DNA from: Rhodocyclaceae bacterium
GTDB taxonomy: Bacteria; Pseudomonadota; Gammaproteobacteria; Burkholderiales; Rhodocyclaceae
DNA: 64,000 nucleotides
NCBI GenBank assembly: GCA_030824115.1
Contig: JAVBYI010000004.1
Span: 248,001-312,000, forward strand
Reading direction: 5' to 3'
The notes under the pieces were generated by a model that did not search any database, was not told the DNA's origin, and was given only the letters and a program-made list of their open reading frames with translations. Below, piece after piece: positions 1-64,000 of the stretch. The position numbers were made by a program, and so were the translations under genes. The first letter of the stretch is position 1, and each line of letters begins with the position of its first letter.

Positions 1-1
1 C

Positions 2-1351
2 CCATTTCATCTGCGACGCAACTCGGCAGAATTGCTGAGAAATGTGACCTTGCAAGCCGACTCGGTGGGAGAAACGCTCTACTTTGGCATACAGTTAATC
101 GCCGAAATTATGGTGTTGCTCGGGGTTGGCGTCCTGTTGCTCCTGGTCGAACCAGTGGGTGCGATGTCAGTAGTTATCTTGTTTGGCTTGGCCGGATGGG
201 GATTTTTGCTACTAACCCGCCGCCGAATTGCGGCATGGGGTTCAGCACTTCAATTGCACCAATCCCAGCGTTTGCGCCATCTCAATCAGGGGCTTGGTAG
301 TCTTAAAGAAATAAAGTTGTTAGGCCGGGAAAACCGCTTTGTCGCGTTATTTGCCGAGCACACGAAAAAAGCCCTGCGGGCCGGGCAACGGCAGTTGACG
401 CTACAACAGTTCCCGAGGCTTTGGCTCGAGTTGCTCGCGGTGGCCGGCCTGGTGGGCCTCGTTCTGACGATGCAAGGGCGGGGGCGCAGTCTCGATAGTC
501 TGCTGCCAACGCTAGGCTTGTTCGCGGCGGCAGCGTTTCGTCTGATGCCATCTGTCACGCGCATCATCAATGCAATCCAAACCTTGCGCTTTGGCTATTC
601 GGCGATTGCCAATCTCAACCATGAGCTGGACGAACCCCGGCAGGCGCAAACAACAACAAATGCATCAGAGCCAAGCGGGCAGATGTTCAACGACCGGATC
701 GAAATAGCAAACCTGACATATCGATATCCCGGGGCAACACAGGCGGCACTTGAGTCCATATCACTGCAGATAAATCGTGGGGAGTTCATCGGGCTGGTGG
801 GGGCCAGCGGTGCCGGCAAAAGTACCCTAGTGGATGTGCTGCTGGGATTGCTGCCGGTAGCCCCCGACATGCTGATCGTCGATGGCAAACCGGTTGCCGA
901 TAACCTGCGCCACTGGCAAAAGCAGATTGGCTACGTACCGCAAACCATTTACCTGACAGATGATTCGCTCCGACGAAACATCGCATTGGGTGTCGAGGAC
1001 GAATCAATTGACGATGAGGCGGTGTGGTCGGCATTACGAGCCGCGCAACTTGAAAGCTTCGTTCGATCTACTCCGGAGGGGCTGGATTTGATCGTGGGGG
1101 AAAGGGGTACTCGACTCTCTGGCGGGCAGCGGCAACGAATTGGCATCGCCCGTGCCCTGTATCACTCACCGGCGCTACTCGTACTTGATGAAGCAACCAG
1201 TGCCTTGGATAATGATACCGAAGCGGAAGTGATGTCGGCCATTACGGGCCTGAAAGGCATCAAGACCATCATCATCATTGCACACCGCCTGACCACCATA
1301 GCGCATTGCGATAGGGTCTATCGATTCGAGAAGGGGCACCTCGTTGATTGA
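2..1351 (+). CDS. ABC transporter, permease-ATPase fusion, PglK-like lipid-linked glycan flippase (5' end cut by window)
   Basis: The reading frame is open from base 2, so the true start lies upstream and 449 codons are visible. The first ~225 residues form hydrophobic helices of a transmembrane half, including a long segment near 35-65. The rest is an ATPase domain with Walker A GASGAGKST (bases 800-826), signature LSGGQRQR (near base 1115), Walker B LLVLDEA and a switch His in IIAHRLT. The arrangement is that of exporter half-transporters such as MsbA and PglK/WlaB. Because it heads a glycan locus with PglC/D/E/F homologues, flipping of an undecaprenyl-PP-linked oligosaccharide across the inner membrane is the likely role (inference). 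A lipid or other polysaccharide exporter is the alternative. It overlaps the next gene by 8 bases. Confidence 0.85.
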   Translation, partial: PFHLRRNSAELLRNVTLQADSVGETLYFGIQLIAEIMVLLGVGVLLLLVEPVGAMSVVILFGLAGWGFLLLTRRRIAAWGSALQLHQSQRLRHLNQGLGSLKEIKLLGRENRFVALFAEHTKKALRAGQRQLTLQQFPRLWLELLAVAGLVGLVLTMQGRGRSLDSLLPTLGLFAAAAFRLMPSVTRIINAIQTLRFGYSAIANLNHELDEPRQAQTTTNASEPSGQMFNDRIEIANLTYRYPGATQAALESISLQINRGEFIGLVGASGAGKSTLVDVLLGLLPVAPDMLIVDGKPVADNLRHWQKQIGYVPQTIYLTDDSLRRNIALGVEDESIDDEAVWSALRAAQLESFVRSTPEGLDLIVGERGTRLSGGQRQRIGIARALYHSPALLVLDEATSALDNDTEAEVMSAITGLKGIKTIIIIAHRLTTIAHCDRVYRFEKGHLVD

Positions 1352-2360
1352 AAACAAGCCGCATACCCTGATCATTGCTGAAGCAGGCGTGAACCATAAT
1401 GGTGATCCCGATACGGCGCTCAGATTGGTCGATGCGGCTGCGGAGGCAGGTGCTGATTGTGTGAAATTTCAGACTTTTCAGGCTTCCAGGCTGGTGAGTA
1501 TCAATGCTCCAAAAGCGGAGTATCAGTTGCGCACGACGGATGCGGGGCAATCGCAATACGAAATGCTGCAGCACTTCGAACTCTCCCGCGAACTGCACGA
1601 GCAACTGATCAGTCGATGCAGCCAGAAGGGCATTACTTTCCTGTCCACGGCCTTCGATCCGGCCAGCCTTGATCTATTGCTGGCGCTGGGCATCGATACC
1701 ATCAAGATTCCTTCGGGAGAACTGACCAACCTGCCTGAGCTACGTCGCATGGGTGGCCTCGGCCTACCCGTCATATTGTCAACGGGTATGGCTACCCTGG
1801 GTGAAATAGAGGCGGCGATTGATGTCCTTGAACACTCGGGTTTGCAGCGCAAACACATCACCGTCCTGCATTGCACAACGGAATACCCCACCCCAATGGC
1901 CGAGGTAAACCTGCGGGCCATGTGTGCGATCCGTGAGGCATTCGGCGTGTCCGTTGGCTATTCCGACCACACTGCCGGAATCGAGGTGGCCATAGCCGCA
2001 GTGGCCATGGGCGCGACAGTCATTGAAAAGCACTTTACGCTGGATCGCAATCTTCCGGGGCCTGACCACAGGGCAAGTCTGGAACCGACAGAACTGAAGG
2101 CAATGGTGGCGGCCATTCGCAACATCGAGTTGGCCTTGGGGGATGGCATCAAGCGCCCCGGTCCTAGTGAAAGTCGAAATAAGCCAGTAGCACGTAAGTC
2201 GTTGGTCGCGGCACAACCCATTGTGGCAGGTGAGGCATTCAGTCCTGACAATCTGGCAGTGAAGCGGCCCGGCAGCGGAATCTCCCCAATGCGTTGGGAT
2301 GAGGTGATTGGCAGGGCCGCTCCACGCGATTTTGCTGCAGATGAGTTGATTGAGCTATGA
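1344..2360 (+). CDS. neuB: N-acetylneuraminate/legionaminate synthase family (NeuB/LegI-like)
   Basis: This 338-aa protein condenses phosphoenolpyruvate with an N-acetylhexosamine-type sugar to give a nonulosonic acid. An N-terminal NeuB TIM barrel begins IIAEAGVNHNG and contains VKFQTF, a STGMA strand end, LHCTTEYP and EKHFTLD. A C-terminal SAF (antifreeze-like) domain of about 60 residues follows, with RKSLVA and VKRPGSGI. Family length is normal. The start is TTG at 1344, supported by AAGGGG eight bases upstream and no nearby ATG. The neighbours (NeuC/LegG-like and PtmE-like) favour a legionaminic-type product over sialic acid. A second, clearly different synthase (PseI) lies at 24148. Sialic acid synthase remains possible because sequence alone does not separate NeuB from LegI. 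Confidence 0.9.
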   Translation: MIENKPHTLIIAEAGVNHNGDPDTALRLVDAAAEAGADCVKFQTFQASRLVSINAPKAEYQLRTTDAGQSQYEMLQHFELSRELHEQLISRCSQKGITFLSTAFDPASLDLLLALGIDTIKIPSGELTNLPELRRMGGLGLPVILSTGMATLGEIEAAIDVLEHSGLQRKHITVLHCTTEYPTPMAEVNLRAMCAIREAFGVSVGYSDHTAGIEVAIAAVAMGATVIEKHFTLDRNLPGPDHRASLEPTELKAMVAAIRNIELALGDGIKRPGPSESRNKPVARKSLVAAQPIVAGEAFSPDNLAVKRPGSGISPMRWDEVIGRAAPRDFAADELIEL

Positions 2361-3550
2361 CGGTACGCAAGATCTGCGTCGTTACCGGCAGCCGTGCGGA
2401 CTATGGATTGTTACGCTGGCTGATGGAGGGCATACAACAGGCGCCAGATCTTGAACTGCAGATTATTGCCACCGGCATGCATTTGTCCCCGGAATTCGGG
2501 CTCACCTACAAAGCGATCGAGGACGATGGCTTCGTTATTTCACACAAGCTTGAAATGTTGCTGAGCTCGGATACGCCCTGTGGCATTGCCAAATCGATGG
2601 GCTTGGGCATGATCGGCTTTGCCGATGCCTATGCACAACTGGCGCCGGACCTGGTTTTTTTGGTGGGCGACCGTTTTGAAATGCTTGCAGCAGCATCAGC
2701 GGCATTGGTTGCACGCATCCCGGTGGCACACGCGCATGGTGGGGAGATCACCGAGGGCGCCTTCGATGAGTCGATACGTCACGCGGTCACCAAGATGTCG
2801 CACCTGCATTTCGTGGCGGCGGAAGAATATCGGCAGCGTGTCATTCAGCTCGGTGAAAATCCCCAACATGTTTACCATGTGGGAGGGCTGGGACTGGACA
2901 ACATCACGCGCCTGCCCTTGCTTGATCGAGCCGCGTTGGAAAAGTCACTTGACTTCCGTTTGGGCCCGCGCAATCTAATGATTACCTTTCATCCAGTGAC
3001 GCTTGATCCGCAGGGCTCCTCAAATGAAATGGCCGAGCTGCTGGCAGCGCTCGACGCGTTAGAAGAGACAAACCTCATCTTCACCCTGCCGAACGCCGAT
3101 ACGGGAGGGCGGGAGTTGATCAACATGGTCAATGATTTTGTCGGGCGTCACCCCAATGCACGAGCCTATCCCTCGCTTGGCCAATTGCGCTATCTATCTT
3201 GTTTGCACCATGTCGATGGTGTGGTGGGCAATTCGTCAAGTGGTCTGATAGAGGCACCCGCATTCCGTATTGGCACCATCAACATCGGCATGCGTCAGCA
3301 AGGGCGGCTACGAGCGGTCAGTGTCATCGATTGCGAGCCGGACCGTCAAGCGATATCCATGGCGCTAAGGCGGCTGTATTCAGCGGAACACCGCGCCAAG
3401 CTGGCTGATGTCGTCAACCCGTACGGTGATGGCGGCGCCAGTTCGCGAATACTCGATGTTTTGTCTGAGGTATCGCTCGATGGAATCACCAAAAAGCAGT
3501 TTCATGACTTGCCGCTTGCTAAAACCAAGGCAAGTCCGGAGGTGGGTTAA
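2357..3550 (+). CDS. neuC: NDP-N-acetyl sugar 2-epimerase, hydrolysing (NeuC/LegG-like)
   Basis: A 397-aa GT-B-fold enzyme that releases the nucleotide while inverting C2, giving the free sugar used by the NeuB-type synthase. It begins CVVTGSRADYGLLRWL, the usual NeuC opening, and carries GDRFEML, HAHGGEITEGAFDE and TFHPVTLD, then a C-terminal half with GNSSSGLIEAP, typical of UDP-GlcNAc 2-epimerases. It overlaps neuB by 4 bases (ATGA), indicating translational coupling. Substrate could be UDP-GlcNAc (sialic acid route) or a GDP- or UDP-2,4-diacetamido sugar (LegG). The adjacent PtmE-like guanylyltransferase makes a legionaminic route more likely (inference). Confidence 0.9.
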   Translation: MTVRKICVVTGSRADYGLLRWLMEGIQQAPDLELQIIATGMHLSPEFGLTYKAIEDDGFVISHKLEMLLSSDTPCGIAKSMGLGMIGFADAYAQLAPDLVFLVGDRFEMLAAASAALVARIPVAHAHGGEITEGAFDESIRHAVTKMSHLHFVAAEEYRQRVIQLGENPQHVYHVGGLGLDNITRLPLLDRAALEKSLDFRLGPRNLMITFHPVTLDPQGSSNEMAELLAALDALEETNLIFTLPNADTGGRELINMVNDFVGRHPNARAYPSLGQLRYLSCLHHVDGVVGNSSSGLIEAPAFRIGTINIGMRQQGRLRAVSVIDCEPDRQAISMALRRLYSAEHRAKLADVVNPYGDGGASSRILDVLSEVSLDGITKKQFHDLPLAKTKASPEVG

Positions 3551-4590
3551 TGGAAAAATGGAAAGAAGTGGTCGTTGGCCCTGATACACCGCTGGGTGAA
3601 ACCATCAGGCGCATTGATGCCAGTGCCATGCAGATTGCATTGGTGGTCGACGAAGACGGGCGGTTGCAGGGGGTCGTGACAGATGGTGATATCCGCCGTG
3701 CAATGATTGATGGTCATGGTGTCGAGTATCCCACCGCCGGCGTGATGACAAAATCTCCGCTTACCCTTCCTTGGAACACGACGTCAGACCACGCCCTGAG
3801 CCACATGCGCCGCTATTCGATTCATCACGTGCCCCTGGTAGATGACGCTGGCGTGTTGTGTGGCGTGTATTTCATCGACGAGTTAATCGGCGTCGTAAAA
3901 CATCCCAATCCGGTTGTCTTGATGGCTGGTGGTTTGGGCACACGTCTGCGCCCACTTACGGAGTCTTGCCCTAAACCATTATTGCCAGTAGGAGGTACCC
4001 CGATTCTGGAGCGCATTATCGAACGCTTTGTAGAGCAGGGCTTCGAGAAGTTCTACATCTCGGTCAATTACATGGCCGAGATGATCAAGGCACATTTCGG
4101 GAGTGGTGAGCGCTGGGGCATCTCGATCGAGTATCTACATGAAAACCAGCGGCTCGGTACGGCTGGTGCGCTGTCATTGCTCCCCGAGCGGCCAGCACAT
4201 CCGCTCATTGTGATGAATGGCGATCTGCTGACAGAGATTGATTTTGTGGCACTGTTGCGTGAGCACGCCGCCCGTAAGGTGCTTGCCACCATGGCGGTAC
4301 GCGAGTATGAAATGCAGATCCCTTACGGTGTCGTGAGCGTCGACGCTGGCTTTATCTCATCCATTCAAGAGAAGCCTCTGCACAAATTCCTGGTCAATGC
4401 CGGCATCTATGTACTTGAACCGGCAGCATTGGCATACATTTCTGAGGGTTATATCGACATGACTGCCCTGTTTGAAAAGGTCAAAGCTGATGGTCAGGCG
4501 TGGGCCTATCCGCTGCGGGAGTATTGGGTGGATATCGGCCGCCTGGAAGATCTGGAGGCCGTACAATTTGCCCTTCAGTCTGCAGGCTGA
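3550..4590 (+). CDS. ptmE: CBS-domain nucleotidyltransferase, PtmE-like (glucosamine-1-phosphate guanylyltransferase)
   Basis: 346 aa. Two CBS repeats occupy about residues 1-115 (VVTDGDIRR in the first, HHVPLVDDAG in the second). A sugar-nucleotide transferase domain follows with the signature MAGGLGTRLRPLTE and KPLLPVGG near residues 125-150 and MNGDLLTEIDF later. This CBS-plus-transferase architecture is that of Campylobacter PtmE, which makes GDP-glucosamine at the start of the GDP-dependent legionaminic acid pathway. The start codon overlaps the stop of neuC (TAATG). The next gene starts 22 bases after it. Other CBS-linked hexose-1-phosphate transferases look alike, so the guanylyl specificity is inferred from context. 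Confidence 0.82.
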   Translation: MEKWKEVVVGPDTPLGETIRRIDASAMQIALVVDEDGRLQGVVTDGDIRRAMIDGHGVEYPTAGVMTKSPLTLPWNTTSDHALSHMRRYSIHHVPLVDDAGVLCGVYFIDELIGVVKHPNPVVLMAGGLGTRLRPLTESCPKPLLPVGGTPILERIIERFVEQGFEKFYISVNYMAEMIKAHFGSGERWGISIEYLHENQRLGTAGALSLLPERPAHPLIVMNGDLLTEIDFVALLREHAARKVLATMAVREYEMQIPYGVVSVDAGFISSIQEKPLHKFLVNAGIYVLEPAALAYISEGYIDMTALFEKVKADGQAWAYPLREYWVDIGRLEDLEAVQFALQSAG

Positions 4591-4612
4591 ACAATTCTTG
4601 CCTCCGCACCCT

Positions 4613-5707
4613 ATGCCCATCGACCTGAAACAACTGTTGTCCCCTGAGAAATTCATCCCGTTCTATCGTGACCGGCGGGATCAGACGGGTAAGGCCTTGC
4701 CACCAATTGCCGTCGAACTGCATTGGACATCCGACTGTAACTACGACTGTGTTCATTGCTCCTATGGGAGCAGGCGGCAATCCAAGGGGCGGCTGACACC
4801 AGATCAAATCGATGGGGTTGTGTCTGATCTGGTCGAGTTGAAGACTGCAGCTGCTTACATTTCCGGTGGTGGCGAGCCGACAGTGCTTAAGGGATGGCAA
4901 AACTACGCGCAACGTTTGATGGAAGGTGGCGTAGAAGTGGCGTTAATTACAAATGGTGTTGCCTTGGCGCCAGCACAGGCGAACACGCTTTGCCGCATGA
5001 ACTACATCGCAGTTTCAGTCTATTCCACTGATGAAGATGAATATCGGCGTATTACCGAAAGCAAGTACTTTGACCGCCAGTGGTCAGTTCCCGGTTTGGT
5101 CCGGCAGTCTGGTGGCAAGGCGATCATCGGCGCTCGCTGTGTGCTGAATAGTGTCAATTACAAAAATCTGCTCTCGATCTATCAGCGGGCGCGCGAGGCA
5201 GGTTTCGACTACATCATCTTCATTCCGGCTGTCGATTACGAAGGACGTGGTGTCAGCCTCGGTGCCGAAGCCATCCGGGAAGTGCTCGACGATATTGCCG
5301 CCCATGCAGGAGAGTTTGATCCGGCATTTACCAACGCACTCGATCTGCTGACGCGCAACGTGGCTCACTACGCGCCGCAGGACTACCGCACCCGGTTCTT
5401 AGTCCCTCCCACGGGTTGTGCGGCGATCAATATCGGTGCCAATGCATTCGTAAATTATTGCGGTGGCGTATGGCTTTGCCAGCCGCACATCGGTGATCAG
5501 CGCTATTGCATTGGCAACCTCAATGATCATCGTTTTATCGACATATGGAATTCATCGCGACATGCGAGCGTTATCGCTAGCCTTAATCGCAACTTTATTA
5601 ACGGTGTTTGCCGTAACTGTCGTTCGATAGTATTCAACCAAATGGCTGATAGTTTTGAGCACGGTGATCAGAAGGTTGGTGAGTCTGGATATGATCCATT
5701 TCTTTGA
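4613..5707 (+). CDS. Radical SAM protein with SPASM-like C-terminal cysteines, unknown substrate
   Basis: 364 aa. The radical SAM cluster motif is CNYDCVHC (CX3CX2C) near residue 38, followed by the SAM-binding GGGEPT strand. A second set of cysteines lies near the C-terminus (GCAAINIG, YCGGVWLCQPH, CRNCRS), with the GNLND-F-DIWNS pattern usual in SPASM/twitch domains that hold extra Fe-S clusters. The start at 4613 was preferred because the longer frame from 4472 runs 119 bases back into the ptmE-like gene. Placement between ulosonate genes and an amidotransferase suggests radical modification of a sugar, but no function can be assigned. Confidence 0.8.
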   Translation: MPIDLKQLLSPEKFIPFYRDRRDQTGKALPPIAVELHWTSDCNYDCVHCSYGSRRQSKGRLTPDQIDGVVSDLVELKTAAAYISGGGEPTVLKGWQNYAQRLMEGGVEVALITNGVALAPAQANTLCRMNYIAVSVYSTDEDEYRRITESKYFDRQWSVPGLVRQSGGKAIIGARCVLNSVNYKNLLSIYQRAREAGFDYIIFIPAVDYEGRGVSLGAEAIREVLDDIAAHAGEFDPAFTNALDLLTRNVAHYAPQDYRTRFLVPPTGCAAINIGANAFVNYCGGVWLCQPHIGDQRYCIGNLNDHRFIDIWNSSRHASVIASLNRNFINGVCRNCRSIVFNQMADSFEHGDQKVGESGYDPFL

Positions 5708-5846
5708 CTCTGTCAGGATTGGTAATGATTTGTATAAATCAGTCCCAACCGAATCCCAATTCATTGTCGATGAAGTTTGGCGGTCGAAGCAGTGTTGTGC
5801 TATTTCCGGCTACGATATTAGCTACGGGGTGGTGAGCGATGCCTGA
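5691..5846 (+). CDS. Possible small ORF, 51 aa, bridging two genes
   Basis: An ATG-initiated frame begins 17 bases before the radical SAM stop and ends 8 bases into the methyltransferase gene, so it spans the whole gap with coupled overlaps at both ends. The protein starts MIHFFDSVRIGNDLY and includes FIVDEVW and a CC pair. It has no obvious signal peptide or membrane segment and I do not recognise it. A weak GGTGAG lies about 11 bases upstream. It could be a small partner of the radical SAM enzyme or simply an open frame that holds the methyltransferase ribosome-binding site. Confidence 0.4.
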   Translation: MIHFFDSVRIGNDLYKSVPTESQFIVDEVWRSKQCCAISGYDISYGVVSDA

Positions 5847-6465
5847 CCAAAAGTTGGTGGACTACCATGACTATGTAATCAGTGAGGGCCGCTTTATTGG
5901 CCGTTTCGAAGAGATGTACAAGGCATGTGAGAATCCTTGGCCGGAATCGGCGGACGACCTTGAGTTAAATCCGATTTCCAGCTATGCGGCGACACTACTG
6001 GCACGCCATGGTTTCAAACGAATATTTAGCTTCGGAATGGGAAAGGGTACTCATCTTGCGTGGCTTGGCGGTAAGGTTCCTGGACTTTCGTTAGCTGGTT
6101 GCGATATATCTCCCACAGCAATTTCCGAAGCAACGGTACGACACCCTGAGATTAACGCTAGTGTTGCCGATGCCGCTAATTTTATTGAGAGCGATATCGA
6201 GTTTGATGTCTTGCTATTTCGGGAGGTAATTTGGTACATCCTCACCGACTGGCAGCAGTTATGTACTACATTAAAACAGAAATATGCTGGCCGCTATGTA
6301 TTAGTTGAACTGACTTTTTACGATGATCAGCGTTATGGAGTCGAGTATTTTGACGGACCGGATGAGTTTATTCTGCGCTTTCCTTTCACGATACTGGAGG
6401 TTCTCCGGCACCACGTGACCCCCCAGCAGCGTGAGGGAATGGTGTTGATATTGGCACGTATTTGA
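5839..6465 (+). CDS. Class I SAM-dependent methyltransferase
   Basis: 208 aa. The Rossmann SAM-binding start is FSFGMGKGTHLAWL near residues 60-75, followed by the acidic loop GCDISPTAISEA and VLLFREVIWYIL at the position of motif IV, as in small-molecule methyltransferases. There is no membrane segment. A GGGGTGGTGAG stretch upstream of the ATG is a strong ribosome-binding site. It may methylate a sugar of this glycan (inference); two other methyltransferases occur at 25268 and 28727. Confidence 0.75.
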   Translation: MPDQKLVDYHDYVISEGRFIGRFEEMYKACENPWPESADDLELNPISSYAATLLARHGFKRIFSFGMGKGTHLAWLGGKVPGLSLAGCDISPTAISEATVRHPEINASVADAANFIESDIEFDVLLFREVIWYILTDWQQLCTTLKQKYAGRYVLVELTFYDDQRYGVEYFDGPDEFILRFPFTILEVLRHHVTPQQREGMVLILARI

Positions 6466-6506
6466 TTTAATTGACAACGAGTAACCGACTCGAGGGAATG
6501 GATAAC

Positions 6507-7706
6507 ATGGAAGACCAGATCGAAAAAAGAAAATTGGAAATCACAGACCGTCAGGTTCTGGAGTTACCACAGGATGTTCGCTTTTGTACTCGATGTGTGA
6601 TGTCCAACCAGCGGCCGCGAATTACCTTTGACGAGCATGGTGTTTGTAGCGCGTGCCGATATGCTGAGTACAAGCAGTCTAAAATTGACTGGGATGCCCG
6701 TCGCCGCGAGTTTATTGCACTGTGTGATCGTTTTCGTAGCAAGGATGGGTCTTATGATGTGGTCGTACCCTGTAGTGGCGGGAAGGATTCTTCGACCATT
6801 GCCCACCGGCTGAAAGCTGAATACGGCATGCATCCGCTAAGCGTGACATTTTCGCCACCAGTGTATTCGGATATTGGCTGGAAGAACCTGCGCCGGTTTA
6901 TAGATGCTGGTTTCGATCATGTACTGGTATCGCCTCGAGGTGACGTCAATCGGGCATTGACGCGCCTAAGTTTTGAACTTTATGGCGATCATAATGAGAT
7001 TTTTGATCGAGGCCAGATGTCCGCCCCGTTTCGCGTAGCAGCGCAGCACGGCATCCGCTTGGTGATGTATGGCGAGAACGGTGAAGCAGAATATGGCGGC
7101 TCCTCTAATTACAACGAATGTCCGGGTTTGCCATGGGATGCGTTTGAAAAGGTCTACTACAGCGAGAATCTCGACAAGATCTGTAGTCTTGCTAATGAAC
7201 TGGGTTACACGAAGTCTCTGACATTGAATGATATGTCGTCATATCGATTACCTCCGATCGAGGATTTGCGCAAGCTTGGCTTGGAAATGCATTGGTTCGG
7301 GTATTACCATCATTGGATTCCTCAGGAAAACTATTACTACGCTGCTAAGAACACGGGGTTTCATGCGAGTCCGGAGGGGCGCATGGAGGGAACCTACTCG
7401 AAGTACGCACAGCTTGATGATTTGACTGACGCATTCCTGTATTACATGATGTTTATCAAGTATGGTTTTGGGCGCTGTACTTCAGACGCTGCTCATGAAA
7501 TTCGCGACGGTCACTTGACACGCGAAGAGGGGGTAGCATTAGTCAGAAAATATGATGGCGAGTTTCCCGAGAAGACTTTCCACGTTTTTCTCGACTACCT
7601 ACAAATTGACGAGGGAACGTTCTGGCGTACTGTGGATAAGTTTCGGCAAAAGCACATTTGGACTCGTCAAGACGGGGAGTGGAGATTACGTGCGCAAGTA
7701 AGCTAA
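6507..7706 (+). CDS. pseA: N-acetyl sugar amidotransferase (PseA/WbpG family)
   Basis: 399 aa. The N-terminus has paired cysteines (FCTRCVMS and CSACRYAE) expected to bind zinc, then the PP-loop ATP-pyrophosphatase motif PCSGGKDSS near residues 90-98. The family converts an N-acetyl group of a nonulosonic acid or uronic acid into an acetamidino group, using ammonia delivered by HisH/HisF paralogues, which are encoded at 9613-11228. A GAGGG ten bases ahead of the ATG at 6507 favours this start over TTG 6471 or ATG 6498. The acceptor here could be the legionaminic-type or the pseudaminic-type sugar; sequence does not decide. Confidence 0.88.
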   Translation: MEDQIEKRKLEITDRQVLELPQDVRFCTRCVMSNQRPRITFDEHGVCSACRYAEYKQSKIDWDARRREFIALCDRFRSKDGSYDVVVPCSGGKDSSTIAHRLKAEYGMHPLSVTFSPPVYSDIGWKNLRRFIDAGFDHVLVSPRGDVNRALTRLSFELYGDHNEIFDRGQMSAPFRVAAQHGIRLVMYGENGEAEYGGSSNYNECPGLPWDAFEKVYYSENLDKICSLANELGYTKSLTLNDMSSYRLPPIEDLRKLGLEMHWFGYYHHWIPQENYYYAAKNTGFHASPEGRMEGTYSKYAQLDDLTDAFLYYMMFIKYGFGRCTSDAAHEIRDGHLTREEGVALVRKYDGEFPEKTFHVFLDYLQIDEGTFWRTVDKFRQKHIWTRQDGEWRLRAQVS

Positions 7707-7732
7707 TAAACTGAGCAAAGTGCAATAACATC

Positions 7733-9616
7733 ATGCGTGCCCACCTGATCGACTTTGCGTGGCAAGTTGGTACATTGATATCAAGCGGTGCCATCGATAG
7801 GCCTGTGGTTTCGTTGGATCCTGAAGCAAGTTACGAACTCTTTCGCCGAGACGTTCCCTTCTTCGAGGCTGGAGAGATATCTTCCCATATTTCGTTATGG
7901 CAACAGTATTCTGAAATAACTACCAAGTCCCTTGCATTGACAGAACTGCTCGACAACGTTCTTCATGGAGTTGATTCACGCTACGCCGCATCAGGGTGGA
8001 AACTGTTTGATGGGTATCACTACATCATCAAAATTGCATTTGATCAACTGCTATATCACGCAGATGTTGTTGCGACCCTTCTGGATAAGGTCTCTCCAGA
8101 TGAATTTGAGTGTGCAGGGGATGGTTCGGTTGTTCTTGATTTGTATGGAATGTTTCACCCAGCGATTAGTCTTAGCCATGCGCTACTTAAAGAGAACGAG
8201 GCTGCTATTGGCTATAAGGTAGTGCAAGCTTGTCGCTCTGAGAGCAGACCCGATCGTATGGCGTATCCAAGGTTCTCGTTTGGGCAGCCGCTTCGTTCGC
8301 TTCTACGTTCCCCATTAGGCGCGAGCTTCCTGGAGGTGGTAGAAACCATCCAACGAACAAGTTCTTATGACGCGAAAATACCAATACTGTCGGTGGGATG
8401 CAAGGAGCTCCGTGCACTTTCAAGGCGTGCCTTACGACACAAAGGTATCAAAGTAATGGAATATCGACGCATGGCGGGTTCAGACCATGTGCGAAAGTCT
8501 TGGCGGTACCATGACAGTTTCAAACGTCTTCTCCATTCTAATCATCTATACCGAGAATTGACTACTTGGCGCGGTCTTGCGTTTGGGAAAGTTTTATGCG
8601 AGGTAATCAATTTTATTGCTGTACGTGCTGAAGATATTCATGCCTCGGCGGAGCGGATTTTTAAGTTTCTAGATAGAGCTAAGCCCAAGATGGTAATATT
8701 CCAGACCATGGCACCGTTCTATCCTCATAATGTGCCGATAAGGTGGTGGTGTGAAGATCGAGACATTGAGTATGCGTGCTGGATGCACGGCGGTTATGGT
8801 GCAAATTATTCGCTAGCCGGCTATGACGTTGTTGATTATCGCTTGGCACAGCGGAGCTTCGTATATGGTGACGTGGTCGCAGATGTCTTATCAGACAATC
8901 GTTGTGTTCTGAACCAGTTGGGCATTCTAGGGCAATCTGTTGAGGTTGCCGGCTCACCTTTCTTTGATCGCCTTTACCTTGGCCGTTCTTTGCCGAATAG
9001 AACGTCAGAAAAAGAAAGAATTACGCTATCTATTGGCGTCTCTTATGCACATAACCAATTCTATTTTGGTTATGACCGGGATCATGCCGATACGTCTCTT
9101 TGGCGTATGCATTTGCAGATTCTCCAAACGCTCTTACCTTTTCAGGATCGTTATTCGATTACTTTAAAAGACTATCCAGGATCACCACGACATTGCATGT
9201 GGAGAAATATGCTAGATGATCTTGGTGCCAATGATATCGCCTACGTTTCCAATGAATTATCCTTTGATGACGTGCTTGGTAATAGCGATCTCAACATATT
9301 TCCATGGATTAGCACGACTTTTTTTCAAGCACTTTATTCCGATGCTGACATCTTCGTGCTTGAAACCGGAGATATTTCTACGCAGGCTAAGGATGCATTG
9401 GCCGGAGAGGTGTTTGTTTTTGAGGATATCGCGACGTTTTGCGTAGGGCTGCGCGAATATCTCGAAAAAGGAAAATTCTGTCAGCGAAAGAAGCAGCGTT
9501 CCCGCAAGTATTTTCTCGATTGGGATCATCAAGGTGACCGGGCAGGGCAATTGGCTGGGATCGTACATAAAACGATGGCAGCGAAAATGAGCGGCCATGC
9601 CGGATGCCCAACATGA
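7733..9616 (+). CDS. Large TagF-like (GT-B type) surface-glycan protein, unknown specificity
   Basis: 627 aa, soluble, no signal peptide. The N-terminal ~300 residues match nothing I recognise. The C-terminal half has the layout of CDP-glycerol/TagF-like transferases: WMHGGYGANYS followed by a VEVAGSPFFDRLY strand, TLKDYPGS at a phosphate-binding position, and NIFPWISTTFFQAL where the family usually has an 'undefended surface site' motif. A glycosyl- or glycerophosphotransferase is the best guess. It overlaps hisF2 by 4 bases, so it belongs to the amidotransferase operon and could transfer the amidinated ulosonic acid (inference). Confidence 0.55.
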   Translation: MRAHLIDFAWQVGTLISSGAIDRPVVSLDPEASYELFRRDVPFFEAGEISSHISLWQQYSEITTKSLALTELLDNVLHGVDSRYAASGWKLFDGYHYIIKIAFDQLLYHADVVATLLDKVSPDEFECAGDGSVVLDLYGMFHPAISLSHALLKENEAAIGYKVVQACRSESRPDRMAYPRFSFGQPLRSLLRSPLGASFLEVVETIQRTSSYDAKIPILSVGCKELRALSRRALRHKGIKVMEYRRMAGSDHVRKSWRYHDSFKRLLHSNHLYRELTTWRGLAFGKVLCEVINFIAVRAEDIHASAERIFKFLDRAKPKMVIFQTMAPFYPHNVPIRWWCEDRDIEYACWMHGGYGANYSLAGYDVVDYRLAQRSFVYGDVVADVLSDNRCVLNQLGILGQSVEVAGSPFFDRLYLGRSLPNRTSEKERITLSIGVSYAHNQFYFGYDRDHADTSLWRMHLQILQTLLPFQDRYSITLKDYPGSPRHCMWRNMLDDLGANDIAYVSNELSFDDVLGNSDLNIFPWISTTFFQALYSDADIFVLETGDISTQAKDALAGEVFVFEDIATFCVGLREYLEKGKFCQRKKQRSRKYFLDWDHQGDRAGQLAGIVHKTMAAKMSGHAGCPT

Positions 9617-10485
9617 CTACGCGCATCATCGCTCGCTTGGACATCAAGGGCCCGAATCTGGTTAAAGGCGTGCACTTGGAGGGCCTACGGGTTCTTGGTA
9701 AACCATGGGCGTTTGCTAAGCACTATACAGAGCAGGGTATCGATGAACTAATCTACATGGATGCTGTAGCAAGTCTCTACGACCGAAATGGCCTACTAGA
9801 TTTTGTGGAACGTACCGCACGTGAGATTTTTGTACCAATAACTGTTGGAGGCGGTATTCGGACTCTTGAGGACATTACTGCGGCGCTAAAGGTTGGTGCT
9901 GATAAGGTGGCGATCAATACTGCGGCGATAAAGAATCCCGAATTAATAAACCGTGCGGCTCGTCGATACGGCACATCTACTATTGTTGTTAGCATCGAAG
10001 CTCAGCAATGTGCATCTGGGCGTTATGAGTGCTTTATTGAAAACGGCCGTCAGTCAACAGGTAAGGACGTTGTCGAATGGGCTATGGAGGTAGCCGAGCG
10101 GGGAGCAGGGGAAATTTTGCTGACGGCGGTCCATCGTGAAGGAACTGGCAATGGGTTTGATATCGATTTGATCCGTGAAGTTGATAATGCTGTTACTGTC
10201 CCCGTCATCGCGAGTGGGGGGGCTGGGGAAGTGGCACACGTTGTAGATGCGCTTCGGGGGGGCGGTGTTACTGCGATTGCAATCGCATCCATGTTTCACT
10301 ACGGTGCATTGAATGGACAAGTGCTCCGCCCGGAAGACTTTTCTGAGGAGGGCAACATCTCATTCTTGCGTAGCGGCGTCATCGGCTATCGCGCCAAAGC
10401 TATTAGCGTTGATGCGCTAAAAGGCGAACTTACGGCACAGGGGATATCTTGTCGTCGGCTTCCTTCAGTTGAGGCGCAAACATGA
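9613..10485 (+). CDS. hisF2: HisF paralogue (ammonia-accepting subunit for the sugar amidotransferase)
   Basis: 290 aa, (beta-alpha)8 barrel of the HisF family: RIIARLDIKG at the start, TVGGGIRTLED, INTAAIKNPELI, IASGGAGE. The start at 9613 gives ATGA coupling to the preceding gene and matches the usual HisF N-terminus. The first catalytic Asp (Tm HisF D11) is kept, but the position of the second (D130) is Glu in VVSIEAQQ, and the usual Asp in the downstream loop is His in AVHREG. Loss of that acid argues against histidine biosynthesis. Pairing with hisH2 and pseA fits ammonia channelling, as described for Pseudomonas WbpG/HisH2/HisF2. Confidence 0.87.
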   Translation: MTTRIIARLDIKGPNLVKGVHLEGLRVLGKPWAFAKHYTEQGIDELIYMDAVASLYDRNGLLDFVERTAREIFVPITVGGGIRTLEDITAALKVGADKVAINTAAIKNPELINRAARRYGTSTIVVSIEAQQCASGRYECFIENGRQSTGKDVVEWAMEVAERGAGEILLTAVHREGTGNGFDIDLIREVDNAVTVPVIASGGAGEVAHVVDALRGGGVTAIAIASMFHYGALNGQVLRPEDFSEEGNISFLRSGVIGYRAKAISVDALKGELTAQGISCRRLPSVEAQT

Positions 10486-11228
10486 CTATGGAGGCGAGGG
10501 AATGCTGCCGCATAGGTATCGTTGATTATGGACTTGGTAACCTTTTCAGTATCCAGCAGGGAGTAATTCGAAGTGGCATGCAGCCCTTTATCTCGAGTAA
10601 TGCGCATCAGCTTGCCTCAGCAGATGGTGTCATTTTGCCCGGAGTTGGTGCCTTCGGGGATGCGATGGAGGCCTTACGCCAATGCGACCTTATCGACCCG
10701 CTGAAGGACTTTGCTAAGTCAGGCAAGCCTGTTATGGGGGTCTGTCTAGGCATGCAACTTATGATGGAAGAAAGTGTGGAATTCGGGAGGCACCAAGGCT
10801 TGGGCTTGTTTCCGGGTACAGTCGAGCGGCTGACCCCGAATGTCGAAATTGGTGACCGCTATAAGGTTCCCCATATCGGTTGGTCGCATATCCAGCCGCC
10901 GGGGGGAAGTACTGCGGCAAAGGTGGGCGTCCCCGTTCGATGGTGTGGGACGTTACTTGACGGCTTGTCGGCGGGTGAATATGTATATTTTGTTCATACT
11001 TTCCGTGTAGGTAATACCACACCTGAAGCCATACTTGCCACTACAACTTACGGTGGTGATACATATTGTTCGGCCATCGAGCGCGATAACGTATCGGCCT
11101 TCCAATTTCATCCGGAAAAGAGCGGGGCTGTTGGCCTGCGTATTTATCAAAACTTTGCAACGCGAGTAGCGCTGTCCGTTCTGGGCGATTCTGGTTCAGC
11201 AGGGATGCGAAGCAACTCGATGTTATAG
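10482..11228 (+). CDS. hisH2: HisH paralogue, glutamine amidotransferase subunit
   Basis: 248 aa, class I glutamine amidotransferase. It opens IGIVDYGLGNLFS, has the oxyanion strand PGVGAFGDAM, the nucleophile Cys88 in GVCLGMQLM and the His-Glu pair in QFHPEKSG. It releases ammonia from glutamine, which would pass through HisF2 to the PseA/WbpG-type ligase. Its ATG overlaps the hisF2 stop (ATGA). A ~20-residue C-terminal tail beyond the usual HisH end is unremarkable. No other histidine genes are nearby, so a role in the glycan pathway is favoured. Confidence 0.88.
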   Translation: MTMEARECCRIGIVDYGLGNLFSIQQGVIRSGMQPFISSNAHQLASADGVILPGVGAFGDAMEALRQCDLIDPLKDFAKSGKPVMGVCLGMQLMMEESVEFGRHQGLGLFPGTVERLTPNVEIGDRYKVPHIGWSHIQPPGGSTAAKVGVPVRWCGTLLDGLSAGEYVYFVHTFRVGNTTPEAILATTTYGGDTYCSAIERDNVSAFQFHPEKSGAVGLRIYQNFATRVALSVLGDSGSAGMRSNSML

Positions 11229-11245
11229 CGTTGGAGGATACGTGC

Positions 11246-12415
11246 ATGCCAGGTTTTGAGGTGTTTGGAGAGGATGAGCGTAAAGCAATTAACGACCTCT
11301 TCGATTTGAACGGTGGCATTTTGTTCGCGCATGGTTTTGACGCCATGCGGAAGGGGGTGTTCCGAGTTCGTGAGTTCGAACGCGCCTTTGCTGCCCGCAT
11401 GGGTGTTCCTTACGCACAGGCCGTGTCTTCCGGCTCCTCTGCAGTCAAGATAGGTCTCGTATCACTTGGTGTTGAACCTGGTGATGAAGTCATTGTTCCG
11501 GCGTTTACTTTTATTGCCACTGTCGAAGCAGTGTTTGAGGCCGGAGCATTGCCGGTGATCGTCGATGTCGATGATTCGCTCAACATGAATCCGGCATCAT
11601 TCGAGGCGGCCATAACGCCAAATACTCGCGCCGTAGTGCCCGTGCACATGTTGGGTGCGCCGGCAGAGATGGATTCAATTACTGCAATTGCTTCGCGGCA
11701 TGGACTGAAGGTGATGGAAGACAATGCGCAAGGCTGTGGAGGTAGTTACAAGGGGCGCATTCTTGGCACCTTAGGCCAAGCCGGTGCGTTCAGTCTCGAC
11801 GCCGGAAAAACCATCATGACCGGAGAAGGTGGCATGGTGCTGATGCACGATGAGACTACCTACAAACGTGCTCGCGCGTTCCATGATCATGGTCATGAGT
11901 ACAACCCAACGGTTGGACGTGGTCTCGATGGTGCCTTGATGGTTGGCTTCAATTATCGAATGACCGAATTGCAGGGTGCCATCGGCATTGTGCAACTAGG
12001 TAAGCTGGACATGATCCTGGCTGCGCAGCGGGCAAACAAGAAAGCGCTCAAAGCAGCCATTGCCGATTTGCCTGTACAGTTTCGTCGGATTCACGATGAC
12101 GAGGGCGAACTGTCCGATGCCATCGTTTTCTTTGTCGAGTCGCCTGCTTTAGCGACCAAGTTTGCGCAACGCATGGGGCAGGAAGGTCTCGGCACAAAAA
12201 ATCTTCCGGATGCGATGAATTGGCATTTTTCCGGTCGTTGGCAGCATATGCAGGCGCGATTGCCGCGAGTTGATGTGCCCTGGGATAGGCGCTGGAAAAT
12301 CTCTGCCGATCTTCTGGAACGTGCCATTGCTGTGCCGATCATGGTGAAGATGACCGAATCGCGCATCTCGGAGATCGCTGAGAAGCTGCATTGCATTTCC
12401 AAAGAGTTGCTTTGA
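11246..12415 (+). CDS. DegT/DnrJ/EryC1/StrS-family PLP aminotransferase
   Basis: 389 aa. Sugar aminotransferase with VSSGSSAVKIGL, the PAFTFIATVEA strand, EDNAQGCGG and the PLP-binding Lys in DAGKTIMTGEGGM. GGAGG eight bases before ATG 11246 fixes this start rather than the in-frame TTG at 11231. In the legionaminic pathway a DegT enzyme (LegC) aminates the 4-keto-6-deoxy intermediate, and its place directly before a CMP-ulosonate synthetase suits that. However, the sequence differs in style from PseC/PglE, so another keto-sugar may be the substrate. Confidence 0.82.
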   Translation: MPGFEVFGEDERKAINDLFDLNGGILFAHGFDAMRKGVFRVREFERAFAARMGVPYAQAVSSGSSAVKIGLVSLGVEPGDEVIVPAFTFIATVEAVFEAGALPVIVDVDDSLNMNPASFEAAITPNTRAVVPVHMLGAPAEMDSITAIASRHGLKVMEDNAQGCGGSYKGRILGTLGQAGAFSLDAGKTIMTGEGGMVLMHDETTYKRARAFHDHGHEYNPTVGRGLDGALMVGFNYRMTELQGAIGIVQLGKLDMILAAQRANKKALKAAIADLPVQFRRIHDDEGELSDAIVFFVESPALATKFAQRMGQEGLGTKNLPDAMNWHFSGRWQHMQARLPRVDVPWDRRWKISADLLERAIAVPIMVKMTESRISEIAEKLHCISKELL

Positions 12416-13119
12416 AAGTTCTTGCGTTTATTCCGGCGCGCGGGGGGTCGAAAGGTATTCCGCGAAAAAACCTGGCCATCGTTGGAGGCAAGACATTGCT
12501 GCAACGTGCCATCGAGTCGGCGAAGGGGTGTTCGCGAATCGATCTCATCTTCCTTTCGTCGGACGACGAAGAAATCCTTTCTGCAGGCCGTGCGTTGGGC
12601 GTCTATTCAGACTACCGCCGTCCGCCGGAACTGTCTGGCGACAAGGCTAGCTTGGTCGATACGGTAATCCATGCACTTGACTGGTTGGCAGCAACGGGCG
12701 AGCGTTACGACATCGTTGTGCTGCTCCAGCCAACTTCACCGCTACGGTCGGCAGAGGATGTTGCAGCAGCCATGGAAAAGTTTCTCGCGATGCCAGATGC
12801 CCAAACTCTGGTCAGTGTCCATCGCATGCGCGAGCATCCATTTGAGTGTCTGCAAGGTGATTCGGGTAATTGGGGATGGCTGGCGCAACCTGCAGGGCCA
12901 ACATCCGGCCGCCAAGACTATCCGGATAGCTACTATTTCGTGAATGGTGCAATTTATATTGCGTCAGTGGAGTTTATCCGGCGCGAGCACCAGTTTATTG
13001 AAACTGGTGCAGCCATGTTACACGTAATGCCACAAGAACGGGGTGTTGATATTGACGAACCGGATCAACTCCAGTTCGCCGAGTGGCTTCTTACCAAGGG
13101 TGATATTTATGCTGAGTAA
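12412..13119 (+). CDS. neuA: CMP-ulosonate synthetase (NeuA/LegF-like acylneuraminate cytidylyltransferase)
   Basis: 235 aa. It opens VLAFIPARGGSKGIPRKNL, the family's nucleotide-binding signature, and has SSDDEEI, LQPTSPLR and QERGVDIDEPDQL, which match the bacterial enzymes that activate sialic, legionaminic and related acids with CTP. The start is TTG at 12412, overlapping the aminotransferase stop as TTGA, with AAAGAG upstream; TTG 12391 is the alternative. Together with the neuB- and neuC-like genes it completes activation of a legionaminic-type acid. It is distinct from the pseF gene at 15312. Confidence 0.88.
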   Translation: MKVLAFIPARGGSKGIPRKNLAIVGGKTLLQRAIESAKGCSRIDLIFLSSDDEEILSAGRALGVYSDYRRPPELSGDKASLVDTVIHALDWLAATGERYDIVVLLQPTSPLRSAEDVAAAMEKFLAMPDAQTLVSVHRMREHPFECLQGDSGNWGWLAQPAGPTSGRQDYPDSYYFVNGAIYIASVEFIRREHQFIETGAAMLHVMPQERGVDIDEPDQLQFAEWLLTKGDIYAE

Positions 13120-14107
13120 TTCCTCAATATTGATTACGGGAGGCACCGGGTCTTTCGGACATACTTTTGTGCCGATGACATTAGAAAAATACAACCCTCG
13201 ACGTCTCGTTATCTTTTCGCGCGACGAAATGAAGCAATGGGAGATGGCAAAACTTTACGGCAATGACAAACGTGTGCGCTTTTTCATTGGCGATGTCCGT
13301 GATAAGGATAGGTTGGCACGTGCATTGGATGGCATCGAGTTCGTAGTGCATGCGGCGGCCACGAAAATTGTACCAACCGCTGAATACAACCCGTTTGAAT
13401 GCGTTAAGACAAATGTTCTCGGAGCAATGAACCTTATCGATGCCTGCATCGACTGTGGTGTGAAACGAGTCGTGGCGCTATCGACTGATAAGGCAAGCAG
13501 CCCCGCAAATCTTTATGGAGCAACAAAGCTTGCCTCAGATAAGCTTTTTGTGGCGGGCAATGCTTATGCGGGTTTTCATAACACGCGCTTTGCCGTGGTT
13601 CGCTACGGCAATGTAATGGGCTCGCGTGGCTCGGTGATTCCTTATTTTTTGAGTTTGGCGGAGAAAGGGGTGTTGCCGATTACGGATAAGCGCATGACGC
13701 GTTTCATGATCACCCTGGAACAGGGGGTGGATTTAGTTTGGCACGCCTTTGAAGACATGGTCGGCGGCGAAATATATGTCAAAAAAATACCGTCTATGAA
13801 GATTACAGAACTTGCACGAGCTGTGACGCCTGATGCAAAACTAGAAATTGTCGGAATTCGTCCCGGTGAAAAGCTACATGAGCAAATGATTGGCATTGAG
13901 GATGCACTCCATACATATGAGTACCCTGATTACTATAAGGTTCTCCCCGCAATACACAACTGGAGCAATGATCCTGAAAGAATTAAAGATGGAAAGAAGG
14001 TACAACAAGACTTCATCTATAGCTCTGATACGAATGCTGATTGGATGAGTGCCGAGTTTCTGTCGCGCTGGATTATGGCTAATCGAAACATCATTGGACT
14101 AATCTGA
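13109..14107 (+). CDS. pseB: UDP-N-acetylglucosamine 4,6-dehydratase (5-inverting), PseB
   Basis: 332 aa. Extended SDR with ILITGGTGSFGHTF at the NAD site, FSRDEMKQWEM (hallmark of PseB/FlaA1), AAATKIVPTAEYNPFE, STDKASSPANLYGATK with the catalytic residues and VVRYGNVMGSRGS. It makes UDP-2-acetamido-2,6-dideoxy-beta-L-arabino-hexos-4-ulose, the first step of pseudaminic acid synthesis. The start at ATG 13109 gives the normal family length and overlaps the upstream gene by 11 bases; the longer frame from 13043 would add residues the family lacks. Confidence 0.95.
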   Translation: MLSNSSILITGGTGSFGHTFVPMTLEKYNPRRLVIFSRDEMKQWEMAKLYGNDKRVRFFIGDVRDKDRLARALDGIEFVVHAAATKIVPTAEYNPFECVKTNVLGAMNLIDACIDCGVKRVVALSTDKASSPANLYGATKLASDKLFVAGNAYAGFHNTRFAVVRYGNVMGSRGSVIPYFLSLAEKGVLPITDKRMTRFMITLEQGVDLVWHAFEDMVGGEIYVKKIPSMKITELARAVTPDAKLEIVGIRPGEKLHEQMIGIEDALHTYEYPDYYKVLPAIHNWSNDPERIKDGKKVQQDFIYSSDTNADWMSAEFLSRWIMANRNIIGLI

Positions 14108-14115
14108 GAAATCGA

Positions 14116-15315
14116 ATGATTCCGTATGGTCGCCAAGAGATTTTGGAAGAAGACATTCAAGCGGTAGTGGATGTATTGAAATCAGACTATTTGACGCAAG
14201 GCCCAGTTGGCCCTCAGTTTGAGAATCAAATGTCTGTGTATTGTGGCGCGACTTACGGTATTGCAGTTTGCAATGGAACCGCAGCACTCCATTTGGCCTG
14301 TCTTGCCCTTGGAGTAGGTCCGGGCGATTTGGTTTGGACTAGTGACATTTCCTTCGTAGCGTCTGCTAACTGCGCGCGATATTGCGGAGCCAAAGTAGAC
14401 TTTGTTGATATCGATAAAAACACTTTAAATATTTCGATTCCACAGCTTGCGACAAAGTTGCAAATAGCAGAGCGGGAAGGACGATTGCCAAAGGTGGTGA
14501 TCCCCGTACACTTTGCAGGCCGCTGTTGTGACATGGATGCGATAGGGGCGCTTTCTCAAAAATACGGCTTCAGAATCATAGAGGACGCCTGTCACGCATT
14601 GGGTGCTCACGATCACGTAGGAAGAAAAGTGGGGTCTTGCCGTTTCAGTGACCTGGTTGTTACCAGTTTTCATCCTGTGAAAATGATTACCACTGGTGAA
14701 GGAGGGATGATCCTCACATGCTCGGAGGAACTTGCAGCGCGACTCGCCCTTCTGCGGTCACACGGGATTACCCGCGATGAATCGAAAATGGAGAGCGAAA
14801 GTGATGGGCCTTGGTTTTATCAACAAGTTGCGCTCGGGTACAACTATCGCATGACGGACATTCAAGCGGCCTTAGGATTAAGTCAGCTAAATCGCCTGCC
14901 AAAATTTCTGGAACAGCGCCGTGAGGTAGTGAAGCGCTATCGAGATAGATTAAGTGCTTTTCCGGTAGTCCTGCCATTTGAGGGTGATGACGAGATATCA
15001 GCTTGGCATCTGTTTGTGGTTAGAGTGCCGGCCCAATCACGTCGCCAAATCTTTGAGGCCATGCGAAATGCTGGCGTTGGCGTAAATGTGCACTACATAC
15101 CCATCCATCAACATCCGGATTTCGCTCGACTGGGATTTCAGGTAGGCCAGTTCAAAGAATCCGAACTTTATTATAGTGAAGCGATATCCTTGCCTATCTT
15201 CCCAAGTCTTTCAGTCGAGGATCAAGACACTGTTGTGAGTTGCCTAAGACGATCCCTTACTGAAGCAGGGGCATGGCAGGTGGATTGTTCAAAACAATTA
15301 GGGTGCATGTCATGA
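14116..15315 (+). CDS. pseC: UDP-4-amino-4,6-dideoxy-N-acetyl-L-altrosamine transaminase, PseC
   Basis: 399 aa DegT-family aminotransferase acting on the PseB product. It opens IPYGRQEILEEDI, typical of PseC, with CNGTAALHLACLALG, TSDISFVASANCARYCGA, PVHFAGRCCDM, EDACHALGA and the PLP Lys in FHPVKMITTGEGG. It starts 8 bases after pseB. A C-terminal Cys-containing tail is present but unremarkable. Order pseB-C-F-G-H is the standard one. Confidence 0.94.
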   Translation: MIPYGRQEILEEDIQAVVDVLKSDYLTQGPVGPQFENQMSVYCGATYGIAVCNGTAALHLACLALGVGPGDLVWTSDISFVASANCARYCGAKVDFVDIDKNTLNISIPQLATKLQIAEREGRLPKVVIPVHFAGRCCDMDAIGALSQKYGFRIIEDACHALGAHDHVGRKVGSCRFSDLVVTSFHPVKMITTGEGGMILTCSEELAARLALLRSHGITRDESKMESESDGPWFYQQVALGYNYRMTDIQAALGLSQLNRLPKFLEQRREVVKRYRDRLSAFPVVLPFEGDDEISAWHLFVVRVPAQSRRQIFEAMRNAGVGVNVHYIPIHQHPDFARLGFQVGQFKESELYYSEAISLPIFPSLSVEDQDTVVSCLRRSLTEAGAWQVDCSKQLGCMS

Positions 15316-16016
15316 GAATCGCAATAATTCCAGCGCGTGGTGGTAGCAAGCGAATCCCACGCAAAAATATTAAGCCCTTTGCGGGGGTACCTATGATTAG
15401 CTACTCAATCAAATGTGCCTTGAATGCTGCCGTGTTCGATCATGTGGTTGTATCCACGGATGATCACGAAATAGCGGCTATAGCGCGAGAGTTTGGGGCT
15501 AGCGTACCATTCCTTCGGCCAAAAGAGATATCAGACGATTACACGACTACGGCGGCCGTTATTGAACACGGAGTTGAGTGGTTTCGCAATAATGGCATTG
15601 AGCCTAGTGCAGTATGCTGCATTTATCCAACAGCCCCATTTATTCAACAAGGTGATCTTCGCCAAGGGCTTCATATTTTTGAGTCAAACAAGTGGGAGTA
15701 TGTTTATTCGGCAACGTCATTTGGCTTCCCAATTTTTCGATCGTTTAAAAGGTGTGAAGACGGGGGCGTTGAGATGTTCTTTCCAGAATACTTTGAAACC
15801 CGCTCTCAGGATTTGCCGGAAGCATTCCACGATGCAGGTCAGTTTTATTGGGGAAAGCCAGATGCCTGGTGTGGCAATAAACGCATATTTGACCATTGGT
15901 CCAGCGTTGTGATGATTCCTCGATGGCGGGTGCAGGATATAGATACGGCAGAAGACTGGGAGCGCGCGGAAGTACTAATGAAATTGATTCAGGCGCAAGG
16001 TGTTTTGTTGAAGTAG
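15312..16016 (+). CDS. pseF: Pseudaminic acid cytidylyltransferase, PseF
   Basis: 234 aa. Activates pseudaminic acid with CTP to give CMP-Pse. Motifs: IAIIPARGGSKRIPRKNIK, STDDHEIA, the PseF-typical CIYPTAPF and SATSFGFPIFRSF, and RVQDIDTAEDW near the end. The start at 15312 overlaps the pseC stop (ATGA). Its product would be the donor for transfer of pseudaminic acid to the glycan or to protein. Confidence 0.95.
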   Translation: MRIAIIPARGGSKRIPRKNIKPFAGVPMISYSIKCALNAAVFDHVVVSTDDHEIAAIAREFGASVPFLRPKEISDDYTTTAAVIEHGVEWFRNNGIEPSAVCCIYPTAPFIQQGDLRQGLHIFESNKWEYVYSATSFGFPIFRSFKRCEDGGVEMFFPEYFETRSQDLPEAFHDAGQFYWGKPDAWCGNKRIFDHWSSVVMIPRWRVQDIDTAEDWERAEVLMKLIQAQGVLLK

Positions 16017-16022
16017 AGAACA

Positions 16023-17138
16023 ATGAAAATTGTCTTCCGTGTCGATGCATCGGCTACGATGGGAACCGGCCACGTCATGCGCTGCCTTACGTTGGCTGAT
16101 GCGCTGGCTGCGCAGGGCGCTGACTGTCATTTCATTAGCCGTGAGAACACCGGTAATCTGATCGACTTGGTACTGCAGCGAGGCTTCAAAGTGTATGTGC
16201 TGCCTTTTGATAGCGATTGGATAGTGCCAGCGAGTTCCACTCCTGCACATGCTGCTTGGTTGGGTGTGGATTGGAGGACAGATGCTGAGCTAACAAAAGT
16301 CGGCGTTGGCAAGACGGCGGCCGACTGGCTGATTACTGATCATTATGCGCTTGATTCACGCTGGGAGAAGGCACTCAAGCCTTATTGTCGAAAGCTGATG
16401 GTGATAGACGACTTGGCTGATCGGTCTCACGTATGCGATCTTCTGTTAGATCAAAACTGGCATGCTGAGCAAACTTCCCATCGCTATGATTCTCTGATCA
16501 AGCCAGAAACGGTACTTTTGTTAGGTCCGGAGTATGCGCTGCTCAAAGAGGAGTACAGCCAGATGCGATCCATGGCTCGACGAAGGGATGGTTTGGTGCG
16601 TAAGGTGTTGGTATTTATGGGTGGTAGTGACCCGAGCAATCAGACAGCCAAAGTGCTTCAGGCGCTGATGGCAGAGGACTTGTCACCGCTTGAAGTGGAT
16701 GTTGTGATCGGAACCAACCACCCAGATGCCTCAGGTGTGGCGACACTTGTCACATTGAGGCCAAGTACCGTGCTACACCAAAATCTCCCAAGTTTAGCCG
16801 GCCTGATGGCCTCCGCTGACCTGATGATCTGTGCAGGGGGGGCGACCACTTGGGAGCGCATGTGCCTTGGCCTACCATCTCTGGTAATCAGTATCGCCAA
16901 TAATCAAACAGCAACCCAGCAAGCCTTAATGGCGGCAGGCCATAGCAAATTTCTTGGCGAAATGGACAAAGTGCCGACAGAAGCAATTATTGACAATGTG
17001 CGCTGGGCCATGAACCATCCGAAGCAAATGGTTATGCAAAGTCACCTGAACCAAGCGTTGGTGGACGGGGCTGGAGCAAACCGCGTTGCAAAGCGAATGA
17101 ATGATCTGACTAGCAATGCCTCTACGACCTCTAACTGA
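16023..17138 (+). CDS. pseG: UDP-2,4-diacetamido-2,4,6-trideoxy-beta-L-altropyranose hydrolase, PseG
   Basis: 371 aa GT-B-like hydrolase that removes UDP from the diacetamido-altropyranose before PseI acts. Characteristic features: FRVDASATMGTGHVMRCL at the N-terminus, with the catalytic His of GTGHVMRC, TDHYALD, IDDLADRSHVCDLLLDQN and FMGGSDPSN, then CAGGATTWERMCLGLPSL in the C-terminal domain. It overlaps the start of the pseH fusion by 23 bases. Confidence 0.94.
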   Translation: MKIVFRVDASATMGTGHVMRCLTLADALAAQGADCHFISRENTGNLIDLVLQRGFKVYVLPFDSDWIVPASSTPAHAAWLGVDWRTDAELTKVGVGKTAADWLITDHYALDSRWEKALKPYCRKLMVIDDLADRSHVCDLLLDQNWHAEQTSHRYDSLIKPETVLLLGPEYALLKEEYSQMRSMARRRDGLVRKVLVFMGGSDPSNQTAKVLQALMAEDLSPLEVDVVIGTNHPDASGVATLVTLRPSTVLHQNLPSLAGLMASADLMICAGGATTWERMCLGLPSLVISIANNQTATQQALMAAGHSKFLGEMDKVPTEAIIDNVRWAMNHPKQMVMQSHLNQALVDGAGANRVAKRMNDLTSNASTTSN

Positions 17139-18633
17139 AACCGATTTGCCTCTGGTTTTGGCTTGGCGGAATGCTCCATCCGTCCGTCAGGCGATGTATT
17201 CGCACCATGAAATCAGTCTAGAAGAGCATCTAGCTTGGTTTCAGAAAACGCAAAACGACCCAACAACCCAATGGATTGTCTATTATGACCAATCTAACAA
17301 TCCACAAGGAGTTGTTTACTTCACCGAGGTAAGCATCAAGCAGCGCAGCGCCTTCTGGGGATTCTATGCAAGCCCCGATGCAAACTCTGGAGTAGGTGTC
17401 CGAATGGCGTTGGAAGCCTTGGATTTCGCATTTGGCGAGCTTGGCCTAGCCAAGTTGAGTGCGGATGTATTAGCTACCAACGCACGTTCTGAAAGTTTTC
17501 ACCGAAAGGTCGGCTTTAGCGAGGAGGGAAATTTCCGTGAGCAGCATTTTAACGGCAAACAACGTATTGATGTGAGGCGTTTTGGTATGTTGGCGAGTGA
17601 ATGGCCTGGACATTGTTCGAGGCTATCAGAATCTATTGAACAGACTGGTCAGAAATTGAACGGAGATAGGCGAGACTTGCAGATGCCGGTTAGACAACGG
17701 TTGCTATTTACCGGGGGAGGGGGGGCCGGTTCAGAGGCGCTTCTTCGGCTTCTTTCACCGGAGTACGAAGTATTTTTCGCTGATGCCGATCCTCATGCAA
17801 AACCATTCCCTATAGCCGCTGAGCAATGGCATCAAATCCCATTTGCTACAGACCCTCGGTTCGTTGAAGAAGTAACTGCTTTGTGTCAGCGGTTAGGTAT
17901 AGATTTGCTAGTTCCAGGTGTCGATGAGGAGCTGTTGCCTCTTGCCAGAATATTGAGGACCGTATCCTTTGATATTCTCCTACCCTCGGTAAGCTTTGTT
18001 GAGCGCCATCTAGATAAACTAACCTCGAACGAGTTTCTTCGATACAGTGGATTGCCGGTACCGCAGACAAAGGCTGTCACAGAGGGTAGGCTGGATTTCC
18101 CGTGCATTGTTAAGCCCCGGAGTGGTCGAGGTTCACGAAATGTTGCGACAGTGTTCTCCGAGAATGAACTGAATGCACATATCGTGATGTCACGTTTGCC
18201 GCAGGAAGCGTTTATTGTTCAGCAATTGATCATTGGTCATGAATACACAGTGATGATGGTCGCCGATAAGGATGCAGTTCTTAGGGCCGTTGTGCCAGTA
18301 TTTGTTGAAACGAAAAAAGGCATAACACTTCGTGCGCATACGATAAAGGACAGCAGAGTGATATCCGCATGCGTCGCTATTCACTCTGCGGACCCTGTCA
18401 GTGGATGCTATAACATTCAACTAATTAAGACGGCAGCAGGGGATGTGCTTCCATTTGAAATCAATCCCAGAATCTCAACAACTTCATGCCTTGGATTGGC
18501 GGCCGGAGTCAATTTTGTTGCTGCATTTCTTGAGTCCGAAATGCCGAGCGAATCAAACATTGCTTTGTTGGATTTTCATGAGCATGTTCATCTGTCCAGG
18601 TCATGGCATAACGAGATCACCTTTAGCAAATGA
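17116..18633 (+). CDS. pseH: PseH N-acetyltransferase fused to an ATP-grasp ligase domain
   Basis: 505 aa. Residues 1-165 are a GNAT acetyltransferase of the PseH type (LAWRNAPSVRQAMYSHHEIS, EHLAWFQ, FGELGLAKLSADVLATNARS), which N-acetylates UDP-4-amino-4,6-dideoxy-AltNAc. After a ~25-residue linker, residues 193-505 form a full ATP-grasp unit: a pre-ATP-grasp Rossmann segment (LLFTGGGGAGSEALL), FPCIVKPRSGRGSRNV, FIVQQLIIGHEYTVMM and the metal site FEINPRIST. ATP-grasp enzymes join a carboxylate to an amine or other nucleophile, so the extra domain may acylate or amidate the sugar (inference). An internal ATG at 17683 could yield the second domain alone, but no good ribosome-binding site precedes it. 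Confidence 0.88.
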   Translation: MPLRPLTETDLPLVLAWRNAPSVRQAMYSHHEISLEEHLAWFQKTQNDPTTQWIVYYDQSNNPQGVVYFTEVSIKQRSAFWGFYASPDANSGVGVRMALEALDFAFGELGLAKLSADVLATNARSESFHRKVGFSEEGNFREQHFNGKQRIDVRRFGMLASEWPGHCSRLSESIEQTGQKLNGDRRDLQMPVRQRLLFTGGGGAGSEALLRLLSPEYEVFFADADPHAKPFPIAAEQWHQIPFATDPRFVEEVTALCQRLGIDLLVPGVDEELLPLARILRTVSFDILLPSVSFVERHLDKLTSNEFLRYSGLPVPQTKAVTEGRLDFPCIVKPRSGRGSRNVATVFSENELNAHIVMSRLPQEAFIVQQLIIGHEYTVMMVADKDAVLRAVVPVFVETKKGITLRAHTIKDSRVISACVAIHSADPVSGCYNIQLIKTAAGDVLPFEINPRISTTSCLGLAAGVNFVAAFLESEMPSESNIALLDFHEHVHLSRSWHNEITFSK

Positions 18634-18690
18634 CCACACAGCTTAGGGTTGCCTGCCGCGTAGTTTATGTTGGTTACTGATAAAAATTAA

Positions 18691-19491
18691 ATGCGGACAG
18701 ATAAGCTGATTGATAATTTAGATGAAATACTTCGAGGTGTTGGGGATAGGCTATTGCAATGGCGCTCCGATGGACTATCGCATGGCATATGGCACGGCGC
18801 GCAGCTAAAGATGGAAGCCGACAAAAGCGCAGAAAAATTCATAGTAAGTGCGTTACAGAAACTTCCTACACGTCTTCCTATAATTACCGAAGAGGATGAG
18901 CTAACGCATTGCCGGGATAGGTATAACAGGTATTGGCTGATCGATCCTATAGATGGAACTGCAAGCTATGCCCAAGGGTATTCTGGATTCGTCACTCAGA
19001 TAGCGTTGATGGAGTGTGATCAGCCTGTTCTAGCCGTTGTATTTGCCCCTGCTCAAGAAAGAATGTACGTAGCTGAATTGGGCGGAGGAGCAACTCTTAA
19101 CGGTCAGAATATTTATATCTCAGAGAGTCTAGATGTTTCAAGAATAACTATGATAGATAATTATCCGCATCCAAGCGGTATCTCAGCACGTCTCTATGAT
19201 TCATTAGGTGCTGATTCATACATTGAGTCAGGGAGTATTGGACTCAAGATTTGTAGGATTGCAGATGGTTCAGCAACTTTGTTTGTGAAGAATGTTGTCA
19301 TACGTGACTGGGATATTGCGCCGGGCCAGCTTATCCTTAGTGAGGCGCGGGGGTATATGAGTGATCTGTCGGGAAATCCAATTCTCTATAAGGGAAGTTT
19401 GGAAAAAACTACGGGATTACTCGCAGCAGCTAGTCAAAAGTTGATCTGTCAAGTTGTTGGTTTGCTTACAAAAGAGGGGAAACATGTTTGA
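18691..19491 (+). CDS. Inositol-monophosphatase/CysQ superfamily phosphatase
   Basis: 266 aa. Metal-binding motifs of the Li-sensitive phosphatase superfamily are intact: ITEEDE, DPIDGTASYAQ (near residues 90-100) and RDWDIAPGQLILSEA. The family includes inositol-1-phosphatase, 3'(2'),5'-bisphosphate nucleotidase (CysQ) and fructose-bisphosphatase-like enzymes; this sequence does not settle which. In the glycan locus it may remove a phosphate from a sugar intermediate (inference). It overlaps the PIG-L gene by 8 bases, so the two are likely coupled. From here to about 29 kb the DNA is visibly more AT-rich. Confidence 0.78.
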   Translation: MRTDKLIDNLDEILRGVGDRLLQWRSDGLSHGIWHGAQLKMEADKSAEKFIVSALQKLPTRLPIITEEDELTHCRDRYNRYWLIDPIDGTASYAQGYSGFVTQIALMECDQPVLAVVFAPAQERMYVAELGGGATLNGQNIYISESLDVSRITMIDNYPHPSGISARLYDSLGADSYIESGSIGLKICRIADGSATLFVKNVVIRDWDIAPGQLILSEARGYMSDLSGNPILYKGSLEKTTGLLAAASQKLICQVVGLLTKEGKHV

Positions 19492-20176
19492 TGGTGCTCC
19501 TGTTCTGGTAGTAGCGGCGCATCCGGACGACGAGGTTTTAGGGTGTGGTGGAACGTTAGCTCGCCTTGCAAATGGTGGGCTAGAGGTCCACATACTTTAT
19601 ATTGCTGATGGAGAAAGTTCGAGGTTTGAGTCGGAAAACGAGCAATTACCAGCGCCCATGGGGCGACGTCTCGCTATGGCGGAAAAAGCTTGCGGCATTC
19701 TTGGTTGTCAGTCAATGCAGGCATTGGGGCTCCGCGATAACCGCCTTGATGGCTATGAACTGTTGGATATCGTAAAACAGATTGAGCTGCTAATATTAAA
19801 AATAAAACCTGGAACGCTACTCACACATCATTCCGGCGATGTAAACATTGACCATAGAATTACACATGATGCAGTAATATCAGCTTGTCGCCCGGTTCCT
19901 GGACATCCAGTGAAGCGGCTGTTATTTTTTGAAACTCCATCGTCGACGGAGTGGCGACCGGTAACATCAGCAACAGCGTTTAATCCAGACTTATTTGTGG
20001 ATGTTTCCTGCTTCGTTGCCAGAAAACAGGCTGCTTTAAACGAGTACAAATTAGAAATGAGGGAATTTCCTCACCCTCGCTCAGATCTGGCAATAAACGC
20101 TCTCATGGCATGGCGAGGGGCTACTGTCGGCGTGGATGCAGCAGAGGCGTTTGTCTTGGGGCGGTTACTCTACTAA
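19484..20176 (+). CDS. PIG-L/LmbE-family N-deacetylase
   Basis: 230 aa. Zinc motif AAHPDDEVLGCGGTL near residues 11-25 and the second His motif DVNIDHRITHDAV are both intact, as in LmbE, MshB and bacterial sugar N-deacetylases. The start at 19484 has AGAGGGGA just upstream. A deacetylase inside a pathway that ends in N-acetylated or acetamidino sugars suggests that one N-acetyl group is removed and replaced by another acyl or amidino group, with the nearby ATP-grasp and GNAT proteins as candidates for re-acylation (inference). Confidence 0.85.
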   Translation: MFDGAPVLVVAAHPDDEVLGCGGTLARLANGGLEVHILYIADGESSRFESENEQLPAPMGRRLAMAEKACGILGCQSMQALGLRDNRLDGYELLDIVKQIELLILKIKPGTLLTHHSGDVNIDHRITHDAVISACRPVPGHPVKRLLFFETPSSTEWRPVTSATAFNPDLFVDVSCFVARKQAALNEYKLEMREFPHPRSDLAINALMAWRGATVGVDAAEAFVLGRLLY

Positions 20177-20271
20177 TCTGACGTAATTATGCGCGAGTCT
20201 GTATTCAAATACGAAATCAGTGCCAGAATCGGTTACCCGTCAATAATGACTTTTTGTGAGGTGGAGGTAAC

Positions 20272-21285
20272 TTGAGAACCGTGTTAATCATCGGTCTTGG
20301 CAATGTTGGTCTAGGGTATGACTATTCTGCTTCCCAATCTTCTGACCGCATCCTTACTCATGCACGGGCATTTTCAAGCCATCACGATTTTGCACTGATC
20401 GGCGGTGTTGACTGTAGTCGTGATGCTCGCACTAGGTTTGAGAGTTCATACAAAGTGCCGAGTTTCACTTCGATTGGTGAGGCAATGCAAGCAATAACCC
20501 CGGAAATCGTGGTTATAGCGACCCCTACAGCAGATCATTATGCTTCAATAGACAAAATTCTGTCACTAGGGGCGCCAATAGCCATACTTTGCGAAAAGCC
20601 ATTAGCCTACGATCTATATGAAGCACAGAAAATTGTTAACTTGTGCGCGCAAACTGATTGTCGTTTGTTTGTCAATTATCTAAGAATATCTCACCCTACA
20701 ACCCGGGAAATTAAATCAAGGATTCCTTTTGCAAGCAATAGCGATGATATAAAAGGTGTTGCTTGGTATTCCAAGGGGCTATATAACGGGGGGTCACACT
20801 TCATAAATCTATTTGAAGACTTGCTCGGGCCATCTATCTCGGTATCTATAATAAATAAGGGGCGTATTTGGAAGAGCAGTGAGCCTGAACCGGATTTTGA
20901 AGTGCAATACACACGTGGCCGGGTTGTCTTTCTTGCAACAAAGGAGGAGCACTATTTTCACGTCTGCGCAGAACTAGTGACACCATCAGGCCGCCTTCGT
21001 TACGAGAACGGGGGTAGTAGAGTAATCTGGCAAGGGCTGAAGGCTAGTGATCGATTTGATGGATATGTAACTCTTAGTCTGACAGAGGAAGTTCTAGATT
21101 CAGACTTCGACCGTATTCAATGGTATGTGGCCGACGAAATGTCTACTGCTCTTAATGGATGTTCGGCTCGTATTTGTACCGGAGCCGCGGCAATGAAAAC
21201 GCAGTTAGTTCTTGAAGAGATTCGGTTACTAAATTCTAGACCACCCAATATTGCGAAATACCTAGATGGCCCTGAAGGAGTGTGA
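20272..21285 (+). CDS. Gfo/Idh/MocA-family NAD(P)-dependent sugar oxidoreductase
   Basis: 337 aa. Rossmann start VLIIGLGNVGLGYD, then ATPTADHY, the family signature CEKPLAYD near residue 105 and GGSHFINLFED supplying the likely catalytic His. The start is TTG at 20272 with GGAGG five bases upstream. These enzymes oxidise a sugar hydroxyl to a ketone, and a DegT aminotransferase (21351) and a GNAT acetyltransferase (22689) come next. The three genes together resemble the oxidation/amination/acetylation logic of WbpB/WbpE/WbpD-type 3-acetamido sugar pathways (inference). Confidence 0.82.
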   Translation: MRTVLIIGLGNVGLGYDYSASQSSDRILTHARAFSSHHDFALIGGVDCSRDARTRFESSYKVPSFTSIGEAMQAITPEIVVIATPTADHYASIDKILSLGAPIAILCEKPLAYDLYEAQKIVNLCAQTDCRLFVNYLRISHPTTREIKSRIPFASNSDDIKGVAWYSKGLYNGGSHFINLFEDLLGPSISVSIINKGRIWKSSEPEPDFEVQYTRGRVVFLATKEEHYFHVCAELVTPSGRLRYENGGSRVIWQGLKASDRFDGYVTLSLTEEVLDSDFDRIQWYVADEMSTALNGCSARICTGAAAMKTQLVLEEIRLLNSRPPNIAKYLDGPEGV

Positions 21286-21350
21286 TGTATTCATAGGCAT
21301 CATGCTCAGTACTGCTTACATTTGCAAATAAATGAGAATTTGATTAAATC

Positions 21351-22640
21351 ATGTCAAAACCAAAAAAAGACACACTTGCTCTTCATGGTGGTTCGAAGAG
21401 CATTGAGTTGCCATTCGAGGCATATAACCCAATTGGGGCGGCAGAAGTAGCTGCTGCTGCAGCGGTCGTAGAAAGTGGTGTGCTATCAAAATACGTCGGT
21501 CGCTGGGGGGAAGACTTTTTTGGTGGACCGAAGGTGCTTGAATTCGAGCGTGCGTGCGAGAAATATTTTGGGGTAAATCACGCAATTACGGTCAATTCGT
21601 GGACTTCTGGGCTGGTTGCGGCAGTTGGTGCAATTGGAATAGAGCCAGGGGATGAGGTGATTGTTAGTCCTTGGACTATGTGCGCGAGCGCGACAGCAAT
21701 TCTGCATTGGAATGCTATTCCAGTATTTGCTGATATTGATCCAATCTCATTTTGTATCAGTCCGGATGCAATAGAAGAAAACATTACACCTTATACTAAG
21801 GCAATAATGTCAATTGATATTGGTGGGCATTCTGCGGATATGGACGCAATTAATGCTATTGCACAGAAATACGGTTTAAAGGTGATTTCTGACACTGCCC
21901 AATCTCCGGGAGCGGTATATAAGGGGAAAATGGCCGGAACATTGGCGGATGTTGGAGGTTATAGCCTCAACTACCATAAGCACATACATACCGGAGAGGG
22001 GGGTATTCTTGTAACAAACGATGCGAAGTTGGCAGAAAGAATGCGGTTAATTCGCAATCATGCCGAGGCAGTTGTTGGTGATATGGGTGTCACCAATCTT
22101 GCAAATATGGTCGGACATAATTTTCGCCTTGGTGAGATTGAGTGTGCTATAGGCATTGAGCAACTGAAGAAACTGCCGGATTTGGTTGCGTCACGCCAAA
22201 AGATAGCTAATAGACTGACACATGGATTAGCTGGGCTTAGGGGCTTGCGTACCCCAGTGGTTACTCCGGATTGCACACATTCATATTATATGTATTTCCT
22301 TGTTATTGATGATGACGTGACGGGAGTTGGGCGCGATAAAATATATGAGGCTTTGCTTGCAGAGGGAGTACCAGGACTATCAAAGAACTTTGCAAATATA
22401 CATCTATTACCTATGTATCAAAGGAAAATCGCGTACGGATCGAAGGGGTTTCCATGGACATCGGATATTTGTCATAGGCAGGTTAGCTATGATAAAGGGA
22501 TATGTCCTGTTGCTGAGTGGATGAATGATAGGGCATATATAGGATTTCATATGTGTGCATTTGAGCTAGATAACGATAAAGTCGATTTGATTGCTGATGC
22601 TTTTCGCAAGGTGTGGTCAAACCTTGAAACGCTGAAATAA
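21351..22640 (+). CDS. DegT/DnrJ/EryC1/StrS-family PLP aminotransferase
   Basis: 429 aa, slightly long for the family. Motifs: NSWTSGLVAAVGAIGIEPGDEV, SPWTMCASATAIL, SDTAQSPGA and the PLP Lys in NYHKHIHTGEGG. The NYHKHIHTGEGG form is that of the branch acting with Gfo/Idh oxidoreductases and of scyllo-inosose-type aminotransferases. It lies 65 bases after the oxidoreductase and probably aminates its keto product (inference). Confidence 0.85.
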   Translation: MSKPKKDTLALHGGSKSIELPFEAYNPIGAAEVAAAAAVVESGVLSKYVGRWGEDFFGGPKVLEFERACEKYFGVNHAITVNSWTSGLVAAVGAIGIEPGDEVIVSPWTMCASATAILHWNAIPVFADIDPISFCISPDAIEENITPYTKAIMSIDIGGHSADMDAINAIAQKYGLKVISDTAQSPGAVYKGKMAGTLADVGGYSLNYHKHIHTGEGGILVTNDAKLAERMRLIRNHAEAVVGDMGVTNLANMVGHNFRLGEIECAIGIEQLKKLPDLVASRQKIANRLTHGLAGLRGLRTPVVTPDCTHSYYMYFLVIDDDVTGVGRDKIYEALLAEGVPGLSKNFANIHLLPMYQRKIAYGSKGFPWTSDICHRQVSYDKGICPVAEWMNDRAYIGFHMCAFELDNDKVDLIADAFRKVWSNLETLK

Positions 22641-22688
22641 AAGCTAGCGTATTTAATCAAAATAACTATTCAAAACATCAAAACCTTG

Positions 22689-23240
22689 ATGCCGAGCCAG
22701 TTAGTTATGAGTGAGTTACCAGAACTTATTGGAGAAAGGGTGGTGCTCACCCAATTTTCAGCCAGCGATATTACGGACGACTACATTGGCTGGTTGAATG
22801 ATCTACAAGTGGTCCGTTACAGCAATCAGCGTTTTTTTCAGCATACCCGTGAATCAGCATTCAGTTATTTTGTCTCGTTCTCGGGTAGTTGCAATCACTT
22901 CATATCAATTAAGTTGAAAGGAAATAACTTCCCTATCGGAACGATGACTGCATATAAGGCCCAACAACATGGGACTGCTGATATCGGGCTACTAATTGGA
23001 GACAAACGTTATTGGGGCAAGGGATTCGGTCTTGATGCATGGAAATTACTATTGAATTATCTACTTGAGCAGGAAGGGGTTCGTAAGGTCACGGGTGGAA
23101 CGTTGAGAGTTAATATCGCGATGCTTCGCATCATGGAACGAACTGGTATGCAGTTGGAGGCTGTTCGGCGCGACCAGGAAATGGTGGAAGGAGTACCATG
23201 CGATACCTTATATTATGCAAAGTTTAGAGCCAATTATTAG
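22689..23240 (+). CDS. GNAT-family N-acetyltransferase (RimJ/RimL type)
   Basis: 183 aa. GNAT fold with GERVVLTQF at the start, DIGLLIGDKRYWGKGFGLDAWKLLL as the acetyl-CoA-binding turn near residues 97-120 and VNIAMLRIMERTGMQLEAV toward the end, like RimL and sugar-N-acetyltransferases. No strong ribosome-binding site precedes either ATG 22689 or ATG 22707. Being third after an oxidoreductase and an aminotransferase, it likely acylates the new amino sugar (inference). It overlaps the following gene by 26 bases. Confidence 0.78.
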   Translation: MPSQLVMSELPELIGERVVLTQFSASDITDDYIGWLNDLQVVRYSNQRFFQHTRESAFSYFVSFSGSCNHFISIKLKGNNFPIGTMTAYKAQQHGTADIGLLIGDKRYWGKGFGLDAWKLLLNYLLEQEGVRKVTGGTLRVNIAMLRIMERTGMQLEAVRRDQEMVEGVPCDTLYYAKFRANY

Positions 23241-24132
23241 TAGGTTGCGATCACCAATTGCAGTTGTTGCGCATGATGCAGGCGCAGCGAATCTAATAAT
23301 TGGATGGTTGAGTGATTGCGATGACTTGGAGATAAAGATATCATTAGGTGGGCCAGCAGAACGATTATGGAAGGCGACATTCGGCAATGCTGAAAACCTA
23401 TCGATTCAAGACGCTTTGGCTGGTGCTTCTATTCTTATTAGCGGAACAAGCTATATTTCGCTTATAGAGCACGCTGCACGAGAGGCGGCGAAGGAAAGGC
23501 ATGTTTATAGTGTTGCCGTTATAGATCACTGGGTAAACTACCGAGAGAGGTTTTTGCGAAATAGTATTCAGATACTTCCCGATGAGGTGTGGGTAGCTGA
23601 CCAATTTGCCTTTAAACTCGCAAAAAACTGCTTTTCTGAATTACCTGTACAACAATTGCCAAACCGTTACATGGAAAACCAAGTATCGGAGATTAGCGAG
23701 TTGCGAACAAAAGCAAGGCCGAACCTCCTTCCCAAGTATGTCTTGTATGTCCTTGAGCCAATACGGAGCTCATGGGTATCAACTGGGCCAGCGGGCGAAT
23801 TTCAAGCTTTGGAATATTTCCTTAGTAACCTACGATGTTTACAGATTGATTTACGTACTGAGATAAGGCTGAGACCACATCCCTCTGAACCAAAGGATAA
23901 ATATCAAACCTGGGTGAAGGCCCGAAACTTAAATAATATTGTAATTGACTCCACAACCCCTTTGCCTGTTCTGATTGCATGGGCAGATATTGTAGTGGGT
24001 TGTGAGACAGTTGCAATGGTAGTAGCACATCATTCGGGTGCCCGTGTTGTTTCTACGCTGCCTCCGCAAGCCCCGAGAGCGCGCTTGCCTATTGAGGCCT
24101 TAGTGCATCTGCGCGATATTGTTAGTGAATGA
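23215..24132 (+). CDS. GT-B-like protein of the TagF/capsule family type, function unknown
   Basis: 305 aa, soluble. It begins with a Rossmann-like strand (AVVAHDAGAANLIIGWL). VIDHWVNYRERFL and DEVWVADQFA are spaced like the acceptor half of a glycosyltransferase, and the C-terminal part has IRLRPHPSEPKDKY then WADIVVGCETVAMVVAHHSGARV, which matches the phosphate-binding Arg/His and the G-ETVAMVA loop of GT-B enzymes. I do not recognise a named family. It directly precedes pseI and follows an acetyltransferase with a 26-base overlap. It may transfer pseudaminic acid, but this is only a positional inference. Confidence 0.5.
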   Translation: MQSLEPIISRLRSPIAVVAHDAGAANLIIGWLSDCDDLEIKISLGGPAERLWKATFGNAENLSIQDALAGASILISGTSYISLIEHAAREAAKERHVYSVAVIDHWVNYRERFLRNSIQILPDEVWVADQFAFKLAKNCFSELPVQQLPNRYMENQVSEISELRTKARPNLLPKYVLYVLEPIRSSWVSTGPAGEFQALEYFLSNLRCLQIDLRTEIRLRPHPSEPKDKYQTWVKARNLNNIVIDSTTPLPVLIAWADIVVGCETVAMVVAHHSGARVVSTLPPQAPRARLPIEALVHLRDIVSE

Positions 24133-24147
24133 GCGGAGGTTTCTATT

Positions 24148-25260
24148 TTGTGTGATCTAAAATTCCAAGAAACAATGAATATAGGTGGGCGATTAATTGG
24201 CAAGGATCAGCCAGTTTATGTGATTGCAGAAATATCATCAAATCATAAGCAAAGTTATGAAACGGCGGAAAAACTTGTTTATGCAGCTAAGCAGGCTGGT
24301 GCTGATGCTGTAAAGATGCAAACATTTACTGCAGATACTATAACCATTGACTCTGACAAGCCTTGGTTTATGGTTGATGGCGATGCCAACCCGGATACGT
24401 GGAAGAGTCGTACATTTTACAATTTATATGAGGCTGCATCAGCACCTTGGGAATGGCATATTCCTTTGCAGAAGCTGTCATTAGGGCTTGGGTTGGATTT
24501 CTTTTCGACCCCGTTTGACACTACTGCCGTAAAATATTTAGAGGATATTAACGTTCCCTGCTACAAAATAGCAGCATATGAATCAACAGATGTGCTATTA
24601 CTGCGCTCCATCGCGAAAACTGGTAAACCCGTAATAATGTCAGTCGGATTTGCAAGCCGTGAAGAGATTGAATACTCATTACAAGTACTTAAGGATAGTG
24701 GAGCACGTGAAATAGCTTTACTTCACTGCACTGCCTCTTACGATGAGAAGCCTGATCTAGACGCAACCGACTTGAAGACGATGTTAGACATGCGCGAGCG
24801 CTATGGAGTTGTTGTCGGGTTATCAGATAATATGGGAGGAATTATGATCCCTGGACTCGCGGCGGCAATTGGTGCAGCGATTATCGAAAAGCACCTAATT
24901 TATGAACACAACCCTGAGGTGTTTGATGATCGATTCTCAATTGATCCAAAAGAGTTTAGGGAGATGGTTAATTTAATCAGAAATCAAGAGCGCGCTATGG
25001 GCACCGTAGTGTATGGCCCTCGTACTAAAGCGGAAGAACATAATCGTAGATTCAGGCGATCCCTATTTGTGTCGAAAGATATAAAGGCTGGCGATATATT
25101 CACAATGGAAAACGTGAGATCAATCCGTCCGGCAGATGGGCTAGAAACAAAGTATGTTGATGAGGTAATTGGAAGCACAGCGGCACGGGATATAGAGTAT
25201 GGTACGCCCCTAACATGGGAAATGATAATTAAGAAAAATGAGTGTTGTGATCCATATTGA
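24148..25260 (+). CDS. pseI: Pseudaminic acid synthase, PseI
   Basis: 370 aa. NeuB-family TIM barrel plus SAF domain: YVIAEISSNHKQSYETA, VKMQTFTADTIT, FFSTPFDTTAVKYLE, IEKHLI, then RSLFVSKDIKAG and VRSIRPADGLETKY with the PseI-type ending DIEYGTPLTWEMI. It condenses PEP with 2,4-diacetamido-2,4,6-trideoxy-L-altrose. The TTG start at 24148 has GGAGG eight bases upstream; ATG 24175 is less well placed. It sits apart from pseB-C-F-G-H by six genes, showing that those genes were inserted in, or recruited to, the pathway. Confidence 0.93.
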   Translation: MCDLKFQETMNIGGRLIGKDQPVYVIAEISSNHKQSYETAEKLVYAAKQAGADAVKMQTFTADTITIDSDKPWFMVDGDANPDTWKSRTFYNLYEAASAPWEWHIPLQKLSLGLGLDFFSTPFDTTAVKYLEDINVPCYKIAAYESTDVLLLRSIAKTGKPVIMSVGFASREEIEYSLQVLKDSGAREIALLHCTASYDEKPDLDATDLKTMLDMRERYGVVVGLSDNMGGIMIPGLAAAIGAAIIEKHLIYEHNPEVFDDRFSIDPKEFREMVNLIRNQERAMGTVVYGPRTKAEEHNRRFRRSLFVSKDIKAGDIFTMENVRSIRPADGLETKYVDEVIGSTAARDIEYGTPLTWEMIIKKNECCDPY

Positions 25261-25267
25261 GGAAAAA

Positions 25268-26533
25268 ATGATAGAACTATCTGATACGGTTCCCGCAACA
25301 ATCAACGAACAATTCGCCATTCGTTCATTACCATTTGATTTTGGATCTTATACTACCCGTCCAGAGAGTATTCCAGAATATCTGCCATTTATTTTATCGA
25401 TTGATCAGAATGGCTTAATTCGGCAGACGCTTACAGAAAAGCTAAGATCAACACTTCATCAGTATTACACATGGGGGGGGTATGGATCAACGCCACTCGG
25501 AGAGGGGCTGTACGGGAAGTCACAGGGTGACTTCATGCTTAGTGCTATTACCGCCGTATTAGATAAACACAATAGGAAAGTATCAGGCAGCACATTTGTA
25601 GAGATCGGGGCTTCTTATGGCTACTTACTGCACTCACTGGCAAATCATGGAGCGAAAGAAGTTCTTGGAATTGAGCCAGGGGAAGAGGGAATAATAGGAA
25701 GTAAAAAGTATGGCGTCTCAATGGTTAGGGAGTTCTTTCCCACGCCGGTGCTGTCTGGACGACGATTTGATTTCGTGCTTAATCACTGCATGCTTGAGCA
25801 CGCGGAAGATCCGCTTTCTATATTGAAGGAAATGTACCAAATAACAGCAGATAATGGAATTGTGCTTTTTGCCATACCTGATTGCAATCCAAAGATGGTG
25901 ATTGGTGACCTTTCTATAATTTCCCATCAGCATGTCAATTATTTCACACGAAATTCCATAAGATATTTGCTTGAGCTTGCTGGATTTCGCAATGTTGGAA
26001 TGATGACATCTAATAATCGTGCAATTCTGATTGCTTGGGGTACCCGGCTACCCTCGGGTAGCAATGAGCCTTATCCTTTAAAACCTTGCATCGAAGAGGA
26101 TGGTGAGATATTCTTACGGTTCGCTAAACAATTTAGTCTCAACGTAATTGAGATTCAGAACGAAGTTATAGCCTGTGAGAATGAAAACAAAACTATCGGC
26201 CTATATGCTCCCGATCCTAACGTTGCTGGTCTTATAAAGTTTAAATATCGTCCGAGAACATTCAATACAGACAGGCTTAAAACTGGTAAATATGTCGGCC
26301 CATTAGTTAGGCCATTTGAATCTCCGGAAGACCTGGTGGCGAATCCAGTTGATGTACTGGTTGTTGCACCAGTTGACTATGATCGTCAGATTGAAAGTGA
26401 AATAAGGAGTATGGGGCTTAAGAAAGCAACAAAAATTGTATCTCTGAGGCAGATCTACGAGCGTGTTTGTGGTTATCCGTATTCACTAAAACCTTCGTCA
26501 GAAAATGAATTCACATATTATATTCGGCAGTGA
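25268..26533 (+). CDS. Class I SAM methyltransferase with C-terminal Rossmann-like domain
   Basis: 421 aa. SAM motif VEIGASYGYLLHSL near residue 105, acidic loop LGIEPGEEG, NHCMLEHAEDPLSIL and HQHVNYFTRNSIRYLLE, a pattern common to glycan methyltransferases of the Methyltransf_23 type. The last ~130 residues (IGLYAPDPNVAGLIK to VLVVAPVDYDRQIESE) resemble the extra domain of sugar C-methyltransferases. GAGG five bases ahead of ATG 25268 favours it over ATG 25238, which overlaps pseI. No cysteine-rich zinc domain is seen at the N-terminus, unlike TylC3-type C-methyltransferases. Substrate unknown. Confidence 0.72.
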   Translation: MIELSDTVPATINEQFAIRSLPFDFGSYTTRPESIPEYLPFILSIDQNGLIRQTLTEKLRSTLHQYYTWGGYGSTPLGEGLYGKSQGDFMLSAITAVLDKHNRKVSGSTFVEIGASYGYLLHSLANHGAKEVLGIEPGEEGIIGSKKYGVSMVREFFPTPVLSGRRFDFVLNHCMLEHAEDPLSILKEMYQITADNGIVLFAIPDCNPKMVIGDLSIISHQHVNYFTRNSIRYLLELAGFRNVGMMTSNNRAILIAWGTRLPSGSNEPYPLKPCIEEDGEIFLRFAKQFSLNVIEIQNEVIACENENKTIGLYAPDPNVAGLIKFKYRPRTFNTDRLKTGKYVGPLVRPFESPEDLVANPVDVLVVAPVDYDRQIESEIRSMGLKKATKIVSLRQIYERVCGYPYSLKPSSENEFTYYIRQ

Positions 26534-26806
26534 ATTATAACCATTTCTCTTTAGATATGAGTGTATGTGATTGCGATTATGTTGGGCTATTTGATTAAAC
26601 TCAGGTTAGTACGAGACAGGCTGTTTTCTGCAAAGTAAGTGATATGTTGCGCATTTCTTGAAAGTATACCTGGTGCGCGATAGCCATAACACATTTGTAA
26701 GAGTAGTTACATACAGAGAACCATCAACCTATATAAAATGATAGCTGAAAGAGTCTGGTTTGCTTAAGCTGCTGTACTTGAAAATCAATCAAAATAAACT
26801 AGTAAT
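26534..26806. other. Intergenic region, AT-rich, no gene seen
   Basis: This 273-base stretch is the longest gap in the window. I see no ORF above a dozen codons with a ribosome-binding site, no RNA gene and no clear hairpin. A TTGAAA at about 26659 is followed 17 bases later by TAGCCA, which is at best a poor sigma-70 promoter. Since the next gene begins with GTG and no good ribosome-binding site, a promoter here is plausible but not shown. Confidence 0.4.
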
Positions 26807-28600
26807 GTGCAAGTAATATTTGATGTTCTTTCGCCGGCGCTGCTTCCATTTGCACGGATCCTGCGGTTCTTTAGATTTGAAGTGTACTATGTGCGCTCAG
26901 TCGGTTCATCTGGTGGAATTCAAGCGCTACCTATTGAGACTCTACCTAAAATAGAGGGCTGGGGCCGGTACGTGGCTGACACTGATAACTTATGCCTACT
27001 TCGGGCTGAAGAACTTCTTTCGGATCGACTGCGCCAATTATTTTCTTCCTTGTTCCCGGCTATCAGTGACTTTGGTATAAAGGCAAGGATTGCGCTAGTA
27101 TCATTTCTGTTCACATCGCAAATTGAGAAGGCCCCAGTAAAAATATGGACTATTGCTAACAATGGTAAAAAGGTCATTTTCATATGTACGTCATTTCGCA
27201 GATTTCTGGCCCCAGATATCTCGAAAACAATTTATACAGTATATGTGCCGATAGATGTTTTCTCTGCAATTTATACCTTTATTTCACATATGGTTTGTAG
27301 AGCGCTGCATTTGTTTCGACCTAATACGACATTGCAGCAGGCAAATCTTCCAATTAAGGCTGAGCAAACAGTCGCTTTCGTTGTTCATCAAGGACTATCA
27401 TTCGGTGGCCTTTTTGATAAAAATCTGTATTATAGTGATAAAGTAAATTCAACCCTCAATAAGTCAAATATCCTTCACATTGACTATTCTGGTACTGAAA
27501 ATTTGGATAGCAGCATCACTTGGGCTCATCTGACAGGAAATATACAACCGATTTACTTGCTGCGACATTACGGTATTATTATGGCAAGGTATGCAATTGG
27601 TTGTAGAAAGTTATCTGAATTGTATGGATTCTTAATACTGCTGATAATCTCTTCCCGAATAATATCTTATCAATCTGAACTGGAAAAATACCCTCAGCTA
27701 AAAGTCGCGATAATTGACTATGAGGTTCTGTGTCCTAAATCATTGCTGTTGGCTTTTGAAATTAGAGGAATATTGACATTCGCTACGCAAGAAAGACTGG
27801 CTTCTGCATATTACAATGCGGAATCCACCATATTGGACATTTATTGTTGTGCAAGCGATGAGATTGCGCGAGTTTTAGGTAAGCACCCAAACTTTTATGT
27901 TAGTAAGCTAGTCCCAGTTGGGCAGTATCGATCAGATAAGCTTTTTGAATATCTAAAAATGAAGTCTGTGCTACGTGCAGATAGTGGAATCAATTGCGAA
28001 GGTATGCAGGTAATAGTTGCATTAGGGTTTCACGCAGTTGCAAACGAGGCTGAATCTAGCGTTCATCCCTTGCTGAACTGGACGGCGCATATGGAGTTTA
28101 TCCTTGATATCCTGAAACTATCAGAGGAGTTAAATAATGTTTTTGTTATATTTCGATTCAAAGATATCGAATGGATAACATTGCCAATATTTCAATCTGC
28201 TTTAAGTGCAATCGATAAGTCTGGGAATGTCTTCATATCAAAAGAGTACGGTCGCCCGGATGTTAGCTACGAGTTGTGTGCATGCGCAGATCTTGTTATC
28301 GCAAAGGCAACCTCTCTCGCTACTGAGTGTCTTAGTGTCGGAATTCCAGTGCTTTTTCATGAATATACGCATAATTCCATTGGGTTGATGTCTGAGATAT
28401 CAGACCTTGGGGACAGTGCAGATATAATGTGTAACTCTTATCGTATGCTGGCTGATAAGGCTAGCGACGTTCTATCTGGAAATAGTCATTTTCAGGGTGT
28501 TTACTCTCGCTTACATGCAAATCTGTGTGGTGGTTATGGTGATGGAAAGGTCCGTCATCGAATACATGAGTGCCTTGAAGGAGTTTTAGAGGGTAGATAA
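26807..28600 (+). CDS. Large TagF-like surface-glycan protein, unknown specificity
   Basis: 597 aa. AT-rich gene, GTG start (an in-frame stop lies 12 bases upstream and no ATG is near). The N-terminal half holds hydrophobic stretches around 140-180 and 250-290 but no clear signal peptide. The C-terminal half has NVFISKEYGRPDVSYEL followed by CADLVIAKATSLATECLSVGIPVLFHEYTH, the S/T-S-x-A-x-E loop of TagF-like and GT-B enzymes involved in surface glycans. It resembles the proteins at 7733 and 36861 in size and layout. The role is probably transfer of a sugar or phospho-sugar; the substrate is unknown. Confidence 0.5.
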   Translation: MQVIFDVLSPALLPFARILRFFRFEVYYVRSVGSSGGIQALPIETLPKIEGWGRYVADTDNLCLLRAEELLSDRLRQLFSSLFPAISDFGIKARIALVSFLFTSQIEKAPVKIWTIANNGKKVIFICTSFRRFLAPDISKTIYTVYVPIDVFSAIYTFISHMVCRALHLFRPNTTLQQANLPIKAEQTVAFVVHQGLSFGGLFDKNLYYSDKVNSTLNKSNILHIDYSGTENLDSSITWAHLTGNIQPIYLLRHYGIIMARYAIGCRKLSELYGFLILLIISSRIISYQSELEKYPQLKVAIIDYEVLCPKSLLLAFEIRGILTFATQERLASAYYNAESTILDIYCCASDEIARVLGKHPNFYVSKLVPVGQYRSDKLFEYLKMKSVLRADSGINCEGMQVIVALGFHAVANEAESSVHPLLNWTAHMEFILDILKLSEELNNVFVIFRFKDIEWITLPIFQSALSAIDKSGNVFISKEYGRPDVSYELCACADLVIAKATSLATECLSVGIPVLFHEYTHNSIGLMSEISDLGDSADIMCNSYRMLADKASDVLSGNSHFQGVYSRLHANLCGGYGDGKVRHRIHECLEGVLEGR

Positions 28601-28726
28601 GTGAGTTTCTACCCGTGGCACATACTCAGAAAATATGAGGATTGCGTAGCGAGATCACTTCAAAACTTATTTATCGGCGGTTCTTTAACGGCATTATGTA
28701 TCTTTATGATTAGTGGCGGTGGATAA
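28601..28726 (+). CDS. Possible 41-aa small membrane protein tiled between two genes
   Basis: The upstream gene ends TAA at 28598-28600, a GTG follows at once, and the 41-codon frame ends TAA at 28724-28726, directly before the ATG of the methyltransferase. All three frames are the same. AGAGGG about seven bases ahead of the GTG is a good ribosome-binding site. The product starts MSFYPWHILRKYED and has a hydrophobic stretch LFIGGSLTALCIFMI that could cross the membrane. It may be a real small protein; a readthrough extension of the upstream protein or a chance open frame are the alternatives. Confidence 0.45.
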   Translation: MSFYPWHILRKYEDCVARSLQNLFIGGSLTALCIFMISGGG

Positions 28727-29389
28727 ATGCGCAAGATATTAAACCCGAGGCGTCGTATTTTAGAAAAACTATGGAATTCATATGTCCGTTTTCCTCTTCC
28801 ATGGCGGTTCCGCCACTCACCGCATAAGCATTGGGAAGGTCAATCTGTAGGTGATGGGCATGGACCTGACAAGTTCCTAGAAATGACCCATTCGAGTGAG
28901 GTTCTTGTTGCTGAAATACAGCATTGTGCGAGCGGATTTGAAGCGCGAATCCTCGACTTGGGATGCAATGTTGGAAGACATCTCAATACTCTTTGGATGT
29001 TAGGATTTCGGCAACTGTGGGGGGTCGATATTCAATCATCTGCTTTAACTCTTATGGCAGAGAAATTTTCAGAAATGAAATGCGGATCTATTATTCAAAG
29101 AGGGACATTTCAAGACTATTTGCCATCGGTTTCTGATCGCTTCTTTGAGATTACTTACACTCAAGGTGCAACAATAGAATTGGTCCCTCCGACTTTTCCG
29201 ATTTGCCAAGAAATGGCAAGAGTGTCCAGCAAGTATGTAATTATTGCAATCAGTGAAAGCGACCACTATTATCCTAGGCTCTGGGAATACGAATTTCTGA
29301 GGGCGAAGTTTATACTCACAAAAATGTTGCGACCGATTACGTCTGATTCGCAGGCTACTTTGATGGTGTTCAACAGAATTGAGGATTAG
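28727..29389 (+). CDS. Class I SAM-dependent methyltransferase
   Basis: 220 aa. Basic N-terminal leader (RKILNPRRRILEKLW), then SAM motif ILDLGCNVGRHLNTLW near residues 76-90, acidic loop GVDIQSSALTLM, ITYTQGATIELVP and a C-terminal YYPRLWEYEF. The third methyltransferase of the locus, AT-rich like its neighbour. GGTGG five bases upstream of the ATG. Its target is probably a sugar hydroxyl of the glycan (inference). It is the last gene of the + strand run before an inverted gene. Confidence 0.72.
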   Translation: MRKILNPRRRILEKLWNSYVRFPLPWRFRHSPHKHWEGQSVGDGHGPDKFLEMTHSSEVLVAEIQHCASGFEARILDLGCNVGRHLNTLWMLGFRQLWGVDIQSSALTLMAEKFSEMKCGSIIQRGTFQDYLPSVSDRFFEITYTQGATIELVPPTFPICQEMARVSSKYVIIAISESDHYYPRLWEYEFLRAKFILTKMLRPITSDSQATLMVFNRIED

Positions 29390-29527
29390 TGAAAGCGAGC
29401 TTTTTACTCTGATTCTAATGATTGCGAGTTAATTCGTGGTGGATTTGTAATCCAAAACAGTTACGTCTTGCAGTTCCTGAAAGCTCTTTCACTAACGTAT
29501 GGACAAGATATGGGTTAAGCGGTGAGA

Positions 29528-30049
29528 TTAACCCTTATCATCCAGTTGAGCATCTTCGCCGTAAATGACCTTGCCCTTGAGGGTGCGATAGTGCAACAGG
29601 CCTTGGTAGGCTCGGTAATACTGCTTGTTCAAAAAGGTCATTTGGCGCATGACGCTGTCCATTTTCATGTGGATCGTCTGTCCTAGCGCATGATGGAGCA
29701 GGTCCTCTTTGGGCACGTTCTGTTCGGTGAGTGTTTTGATCAGGCGGCCGATACGTTCGTCGAGGGCGGCAGTCTCGATACCCGTAAGGCGGGATTGCTT
29801 CCAGGCAAACACGGCCATTTGCTCGACTTGCAACATCTCGAAGGTGTCGGTGGGCTGAAAGTCATCGATCAGTTGGCTGAGTAACTGGCGGAAGTCTTTA
29901 TCATCTTCCCATACACTGACAAGTTCGCGACTAAAAACCCCGTGTTTGATAGCATTGCGGCTGGAACGCCGTTTGCCAGCCAAGGTCTTGGGCCCGGTGC
30001 TGTTCTGTGAGTTTCTGCGGTTGGCAGTAATCTGCTTTTCTGAGGCCAT
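29528..30049 (-). CDS. Conserved protein of unknown function with N-terminal STGPKT...NAIKHG motif
   Basis: 173 aa on the opposite strand to everything around it. The N-terminus carries NRRNSQNSTGPKT, AGKRRSSRNAIKHGVFS, a basic motif that I recognise from a widespread, often multicopy family of proteins with no assigned function. The rest is helical (MLQVEQMAVFAWKQSRL) with no membrane segment. The start at 30049 was chosen over 30100 because the motif-bearing family begins at MASEKQ. Orientation, isolation and position at a change of base composition suggest a late insertion. No transposase or terminal inverted repeats are visible. Confidence 0.65.
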   Translation of the reverse strand: MASEKQITANRRNSQNSTGPKTLAGKRRSSRNAIKHGVFSRELVSVWEDDKDFRQLLSQLIDDFQPTDTFEMLQVEQMAVFAWKQSRLTGIETAALDERIGRLIKTLTEQNVPKEDLLHHALGQTIHMKMDSVMRQMTFLNKQYYRAYQGLLHYRTLKGKVIYGEDAQLDDKG

Positions 30050-30141
30050 CAATTTTATTTTTAACAAAACGAACCCAATATAACAATGAATAATCAGCAT
30101 GATGGTGTCGCCAATGTACCCCGGCAGTCGGGAGTTAAGTC

Positions 30142-31767
30142 ATGATTTCCCCTACCGTGTTGGACTGTACATTTCGGGATGGCGGCTATTACAACAACTG
30201 GGACTATGACCCGAAAACGGTCGAGCAATATCTCCTGGCAATGCACCGCTCAGGCGTGGACATTGTCGAGATTGGTTTTCGCATGCCGCCACAGCCAACT
30301 TTTCTGGGGCCATTTGCATATTCGACGGATGCCTATCTGGCCACCCTGAGTATTCCCGAGGGTTTGACCTTGGCCGTCATGGTCAATGCGGATGATCTGA
30401 TTCGAGCGCCTGAGGGAAGCAAAAGCGCGGTAGATGCTCTGTTCTCGAACGCATCTGCCTCGCGGGTGGATGTTGTACGTATTGCTGCACATTTGAAGCA
30501 TGTCCCCCGTTGCCGGAGTATTGCTGAGCGGCTAGCAGAACTGGGCTATCGGGTGATACTTAACGTGATGCAGGCGGGATCATATGCGGCAGATGAACTG
30601 ACGCATACTGCGTTGGAAGTCAAGGATTGGGCCTGTATCGAGGTGCTTTATTTTGCCGATTCTCTGGGCAATATGGACGCGGTATCGGTCAAAAAAACAG
30701 CCACTGCTTTCGCTGCCGGTTGGTCTAAACCCATTGGTTTTCACAGCCACAATAATCGGGGCCTCGCTGTCGTTAACACCCTTGCAGCGATAGAGGCGGG
30801 CGTGACTTATGCGGACTCGACCATTCTCGGCATGGGTCGGGGTGCTGGTAACGCGCAAACCGAGGCTTTGCTTGTCGAGTTGGTGCGACAGGGCGCCACA
30901 AAATATGTTCCTGAGGCGGTTTTCCCCTTGGTACTGGGTGAGTTCTCTGAATTACAAAGGCGTTATGGGTGGGGGCAGAATCTCTACTATTACCTGGCGG
31001 CTGAGTACGGCATTCATCCCACCTATATTCAGGAACTGCTCTCGGACACCCGGTATAAGCCTGAGGATATCCTCGCTGCAATCAGGTTTTTGCGCGAAAC
31101 GGGAGCAAAATCGTTCAATGCCGAGACGCTGACACAAGCGACGCTGAGTGGCGAATCGCAGGCCGAAGGCACTTGGGATGCAAGTGGGTGGGCTGAAGGT
31201 CGTAAGGTCGTGATCATTGGGTCCGGTCCGCAGGGGGCACGGCACATGGGCGCTGTCGCAGATCTGGCGCGGCAGCAAGATTTGCTCGTGTTATGTCTCA
31301 ACATCAACAAGACATTCCCCGCCGAGTTGATTTCGGCCTATGTGACATGCCGCGAATCTCGCATCATGATCGAGGCCTATCAATATCGATCGCTCAAGAA
31401 ACCGCTATTTGTGCCAATGGCGCGCGTGCCTGATGAGGTGAGATCACAACTCGGTGAGGTTGAAGTCAGAGACTATGGCTTAAATGTGGCGCGCGACATT
31501 GTTGAGGTGACCCCAACGGGATGTACATTGCCCCAGTCTCTGGAAGCATTGACAGCGGCCTATGCAATAGCACTTTCAGTTGCTGGCCGGGCACAAACGG
31601 TGTTTTTGGTGGGCTTCGACGGCTATGCAACGGGCGATCCCCGTCAGGAAGAGATGATCGAAGTCTTTACCCGATTTAATGCACTACCGTCGGCGCCCGA
31701 AGTGATTGCAATCACACCGACGAGTTATCCGATACACCAGCGTTCAGTCTATGAACCGGGGTTGTAA
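30142..31767 (+). CDS. HMGL-like/DmpG-type aldolase fused to a C-terminal Rossmann-like domain
   Basis: 541 aa. Residues 1-290 are a DRE-TIM metallolyase: LDCTFRDGGYYNNW at the start, VDIVEIGFR, the HxH metal ligands in GFHSHNNRGL and STILGMGRGAGNAQTE, as in 4-hydroxy-2-oxovalerate aldolases and HMG-CoA lyase relatives. Residues ~350-541 open with VVIIGSGPQGA and end with TAAYAIALSVAGRAQTVFLVGFDGY, a pattern that recalls the Rossmann-like fold of DUF115 and GT42 sialyltransferase-type proteins (inference). GGGAG seven bases upstream supports ATG 30142. It opens a five-gene module that may build a pyruvate-derived sugar acid. Confidence 0.75.
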   Translation: MISPTVLDCTFRDGGYYNNWDYDPKTVEQYLLAMHRSGVDIVEIGFRMPPQPTFLGPFAYSTDAYLATLSIPEGLTLAVMVNADDLIRAPEGSKSAVDALFSNASASRVDVVRIAAHLKHVPRCRSIAERLAELGYRVILNVMQAGSYAADELTHTALEVKDWACIEVLYFADSLGNMDAVSVKKTATAFAAGWSKPIGFHSHNNRGLAVVNTLAAIEAGVTYADSTILGMGRGAGNAQTEALLVELVRQGATKYVPEAVFPLVLGEFSELQRRYGWGQNLYYYLAAEYGIHPTYIQELLSDTRYKPEDILAAIRFLRETGAKSFNAETLTQATLSGESQAEGTWDASGWAEGRKVVIIGSGPQGARHMGAVADLARQQDLLVLCLNINKTFPAELISAYVTCRESRIMIEAYQYRSLKKPLFVPMARVPDEVRSQLGEVEVRDYGLNVARDIVEVTPTGCTLPQSLEALTAAYAIALSVAGRAQTVFLVGFDGYATGDPRQEEMIEVFTRFNALPSAPEVIAITPTSYPIHQRSVYEPGL

Positions 31768-31820
31768 TGCTTGTTCGGCCAGACGCTTGTGCTGGCCCAA
31801 GTTCAATGGAGTGGATATTG

Positions 31821-32843
31821 ATGACTGAACGGTTTCAGGCAATGAAATCTCTACTTGATGCCGGCCGCTATTTCAAGCTGGTCTGCGGAGCAGGTAACGA
31901 GAATCGTGAAGAGGTGCGCAAGCTCGCTCTGGTCTATACCTTGGGGGGGGCAAACGGCTTTGATGTATCGGCTTCGCCGGATATTGTGCGCGGCTGTGTG
32001 GAGGGCATAGAGCAGGCCTACGGGATGACAGAAAAGATGGGGCGGGATATCCCGATCCGGCCATTTATTACGGTCAGTGTCGGGATGGCGGGCGATCATC
32101 ACGTGCGCAAGGCCTTTATCGTTGATAGTTGCGTGGATTGCGGCAAGTGCATTCCCGTATGCCCGACGGATGCGATTCCGGCGGATTATCGAATCATCCG
32201 CGAGCTGTGTATCGGTTGTGGCAATTGCGAGGCAGTCTGCCCACCCAAGGTGGCGGCAGTGCGCTACGAACATAATGGAAAACTTTTGGCGGACCTGTTG
32301 CCTGAATGTCTTGCCGCAGGAGCGGAAAATATTGAACTTCACGCGGCGGTTCCCGGTGACGATGACATACTCGCCGAGTGGAAGGTGGTTTGTGAAGCGC
32401 AGCCGAACAACTTCGTTTCGATGTGCCTTGATCGTTTCCATTTATCCAATCTGCACTTGATTCAACGGATCAAGGCAGCATGGGAAATTGCCGGAGAGCG
32501 TACGCTGATTCAGGCGGATGGCGTACCAATGAGCGGCGGGTCCGATGATTTCAATACAACACTACAAGCGATCGCCATTGCCGATGTGATTCAGAAGAAC
32601 CTGAAAGACAAGGAAAAAGCCTACCGGGATCTGCCGATTCTGTTGTCGGGAGGAACCAACGGCAAGACCGGTGAAATGTCTCGCCTCTGTGGCGTACCTT
32701 ATCAGGGCGTATCAATCGGTACGCATGCGCGCAAAATCGTCAAGGGGATGATTTCGCTGCCCGACTTCGATAACGACCACGCTGCGATCAAGGCTGCCGT
32801 CGAGGTTGCAGAAGACCTGGTGACGAGGAACCTCGCTACATGA
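31821..32843 (+). CDS. LdpA-like 4Fe-4S protein
   Basis: 340 aa. The N-terminus (GRYFKLVCGAGNENREEVRKLALVYTLGGANGFDVSAS) matches the start of the LdpA family, known from cyanobacteria as a light-dependent period/redox protein. Two ferredoxin-type clusters follow (CVDCGKCIPVCP and CIGCGNCEAVCP near residues 105-150). The C-terminal half is an alpha/beta barrel-like region with LSGGTNGKTGEM. GGAG nine bases upstream favours ATG 31821; ATG 31767, overlapping the aldolase stop as TAATG, is the alternative. The chemistry in this module is unknown, but a redox or radical step on the sugar acid would fit (inference). Confidence 0.7.
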   Translation: MTERFQAMKSLLDAGRYFKLVCGAGNENREEVRKLALVYTLGGANGFDVSASPDIVRGCVEGIEQAYGMTEKMGRDIPIRPFITVSVGMAGDHHVRKAFIVDSCVDCGKCIPVCPTDAIPADYRIIRELCIGCGNCEAVCPPKVAAVRYEHNGKLLADLLPECLAAGAENIELHAAVPGDDDILAEWKVVCEAQPNNFVSMCLDRFHLSNLHLIQRIKAAWEIAGERTLIQADGVPMSGGSDDFNTTLQAIAIADVIQKNLKDKEKAYRDLPILLSGGTNGKTGEMSRLCGVPYQGVSIGTHARKIVKGMISLPDFDNDHAAIKAAVEVAEDLVTRNLAT

Positions 32844-33619
32844 CCTCACTGGTCTGTGCCGGCCGGATTATCCTTGTCGAACCGCAACTGGTGTTGTTCG
32901 ACAAGGATGGTACGCTCATCGACATTCACCACTATTGGGCGTCAATGATTCGCTTGCGCGCACGGCATCTGCGCGAAGTCTTGTTCCCTTCTCGCGCCGA
33001 TGGTGAGGCGGCACAGGCGCATATCGAGAGCGCGATGGGCATTGACCACGCGAGTGGGCGGATGCGTCCGGAAGGGCCAGTGGGTGTTAAGCCCCGGCCC
33101 TTCAATGTCGAGGTGACCCGGATTGCGTTGCGCGATGTCGGTGTCGAGGCTTCTGCAGACCGGATCGAATCCTTGTTTGCCGAAGTCGATACCGCGACCG
33201 GCGATGACCTGCTTCCGCTCCTGAAGTTGCTGCCCGGAGTTCCGGCATTGTTGGCAGCACTTGATCAGAGCAATGTTGCTATGGGCATTGTGTCCACGGA
33301 CATTACGGCACGCGCGAAAAAAGCTATGGAGGTGCTGGGTTTGTCCCGGTATTTTCGTTTCGTGCTTGGCGGCGATGCCGTGGCGCGCAGCAAGCCGGCG
33401 CCTGACCTCGTTGAAGCTGCCCTTGGAGCAGGCGCGTATCGACGCGAGCGTACGGTCGTCGTTGGCGATCATCCGGTTGATATCCAGATGGGTTGTTCAG
33501 TCGGCGTCGGAGCGAATATTGGCGTTTTGACCGGGCTATCCGGTGAACAGGCATTTGCTGGACTCGATTGCATCGTGGCCCCCGACCTGACATTTCTGAG
33601 CATTGTTGAAAGAGGCTGA
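32840..33619 (+). CDS. HAD-superfamily phosphatase
   Basis: 259 aa. HAD motif I is VLFDKDGTLID near residues 18-28, motif II IVSTDITARA, motif III with the Lys in RSKPAPDL and motif IV VVVGDHPVDIQMG. The cap is of the helical phosphoglycolate-phosphatase type. Start overlaps the previous stop by 4 bases (ATGA). In a KdsB-linked module it would remove a phosphate from the aldol product, as KdsC does in Kdo synthesis (inference). It is not KdsC itself: KdsC is a shorter, capless protein. Confidence 0.83.
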   Translation: MTSLVCAGRIILVEPQLVLFDKDGTLIDIHHYWASMIRLRARHLREVLFPSRADGEAAQAHIESAMGIDHASGRMRPEGPVGVKPRPFNVEVTRIALRDVGVEASADRIESLFAEVDTATGDDLLPLLKLLPGVPALLAALDQSNVAMGIVSTDITARAKKAMEVLGLSRYFRFVLGGDAVARSKPAPDLVEAALGAGAYRRERTVVVGDHPVDIQMGCSVGVGANIGVLTGLSGEQAFAGLDCIVAPDLTFLSIVERG

Positions 33620-33620
33620 C

Positions 33621-34409
33621 ATGTTGGAACAAACCCCGATAAGAAAGAAAATGGCTGCCAGCCAACCGTTGATCGGCACGTGGAACACGCTGGCCTCGCC
33701 GTTGTTGACGGAAGTGATGGCCAAGGCCGGCTATGATTTCCAGATCATCGACTTGGAGCATGGTCCTTTCGTACTCGATAGCGTTCATCAGTTTGTTTCT
33801 GCATGTGAGGGTACGACCCAGTGTTCGCCGTTAGTGCGTATCCCTGCCAACGAGGACTGGATGGCACTTCAGGCCATGGATCAGGGAGCGCATGGCGTGG
33901 TTGTGCCGCACATTCAGGACCAGGCTTCGGCGGCAAAATTGGCGCGTGCCATCAAATACCATCCGGAGGGCAAGCGTGGATTTACGCCATTTTCCAAGGC
34001 CGGAGGGTTTACCAATCGCAGCACGGCGTCTTACGTTGCGACCGTCAACCGTGAGGGGGTGGGCGTTGCTATCGTCGAATCTCGCGCCGGGCTGGATCAT
34101 GTTGCGGAAATTGCGGCGCAGGATGGCATCGATGTCATTTATTTTGGTGCCTACGATTTGTCGCAGGATCTTGGCCATCCCGGAGACGTGCGTAATCCGG
34201 ATGTGGTTGCCGCCATTCGGCGTGGTGTCGGTGTCGTGACACAACAGGGCAAGTATGCCGGTGGATTCGTGCCGCAGTCGCCGGACGATGTGAAGTGGCT
34301 GCTGGACATGGGTATGCGCTTCATTACCTACGATGTCGATTGTTCTACCGTGTTCCGCAGTGTCAGTGCGGTGACCGACTGGTTTGCGAACGAAACGGGG
34401 AGATCGTGA
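33621..34409 (+). CDS. HpcH/HpaI-family class II pyruvate aldolase
   Basis: 262 aa. All family catalytic residues can be seen: the His in IIDLEHGPF, Arg in PLVRIPANE, Glu in AIVESRAGLD and Asp in FGAYDLSQDLG. The family adds pyruvate to an aldehyde, giving 4-hydroxy-2-keto acids such as 2-keto-3-deoxy sugar acids. AAGAGG upstream marks ATG 33621. Followed at once (TGATG) by a KdsB-like CMP transferase, which is the strongest sign that the aldol product is a 2-keto-3-deoxy-ulosonic acid. No PEP-dependent synthase of the KdsA type is in this module. Confidence 0.88.
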   Translation: MLEQTPIRKKMAASQPLIGTWNTLASPLLTEVMAKAGYDFQIIDLEHGPFVLDSVHQFVSACEGTTQCSPLVRIPANEDWMALQAMDQGAHGVVVPHIQDQASAAKLARAIKYHPEGKRGFTPFSKAGGFTNRSTASYVATVNREGVGVAIVESRAGLDHVAEIAAQDGIDVIYFGAYDLSQDLGHPGDVRNPDVVAAIRRGVGVVTQQGKYAGGFVPQSPDDVKWLLDMGMRFITYDVDCSTVFRSVSAVTDWFANETGRS

Positions 34410-35164
34410 TGGCCCGGAAAGAAAGAATTGTGGCATTGCTGCCGGCTCGCCTGGAGTCAAGCCGGCTACCACGAAAGGCGCTTGTGGATATTTGCGGTTT
34501 GCCGATGGTTGTTCATGTCTATCGGCGCTGCCTGATGGCGAAGACGTTGGACGACGTTTACGTTGCTACGGATAATGAAGAAATCAGGCGCGTGGTTGAA
34601 GCACACGGTGGCAAGGTGATCATGACAGCGTCGACGCATGAGACAGGTACCGACCGGATTGCCGAGGCCGCGGCAGGGATGGATGTGGATATTGTCGTCA
34701 ACGTCCAGGGTGACGAAGCACTGGTAAATCCCGGGCACATCGATGCCGTAGTCGCTGCCGTGCGAGACGATCCGGCGGTTAATGTCGGCATTCTCGTCAA
34801 TCCGTATTTCAAAAGGAATTCGCCTTCGGATATCAAGGCGGTACTTAACGAGAAGAACGATGTGATGTACGTCTCGCGCAATGATATTCCATCGGATGCG
34901 CGCACGCCGAATGCCCCGATGCTCAAGGCCTACCATATCGTGCCTTTCCGCCGCGAATTCCTGCTGAAATATGCTGCATGGGACAAGGGCCGACTGGAGC
35001 GTATCGAGTTCAATGAGTATCTGAGGATACTTGAGAAGGGCTATACAATCCGCGCCGTGCAGGTCGAAAGCGATGCCGTCAGTGTCGATACCGCGCAGGA
35101 TCTTGAGTATGTTCGCTCCATGATGCCGACCGACGAGTACTTTCCGTTGTACGCGAACAAATAA
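34409..35164 (+). CDS. KdsB-like CMP-3-deoxy-ulosonate cytidylyltransferase
   Basis: 251 aa. KdsB signature ALLPARLESSRLPRKALVDI, ATDNEEI, HETGTDRIAEA and VNVQGDEALVNP. KdsB proper (CTP + Kdo) has near-identical motifs, but this copy sits in an accessory module and differs from the consensus at several of them, so its substrate may be a different keto-deoxy acid. The ATG at 34409 overlaps the stop of the aldolase (TGATG). Together with genes 30142-34409 it forms a self-contained CMP-sugar-acid route. Confidence 0.85.
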   Translation: MARKERIVALLPARLESSRLPRKALVDICGLPMVVHVYRRCLMAKTLDDVYVATDNEEIRRVVEAHGGKVIMTASTHETGTDRIAEAAAGMDVDIVVNVQGDEALVNPGHIDAVVAAVRDDPAVNVGILVNPYFKRNSPSDIKAVLNEKNDVMYVSRNDIPSDARTPNAPMLKAYHIVPFRREFLLKYAAWDKGRLERIEFNEYLRILEKGYTIRAVQVESDAVSVDTAQDLEYVRSMMPTDEYFPLYANK

Positions 35165-35186
35165 TTAAGGAACACGGAGTCCCATA

Positions 35187-36839
35187 ATGCGCGTCCTTTT
35201 GCTGTACCCAAATCTCTACGGGATGAATATGCTCCCGCCAGCCATCGGGCTATTCACTGCCATTTTGCAGAACGCCGGCCATCGGGTTGATTTGTTTGAC
35301 ACCACCGTGTATGAGGGCTTGGCGCAGGTCGACTCGGACAAACAAAAGGCAGATAACCTTAATGCCCGTCCATTCGACGACTCCTTGTTGAAAGAAAAAG
35401 CATTGCATTCTGATCCGCTGATGGATTTCAGGGAAAAGGTGTCGTCTTTCGCACCAGACCTGATTGCGATGTCAGCCACGGAAGATATGTACCCAATCGG
35501 CATCACGCTCCTGAAAGCACTTGGTGCGAGTCGGCCAAAGGTGGTCGTAGGTGGCGTATTCCCGACATTTGCTCCGGAGTTGGCGCTACATCACTCAGAG
35601 GGATGCATCGACTATGTGCTGAAGGGGGAAGGGGATGAAACGCTACCGGAACTGTGTCGTCGGCTGGAAGCCGGACTGGATTTGACCACGCTCCCAGGGC
35701 TTCATGCACGCATTGATGGACGATTAATCAACAATCGCTTACCGCAGCCCGTTGACTTGGCAACGCTTCCCTTGCCAGATTATGCGTTGTTCCCGGAAAG
35801 CCGCTACTACAGGCCCATGCAGGGAAAACTCTGGCGGATGTTGCCTGTTCAAACCATTCGGGGGTGTCCCTATACCTGTGCCTACTGCAACTCCCCAACT
35901 CAGACGGACATTCACGAAAAGGAGGACTACAAATTCTTCCGCAAACAACGTATGGACCTGATTAAGGCGGAATTGCGGCGTTGCGTGGATGACTACCAAG
36001 CAGACTCATTTTACTTCTGGGCGGATACATTTCTCGCTTGGAACGAGCGAGAATTTAATGAGTTCTGTGACATGTACTCCGAATTCAAGCTACCGTTCTG
36101 GATTCAGACACGGCCGGAAACTGTCAAGGCCAAGCGTTTCCAGAGACTTAAGGAAGTCGGACTGTTACGGGTGGCGTTTGGAGTTGAGCACGGAAATGCT
36201 TCATTCCGAGAGCGGATTTTGCATCGGCGCGTAAAAAATGAAAGCATCATTGAAAACTTGCGAATCGTGACCGATCTGGATATTCCAATCAGCGTGAACA
36301 ACATCCTCGGGTTCCCTACCGAAACCAGGGATCTGGTGTTTGATACGATTGAACTGAATCGTCACTTTGCCTCGGATGGTATCAATGCCTACAGCTTTAC
36401 CCCGTTTCATGGCACGCCACTACGTGAGTTGTCCGAACAACTTGGTTACATCCAGAAAGGTGAGCTTTCGAGATCGATTGTGGCACCGACCATGTTGAAG
36501 ATGCCACAGTTTTCTAGGGAGGCCATTGAAGGGATTCGGCGCTGCTTTGTGCTCTACGTCAAAATGCCGAAGTCCCGTTGGGCGGAAATCAAACAAGCTG
36601 AGGCGCTAACACCTGAAGGGGATGAGGTTTTCCGCCTCCTCAAAGATGAGTGCCGGGAAAAATACATGCAGCACGGTGACTATGCCAAAGAGGATGATGT
36701 TGAAAAGGTCGACTTTGCCCGGGATTCAGCGCCTGATGGTTTAGGTTTGCCACAGGATTCGCCAAATTTCGAGAGTATTCTTCGCGCGCATGAACGGCAA
36801 GTATCTGATCAAGAGCAAGCCATAAAGTGGGTGAAGTAG
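35187..36839 (+). CDS. Radical SAM protein with N-terminal B12-binding-like domain
   Basis: 550 aa. An N-terminal Rossmann domain (VLLLYPNLYGMNMLPPAIGLFTAIL, with PDLIAMSATEDM) of the cobalamin-binding type lacks the usual DxHxxG histidine: the loop reads VDLFDTTVYEG, so cobalamin, if bound, would be base-off without that ligand. The radical SAM motif is CPYTCAYC near residue 230, followed by FYFWADTFLAWNEREF and IPISVNNILGFPTETRD. This architecture includes many methyltransferases and rearranging enzymes (for example BchE, PhpK and GenD1 types). Function unknown; placement after the ulosonate module suggests a sugar substrate (inference). Confidence 0.82.
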   Translation: MRVLLLYPNLYGMNMLPPAIGLFTAILQNAGHRVDLFDTTVYEGLAQVDSDKQKADNLNARPFDDSLLKEKALHSDPLMDFREKVSSFAPDLIAMSATEDMYPIGITLLKALGASRPKVVVGGVFPTFAPELALHHSEGCIDYVLKGEGDETLPELCRRLEAGLDLTTLPGLHARIDGRLINNRLPQPVDLATLPLPDYALFPESRYYRPMQGKLWRMLPVQTIRGCPYTCAYCNSPTQTDIHEKEDYKFFRKQRMDLIKAELRRCVDDYQADSFYFWADTFLAWNEREFNEFCDMYSEFKLPFWIQTRPETVKAKRFQRLKEVGLLRVAFGVEHGNASFRERILHRRVKNESIIENLRIVTDLDIPISVNNILGFPTETRDLVFDTIELNRHFASDGINAYSFTPFHGTPLRELSEQLGYIQKGELSRSIVAPTMLKMPQFSREAIEGIRRCFVLYVKMPKSRWAEIKQAEALTPEGDEVFRLLKDECREKYMQHGDYAKEDDVEKVDFARDSAPDGLGLPQDSPNFESILRAHERQVSDQEQAIKWVK

Positions 36840-36860
36840 TACCGTGTTTGAAAGTGCCGC

Positions 36861-38681
36861 ATGAAACTGACTATATGTCATCCATCCGCACTAAAAGAAA
36901 ACCTTGCTGGCTGTGGTCATTGGGCTTATCTCGACAGTAGTTTCCAGGAATACGAACGTGTGCGACTCACGCTTGGAGAGCAAGCTACGCCCCTTTGCTC
37001 CCCGCAAGCGTTTCAGGATCACGTGGCAGCATCGAGACGTGAAATATCAGCTTGGATTGATGATAACCTGATTGGTAGCGATGGAAACTCGGTGTTGCTT
37101 ACACCGCTTACCAGAAGTCCCTTTTCCCCATTGTTTTCAGAGCTGGTTTGGTTACGTGTGATTGATAACTTTCTTATTCACCAACCTAATAACTTGCTTG
37201 TCATTACCGGCTCCATTGGATTAACCCGGGCCTTGGAGAATCATTGTCAGGCAAAAGGGATATGCTGTTATCGTGTGGGATATCCTCACCTGTTCGCTAC
37301 CATTGCGAAACGTAGAGTGCGTTCGTTGTTGAAGTTTTGTCGGGATTTGGTGCATGCGGGAGTAAAAGCTGTGCTTGCTCGACAATTGCTTGGCAAAGCT
37401 CAAATTCGAAGGGTTCTTGACGCTGACATTCTTGTTGATACTTACCTGTATCCATCCGATGTCAAGGCTGATGGGGCTGTGATACACAGATACTACCCGG
37501 GCTTGATCGACTGGTACTTGGCTCGGGGGCATAAGCCAGCCTATCTTCCCACATTATTCCGCGTACCCTTGCGACAACTGCCCGCCTTGTACCGAGGCTA
37601 TCGGAGTAGTCAATACTTGTTCGTTCCGATGGAGTTGTTTCTTGGATTTTCAGACATCGTTTGGGGGGTAACTAAAGTCGCCACTCGGGCTCTGACGGGC
37701 TCCAAACTACCCCGCCCTTTTATTTTCGGGCTGGATATGTCTGCGATTGTCGAGGCCGAATCATGGGGGGCTGGCATTGAGGGATTACCGCAGATGTTGA
37801 CTAAGCGTGCCACGAAATCAATGGTGGAGGCTGGTATGCATCCCAAATGGGTACTTGATTGGTTCGAGAACCAAAGCATAGATCAGGCCTTGGCAATTGG
37901 CTTTCGCGAAGCACTTCCGGATTGCAGGCTTATTGCAATGCGGCTTTATGCCCAATACAGCAGTAACCTGCTGAGCTTCCAGGTGACAAATCGTGAAAGG
38001 GAGCAAGGCTTGGTGCCTGATGAGCACTGGATGGGTGGGGAGGCTTGGCTTGATGTTGCAACCAGACTCGATTCGCATGGTGGATATAAGGTTGTACCAA
38101 ATCTGCGTTCATCATACCTTTACAAGCAACAGGTAATGCTTGGCGAAGGCGACGATCTGCTGGTTCTGCTTACCCATTCATTGCAGGATACCGTGCAAGT
38201 TCTGGTATTAGTTGGAACCCTATTGCCGGTACTTGAAAAATTGTTTCCGGTGATCAGGATCAAGCCCCACCCTTCTCTGGGACGTGATCAATTGAAAAAG
38301 GTGATGTCTGACGATGAGTACCGTGACCTGTTTTTGTCAAGGGCGATCTCATGGGAGGAGTCGGGGATTTCTACATTGATGGCGAAAGCACGTTTGGTGG
38401 TTAGTGCAGGGACCAGCTCCGCAATTGAAGCTGTTGCCATGGGAAATCCTGTGGTATTGGTCGGGGCCCAGGTGGGCATTGATATGTGCCCACTTGAGTT
38501 TGTAGATAAAACGATGTGGCGGATCGCATATGATGCCAATCAACTGAAAGAGGCGATTCTGGCGTGGTCTCCAGATCACCCACTTTCTAGAGTTGAAAGA
38601 ATGGAAATTGGCAGAACAATTTTGAAAAAATGTTACGCGCCAGTTTCGGAAGCTGAAATGGAAAAATTCTCTCTTGAATAA
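36861..38681 (+). CDS. Large TagF-like surface-glycan protein, unknown specificity
   Basis: 606 aa, soluble. The N-terminal ~370 residues match nothing I know. The C-terminal part shows FPVIRIKPHPSLGRDQLKK followed by ARLVVSAGTSSAIEAVAMGNPVVLV, the His/Arg phosphate-binding and S/T-SSxxE signature of TagF-like and capsule GT-B proteins. Third of a set with 7733 and 26807. Because it follows the CMP-keto-acid and radical SAM genes and precedes rfbG, it is a candidate transferase for that ulosonic acid or for a CDP-sugar (inference). Confidence 0.5.
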   Translation: MKLTICHPSALKENLAGCGHWAYLDSSFQEYERVRLTLGEQATPLCSPQAFQDHVAASRREISAWIDDNLIGSDGNSVLLTPLTRSPFSPLFSELVWLRVIDNFLIHQPNNLLVITGSIGLTRALENHCQAKGICCYRVGYPHLFATIAKRRVRSLLKFCRDLVHAGVKAVLARQLLGKAQIRRVLDADILVDTYLYPSDVKADGAVIHRYYPGLIDWYLARGHKPAYLPTLFRVPLRQLPALYRGYRSSQYLFVPMELFLGFSDIVWGVTKVATRALTGSKLPRPFIFGLDMSAIVEAESWGAGIEGLPQMLTKRATKSMVEAGMHPKWVLDWFENQSIDQALAIGFREALPDCRLIAMRLYAQYSSNLLSFQVTNREREQGLVPDEHWMGGEAWLDVATRLDSHGGYKVVPNLRSSYLYKQQVMLGEGDDLLVLLTHSLQDTVQVLVLVGTLLPVLEKLFPVIRIKPHPSLGRDQLKKVMSDDEYRDLFLSRAISWEESGISTLMAKARLVVSAGTSSAIEAVAMGNPVVLVGAQVGIDMCPLEFVDKTMWRIAYDANQLKEAILAWSPDHPLSRVERMEIGRTILKKCYAPVSEAEMEKFSLE

Positions 38682-38682
38682 C

Positions 38683-39774
38683 ATGCTGAAATTGTTTGAC
38701 GGTAAAAAAGTTCTCGTGACAGGCCATACGGGTTTCAAGGGTTCCTGGCTTGTGGCGTGGCTGCGGCAATTGGGCGCTAAGGTGGTGGGTATTGCGCTGG
38801 ATCCACCATCGAAACCATCCCATTTCGAGGCGGCATCTCTTGGAACCAGTATCGAGGACAATCGTCTGGATATCCGCAACCGGGATTCCCTGAAGGCGTG
38901 CATTGACAATGCGGCCCCTGACTTTCTTTTCCACTTGGCTGCTCAGCCCCTCGTCCGCCGATCTTACGCTGACCCTGCCGAAACCTACGAGACCAATGTG
39001 ATCGGAACGCTGAACGTACTGGAGGCCTTGCGGGGATTGGATAAATCCTGTGTTGCGGTTTTCATTACAAGCGACAAGTGTTACGACAATATTGAATGGG
39101 TTTGGGGCTACCGGGAGACTGACGCTCTCGGTGGGCCGGATCCCTACAGTGCCTCAAAAGGGGCGGCGGAACTTGTAATCCGCTCCTATGTGAAGTCATT
39201 CTTTCCGGCGGCCTCATCTAAGGTGCGTATCGGCGTGGGCCGTGCCGGCAATGTCATCGGCGGTGGTGACTGGGCGGATGACCGCATTGTTCCCGACTGC
39301 GTGCGCGCTTGGTCAGGTGGCCAAGCCGTCGCATTGCGCAACCCGCAAGCCACGCGTCCTTGGCAGCATGTGTTGGAGCCCTTGTCCGGCTATTTGACCT
39401 TGGCAGCTGCACTGCATGAGCGGCCGGAGCTTCACGGCGAGCCATTTAATTTTGGGCCGCCTGCCCATCAGAACCATACGGTCCTCGAGCTTGTTAAGGG
39501 AATGAGTCGTCACTGGGACAAGGTACGCTGGGCGGATATCAGCGGTACCCAGACAGGTCCCTATGAGTCCGGTTTGCTGAAGCTCAACTGCGACAAAGCG
39601 CTGCATCAACTCAGATGGCAGGCGATCATGAACTTCGAGGAGACTGTTCGAATGACGGCCGAGTGGTACCGGACTTTCTACGAAGGCCATCAGGACATCG
39701 GTGCTGTTACTCGTGCTCAAATTGAACGCTATACAATCGCTGCAGCAAGCGCTGGCCAGGCATGGGCTCAATAA
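38683..39774 (+). CDS. rfbG: CDP-glucose 4,6-dehydratase, RfbG
   Basis: 363 aa. Extended SDR with VLVTGHTGFKGSWLVAWL (NAD site), HLAAQPLVRRSYADP, FITSDKCYDNIEW, GADPYSAS-like GGPDPYSASKGAAE and RAGNVIGGGDWADDRIVPD: these are the standard RfbG features. It converts CDP-glucose to CDP-4-keto-6-deoxyglucose. RfbF, the matching cytidylyltransferase, is at 41390. The ATG follows the previous stop by one base. Confidence 0.93.
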   Translation: MLKLFDGKKVLVTGHTGFKGSWLVAWLRQLGAKVVGIALDPPSKPSHFEAASLGTSIEDNRLDIRNRDSLKACIDNAAPDFLFHLAAQPLVRRSYADPAETYETNVIGTLNVLEALRGLDKSCVAVFITSDKCYDNIEWVWGYRETDALGGPDPYSASKGAAELVIRSYVKSFFPAASSKVRIGVGRAGNVIGGGDWADDRIVPDCVRAWSGGQAVALRNPQATRPWQHVLEPLSGYLTLAAALHERPELHGEPFNFGPPAHQNHTVLELVKGMSRHWDKVRWADISGTQTGPYESGLLKLNCDKALHQLRWQAIMNFEETVRMTAEWYRTFYEGHQDIGAVTRAQIERYTIAAASAGQAWAQ

Positions 39775-40193
39775 CCCTCGACGATATCCTGGTGACGCCG
39801 CTGCGGCGCATCGCGACCCAGGGCGGTGACGTGATGCATGCCATGAAGCGGACTGACCCCGGCTTTGTGAACTTTGGTGAGGCCTATTTTTCCTGGATTG
39901 AGCCTGGCGCAGTGAAGGCTTGGAAGCTGCATACGCGCATGACGCTGAATCTGGTGGTGCCGGTGGGAGCGGTGCGTTTCGTCTTCCACCTGCCTGATGA
40001 AGGCTTCCGCATTGAGGAGGTTGGGGCGGCTAAATATGTTCGCCTGACCGTGCCCCCGGGTATCTGGTTTGGCTTTCAGAGTCGGGTGGATGGGTCAAGC
40101 CTTCTGCTTAATCTGGCAGATATACCGCATCACCCCGATGAAGTGATCCGCCAAGACGTTATTGATATTCCCTTTAATTGGCAGTCTTCATGA
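39762..40193 (+). CDS. RmlC-like cupin, putative keto-sugar epimerase/isomerase
   Basis: 143 aa, short for RmlC (~185 aa). Cupin strands WIEPGAVKAWKLHTRMTLNLVVPVGAVRFVFHL and a C-terminal PPGIWFGFQS are those of dTDP-4-dehydrorhamnose 3,5-epimerase-like proteins. The single His in WKLH lies where the catalytic His of RmlC is found. Overlaps rfbG by 13 bases. It probably acts on CDP-4-keto-6-deoxy-hexose as an epimerase (3- and/or 5-position), but specificity is not readable. Confidence 0.75.
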   Translation: MGSITLDDILVTPLRRIATQGGDVMHAMKRTDPGFVNFGEAYFSWIEPGAVKAWKLHTRMTLNLVVPVGAVRFVFHLPDEGFRIEEVGAAKYVRLTVPPGIWFGFQSRVDGSSLLLNLADIPHHPDEVIRQDVIDIPFNWQSS

Positions 40194-40266
40194 TGCTTGC
40201 CATTTCAACCAAATGTTTTTCTAGTCGGCCAGATATTATTATGGCGCTGCAGAACTGGACATCGAA

Positions 40267-41382
40267 ATGATTCGACTCTCGAAGTCATTTGTCGGACAGG
40301 CAGAAATTGATGCTGTAACGGCAGTCTTGGGAAGGGGCTTTCTCGGTATGGGGGAAGAGGTGGGGCGTTTCGAAGAGGAGCTCTCTACCTATCTTGGCGG
40401 GGCTAATCAGGTTGTCTGCGTCAATACCGGAACGGCTGCCTTGCACTTGGCGCTCCAGGCGATTGGAATTGGTCCTGGCGATGAGGTTTTGGTTCCTTCG
40501 CTTACTTATGTTGCCTCTTTTCAGGCGATTTCTGCGACAGGGGCTGTACCTGTCGCTTGTGATGTTAGAGAACAAGATGGCCTGCTTGATCTCGATGATG
40601 CGAGGCGTCGGGTTACGACTAGGACAAAGGCAGTGATGCCCGTCCATTACGCTAGCTTTCCGGGAGACATACAAGGCATCTACGGATTCGCTAAGGAGTT
40701 TGGGTTACGTGTAGTGGAAGATGCAGCCCATGCGTTTGGCTGCCGCGTTGAAGGCAGTTATGTCGGCAATTTTGGAGACGTCGTTTGTTTCAGTTTCGAC
40801 GGAATTAAAAACATAACCTCAGGTGAGGGTGGTGCGGTCAGCAGCAGTGATGAGGTTGTGTTGGAGCGCATCAGAGATGCCAGATTACTTGGCGTCACCC
40901 GTGACTCAGAGCGCCGCTATCGTGGCGAGCGCAGTTGGGATTTTGATGTAACTCATCAAGGCTGGCGTTACCACATGAGTGATGTCATGGCTGCCATAGG
41001 CCGCGTACAGTTGAAGCGATTTGAATCAGAGTTGGCACCTAAACGTATTTCGCTAGCGAAGAGATATCGGTTACAACTTCAAAGTGTCCAGGGACTGCGT
41101 TTGTTCAGCAATGATGTGGCCGGCGTTGTGCCGCACATATTGCCTGTCCGTATTCTGGGGGGGCGTCGAGACGAGGTTCGTATGGCCTTGGAGGCTGCTG
41201 GAGTTCAGACAGGGATTCACTACAAGCCTAATCATTTATTGACTAGATTTGGTGCTGGAAAACAAAGACTGCCAGTGACCGAAAAGCTATATTCTGAGTT
41301 GCTAACCCTACCACTACATCCCCAAATTGAATTGGCTGATTGCGAGCATGTCGCAGCAGTGATGAGTAGCGTTTTGAATTAG
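40267..41382 (+). CDS. DegT/DnrJ/EryC1/StrS-family PLP aminotransferase
   Basis: 371 aa. Standard motifs: CVNTGTAALHLALQAIGIGPGDEV, PSLTYVASFQAI, PVHYASFPGD, EDAAHAFGC and PLP Lys in SFDGIKNITSGEGGAV. It is not RfbH: that [2Fe-2S] 3-dehydrase is longer and lacks the PLP Lys. Sitting between rfbG and rfbF it probably aminates the CDP-4-keto-6-deoxy sugar at C4 (inference). That would supply the amine to be acylated by the ACP module downstream. Confidence 0.85.
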   Translation: MIRLSKSFVGQAEIDAVTAVLGRGFLGMGEEVGRFEEELSTYLGGANQVVCVNTGTAALHLALQAIGIGPGDEVLVPSLTYVASFQAISATGAVPVACDVREQDGLLDLDDARRRVTTRTKAVMPVHYASFPGDIQGIYGFAKEFGLRVVEDAAHAFGCRVEGSYVGNFGDVVCFSFDGIKNITSGEGGAVSSSDEVVLERIRDARLLGVTRDSERRYRGERSWDFDVTHQGWRYHMSDVMAAIGRVQLKRFESELAPKRISLAKRYRLQLQSVQGLRLFSNDVAGVVPHILPVRILGGRRDEVRMALEAAGVQTGIHYKPNHLLTRFGAGKQRLPVTEKLYSELLTLPLHPQIELADCEHVAAVMSSVLN

Positions 41383-41389
41383 GAATGAA

Positions 41390-42163
41390 ATGAAGACAGT
41401 CATACTATGTGGCGGCCTGGGTACGCGCCTATCTGAAGAAACAGTCATTCGTCCAAAGCCTTTGGTAACGGTTGGCGGTCATCCTATACTTTGGCATATT
41501 CTCAATAGTTATGGGAACTTTGGCTTTAATGAGTTTGTCTTGGCGCTTGGTTATAAGGGCGAAGCAATAAAAAAGTACTTCCTGAATTACTATTCGCTTG
41601 ATAGTGATCTGAGAATCGATCTTCGGACGGGCGCAGTTGAACACCTTCGAGAATGTCCCCGTGATTGGCAATTAGATTTGATTGATACAGGAGATCAATC
41701 TATGACCGGGGGGCGGCTACATCGCTTGGAGGCTTTATTGCAGCCGCAAGGGACTTTTATGCTGACTTATGGTGATGGGGTCGGAGATGTGGATATTGCG
41801 AAATTACTCTCGTTCCATCGATGCCATGGCAAGTTGGCTACGGTAACAGCAGTGCGTCCACCGGCAAGGTTTGGCGGTATGGTGTTTGATGGCGACCGGG
41901 TGGCCGAGTTCCTGGAAAAACCTCAGACAGGAGAGGGCTGGATTAATGGGGGATTTTTTGTCTTTGAGCCGCAAATCTTCGACTACCTTGATGGAGACTC
42001 GACGGTACTTGAGGGAGCTCCATTAGAAAATTTGGCACGTGATGGACAACTCATGGCCTACAAACATGAGGGGTTCTGGCAATGTATGGATACGGTTCGT
42101 GATCGCCAGTTACTGGAGAGTTTGTGGGCAGGTGGGGCTGCACCATGGAAAACTTGGAAATAG
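41390..42163 (+). CDS. rfbF: Glucose-1-phosphate cytidylyltransferase, RfbF
   Basis: 257 aa, the usual RfbF length. Nucleotidyltransferase signature ILCGGLGTRLSEETVIRPKPLVTVGG, WHILNSYG, FVLALGYKGEAIKKYF and GWINGGFFVFEP, plus CMDTVRDRQLLESLW at the C-terminus. Makes CDP-glucose for RfbG. Starts 8 bases after the aminotransferase. Confidence 0.94.
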   Translation: MKTVILCGGLGTRLSEETVIRPKPLVTVGGHPILWHILNSYGNFGFNEFVLALGYKGEAIKKYFLNYYSLDSDLRIDLRTGAVEHLRECPRDWQLDLIDTGDQSMTGGRLHRLEALLQPQGTFMLTYGDGVGDVDIAKLLSFHRCHGKLATVTAVRPPARFGGMVFDGDRVAEFLEKPQTGEGWINGGFFVFEPQIFDYLDGDSTVLEGAPLENLARDGQLMAYKHEGFWQCMDTVRDRQLLESLWAGGAAPWKTWK

Positions 42164-42187
42164 CACACATAAAGGGTTCTAAACGCA

Positions 42188-43192
42188 ATGAGCAGCATAG
42201 TCACCCACGCTAATACAAGTATTCCCGGCGATCTTGAAAGTGAAAGAGCCGTGATCGGTTTGCATACGCCGGTAGTTAGCATAATCATGAATTGTTACAA
42301 CGGTGAAGCTTACCTGCGAGAGGCTATTGACAGCATTTACGCTCAGTCTTTTGAAGACTGGGAAATCATTTTCTGGGACAACGCATCAACAGATAATAGT
42401 GCTAATATTGCCAATAGCTATGACAAGAAACTAAAATATTTCCGTGCTGAAAGTACCACCTCATTAGGGGCGGCTAGAAATCTTGCATTGTCAAAGGCAA
42501 GCGGAGAATTTATAGGATTTCTGGATACAGATGATCGATGGTTGCCATCGAAATTGGAAAAACAAATCTCACTGTTTCAAAGTAACAATCAACTGGGCAT
42601 TGTGCATTCAGATGTGTTATGTCGAGATGAAATGTCAGGCAAGAGTTATGGGCACTTTGCCAATCTTGGACATGAACCAGAGAGGGGTAATATATTCCAG
42701 TATTTGCTCATGAATAATGCGATTGGAATGCAGTCTGTCGTGTTACGTAAGAAGGCATTGCTGGAGCAGGATACCTGGTTTGATGAGCGCTTCGAGATAT
42801 ACACAGACTTTGACTTGTTTCGTCGTATTGCACATGATTGGCAGGTCGATCATGTACGCGATATCTTGGCGGTATATCGCATTCATGAGGCATCCTCTAG
42901 TACCAAATTTCACTCGAAGGCAGCAGATGAGTTGGCACTAACACTTGAAAAATTTAGAAAACTCTATCCGGAATTTGATGGGCTATATCAAAAGGAAACC
43001 CGATATTTGGAGGCCATGGTTTGCTTTCAGCGAGGAAAGTCTTTGTGGAGATCCGGTCAATCAGCAAATGCTCGTAGAGAATTCCGCAAGTTCCTGACCG
43101 TTCCGAAAGTGCTGCTTGCCTATTTTTCTTCGTACTTTCCATACTCGTTAGCAATATCCGTGAGTAGGAGGCTATCTAAAGGAAGTGAATAG
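42188..43192 (+). CDS. Family 2 glycosyltransferase
   Basis: 334 aa. GT-A fold at residues ~28-240: VSIIMNCYNGEAYLREAIDSI, WEIIFWDNASTDNSANIA, ARNLALSKASGEFIGFLDTDDRW with the DxD motif. The N-terminal ~25 residues before the fold are a short extra segment. Adds a sugar from a nucleotide donor to the growing lipid-linked glycan at the cytoplasmic face (family knowledge). The base composition becomes more AT-rich from here to ~49 kb. Confidence 0.9.
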   Translation: MSSIVTHANTSIPGDLESERAVIGLHTPVVSIIMNCYNGEAYLREAIDSIYAQSFEDWEIIFWDNASTDNSANIANSYDKKLKYFRAESTTSLGAARNLALSKASGEFIGFLDTDDRWLPSKLEKQISLFQSNNQLGIVHSDVLCRDEMSGKSYGHFANLGHEPERGNIFQYLLMNNAIGMQSVVLRKKALLEQDTWFDERFEIYTDFDLFRRIAHDWQVDHVRDILAVYRIHEASSSTKFHSKAADELALTLEKFRKLYPEFDGLYQKETRYLEAMVCFQRGKSLWRSGQSANARREFRKFLTVPKVLLAYFSSYFPYSLAISVSRRLSKGSE

Positions 43193-44142
43193 TGAGCGAG
43201 TTCATGTTTCTACAACACAAAATAACTTCACTGGAAGACGGCGCAGATTACTTTCTCCCAATGGTGAATCGCAGGTGGCTGCAGTTACTTGACCACGATC
43301 CCATATCAGGGTTTCGTATTCGTCCAAGTCTGTCTTTGCCAGCAGATGAGTTAGGATTTTCATTTAACTCCAATAGTCTTGGTCTCAGAGGCCCAGAATT
43401 GGTGAGTGCTGACAAGGTACTATTCGGAACCTCATATGCAATGGGTTTTGCTGTGAATAATGGGGAGAACTGGTGGGATTTAACGTTGAACGACGACTGG
43501 ATCAATTTGTCATTACCAGTAGGGGTTAATCGTATTCGGCAGTTGTATGAGTCCATTTATTGCGGTAAAAGGAAGTTGGCCGTTGTTCTATATCACCCGA
43601 ACTTTTGGCAATATGCAAAACAGTATCTGGCACAATCAACCTCTGGAAAATCTGTAAGCGAATACTTTGGTTGGCAGGTTGATGAAGAATTCTGCCGATT
43701 ACTTCAGGTGAAGACCCTGAGATTGCGTGAGGCTAAGGTTGCTAATGGCCAGGCAATAGCATTTGTAGAAAATGATATTCCCCATTATATGGAGTCGGAA
43801 ATTTATCGGTTCGACTTCGAGCGTGAGAGAGATGTAGTCGAAATGGCATTAGAGCATTGGTGCGAACTGCTGTCCGAATTTGATAGAGTTGTTGTGATAC
43901 GTGGGCGGATGAAGCAGGAACTTTGCCCTGATCAACATCGCACTTCAAAACTTGAAGTTACATGCGCAGAGTTTGATAAAGGATGGCAAATATTTCTATC
44001 AGGTCTTTCTCCTCGTGTTGATAACCTGGAGGCCTATGAGTCCAGCTGTATTGGCTATGAGCACTTCTATCCAGCAGAAGGGCATTGGACAGCTAATGGG
44101 AACAAGGCATTTGCATCCTGGTTCTCGGATTTGAATTTGTGA
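43192..44142 (+). CDS. SGNH/GDSL-like protein, putative O-acyl modifying enzyme
   Basis: 316 aa. Near residue 80 VLFGTSYAMGFAVNNGENW resembles block I of SGNH hydrolases (GDSxxxGxGV) but with Thr in place of Asp. At the C-terminus FYPAEGHWTANGNKAFASWF matches block V (DxxHxxxxGx), with the catalytic His kept and Glu where Asp would be. Block III Asn is not clear. GTG start overlapping the previous stop (TAGTG); ATG 43204 is an alternative. These features suggest a divergent esterase or O-acyltransferase partner acting on the glycan (inference). Confidence 0.55.
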   Translation: MSEFMFLQHKITSLEDGADYFLPMVNRRWLQLLDHDPISGFRIRPSLSLPADELGFSFNSNSLGLRGPELVSADKVLFGTSYAMGFAVNNGENWWDLTLNDDWINLSLPVGVNRIRQLYESIYCGKRKLAVVLYHPNFWQYAKQYLAQSTSGKSVSEYFGWQVDEEFCRLLQVKTLRLREAKVANGQAIAFVENDIPHYMESEIYRFDFERERDVVEMALEHWCELLSEFDRVVVIRGRMKQELCPDQHRTSKLEVTCAEFDKGWQIFLSGLSPRVDNLEAYESSCIGYEHFYPAEGHWTANGNKAFASWFSDLNL

Positions 44143-44152
44143 CGTCAGTTAT

Positions 44153-46093
44153 ATGATCAACAAAATAATATCGGATGCTATATATATTCGTACCGTAGAA
44201 GAGAGCCTCTTTCAAATGTTCGAAAGGGGCGAACTCAACGGAACTATTCATGCATGTATTGGGCAGGAAATGAGTGCACTGTCCGTATGCAAGCACTTGG
44301 GATCCTCAGATTTTGTTTTTTCTAATCACCGTTGTCATGGTCACTTTCTTGCTCTGACCGGAGATGATAAAGGATTGATAGCTGAACTAATGGGGCGGCG
44401 AACTGGCGTCTGTGGTGGTGTGGGCGGTAGTCAGCATCTTTTCGTCAAAGACCGCTTTTACTCCAATGGAATCCAGGGTGGGATTGTCCCAGTGGCTATG
44501 GGGCGTGCATTGGCTGAAAAACTGAAGGGCTCTGGCAACATTGGCGTGGTCTTTATAGGGGACGGCACGTTAGGCCAAGGAGTTGTATATGAGTCTCTGA
44601 ATATTATGAGTAAATGGGGTGTGCCTTTACTCGTTGTTGTCGAAAACAATCAATATGCCCAGTCAACTTCCCTGGCCCAAAATCTGGCGGGAAGCATCGC
44701 TGATCGCTTCAAAGCTTTCAATGTTCCGATTTATGAAGGCAGTACGACGGAGTGGCAAGCATTGGCTGAAGAGGCAAAATATGCGATTGATCATGTCCGA
44801 AATACAGTAGGACCTGCCGCACTGATTGTGAACACTTACCGTCTTTGCTCTCATTCGAAAAGCGATGATTGCAGGAGTCAGGAAGAGATTGATTGTTATG
44901 CACTTGTTGACCCGATCAATGTATGGGCTAAAGAAAATCCTGAGTTATTTACCCAAGTTAAAAATGAAGCTGTAAATCGTGTGCAGTCGATGGTTTCCGA
45001 GATAGCTCAGGAGGGCTACCTTGGTTTGGATGAATATTTTGGGAAATCTGATCGGGAATCTCAGATTTCATGGAATGACTTCTTGCCGCTAGAGACACAT
45101 GAGCGCCTGGCTTTGACCCTGAACCATGGGTTCAGTGACATCATGGACGCGAATGACAAAATCTTATTTATTGGGGAAGATGTCAAGTCGCCTTATGGCG
45201 GGGCATTCAAAATTGCACAAGGCTTGAGCGAGCGATTTCCCGATAGAGTATTTAGTACCCCAATCAGCGAACAGGCAATAACCGGTGCAGCTAACGGCTT
45301 GGCGTTGGGGGGGTACCACCCTATCCTTGAGTTCATGTTTGGTGATTTTGTCACATTGGGATTTGATCAAATAGTCAATCACGCATCGAAGTTTCGCCAT
45401 ATGTATAACCATGGGGTAGATTGCCCAATTATTATTAGAGCGCCAATGGGAGGGCATCGTGGCTATGGCCCGACGCACAGCCAGACATTAGATAAATTTC
45501 TGGCTGGTATTGATAATGTTAAATTGCTGGCGCTTAATCTTGCACTATCGCCTCACGATATTTATTCAAAAATTATTGACCATGAAAGAGATCCAGTAGT
45601 CGTGATTGAAAATAAAGCCGACTATGCTAGAAAAATGAATTATGGTGATTATGAAATACTGTCCAACTACCTGCTCTTTAAGTCAGACGCACGTTATCCT
45701 GCGATTCTATTTGAGCCTGTATCTGAGAGTCCAGATGTATGCATCATCACGTATGGCGGGAATATGGATGCGGTGCTACAGGCAGCGCAGATTCTCTTTC
45801 TTGATCATGAAATTTTGTGCAGTGTTCTTGTCCTTACACAAATTTATCCAATTTCACATGATGAGTTGATTGTAAGAGCACCTCGTGTTTATGTCGTCGA
45901 GGAGGGGTCTGTGGGCTATGGATTTGGCAGCGAGGTAGTTGCAATACTTTCTGAGAGCGGAGGGAGGTTTGACAGTCTGATGAGGATAGGGTCGGAGTCC
46001 TTGCCAATACCAGCTGTACGCAGACTGGAAAACCAGGTGCTTGTTGGCGTAGAAAAAATTGTAAACACAATTGCAGGGGATTGTCATGGCTGA
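44153..46093 (+). CDS. Thiamine-diphosphate 2-oxoacid dehydrogenase E1, alpha and beta subunits fused
   Basis: 646 aa. Residues ~1-315 are the E1-alpha domain: NHRCHGHFLAL, GVGGSQHLF, and the ThDP motif FIGDGTLGQG...VVENNQYA. Residues ~320-646 are E1-beta: ILFIGEDVKSPYGGAF, EQAITGAANGLALGGYHPI and the phosphoryl-loop-like APMGGHRGYGPTHSQ. A fused E1 within a glycan cluster is not the housekeeping PDH. A gene for lipoyl E2 follows with an 8-base overlap, then an ACP. Substrate could be pyruvate or another 2-oxo acid, or a ketose phosphate, as in the PDH-like NapB/NapD and QncN/QncL systems that make glycolyl-ACP (established for those; inference here). Confidence 0.85.
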   Translation: MINKIISDAIYIRTVEESLFQMFERGELNGTIHACIGQEMSALSVCKHLGSSDFVFSNHRCHGHFLALTGDDKGLIAELMGRRTGVCGGVGGSQHLFVKDRFYSNGIQGGIVPVAMGRALAEKLKGSGNIGVVFIGDGTLGQGVVYESLNIMSKWGVPLLVVVENNQYAQSTSLAQNLAGSIADRFKAFNVPIYEGSTTEWQALAEEAKYAIDHVRNTVGPAALIVNTYRLCSHSKSDDCRSQEEIDCYALVDPINVWAKENPELFTQVKNEAVNRVQSMVSEIAQEGYLGLDEYFGKSDRESQISWNDFLPLETHERLALTLNHGFSDIMDANDKILFIGEDVKSPYGGAFKIAQGLSERFPDRVFSTPISEQAITGAANGLALGGYHPILEFMFGDFVTLGFDQIVNHASKFRHMYNHGVDCPIIIRAPMGGHRGYGPTHSQTLDKFLAGIDNVKLLALNLALSPHDIYSKIIDHERDPVVVIENKADYARKMNYGDYEILSNYLLFKSDARYPAILFEPVSESPDVCIITYGGNMDAVLQAAQILFLDHEILCSVLVLTQIYPISHDELIVRAPRVYVVEEGSVGYGFGSEVVAILSESGGRFDSLMRIGSESLPIPAVRRLENQVLVGVEKIVNTIAGDCHG

Positions 46094-47255
46094 GCTAGGA
46101 CGTATTGAGATCCCCAGTAAGTTTCCAAACGATGAGAGCGTTACTGTTGTTAATGTCCCTGCAAAATCTGGCAACCATGTACGAAAAGGGGAAGTACTGG
46201 TCGATGTGGAGTTCTCAAAGGCAACAGTGGAACTGGAGTCACCCTGTGATGGCTATGTAGCACTGCTTTATGGCTTGGGGGATGAAGTGTCTATCGGCAG
46301 TCCCGTAGCCATCATTTTCTCAGAGCAGGAGGAAGCAGTAGGTCTAGATATAGAGAAGGGACGCAAATCTCTGGTTAAGGGTACCCCCCTTGCAGGCGAG
46401 AGGAAATTGAGTAACTCACCACCCCCTGCTCATCATTCGCATTTGCCTTCCTTGGATATGAAGGCTGTACAGCCAAGCAAGACGATACAGCTTTTTTCTC
46501 GAGCAGCGCTGTCCAGGCTAAATGAGTTAGGCAGAAGCGTAGATGAGTTCTCTGAGAAGCCTTTTATCCGACTTGCGGATATTGAGGGGAACAGTGGTAA
46601 AAGTGCGGCCACTGCAGAGGATGACTCACCCCTTGTGCCATCCTCGAAAGAAAAACTTTCTGCTCTTAAAGGGGCGGAAATTGCCAACCTCATGGCTGGT
46701 CAGAACACGATCACGAGCAATTTCCAAAAGACAATCAACATGCCGTTGCAGGACATGTCGGCTAGTGTTGGTACCGCATTCTCTTCAATGCTTATCGTCC
46801 CAAAGATTCTCAAGCAGTGCAGCAGGCTGCTAAAAGAGTTTCCTTTACTTAATGCATATTTAGGCAGTGGTGTAATCAATGTCTATGAAACAGTTAGCAT
46901 CGGATACGCAATTGATTTGGGGAGTGGACTGCGCATTTTGTCACTAGGAGATGTTGAACAACTTGATGAAAATGAAATCAAGATAAAAATATCCGCAGGA
47001 GTTAAAGCTTACATGATGAACCGCCTTGATCCAAATGAGGCCAGACGGTCAACTTTTATAGTGACTGACTTGTCTAATGAGGGCGTTGATTACTTTGTTC
47101 CCCTGCTGGGGAAAAATCAAAGCGCCACCCTCGGTATATGTGCGGTAGATCCGACAGCGGGTTCCGTAAAAGTGTCGCTCACTTTCGACCACAGGGTAAC
47201 TGAGGGACGCATGGTGGCTAATTTCCTTCGTCAGATGGCGACAGGGCTGACTTAA
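46086..47255 (+). CDS. Lipoyl-dependent 2-oxoacid dehydrogenase E2-like acyltransferase
   Basis: 389 aa. Lipoyl domain at residues ~1-80 with the lipoylated Lys in VEFSKATVELESP; peripheral subunit-binding region near residues 140-175 (FSRAALSRLNELG, ADIEG); catalytic domain from ~215 with a PLQDMS strand and the final motif FDHRVTEGRMVANFL. The standard E2 motif is DHRxxDG; here Asp is replaced by Glu. The start ATG 46086 overlaps E1 by 8 bases and follows CAGGGGA. No E3 gene lies next to it. It probably passes the acyl group from lipoate to the ACP encoded next rather than to CoA (inference). Confidence 0.82.
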   Translation: MAELGRIEIPSKFPNDESVTVVNVPAKSGNHVRKGEVLVDVEFSKATVELESPCDGYVALLYGLGDEVSIGSPVAIIFSEQEEAVGLDIEKGRKSLVKGTPLAGERKLSNSPPPAHHSHLPSLDMKAVQPSKTIQLFSRAALSRLNELGRSVDEFSEKPFIRLADIEGNSGKSAATAEDDSPLVPSSKEKLSALKGAEIANLMAGQNTITSNFQKTINMPLQDMSASVGTAFSSMLIVPKILKQCSRLLKEFPLLNAYLGSGVINVYETVSIGYAIDLGSGLRILSLGDVEQLDENEIKIKISAGVKAYMMNRLDPNEARRSTFIVTDLSNEGVDYFVPLLGKNQSATLGICAVDPTAGSVKVSLTFDHRVTEGRMVANFLRQMATGLT

Positions 47256-47282
47256 ATTTAACTTTGGTATATTCTAAATATT

Positions 47283-47513
47283 ATGACTGAACAAATGGTA
47301 ATTGAAAAGGTTAGTGAGGTATTTGAAATCCCGATCGGGGATATATTTATCGACTCGACGCCTCAGACGCTTAAGAACTGGGATTCATTGCGACATATGA
47401 AGTTGATGATTGTATTGGAAATGGAGATCGGGAAGGAAATTCCGGCCGAGCAGATTATTGAGATGCTATCCGTGCGTAAAATTATCGAAGTTGTGACTGC
47501 GCTCTCTGCCTGA
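47283..47513 (+). CDS. Acyl carrier protein
   Basis: 76 aa, acidic, four-helix ACP. The phosphopantetheine Ser lies in NWDSLRHMKLM near residues 36-46, matching the DSL motif; it is followed by the usual EIGKEIPAEQIIEM helix. Begins 27 bases after the E2 gene and one base before the GNAT gene, so the acyl group is likely carried as an ACP thioester from E2 to that acyltransferase (inference). Confidence 0.9.
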   Translation: MTEQMVIEKVSEVFEIPIGDIFIDSTPQTLKNWDSLRHMKLMIVLEMEIGKEIPAEQIIEMLSVRKIIEVVTALSA

Positions 47514-47514
47514 A

Positions 47515-48366
47515 ATGGCTCTTGCGATTCGAGCAGCATATCCGGAAGACAGAGAGCTAATTCTTCCATTACTTACGAAACTCAATCCTGACGTTGCCTG
47601 GGGTCCGCTATTTTCAAGATACTGGAATGTTGCTGAGGATTGGATAGGATATGTTGCTGAGGCTGATGGACGAGCGGTAGGGTTTCTTGGTGTTATCTTT
47701 TCACGAAGAGTAATTGATGGCAAGGAATTGAAATTCTGTAATACAACCAGCTGGATAGTTGATGAAGAGTTTCGGATGTGCAGCCTTGCATTGTTGGGGG
47801 CTGTAATGCGGTTGCGCGATTATCAAATAATCAATCTTTCAGCTAGTGAGGCGGTCTGCCAGATTGTGAGTAAGCTTGGATTCAAAAAACTGGACTCTGC
47901 CCTCTGTATTTGTCCTGCTGTTCCATCAGCTAAAGGATTTATCCGTGGAATGAGTATAAAGATCATTCAGGAGGCTGGCAATGTCAGGGGACATCTTAAT
48001 CAGGATGACCGCAGAAAGTGCGATGATCATATAAGCACAAGTTGTCAGCATATTTTGTTGATGGATGGCACGTGTTACTGTTATTTGGTCGGTTCACGTA
48101 TTATTAAATTCGGGATGCCATTCTTCCGGATTCATTACATAAGTAATGTCGATATTCTTGCCAGAACAATAGGATGGATTCGACTCAGGCTGTGCTTTAT
48201 GGCAGGCGCCATTGCGCTCGTGTTTGATGAGCGCTTTCTGAAAGAATATAAGATTCAACTGTCACTTCGCCATGAGTTACCATGGCAGAGGTTGTACAAG
48301 GGCGATGCGATATCACCAGATGAGTTGGATAATTTATATTCAGAGTATACGGTTTTGCGAATCTGA
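47515..48366 (+). CDS. GNAT-like acyltransferase, likely acyl-ACP user
   Basis: 283 aa, longer than a single GNAT domain. Residues ~1-150 have a GNAT look (AIRAAYPEDRELILPLLTKL, AVGFLGVIFSRRV, VCQIVSKLGFKKL), while residues 150-283 are a less clear second half that may be a degenerate second GNAT fold. Start one base after the ACP stop. Adjacent ACP and E2 suggest that it moves an ACP-bound acyl group to an amino sugar such as the product of the CDP-sugar aminotransferase at 40267 (inference). Confidence 0.6.
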   Translation: MALAIRAAYPEDRELILPLLTKLNPDVAWGPLFSRYWNVAEDWIGYVAEADGRAVGFLGVIFSRRVIDGKELKFCNTTSWIVDEEFRMCSLALLGAVMRLRDYQIINLSASEAVCQIVSKLGFKKLDSALCICPAVPSAKGFIRGMSIKIIQEAGNVRGHLNQDDRRKCDDHISTSCQHILLMDGTCYCYLVGSRIIKFGMPFFRIHYISNVDILARTIGWIRLRLCFMAGAIALVFDERFLKEYKIQLSLRHELPWQRLYKGDAISPDELDNLYSEYTVLRI

Positions 48367-48367
48367 G

Positions 48368-49360
48368 ATGCCCAAGTCTGGAGCGCTAGTTATTTCGATT
48401 GATTACGAACTCCTATGGGGGGTTCGTGATCATCTGACAGCTACATCTTGCTATGCACAACAGAATATTCTTGGGGAACGGGTTGCTATTCCAAGGCTGC
48501 TTGATTTATTTGATGTATATGGGGTGCGTACAACATGGGCTGTAGTCGGGTTGGCATGTTTAGGTAAATCGAATGATAGAGTCGGACTCGATCCACTGAT
48601 AAAGCCAGATTACAGGAATAAGATGTTGTCTCCTTATTTGGAACTAACAGGTACCAGCGAAACTGATGACCCTCTACATTTTGGGGAATCCATGGTTAGG
48701 CAGGTAATGTCGCGTAATACCCATGAGATAGCATCACACACATATTCTCATTATTACTGCATGGAACCAGGGCAAGATAAAGAGTCCTTTGCCGCTGACT
48801 GTAAGGCATTTTCGGCCGTGTCCTCCAAAATGGGCTTCCGTGCCAGATCAATCGTATTCCCTAGAAATCAGTCAAACCCTGCCTATACAGGCACCCTATT
48901 AGCGGAGGGTATTGATACTTATAGAGGAAACCCTGCTCACTGGGCTTACGCTTCGGTAGCATCTGCTGGTCAGGGAATAGTTCGACGTGCAGCAAGGTTG
49001 ATTGATGCCTGTTTGCCTATCGGAGGTGACCGAACATACGGCTGGGATGCAATTGAAGAGCCAAGTGGAATGAACAATGTGCGTGCTAGTTTTTTCCTTC
49101 GCCCGTCCCGGCATCAGTCAGGGCTCCTTGACGGTGCCAGAATCAGCCGCATAAAGAAATCGATGCAGCATGCTGCAAAACAGGGGCGCTTAGTTCACCT
49201 TTGGTTTCATCCGCATAATGTTGGCGTTGATATCGACGCCAACATTAGCAACCTGACATGCCTCTTAGATTACTTCTCAATGCTGAAAGAACAATTTGGC
49301 ATGCTCTCTCTCACGATGGCGGATGTGGCTAGTCGTAAGACTTCAAGTATTGCTACTTAA
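48368..49360 (+). CDS. Polysaccharide deacetylase family protein (CE4/NodB-like)
   Basis: 330 aa. Metal-ligand pattern of the NodB fold: ISIDYELLWGVRD near residue 12 and HEIASHTYSHYYC (H-x3-H) near residue 122, then VFPRNQSNPAY and LVHLWFHPHNVG supplying the late catalytic His. No signal peptide, so it is probably cytoplasmic and acts on nucleotide- or lipid-linked sugars. Start ATG 48368 comes one base after the preceding stop; the longer frame from 48272 would overlap the acyltransferase by 95 bases. Confidence 0.82.
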   Translation: MPKSGALVISIDYELLWGVRDHLTATSCYAQQNILGERVAIPRLLDLFDVYGVRTTWAVVGLACLGKSNDRVGLDPLIKPDYRNKMLSPYLELTGTSETDDPLHFGESMVRQVMSRNTHEIASHTYSHYYCMEPGQDKESFAADCKAFSAVSSKMGFRARSIVFPRNQSNPAYTGTLLAEGIDTYRGNPAHWAYASVASAGQGIVRRAARLIDACLPIGGDRTYGWDAIEEPSGMNNVRASFFLRPSRHQSGLLDGARISRIKKSMQHAAKQGRLVHLWFHPHNVGVDIDANISNLTCLLDYFSMLKEQFGMLSLTMADVASRKTSSIAT

Positions 49361-49365
49361 ATGGG

Positions 49366-50307
49366 ATGATAGTAGCTATTACAGGAGCTCGTGGTTTCAT
49401 CGCCAGACGGCTGGCTGCGGCTCATGTAGCTAAAGGTGATGAAGTACGTGTGCTGACGCGTAAAACAGGCATCGTGCCGGGTTGCCAATGCTTCGTCGGC
49501 GACTTGGCGGCGGATGGTGGTATTCCGGATCCATTTCTCGATGGCGTTGATGTGCTTTACCACTGTGCTGCCGAGTTGCGCGATGAATCGCTGATGGCGG
49601 CCGTCAATGTATGGGGTACATCCAGATTGTTGTCATCCGCATCAGGGCGTATTCGACGCTGGGTACAACTCTCCAGCGTCGGTGTCTATGGACATCGAAT
49701 GTCCGGGGATGTGATTGAAGAAACCAATCTGAGCCCGGAGAATAGTTACGAACGGAGCAAGGCTGAGGCCGATCGGCTGGTTATGGATGCCGCCGTCAGT
49801 GGCGAATTCGAATGGACGTTGTTGCGCCCATCCATTGTGTTTGGGCCTGATATGCCAAACCAGTCGGTATTTCAACTCGCCGCCATGATTCGTCGCGGCC
49901 TTTTCTGCTTCGTTGGCCCTCCCGGCGCATCGGCAAACTATATCCCCGTAGACAACGTCGTTGATGCACTACTGCTATGTGGGATGCATCCAGCGGCGAA
50001 GGGGCAAATCTTCAACCTTTCGGACTGGATGACGATAGAAGATTTCGTCGGCCATATTGCAGGGATACTGGGTGTGCGAATGCCTAAACTGCATTTGCCT
50101 TTGGCGCCAATGTCAGCATTGGCTGCGGTTGCGGGCATGTTGCCGGGTAGCCCTTTGTCGGCATCACGTATTGCTGCATTAAGTGGCCGTTGTCGCTATC
50201 CTGCTACGCGGCTTGAAACCATCCTAGGCTATCGGCATCGTGTCAGCCTTGCCGAAGGGCTACGTGCAACCTTGAATGTATTGAACGAAGTTGGTGTATG
50301 TCACTAG
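49366..50307 (+). CDS. NAD-dependent epimerase/dehydratase family, putative UDP-4-keto-6-deoxy-HexNAc reductase
   Basis: 313 aa extended SDR: VAITGARGFIARRLAAAH at the cofactor site, YHCAAELRDESL, VQLSSVGVYGHR with SYERSK supplying Tyr/Lys and LLRPSIVFGPD. The pattern resembles WbpV/WreQ-type 4-reductases that give UDP-FucNAc or UDP-QuiNAc from the PglF/WbpM product, and the next genes (GT4, PglC-like transferase) match that kind of cluster. From here the DNA is GC-rich again. Specificity (C4 reductase versus epimerase) is inferred. Confidence 0.8.
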   Translation: MIVAITGARGFIARRLAAAHVAKGDEVRVLTRKTGIVPGCQCFVGDLAADGGIPDPFLDGVDVLYHCAAELRDESLMAAVNVWGTSRLLSSASGRIRRWVQLSSVGVYGHRMSGDVIEETNLSPENSYERSKAEADRLVMDAAVSGEFEWTLLRPSIVFGPDMPNQSVFQLAAMIRRGLFCFVGPPGASANYIPVDNVVDALLLCGMHPAAKGQIFNLSDWMTIEDFVGHIAGILGVRMPKLHLPLAPMSALAAVAGMLPGSPLSASRIAALSGRCRYPATRLETILGYRHRVSLAEGLRATLNVLNEVGVCH

Positions 50308-51458
50308 GCTCTTTACGCCTGTGTTATGTCGTTTCCTCAGAGATGACGGCAGTTGCCTTCCTGAAAAATCATATGTCAGCCGCACTGTCGGCTGGGTATC
50401 AGGTTTCTCTGGTGGCAAATGCGCCCGATAGGACATTTCTGGACCAGCTTGGTTTGATGGACGTTGCCTTTCACCGCGTTGAGCTGAGGCGAAAGGTTTC
50501 CCCGATCAAGGATGGACTGGCGTTGTTGAGCCTGATCCGGCTTTTTCGGACAAAGAAATTTGATATCGTTCATTCGGTTTCTCCCAAGGCAGGCATATTG
50601 GCGATGCTTGCTGCCCGGATTTGCGGGGTTCCAAATCGTATCCACACATTTACTGGGCAGGTATGGGTTACCCGCCGGGGCCTGAAGCGCTGGTTACTCA
50701 AGCAGATGGACCGCCTGTTGGCGGGGATGACGACCATTGCGCTGGTCGATAGCCCATCGCAGCGGGAGTTTTTACTGAGCGAACAGATTATTGATGCTGG
50801 CAAGGCTGAGGTTATTGGCAAGGGTGCCATTTGTGGTGTTGATGGAGATCGGTTCAGGCCGGATCCCCTCGCGCGCGAAATGACACGCAATGCATTGGCG
50901 GTCCCGCAAATCGCAAAGATATTATTGTTTCTCGGACGCCTTAATCGAGATAAGGGCGTAGCCGACCTTGCCCGAGCCTTTGCCGAAATTGCATCAATGT
51001 ATCCGGAGGCCTACCTGCTGTTGGTAGGGCCTGATGAGGATGATTCCTTCAGCGATATCGAGCAGGTTACTCAAGGTTGTAGTCAACGCGTGCGCCGGGT
51101 TGAGTTTACGCATGAGCCCGAAAAGTTCATGGCAGCGGCAGACATCTTTTGTTTGCCGAGCTACCGTGAAGGTTTCGGTATGGTGGTCGTGGAGGCTGCA
51201 GCGGCAGGTTTGCCTACCGTTGCGTCTCGCATCTATGGCATTACTGATGCAGTGGCAGATGGTGAGACTGGAATCCTGCACCCGCCAGCGGATGTGCCTG
51301 CAATGGTGAAAGCGCTTGTCCGCCTGTTGGCGGATGATGAATTGCGTGCCCGGATGGGGGAAATGGCGCGTGCGCGCGTACTGGCGGACTTCTCCATGGC
51401 TGAGCTGTCAGAAAAGCTCATGACCTTTTATGCGAAAATCTTCAGCAAGCCACGTTAA
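50298..51458 (+). CDS. Family 4 glycosyltransferase
   Basis: 386 aa, GT-B fold. N-terminal domain with VHSVSPKAGILAMLAARICGVPNRIHTFTGQVW, C-terminal donor domain with LFLGRLNRDKGVADLARAF and the EX7E motif in PSYREGFGMVVVEAAAAG. It probably adds the second sugar to the lipid-linked acceptor primed by the PglC homologue (inference). Overlaps the upstream gene by 10 bases. Confidence 0.92.
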   Translation: MSLGSLRLCYVVSSEMTAVAFLKNHMSAALSAGYQVSLVANAPDRTFLDQLGLMDVAFHRVELRRKVSPIKDGLALLSLIRLFRTKKFDIVHSVSPKAGILAMLAARICGVPNRIHTFTGQVWVTRRGLKRWLLKQMDRLLAGMTTIALVDSPSQREFLLSEQIIDAGKAEVIGKGAICGVDGDRFRPDPLAREMTRNALAVPQIAKILLFLGRLNRDKGVADLARAFAEIASMYPEAYLLLVGPDEDDSFSDIEQVTQGCSQRVRRVEFTHEPEKFMAAADIFCLPSYREGFGMVVVEAAAAGLPTVASRIYGITDAVADGETGILHPPADVPAMVKALVRLLADDELRARMGEMARARVLADFSMAELSEKLMTFYAKIFSKPR

Positions 51459-51472
51459 GCTAGGTTTTCACA

Positions 51473-52084
51473 TTGAAACGTATTATCGACTTGATCACAG
51501 CGGTGCTACTGCTGATCCTGTTGTCACCAGTGTTGGCTGCGGTTGCTGTAGCCGTAAGACTTGCCCTTGGCAGCCCTGTGTTGTTGCATCAGGTACGTCC
51601 CGGATTGAGAGGGCGCCCGTTTGTCTTTTACAAGTTCCGCACCATGCTGGATTTGCGCGACGATGCCGGCAATCTGCTCCCGGATGAGGCACGAATGACC
51701 GCTTTCGGTCGTCGTTTGCGTGCGACTAGCCTTGATGAATTGCCACAACTCATTAATGTTCTGCGCGGCGATATGAGTTTGGTTGGCCCCAGACCTTTGT
51801 TGATGGAGTACATACCGCTATATACCGCCGAGCAAGCCCGTCGTCATGATGTACGTCCAGGTATTACCGGGTGGGCGCAGGTGAATGGCCGTAATGCCAT
51901 CAGTTGGGATGAGCGGTTTGCGCTAGACGTTTGGTATGTTGATCATCGTAGCTTCTTGCTCGACCTGCGGATTATCTGGCAAACGCTATGGAGAGTGTTG
52001 CAGCGGGCTGGTGTTAATCAACCAGGCATGGCGACCATGAGCAAATTCACCGGGTCACAGAAAACTGTGCAACATGATGAATGA
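51473..52084 (+). CDS. pglC: Initiating sugar-phosphate transferase, PglC-like
   Basis: 203 aa. Single reentrant/TM segment at the N-terminus (IIDLITAVLLLILLSPVLA), then VLLHQVRPGLRGRPFVFYKFRTM, RRLRATSLDELPQL and GDMSLVGPRPLL, which hold the catalytic Asp-Glu pair and Arg residues of monotopic phosphoglycosyltransferases. It transfers a phospho-sugar, most likely di-N-acetylbacillosamine or QuiNAc, to undecaprenyl phosphate. TTG start. Next gene is a PglD homologue with an 11-base overlap. Confidence 0.93.
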   Translation: MKRIIDLITAVLLLILLSPVLAAVAVAVRLALGSPVLLHQVRPGLRGRPFVFYKFRTMLDLRDDAGNLLPDEARMTAFGRRLRATSLDELPQLINVLRGDMSLVGPRPLLMEYIPLYTAEQARRHDVRPGITGWAQVNGRNAISWDERFALDVWYVDHRSFLLDLRIIWQTLWRVLQRAGVNQPGMATMSKFTGSQKTVQHDE

Positions 52085-52709
52085 AAAGATCGTCATTTTC
52101 GGTGCGGGAGGACATGCCAAGGTTGTCATAGATGCTTTGGAGAGCGAGGGAAAGTATCAGATCGCTTTTATTGCCGATGTGGATGCGGCTCGTATTGGCA
52201 CGACAATACTGGGTTACCCGATTCGTCCTGAAGAAGAAGGATTTGCGGCAGTGAGCATGGGCGTTACCACTGCAATGATTGCCATTGGCGCGAATGCGAG
52301 CCGCTGTCGTCTTGCGATCCAGGCACGACAGCTTGGCTTCACCTTGGCCACGGTGATACATCCGAATGCCCTCGTGTCACGTACCGCAGTAGTCGGCCTG
52401 GGTTCATTGGTTATGCCTGGAGGCGTGATCAATGCGGACGTACGCATTGGCGAGAACGTCATTATTAATAGTGGGGCCGTGATAGAACATGATTGCGTTG
52501 TTGGCGATGATGTGCACATCGCACCTAATGCAACTCTCTGCGGGGGGGTTCATGTCGGGAGAGGGAGTTTGATCGGTGCTGGATCCACGATCCTGGTCGG
52601 TGTCAGTATTGGGGCAGAGGCAGTCATCGGGGCAGGTTCAACGGTACTTTCCAGTATCCCTGCGAAGGCTCGTGCGGTTGGGTCACCCTGTCGTATTTTG
52701 GAGAGTTAA
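52074..52709 (+). CDS. pglD: UDP-4-amino sugar N-acetyltransferase, PglD-like
   Basis: 211 aa. N-terminal Rossmann-like domain (IVIFGAGGHAKVVIDAL) followed by a left-handed beta-helix of hexapeptide repeats (IHPNALVSRTAVVGLGSLVMPGGVINADVR, with VIEHDCVVGDDVHIAPNATLC). The catalytic His of EHDCVVGDDVHI is present. This is the PglD/NeuD/WeeI family; PglD acetylates UDP-4-amino-4,6-dideoxy-GlcNAc to UDP-diNAcBac. Order PglC-D-E with PglF nearby supports it. Confidence 0.92.
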   Translation: MMNEKIVIFGAGGHAKVVIDALESEGKYQIAFIADVDAARIGTTILGYPIRPEEEGFAAVSMGVTTAMIAIGANASRCRLAIQARQLGFTLATVIHPNALVSRTAVVGLGSLVMPGGVINADVRIGENVIINSGAVIEHDCVVGDDVHIAPNATLCGGVHVGRGSLIGAGSTILVGVSIGAEAVIGAGSTVLSSIPAKARAVGSPCRILES

Positions 52710-52711
52710 GC

Positions 52712-53920
52712 GTGAGTAAGCTGGCTATCGATGGTGCCACCCCAGTACGTCAGGAGAAGTTTTCTCCGTGGCCGGTATTTGCAGCTGACGAGATCGAGGC
52801 TGTTACATGCGTACTTGCCTCTGGCCAAGTCAATTACTGGACTGGTGAGGAGTGCAAGGGCTTTGAGCAGGAGTTTGCGGCCAAATTTGGCCGTCGGTAT
52901 GCAATTGCCTTGGCGAATGGCACGCTCGCTTTGGAGTTGGCCCTCTATGCATTGAATATTGGACCAGGTGATGAGGTGGTGGTGCCCAGCCGCACCTTTA
53001 TTGCCACAGCAAGCTGCGTCGTCGCCAGAGGTGCCAAACCTGTTGTGGCAGATATCGATCCGCTGACTGGAAACATTACAGTTGAAACGATTAGGGCTGT
53101 TTTGACGCCAAGTACTCGCGCCATCATTCCGGTGCACATGGCCGGTTGGCCATGTGACATGGATGCCTTGTTGGCATTCGCTAGCGAGCGAGGACTCCAC
53201 CTCATTGAGGATTGCGCACAATCGCATGGGGCAGCCTACAGAGGGCGGCCAGTTGGCAGCTTCGGTGCCTGTTCGGCATTTTCCTTCTGTCAGGACAAGA
53301 TCATGACCACCGGCGGCGAGGGGGGCATGTTGCTGATGGATGATCAACGTCTCTGGCGTCGCGCATGGGAGTACAAGGATCACGGCAAGAGTTGGGAGGC
53401 TGTTCATCGTCGTAGCCACCCCCCGGGTTTTCGCTGGCTGCACGAATCTTTTGGCACCAACTGGCGTATGACCGAGATGCAAGCAGCCATTGGCCGACAT
53501 CAGCTGAAAAAACTTGCCGGGTGGATTGCTCGGCGCAAGGCTAATGCGTTGCAGTTGGCAGAGGGGCTTAAGGAGTTGGTGGGCCTTCATGTTCCCTTGC
53601 CCGGCAATGGGTTCGAACACGCCTGGTACAAGTTCTATGCCTTGCTCGATCTTTCAGCGCTTAAACAGGACTGGGATCAGCCCCGTGTGATTGAGGCAAT
53701 CAACGCGGAGGGCATCCCTTGTATGGCGGGTAGTTGTAGCGAGATTTATCGAGAAAAGGCATTTGTCGACGCGGGGTTGGCACCCCGGGAGCCGTGGCCG
53801 AATGCGGTGGCATGGGCACAGTCGAGCCTGATGTTATTGGTGCATCCGACGCTGGGCGAGAAGGAAATGGCAGATACCGTCACAGCGGTTACGAAAGTGA
53901 TGAACGTGGCAGTCCGCTGA
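52712..53920 (+). CDS. pglE: UDP-4-keto-6-deoxy-GlcNAc aminotransferase, PglE-like
   Basis: 402 aa DegT-family enzyme: ALANGTLALELALYALNIGPGDEV, PSRTFIATASCVVARGA, EDCAQSHGA, PLP Lys in FSFCQDKIMTTGGEGGML and WRMTEMQAAIG. GTG start two bases after pglD. It aminates the PglF product at C4. Its closeness to perosamine synthetases means the exact sugar is inferred from its PglC/D/F neighbours. Confidence 0.9.
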   Translation: MSKLAIDGATPVRQEKFSPWPVFAADEIEAVTCVLASGQVNYWTGEECKGFEQEFAAKFGRRYAIALANGTLALELALYALNIGPGDEVVVPSRTFIATASCVVARGAKPVVADIDPLTGNITVETIRAVLTPSTRAIIPVHMAGWPCDMDALLAFASERGLHLIEDCAQSHGAAYRGRPVGSFGACSAFSFCQDKIMTTGGEGGMLLMDDQRLWRRAWEYKDHGKSWEAVHRRSHPPGFRWLHESFGTNWRMTEMQAAIGRHQLKKLAGWIARRKANALQLAEGLKELVGLHVPLPGNGFEHAWYKFYALLDLSALKQDWDQPRVIEAINAEGIPCMAGSCSEIYREKAFVDAGLAPREPWPNAVAWAQSSLMLLVHPTLGEKEMADTVTAVTKVMNVAVR

Positions 53921-53924
53921 GCCA

Positions 53925-54677
53925 GTGGATATATATCTGCACAAACTGCTACCGTTGCTGGTTTTGCCAACAGGTATGTTGTTGGGATTGCTGGTGATCG
54001 GCTGGCTATTGCGTTGTCGAGTTGTTGTTGGTGCCGCCCTATTGCTGTTTTGGCTTTGCTGTACCCCTTTGTTCGCTGACTTCTTGGTCAGGGTTGTCGA
54101 AGCTCGCGCAGAGCGTGTTGAAGTAGGTGCGATGAACAAGGCGGATGCGATCGTTGTCCTCAGTGAAGGCAGGATGGTTGCACCTGGCAAAGCACGGATC
54201 AGTGAATGGTCGGACGGTGATCGCTTTTGGGCGGGGGTTGATTTGTATATGGCTGGCAAGGCCTCACTGCTTATCTTTACTGGCGGATGGGCGCCTTGGA
54301 TACCCGAAGCAAGACCTGATGGCGAAGTGTTGATGGAGTTTGCAGCGCGTCTCGGGGTTCCTCCGTCGTCCACCAAAACGACAGGCAAGGTGGTCAATAC
54401 TGCAGAAGAGGCTGACGAGGTAGCGCGGATGCTTGGTGATAATGCGACGGTTTTATTAGTGACCTCGGCATTTCATATGCCTAGGGCACAACGTCTATTT
54501 CAGGAGAGGGGGTTGCAGGTAACCCCGTACCCGGTTGACTTCAAGGTTGATGCAGTCAAAGAGGCTGGTGTTATGGACTATTTGCCGCAAGCATCGGCTT
54601 TCGCCAAGACGGATATGGTATGGCGTGAGCTGCTGGGGCGCGCCTACTATAGCGTCAGGGGAAGGTTGGGCCGCTAA
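53925..54677 (+). CDS. YdcF/ElyC (DUF218) family membrane protein
   Basis: 250 aa. Two N-terminal membrane segments (LLPLLVLPTGMLLGLLVIGWLL, then VVGAALLLFWLCCTPLF) followed by the DUF218 domain: AIVVLSEGRM, LIFTGGW, TKTTGKVVNTAEEADEVA, LVTSAFHMPRA-QRLF. GTG start. The family includes ElyC and SanA, connected with envelope/lipid-carrier metabolism in enterobacteria, and it is frequent at the end of polysaccharide loci. Precise function unknown. Converges with pglF, ending 8 bases from it. Confidence 0.85.
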   Translation: MDIYLHKLLPLLVLPTGMLLGLLVIGWLLRCRVVVGAALLLFWLCCTPLFADFLVRVVEARAERVEVGAMNKADAIVVLSEGRMVAPGKARISEWSDGDRFWAGVDLYMAGKASLLIFTGGWAPWIPEARPDGEVLMEFAARLGVPPSSTKTTGKVVNTAEEADEVARMLGDNATVLLVTSAFHMPRAQRLFQERGLQVTPYPVDFKVDAVKEAGVMDYLPQASAFAKTDMVWRELLGRAYYSVRGRLGR

Positions 54678-54685
54678 GCTGCTGT

Positions 54686-56596
54686 TCATGAAATGAGCAG
54701 GTCGACGTTGCCACACTGTGGGGTGAATTCAATAATGGTGTCGAGTAATACTTCCCGGACTTTTTCGGCGTCTTGGTTGTGGCTGGCCTCCAAGAGAGAT
54801 GTAAGAACAGGCAGCAAAGCTTCCCAAGTCATGAAGCTCTCATTCGCGCGTTGAACCCGTGGATGCTGCGTTGGACTGACGTTGTCGCCAATCAGCAATT
54901 CTTCATAGAGCTTTTCTCCGGGGCGAAGGCCAGTAAAAATAATTTCGATGTCGCCATCGGGGTTGGATTCATCCTTGATACTCAGACCGGATAGGTGAGC
55001 CATGCGCTTCGCCAAGTCGATAATCTTCACTGGTTCTCCCATGTCCAGCACGAAGACCTCGCCATCCTTTCCCATAGCCCCGGCCTGAATCACCAGTTGG
55101 GCGGCCTCCGGGATGGTCATGAAATAGCGGATGATGTTTGGGTCAGTCACAGTAATTGGCCCACCACGTCTGATTTGCTCACGAAACAGGGGAATGACGG
55201 AGCCAGATGATCCCAGCACGTTGCCGAATCGCACCATGGTAAAGCGTGTTTTGTCCGGATGCAGCGCGGCGAGTGCCTGCAGCACCATTTCGGCCAGACG
55301 TTTTGTGGCTCCCATCGTGTTGGTGGGGCGTACAGCCTTGTCGGTTGAAATCAGTACAAAGGATTGAACATTCGTGGCAAGGGCTGCCTCAGCACAGCGC
55401 CAGGTCCCGATGACATTGTTGAAGACGCCAGCAGTGGGATTCTTCTCCACCATTGGGACATGCTTGTAGGCGGCCGCATGAAAGAGTGTCTGAATGGCGA
55501 AGTGATCAAGTGCCAGTTTTAGACGCGAAGCGTCGCATACCGAGCCGAGCAGGGGGATGATCGGGATGCCGGTCGTACCATGTGTTCTCTGGAAAGCCAA
55601 CAATTCCTGTTCAATGCTGTAGAGTGAAAACTCGCTGAGTTCATAAAGTACGAGACGCGCAGGATTTTGCGCCAGAATTTGCCGGCAAAGCTCGGCACCA
55701 ATGGATCCGCCGGCACCAGTGACCATGACGGAAAGCCCAGCGATATTTTGCGACAAGAGTTTGGCATCGGGAGCAACCGGGTCGCGACCGAGTAGATCCT
55801 CGATATCGATTTCGCGCAAGTCGCTAATGCTGACTTTGCCTTGCGCCAGTTCTGCAACCCCGGGCAGGATGCGTACATTGACTGGCAGTGATTCGAGCCT
55901 GGCAATGATGGCGTTCCGATGCTGGCGTGATAGCGAGGGCACTGCCAGCAGGATTTCGCTGATTTCGAGACGCTCAATCAGGGCTGGGAGTGTGGTTGGC
56001 GCATGAATCTTCAGGGCACCGATATGCTTGCCTTGTAGGGCAGAGTTGTCGTCGAGCAGAGCGACAGGCAGGAGTTCTCGGCTATGTGCGAGGGCGGCCG
56101 CCAGTTGTGCCCCGGCTAATCCAGCTCCATAGATGGCAACGCGTCGGCGCCGATCCTTGCCTTGTTGAATGTTGGCGGTTTGTAAAAGCCAGTGGCGGGC
56201 CAGAACACGCGAGCCACCGATAAACAGTAGCACCAGTAAGCCATGGATTGGTGCGATCGAGCGGGGTACTTGGGGAATACCGATCAGATAAACAGCGGCC
56301 GCCAGCAAGGTGGCGTACAGCACGATTGCCTTGCCGATCGCCAACAGGGCGTGAAGGCCAATATAGCGCATGATGGCGTGATATAGCCCGAGGCGGTAGA
56401 AAATGGGTACGGCCAGCGTGGGGGCAACAAATGCCAAAATTAACAAGGGCTCATGGGGAACGGACAATACATCCAGTCGCAAGGCAAAAGCTGTCCACAG
56501 CGAAAGTTCGATGATCAGTATGTCGGCGAATATCAGAATTGCCTGCTTGGCCAGTCGCGGCAGGGCAAGGATCTTCGTGCCTAGTGAATGTTTCAT
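54686..56596 (-). CDS. pglF: Membrane-bound UDP-GlcNAc 4,6-dehydratase, PglF/WbpM/CapD-like
   Basis: 636 aa. Four N-terminal membrane segments over the first ~120 residues, then a small CoA-binding-like Rossmann domain (VAIYGAGLAGAQLAAAL) and the SDR domain from ~290 with VMVTGAGGSIGAELCRQIL, HAAAYKHVPMVE, STDKAVRPTNTMGATKR and RFGNVLGSSGSVIPLF. The active site follows the PglF/WbpM pattern (Met/Lys in place of Tyr). It forms UDP-4-keto-6-deoxy-GlcNAc for PglE. On the opposite strand to the locus, so it forms its own transcript. Confidence 0.93.
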   Translation of the reverse strand: MKHSLGTKILALPRLAKQAILIFADILIIELSLWTAFALRLDVLSVPHEPLLILAFVAPTLAVPIFYRLGLYHAIMRYIGLHALLAIGKAIVLYATLLAAAVYLIGIPQVPRSIAPIHGLLVLLFIGGSRVLARHWLLQTANIQQGKDRRRRVAIYGAGLAGAQLAAALAHSRELLPVALLDDNSALQGKHIGALKIHAPTTLPALIERLEISEILLAVPSLSRQHRNAIIARLESLPVNVRILPGVAELAQGKVSISDLREIDIEDLLGRDPVAPDAKLLSQNIAGLSVMVTGAGGSIGAELCRQILAQNPARLVLYELSEFSLYSIEQELLAFQRTHGTTGIPIIPLLGSVCDASRLKLALDHFAIQTLFHAAAYKHVPMVEKNPTAGVFNNVIGTWRCAEAALATNVQSFVLISTDKAVRPTNTMGATKRLAEMVLQALAALHPDKTRFTMVRFGNVLGSSGSVIPLFREQIRRGGPITVTDPNIIRYFMTIPEAAQLVIQAGAMGKDGEVFVLDMGEPVKIIDLAKRMAHLSGLSIKDESNPDGDIEIIFTGLRPGEKLYEELLIGDNVSPTQHPRVQRANESFMTWEALLPVLTSLLEASHNQDAEKVREVLLDTIIEFTPQCGNVDLLIS

Positions 56597-56644
56597 CGTA
56601 GATGGCTAGATTGCGCAGTGCGCGGATTCTAGAAGTTTTGGCGG

Positions 56645-59849
<3,205 letters not shown>

Positions 59850-59963
59850 TTAACTTCTGAAAGTACTGGAATCGGCGAGGGAAAGCAACCACGGGCTAAA
59901 AAGGGCTAAAGTGCGCGCAAATTTCACCGTTAATTCGCGGACGTAAAGAAGAAGGGGAATCCC

Positions 59964-61505
59964 ATGTCTAGCAGAAGCGCCCTGTCTCTGTTTGCCATTG
60001 TCTGGCTTGGCATCAGTGCAAGCAGTGCCGTCATCGCAGCGCCCGCAAGTTCACAGTGGCAGGCGGTGGCGACCAGTTCCGGCAGTACGGTCGAGATCGA
60101 TAAAAACCGCATCAGCCGCCTCAAGAATGGCAAGACCGCTGCCTGGACGCGCCTGTCGCTGGATCATCCTCTGCTCGATTTCGAGAACCGCGTGCGTTAT
60201 ACCGCCGTGCAGGCGCTGAATTACTACGATTGCGCGCAGGGCAGTTTTGCCACTCAGCAGCGCACCTATTTGCTCGATGGCCGCGCAGTCAAGTCCGAAA
60301 AGGTCAAGGGCCCTCATATTGCCGTTCAGTCGGATAGCCTCGATGCGCGCCTGTTGCAGGAAGCCTGCAAGCCGCGCACGGTGGGTGAGATGCAGCAGAC
60401 CGCCACACGTGCCGCAGTGGCCGCAGAGGTTGCCACCGAACGCCCACGTGCCATGCACGCCGAAATGGTCAGTGCCGGCGATTTGGGGCAGGCGCGCAGC
60501 ATGAAGGTGGCCGATGCCCATGCTCCTGCGCCAGCACCTGCTGCCGAAGCCGGTGGTACCAAGCCGCGCATGTTCGACATGCCGCTGATCGACAAATCCA
60601 AGGCGGTTGATCCGTATGCTGGAACAGCCGCAGCCCCCGCTCCTGCGGCGGCCAAGTCTCCTGCCACGACCTATCCGGCCGCTGCAGTGACTACCAAAGC
60701 TTCCCCGCCCCCCGTGCAGGAGTTGAGTCGTCAAGAACGCGAATTGATGCTGGCCACCTCGGGCCCGCGCAAGGCGGCACCCAAGAAGAAGGCCGAACCT
60801 GCGCCTCCGCCAGCGCCAGATTATTCTCATGTGCACTGGGGCTATGCTGGACTCGGCGCCCCGGAAAACTGGTCGAAGCTGAAGTCCAACTATGCCCTGT
60901 GTGGCACAGGCAAGCGCCAGTCGCCGATCGACATTCGTGGTGGCATCAAGGTGGATCTCGAACCGATCAGGTTCGATTACAAGCCGACCGAATTTCGCGT
61001 CATCGACAATGGCCATACCGTGCAGGTCGAGGTCGGTGAGGGCAGTACCATCACCGTCATGGGTCAAAGCTATCAACTGGTGCAGTTCCACTTCCATCGT
61101 CCGTCGGAAGAGCGCATTAATGGCAAGACCTACGACATGGTCGCCCATCTGGTGCATAAGGATTACGACAATCGTCTTGCCGTGATCGCCGTGCTGATGG
61201 AGAAGGGCATGGAGCATCCGATCATTCAGACCCTGTGGAACTACATGCCACTCGAAGTGGGCATGGAGTCGCAACCGCCGGGCGTGGTGATCGATCTCAA
61301 TCGCCTGCTACCCGAAAAGCGCGATTACTACACCTACATGGGTTCCCTGACAACGCCGCCCTGCAGCGAAAACGTGCTGTGGATGGTGTTTAAGAACCCG
61401 GTGCCGGTATCGCCCGAGCAGATTGGTATCTTCTCCCGGCTGTATCCGAACAATGCGCGTCCGGTGCAGCCCACGCATGATCGCCTGATCAAGGGCACGC
61501 GCTAA
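59964..61505 (+). CDS. Secreted alpha-carbonic anhydrase with N-terminal adhesin-E-like domain
   Basis: 513 aa. Signal peptide at 1-26 (SLFAIVWLGISASSAVIAA). Residues ~30-135 (WQAVATSSGSTVEIDKNRI, VQALNYYDCAQGSFAT) resemble the surface-adhesin protein E-type small domain found before other exported proteins; residues ~135-290 are an Ala/Pro-rich linker. Residues ~291-513 are the alpha-CA domain with zinc His in FHFHRPSEE, HLVHKD and GSLTTPPCSE. It hydrates CO2 in the periplasm or at the surface. Ends overlapping mutY by 17 bases, convergent. Confidence 0.9.
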   Translation: MSSRSALSLFAIVWLGISASSAVIAAPASSQWQAVATSSGSTVEIDKNRISRLKNGKTAAWTRLSLDHPLLDFENRVRYTAVQALNYYDCAQGSFATQQRTYLLDGRAVKSEKVKGPHIAVQSDSLDARLLQEACKPRTVGEMQQTATRAAVAAEVATERPRAMHAEMVSAGDLGQARSMKVADAHAPAPAPAAEAGGTKPRMFDMPLIDKSKAVDPYAGTAAAPAPAAAKSPATTYPAAAVTTKASPPPVQELSRQERELMLATSGPRKAAPKKKAEPAPPPAPDYSHVHWGYAGLGAPENWSKLKSNYALCGTGKRQSPIDIRGGIKVDLEPIRFDYKPTEFRVIDNGHTVQVEVGEGSTITVMGQSYQLVQFHFHRPSEERINGKTYDMVAHLVHKDYDNRLAVIAVLMEKGMEHPIIQTLWNYMPLEVGMESQPPGVVIDLNRLLPEKRDYYTYMGSLTTPPCSENVLWMVFKNPVPVSPEQIGIFSRLYPNNARPVQPTHDRLIKGTR

Positions 61506-62520
61506 ATCCGTCAAGTATTTTTCGGATCGGGGCGGGTAACGCCGCCCCCGCCCAGTCTTTTCGATCCAGCCAGCGGTAGCCTACAGGTGGTTTGCCCCTC
61601 GACCGGGTTTCACAGATCAGCGGCTGGATGCTCAGCCGGAAGTGCGTAAAACTGTGCTGAAAAGTCGGCGCTGGCGAGATGGCATCAATTCGTAGCTTTA
61701 GCTGCTGCGCACAGAAGTGGGCAGCATCGTCGCCCTCGGGAAGCTCGGGTAACGACAACAGTCCGCCCCAGATGCCACTCGGCGGGCGTTCTTCCAGCAA
61801 CACACAATCACCCTGCCGAATCACCAGCAGGACCACCTCCTGCTGCGGGATGGCACGGCGTGGCTTTGGCGTGGGCAGTTCGGCCACGCGGTTTCCAGCG
61901 AGCGCCACGCACGCTGATGTGACCGGGCAAACCACGCAGCGCGGCTTCGTCCGCGTGCAGATTGTCGCCCCCATGTCCATCTGTGCCTGAATGTAAGTGG
62001 CCACTTGCTGCTTGGGCAGCAACGATTCGGCGAGTTGCCAGAGCCGATTGTCCACTTGGGCGCCGCTGCCTTCAATAGCGAAGCAACGACACAGCAGCCG
62101 CTTGACGTTGCCATCGAGAATCGCGGCGCGCGCACCAAAACAGAACACCGCAATGGCATGGGCCGTCGACTGGCCGATCCCCGGCAGGCGGGCGATTTCC
62201 GCTGGCGTGCGCGGGAAATGCCCGGCATGTGCCGCGATGATTGCCTGCGCACATTGGTGCAGATTGCGTGCGCGGGCGTAGTAGCCTAGCCCGCTCCACA
62301 GGGCCATCACCTCATCGACAGGCGCTGCGGCCAGATCAGCCAGGGTCGGGAAGCGCGCCAGAAAGCGTGCGTAATAGGGGATTACCGTGCTTACCTGCGT
62401 TTGCTGCAGCATGATTTCGGAGAGCCAGACGCGATAAGGATCGTCCGTACCTTGCCACGGCAGATCGTGGCGACCGTGGCGGCGATGCCAGTCGATGAGG
62501 CGCTGGGCGAAACTGGGCAT
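61489..62520 (-). CDS. mutY: A/G-specific adenine DNA glycosylase, MutY
   Basis: 343 aa. Removes adenine mispaired with 8-oxoguanine. N-terminal LPWQGTDDPYRVWLSEIMLQQTQVSTV with the catalytic Glu, helix-hairpin-helix RLPGIGQSTAHAIAVFCFG, Asp in ILDGNVKRLL, and the 4Fe-4S loop C-x6-C-x2-C-x5-C in ICTRTKPRCVVCPVTSAC. A C-terminal NUDIX-like domain follows. The ATG at 62520 is taken as the start because the longer frame would run into the tRNA gene. Confidence 0.96.
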   Translation of the reverse strand: MPSFAQRLIDWHRRHGRHDLPWQGTDDPYRVWLSEIMLQQTQVSTVIPYYARFLARFPTLADLAAAPVDEVMALWSGLGYYARARNLHQCAQAIIAAHAGHFPRTPAEIARLPGIGQSTAHAIAVFCFGARAAILDGNVKRLLCRCFAIEGSGAQVDNRLWQLAESLLPKQQVATYIQAQMDMGATICTRTKPRCVVCPVTSACVALAGNRVAELPTPKPRRAIPQQEVVLLVIRQGDCVLLEERPPSGIWGGLLSLPELPEGDDAAHFCAQQLKLRIDAISPAPTFQHSFTHFRLSIQPLICETRSRGKPPVGYRWLDRKDWAGAALPAPIRKILDGFSACP

Positions 62521-62529
62521 GGGGAGGGG

Positions 62530-62603
62530 TGGAGCGGGTGAAGGGAGTCGAACCCTCTTCATTAGCTTGGGAAGCTAAGGTAATGCCGTTATACGACACC
62601 CGC
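62530..62603 (-). tRNA. tRNA-Gly (anticodon CCC)
   Basis: On the minus strand, 74 nt including an encoded CCA (62530-62532). The acceptor stem GCGGGTG pairs with CACCCGC. The anticodon stem TTAGC/GCTAA encloses the loop TTCCCAA, giving anticodon CCC. The T-arm contains GGTTCGACTCC and the discriminator is U, as usual for glycine. It lies 9 bases upstream of mutY. Confidence 0.95.
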
Positions 62604-62650
62604 GTGCTTGCTCACGTTGGAGGGACAAATTGTAAAGGTAAAATTGGCGC

Positions 62651-62854
62651 ATGATCGAAATCATCCTCAACGGCGCGCCCAGACAGTTTGCCAACCCGCT
62701 CAGCGTGGCTGAATTGCTGGCGGCGGAAGGCTTGGTCGGCAAGCGGGTTGCGGTGGAACGCAATGGCGAAATCGTGCCGAAAAGTCAGCATGCCGCAACG
62801 TCCCTCGTCGCGGGCGATCGGCTTGAAATTGTCGTCGCCGTCGGCGGCGGCTAG
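62651..62854 (+). CDS. thiS: Sulfur carrier protein ThiS
   Basis: 67 aa ubiquitin-like protein ending in the Gly-Gly that is adenylated and thiocarboxylated (VVAVGGG). Residues ILNGAPRQF and SVAELLA fit the family. It carries sulfur to ThiG, which follows 10 bases later. Confidence 0.95.
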
Positions 62855-62864
62855 AAAGGACACC

Positions 62865-63650
62865 ATGCAAGACATACTCACGCTCGCCGGCAAGGCCTAT
62901 ACATCGCGCCTGCTCGTTGGCACTGGCAAATACAAGGATTTCGATGAAACGCGCCGTGCCGTCGAGGCCAGCGGCGCCGAGATCGTCACGGTCGCCATCC
63001 GCCGCACCAACATCGGCCAGGAGCCCGGCCAGCCTTCACTGCTGGATGCCCTACCGCCGTCGAAATACACTTACCTGCCGAATACCGCCGGCTGCTATTC
63101 TGCGGACGATGCGGTGCGTACCCTGCGCCTTGCACGTGAGTTGCTCGATGGCCATGCCCTCGTCAAGCTCGAAGTGCTCGGGGATAAGGAAACGCTGTTC
63201 CCCAACATGCCGGAAACTCTCAAGGCGGCCGAAACACTGGTCAAGGACGGCTTTCAGGTCATGGTCTATTGCTCGGACGATCCGATTCAGGCCAAGCTGC
63301 TCGAAGGCATCGGTTGCGTGGCGGTGATGCCGCTTGCCTCGCTGATCGGTTCGGGCATGGGCATTCTCAATCCCTGGAATTTGAAACTGATTATCGACGC
63401 GGCCAAGGTGCCGGTGTTTGTCGATGCCGGCGTCGGCACGGCGTCGGATGCGGCGATTGCGATGGAACTCGGCTGCGATGGCGTGCTGATGAACACGGCG
63501 ATTGCCGGCGCGAAGGATCCGGTGCGGATGGCCGGCGCCATGAAGAAAGCCGTTGAGGCGGGGCGCGAGGCTTTCCTGGCGGGCCGCATGCCGAAGAAGT
63601 TCTACACCGCCAGCCCGAGTTCGCCGACGTTGGGCATGATTGGTTCGTGA
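62865..63650 (+). CDS. thiG: Thiazole synthase ThiG
   Basis: 261 aa TIM barrel that builds the thiazole phosphate of thiamine from deoxyxylulose-5-phosphate, dehydroglycine and ThiS thiocarboxylate. Schiff-base Lys in [10 protein letters not shown]; phosphate loops [13 protein letters not shown] and [19 protein letters not shown] upstream of ATG 62865 marks the start; the longer frame from 62688 overlaps thiS. thiS-thiG order is typical of proteobacteria. Confidence 0.96.
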
Positions 63651-64000
63651 AGCGTTTTTTGGCGCTGGCCTGCGCGTTTGCCTGGGCCGGCACGGCGCAA
63701 GCCCAATATGCCTTCGACCAGCCCGAGATCCTCGCCGCGCAGCGCTTGTGGGGTATCGCCCATGGTGCGCGCCTGCTGGCGCATGCCTGCAGCCAGGCGG
63801 GCAAGGGTGAGGCGGCAGAAGCCTGGGTCGAGTGGCACGAGCGCGAACTGCCGCAGATCCTGAGCGCCGGCCGTTTGCTGGCACAGCATCACTTCGGTGA
63901 AGACGCTGCACCGCCGGATGCGCTGGCGACTGCGCTGGGTCTCAAGCCGGCGCTGGCCCTGCCACCCGAGCAGCTTGAGCCGGCCTGTGCCAGCCTTGCC
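63647..64000 (+). CDS. Exported protein of unknown function (3' end cut by window)
   Basis: GTG start overlapping the thiG stop (GTGA), 118 codons visible and the frame open to the end of the window. A signal peptide [19 protein letters not shown] is evident. The mature part is helical and Ala/Leu-rich with several His ([26 protein letters not shown]). I do not recognise a family. Confidence 0.7.

Follow-up and report, generated by a model that had tools for sequence, protein, structure and literature searches.

The closest described systems to the locus reported here are NapB/NapC/NapD of naphthyridinomycin biosynthesis and RenH/RenI of the renieramycin type, in which an E1 is accompanied by a lipoyl E2 (and, in Nap, by an ACP) with no listed E3; the chemistry of RenH is itself inferred. 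Acyl groups on surface sugars determine antigenicity and charge, and for the glycan-acylating enzymes known to us the donor is either acetyl-CoA or an ACP of the fatty-acid type. For Nod factors, a deacetylase (NodB), an N-acyltransferase (NodA) and a special ACP (NodF) act as a set. The wfpC-G genes of the Flavobacterium psychrophilum O-antigen are described as including a dedicated ACP and a PglD-type acyltransferase that are predicted to N-acylate a UDP-amino sugar (PMC6519341), and the account of the pepteridine locus plu2792-2799 has an amide arising from a 2-oxo-acid-derived acyl group passed via E1 and E2 to a carrier protein (PMC5384830). The term 'lipoylation' of flagellin glycans is used for fatty-acid genes (PMC4875605).

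Results

Layout of the module

The window, that is the whole stretch of 64,000 nucleotides analysed here, carries all four open reading frames of the module intact (Table 1). The original prediction was of four consecutive genes, overlapping or 1–27 bases apart, and the spacings between the E1, E2, ACP and GNAT genes are indeed −23, +27 and +1. The predicted identities of E1, E2 and ACP were likewise borne out, the E1 being a true alpha-beta fusion (Pfam E1_dh 5.6e-39, Transket_pyr 9.2e-25, Transketolase_C 2.8e-10) and the E2 matching both a lipoyl domain (1.3e-9) and a catalytic domain (1e-23), while the ACP, for which no Pfam match was found, is recognised by its WDSL motif and by weak NCBIfam matches (best 3.7e-4). 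The four genes are AT-rich, as had been claimed, with a GC content of 0.43–0.47 against 0.51–0.56 in nine of the 12 other genes between 38674 and 54677 (deacetylase-like gene apart); the remaining three lie at 0.43–0.48. Comparison with the E3 of a related locus, L089, was the sole E3 search and returned none in the whole window, which agrees with the absence noted before; two E3s above the curated cut-off are encoded elsewhere in the genome.

Table 1. Features of the module and its surroundings, in window positions
Feature	Position	Strand	Remarks
CDP-sugar set	38674..42163	+	CDP-glucose 4,6-dehydratase, unknown-family protein (cupin-like by eye), DegT aminotransferase, glucose-1-phosphate cytidylyltransferase
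Unknown-family protein	43192..44142	+	directly 5' of E1, gap 10 bases; SGNH-hydrolase-like by eye; possible operon member
Fused ThDP E1	44153..46093	+	alpha 1 to ~310, beta from ~313; Pfam, motif, tree
E1 Glu373, predicted catalytic	45269	+	coordinates mapped
E1 family loop GGHRGYGPTHSQ	Arg436 at 45458, Tyr438 at 45464	+	family motif
E2	46071..47255	+	start TTG 46071 or ATG 46086; lipoyl domain, probable subunit-binding stretch (by eye), catalytic domain
E2 lipoyl Lys50	46218	+	coordinates mapped
E2 catalytic motif DHRVTEG	His374 at 47190	+	coordinates mapped
Acyl carrier protein, 76 aa	47283..47513	+	WDSL, Ser35 at 47385; weak NCBIfam
GNAT-like acyltransferase	47515..48366	+	alignment, weak Acetyltransf_1 in relatives, carrier-protein neighbours
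Weakly polysaccharide-deacetylase-like protein	48368..49360	+	SID at 48401, HTYSH at 48737; weak Pfam

In the upstream CDP-sugar set, the dehydratase (TIGR02622, 477 bits, cut-off 278) and the cytidylyltransferase (TIGR02623, 355 bits, cut-off 300) score above their cut-offs and the DegT aminotransferase was assigned by Pfam, while the protein at 39762-40193 and the one that directly precedes E1 have no Pfam or NCBIfam match. No NRPS domain was found among the 40 window proteins scanned.

Behind the GNAT gene lies a deacetylase-like gene that was absent from the earlier reading of the module. Its longest ORF begins at 48272, and its ATG directly follows the GNAT stop; the match to Polysacc_deac_1 (2e-4, 21.8 bits) is below the curated cut-off of 23.1. 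The gene found behind the GNAT in loci L087 and L088, and beside it in eight near-copy loci (L052-L054 and L098-L102, family f224), was considered as its kin and dropped for want of significant similarity: the L088 gene has no Pfam match, and a profile of the L087/L088/f224 gene gave no significant match to the window gene or to six other deacetylases (best E 0.1). Judged by sequence comparison, it is of a different family.

E1 clade and loop

The window E1 belongs to a clade of 31 members that is separated, with support of 100/100, from 21 generic E1s in a tree built without L012, L013, L014 and L094 (incomplete or redundant) and without the generic L026, L027, L030-L032, L034, L035, L037, L039 and L042 (incomplete or near-copies). 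RenH falls inside this clade, aligns with the window E1 at 45% over 645 residues and has a loop identical in kind; the other members include E1s of NRPS/PKS loci and of many sugar loci. The loop could be read in 33 clade members (from 35 loci, L012 and L014 ending before it) and is RGYG[PA]THSQ in every one; RGYG occurs in none of the 30 generic E1-beta sequences read (31 loci, 28 distinct). The shared loop would be consistent with a ketose phosphate donor, and no more than that; Glu373 we presume to be catalytic.

A class-wide search with the full-length E1 at 1e-85 returned 2 of 369, namely the window and G458. Such a search may miss split E1 genes, and an alignment of the E1-alpha part was therefore used instead. 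No relative of E1 was found among viral contigs, and phage records gave 24 matches, every one below 60% identity (10 best of 24 listed).

Architectures of related loci

Architectures were counted in the 29 loci outside NRPS/PKS clusters whose downstream DNA could be read, without L012-L014 (contig ends) and with L011 treated as L051. A sugar acyltransferase stands beside E1 in 13 of them, and in 12 of these 13 Pfam recognises a lipoyl domain fused to a hexapeptide acyltransferase; the L093 enzyme was recognised through BLAST to NeuD only. In none of the 13 was an ACP found, and NeuB, DegT or RfbF/G genes lie near nine. Among the other 16 loci, 15 carry an ACP or an ACP-phosphopantetheinyl transferase, the E2 being read in all but one; L096 gave no ACP with the queries used. 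With the f224 loci collapsed to one, and L087 and L088 counted apart, an ACP was found in eight of nine E2-type loci. The closest E1 relatives with an E2 (L065, L090 and L091) carry ACP-phosphopantetheinyl transferase fusions.

L089 is a gapless operon of cytidylyltransferase, NeuB-like, NeuC, E3, deacetylase, E1 and lipoyl-acyltransferase genes, and in L015 a glucose-1-phosphate cytidylyltransferase and a CDP-glucose dehydratase, both above cut-off, stand directly 5' of the E1/lipoyl-acyltransferase set. Many relatives of the window E1 lie in sugar loci. Most sugar markers are missing from the eight f224 loci, none was seen in L090 and L091, and the clade members L016-L018 serve NRPS/PKS.

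Neighbours of the GNAT-like protein

By itself the window GNAT matched no Pfam family, that of NodA included, up to an E-value of 5. Three of the five members of its alignment match Acetyltransf_1 weakly (best 0.0038), and of the homologues L119 is above the cut-off for that family and L118 has no match; the alignment profile found 0 matches in the PDB, and a single-sequence structure model was set aside at a pLDDT of 38. Among 200 sampled genomes of its own order the GNAT was found in five, and in all five it adjoins carrier-protein machinery. Three of these (the window, G513 and G553, where the neighbours are E1, E2 and ACP) are rows of the query alignment; the independent two are G075, with an ACP, an FkbH-like protein and MaoC/SDR, and G523, with an NRPS and a phosphopantetheinyl transferase. 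L087 and L088 encode E1, E2, a methyltransferase-like protein, ACP and GNAT in a single run. The GNAT also occurs in annotated plasmid regions, of which nine were inspected: four have an annotated deacetylase nearby, and three show neither a loading enzyme nor a deacetylase. The window GNAT is predicted to take its acyl group from the ACP.

Discussion

The E1 clade, its loop, the fusions in sugar loci, the ACP architectures and the neighbours of the GNAT together lead us to the reading that the product of the module is most likely an acyl-ACP, which the GNAT uses on an amine; the acceptor is probably on the glycan. We consider it likely that amides on a surface glycan are formed in this way from an acyl thioester that the module supplies, with no need for acyl-CoA. 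The core of the original prediction, namely that a PDH-like set of its own supplies acyl groups to acylate sugars by tetrahydroisoquinoline logic, is well supported by the RenH clade and loop, the relatives in sugar loci and the 12 lipoyl-hexapeptide fusions. In the scheme we propose, E1 would use its ThDP to split a C2 (or larger) unit off a 2-oxo donor and would transfer it to the lipoyl arm of E2 by reductive acylation; E2 would load it onto the dedicated ACP, from which the GNAT would carry it to the amine. A chromosomal E3 would re-oxidise the lipoyl arm. By analogy with the tetrahydroisoquinoline pathways, a glycolyl (hydroxyacetyl) group from a ketose phosphate is our leading guess for the acyl group, held at slightly below an even chance, and one from a 2-oxo acid would come next.

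The acceptor amine could belong to the upstream CDP-amino sugar or to a residue exposed by the adjoining deacetylase-like protein. That the CDP-sugar set supplies the acceptor is kept as a possibility because of the gene order in L015, and another residue is considered because of the weak deacetylase-like gene and the deacetylases in four of the nine plasmid regions.

The same acyl-ACP machine might instead contribute to a lipid, to a small molecule or to a metabolite of peptide-like nature, its position in a glycan locus being incidental. RenH and the Streptomyces members of the clade serve NRPS/PKS clusters, homologues of the GNAT have as neighbours a C-A-PCP-TE protein and a CmlS-type halogenase in L119 and belong to a halogenase cluster in Rhizobium, and the f224 loci have few sugar markers, yet the window genes lie between a GT2 gene and epimerase-like and GT4-like genes (the latter two named by eye), and the sugar genes near nine of the 13 acyltransferase-type loci also speak for a glycan, so that we regard this reading as rather improbable. 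An E1 that attaches a two-carbon branch to a CDP-4-keto sugar, in the manner of yersiniose or AviB and with no acyl group, would suit the CDP-4-keto-6-deoxysugar set upstream, and ThDP enzymes that add such branches to keto sugars exist. For that chemistry, however, the lipoyl E2 and the ACP would be superfluous, and of the 32 loci whose DNA could be read, 30 showed a lipoyl protein 3' of E1 (it was not read in L091 and L093); we give this explanation hardly any weight.

An ordinary accessory 2-oxo acid dehydrogenase of the acetoin, branched-chain or pyruvate type, supplying acyl-CoA, would have the domain content seen here, which is that of PDH/BCKDH E1 and E2. The curated equivalog cut-offs are, however, not reached (the best E1 match scores 205 bits where 393.85 are required, the best E2 match 78.1 where the cut-off is 445), the ACP is dedicated to the module, the comparison with the L089 E3 found no E3 in the window, and the E1 stands apart from ordinary E1s in clade and loop, so that this too is very unlikely and an ordinary acetoin or branched-chain enzyme was set aside. 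A housekeeping PDH was also discarded, as the genome encodes AceE/AceF/Lpd, along with SucA, above curated cut-offs and away from the module. The case that had been named as refuting the prediction, a general branched-chain or acetoin dehydrogenase with its E3 in one operon, does not hold.

The module, together with the relatives in which the lipoate arm is fused to a sugar-acylating enzyme, points to a little-known, coenzyme-A-independent mode of sugar acylation. Such a lipoate-fed supply would couple glycan decoration to sugar-phosphate or 2-oxo-acid metabolism, enzymes with a lipoyl domain fused to an acyltransferase would represent a new donor-transferase type, and unusual acyl groups might be predicted from genome sequences. 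A wider proposal, which we think more doubtful than not, is that this E1 family makes hydroxyacyl (e.g. glycolyl) lipoate from ketose phosphates in several phyla and that sugar acyltransferases draw on it via an ACP or their own lipoyl domain. If true, sugars could be acylated in this way without CoA, and loci like L089 would be a hydroxylase-free bacterial route to N-glycolyl sialic-acid-type sugars.

Comparison with known systems

Plasmids of S. meliloti and Aureimonas encode an exosortase-A-associated AMP ligase, a PLP decarboxylase and an ACP beside the window's GNAT family and glycosyltransferases; the S. meliloti plasmid also has an annotated deacetylase there. In these, unlike in the scheme proposed for the window, the carrier is loaded by the AMP-forming ligase. 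The Nod set would be a parallel to the window as a deacetylase, an N-acyltransferase and an ACP that act together, but it has another acyl source, the window GNAT matches no Pfam family and the window deacetylase is weakly supported. In F. psychrophilum the acyl group is predicted, in the account given, to come from ketosynthase and reductase genes, in contrast to the E1 and lipoyl protein of the window (PMC6519341). The pepteridine locus is described as having an E1 and an E2 fused to a carrier domain, with the host presumed to lend the E3; unlike the window, it acts on a pterin, with a C domain proposed to form the amide, and we draw the likeness by description, not by E1 sequence (PMC5384830). 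The window shares with the Nap-type systems a lipoyl E2 and a discrete ACP beside E1 and no E3, the likeness in clade and loop being through RenH and that to NapB/NapD by description alone. In those systems the carrier-bound unit passes to an NRPS, whereas in the window the E1, E2 and ACP genes are accompanied by a GNAT gene and by glycan genes.

The E1/E2/ACP/GNAT module

The original prediction of an acyl-ACP supply for sugar acylation placed the four genes of the module correctly, and all their reading frames are intact. Both the alpha-beta fusion of the E1 and the lipoyl E2 are confirmed by Pfam, and the ACP is divergent (best NCBIfam match 3.7e-4) yet retains WDSL. The GNAT protein itself has no Pfam match in a profile scan; weak GNAT-profile matches are found in three of the five members of its alignment, and of the homologues at two compared loci that at L119 exceeds the GNAT family cut-off and that at L118 has no match (Pfam). 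The last gene of the module is predicted from its sequence to be a remote GNAT. The gene directly 3' matches Polysacc_deac_1 at 2e-4, just below the cut-off, and likely starts immediately after the GNAT stop. These five genes have a GC of 0.43-0.47; among the 12 other genes listed between 38674 and 54677, nine lie at 0.51-0.56, and the GT2, the gene at 43192 and the cytidylyltransferase also at 0.43-0.48. Elsewhere in the glycan locus (see table), the row of genes that starts with an HMGL-like gene possibly serves another unusual sugar acid; HisF/HisH-like pairs also occur in acetamidino-sugar pathways.

Coordinates of features in the window and at compared loci
Sequence	Position	Strand	Feature
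Window	9604-11228		HisF-like + glutamine-amidotransferase (HisH-like) pair, glycan locus
Window	17116-18633		GNAT domain joined to ATP-grasp domain, glycan locus
Window	30142-36839		Consecutive HMGL-like, LdpA-like Fe-S, HAD, HpcH/HpaI aldolase, cytidylyltransferase, B12/radical-SAM genes
Window	38674-42163	+	CDP-sugar set
Window	43192-44142		316-aa protein between GT2 and E1; SGNH-like by eye; no match in Pfam and NCBIfam scans
Window	44153-46093	+	Fused ThDP E1
Window	46071-47255	+	Lipoyl E2
Window	47283-47513	+	ACP; WDSL Ser at 47385
Window	47515-48366	+	GNAT-like acyltransferase
Window	48368-49360	+	Weakly deacetylase-like gene (start likely)
Window	59964-61505		Surface-adhesin E domain fused with eukaryotic-type carbonic anhydrase domain
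L065	5605-6381		ACP-like stretch fused to phosphopantetheinyl transferase, directly downstream of E1/E2; also in L090, L091
L087	13754-14752		GNAT-adjoining gene; family also beside GNAT in L052-L054 (f224)
L088	14328-15326		GNAT-adjoining gene, same family
L089	6710-14916		Cytidylyltransferase/NeuB-like/NeuC operon with E1 set, then apparent ABC-transporter genes (by eye)
L104	9890-17137		GNAT family near CmlS-type halogenase with NRPS or adenylate-forming enzymes
L119	806-9185		As L104

The window E1 belongs to a distinct family

A search for a second E1 of the window kind in its own genome (3.0 Mb, 24 contigs) gave only one weak partial match, and the full-length E1 had no match at 1e-60 among the 18 same-genus genomes listed. 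Two E3 genes of the genome exceed the curated cut-off, one coming after AceE (1525 bits, cut-off 860) and AceF (568, cut-off 552) and the other downstream of SucA (1168 bits, cut-off 770). With AceE/AceF/E3 and SucA/E3 present elsewhere, the window E1 is not the housekeeping enzyme.

Its best plasmid match by tblastn is RenH of a renieramycin symbiont (45% over 645 residues), a fused E1 followed by the E2 RenI; E1s of Streptomyces and Streptantibioticus NRPS/PKS clusters come next. Genome contigs yielded seven relatives at 40-52%. In 399 own-order genomes, an E1-alpha alignment, A1, tells family members from ordinary E1s, giving two scores of 472 and 518 bits, three of 301-307 and 251 or less at the other listed places. 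At a census cut-off of 1e-85 with the E1-alpha alignment, the family occurs in 9 of 299 own-phylum genomes (window included), in 5 of 296 and 4 of 171 genomes of the phyla of a Rhodothermaceae and a Caldilineae genome, respectively (each centre included), and in 8 of 61 genomes of family f224. A 100/100 branch sets apart 31 family members in a tree of 52 E1s, where the window E1 groups with L065, L089, L090 and L091 (99/98) and RenH stands beside L066 and L067 (100/97). At the catalytic histidine, which we take to be the equivalent of human beta-His128, RGYG[PA]THSQ is found in all 33 family E1-beta with the loop read, L012 and L014 stopping short of it and so falling outside this count; RGYG occurs in none of the 30 generic E1-beta read (31 loci, 28 distinct).

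Three kinds of partner and their sugar context

DNA downstream of the E1 was readable in 32 of 35 loci, and a lipoyl protein was read there in 30 (the window and 29 others), L091 and L093 being the exceptions. Pfam places the lipoyl domain in fusion with a hexapeptide acyltransferase in 12 loci, six with a PglD N-terminal domain; the acyltransferase half of L064 is NeuD-like at 139 bits, below the cut-off of 161, and L093, assigned through BLAST to NeuD only, brings this group to 13. The lipoyl lysine is conserved in all 12 fusions, and a His-Asp/His/Glu/Asn pair of the NeuD/PglD kind, presumably catalytic as in those proteins, in 10 of them. Three loci are of NRPS/PKS type, and among the remaining 16 a 2-oxoacid_dh-type E2 was found by Pfam in all seven scanned (window, L009, L052, L065, L087, L088, L096). 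By tblastn with seven ACP queries, 15 of these 16 loci have an ACP or ACP-phosphopantetheinyl transferase (eight of the 15 are f224 near-copies), L096 alone giving no match; none of the 13 acyltransferase loci yielded an ACP. In the ACP-like/phosphopantetheinyl transferase fusions of L065, L090 and L091, the transferase part was identified by Pfam in L065 and the rest by eye. When plasmids were searched with the lipoyl-acyltransferase fusion, most of the matches listed took in the acyltransferase half but not the lipoyl half, and none of 18 and none of 46 records reached 80% coverage.

NeuB (L010, L066, L089, L092), DegT (L010, L050, L066, L067, L092, L093) or RfbF/RfbG (L051 and L015, the latter pair above both curated cut-offs) lies near 9 of the 13 acyltransferase loci within the stretch read; L094 and L095 have a GT4 or epimerase-like gene, and L064 and L097 no sugar marker within that stretch. 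The clearest sugar context is that of L089, where overlapping or abutting genes encode, in order, a cytidylyltransferase (best match PseF, 163 bits, below the cut-off of 206), a NeuB-type synthase (389 bits, just below 400), NeuC (417 bits, cut-off 236), E3 (447 bits, cut-off 409), a deacetylase (5.9e-14), E1 and the lipoyl-acyltransferase. Such an operon might make N-glycolyl sialic-acid-type sugars without a hydroxylase. L092 holds NeuC, a split E1, lipoyl-acyltransferase, deacetylase and NeuB, plus a LegC-like aminotransferase below its cut-off. Two points count against a sugar role throughout the family: RenH as well as L017/L018 serve NRPS/PKS systems, and L090, L091 and most f224 loci showed no sugar marker other than the GNAT.

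Neighbours of the GNAT

The GNAT is present in 5 of 200 own-order genomes. In three of them (the window's, G513 and G553), which themselves supplied rows of the query alignment, it stands beside E1/E2/ACP. Independent of the query, G075 has ACP, FkbH-like, MaoC/SDR and GNAT genes consecutively, and G523 a CmlS-type halogenase, phosphopantetheinyl transferase, C-A-PCP-TE protein and GNAT. Of ten plasmid GNAT regions selected from 50 records, nine carry annotation; four of these include an annotated ACP or probable loading enzyme, those of Paludibaculum (HAD-IIIC, with a deacetylase), S. meliloti (ligase and ACP, with a deacetylase), Aureimonas (ligase and ACP) and Rhizobium (adenylate-forming enzyme). 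Two Sulfitobacter regions have a deacetylase without ACP or loading enzyme, and two Shinella regions and one of Roseateles have none of these. We infer that the GNAT draws on carrier proteins; at L119 and L104, near the halogenases, it might transfer a chlorinated acyl group to an amine. L087 and L088 have consecutive E1, E2, methyltransferase-like, ACP and GNAT genes. The gene behind the GNAT there is unsupported as a deacetylase, since that of L088 has no match in a Pfam scan and a profile of the L087/L088/f224 family gave no significant match to the window deacetylase-like gene and six other deacetylases (best E 0.1).

Proposed route and precedents

We propose that E1 would load lipoate, E2 would load the ACP and the GNAT would then acylate an amine, either of a CDP-amino sugar or of a residue bared by a deacetylase. 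The latter acceptor, suggested by the weak window match and by annotated neighbours elsewhere, is weakened because the profile of the GNAT-adjoining family lacks significant deacetylase similarity; the overall odds of the explanation are unchanged because they are based on the E1/E2/ACP/GNAT part. That the acyl group would be glycolyl is a guess by analogy, from the clade and loop common to the window E1 and RenH, whose own chemistry is likewise inferred.

The feeding of a carrier protein by E1/E2 is already known, and PMC6519341 proposes a PglD-type acyltransferase fed from an ACP. Among the open-access literature matches listed, none describes this combination from a glycan locus, or a sugar acyltransferase with a lipoyl domain in the same protein. 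The novelty of such direct fusions may go beyond that of the window module. For pepteridine, an E1, an E2-carrier-C-domain fusion and the feeding of pyruvate or 2-oxobutyrate connect an amide with a carrier-bound acyl group (PMC5384830), a precedent for the window scheme from E1/E2 through carrier-bound acyl to amide. Naphthyridinomycin and dnacin offer a second precedent, in which NapB/NapD-type proteins are said to form a hydroxyethyl unit from xylulose-5-P and pass it to an ACP (PMC7570522, PMC9268379).
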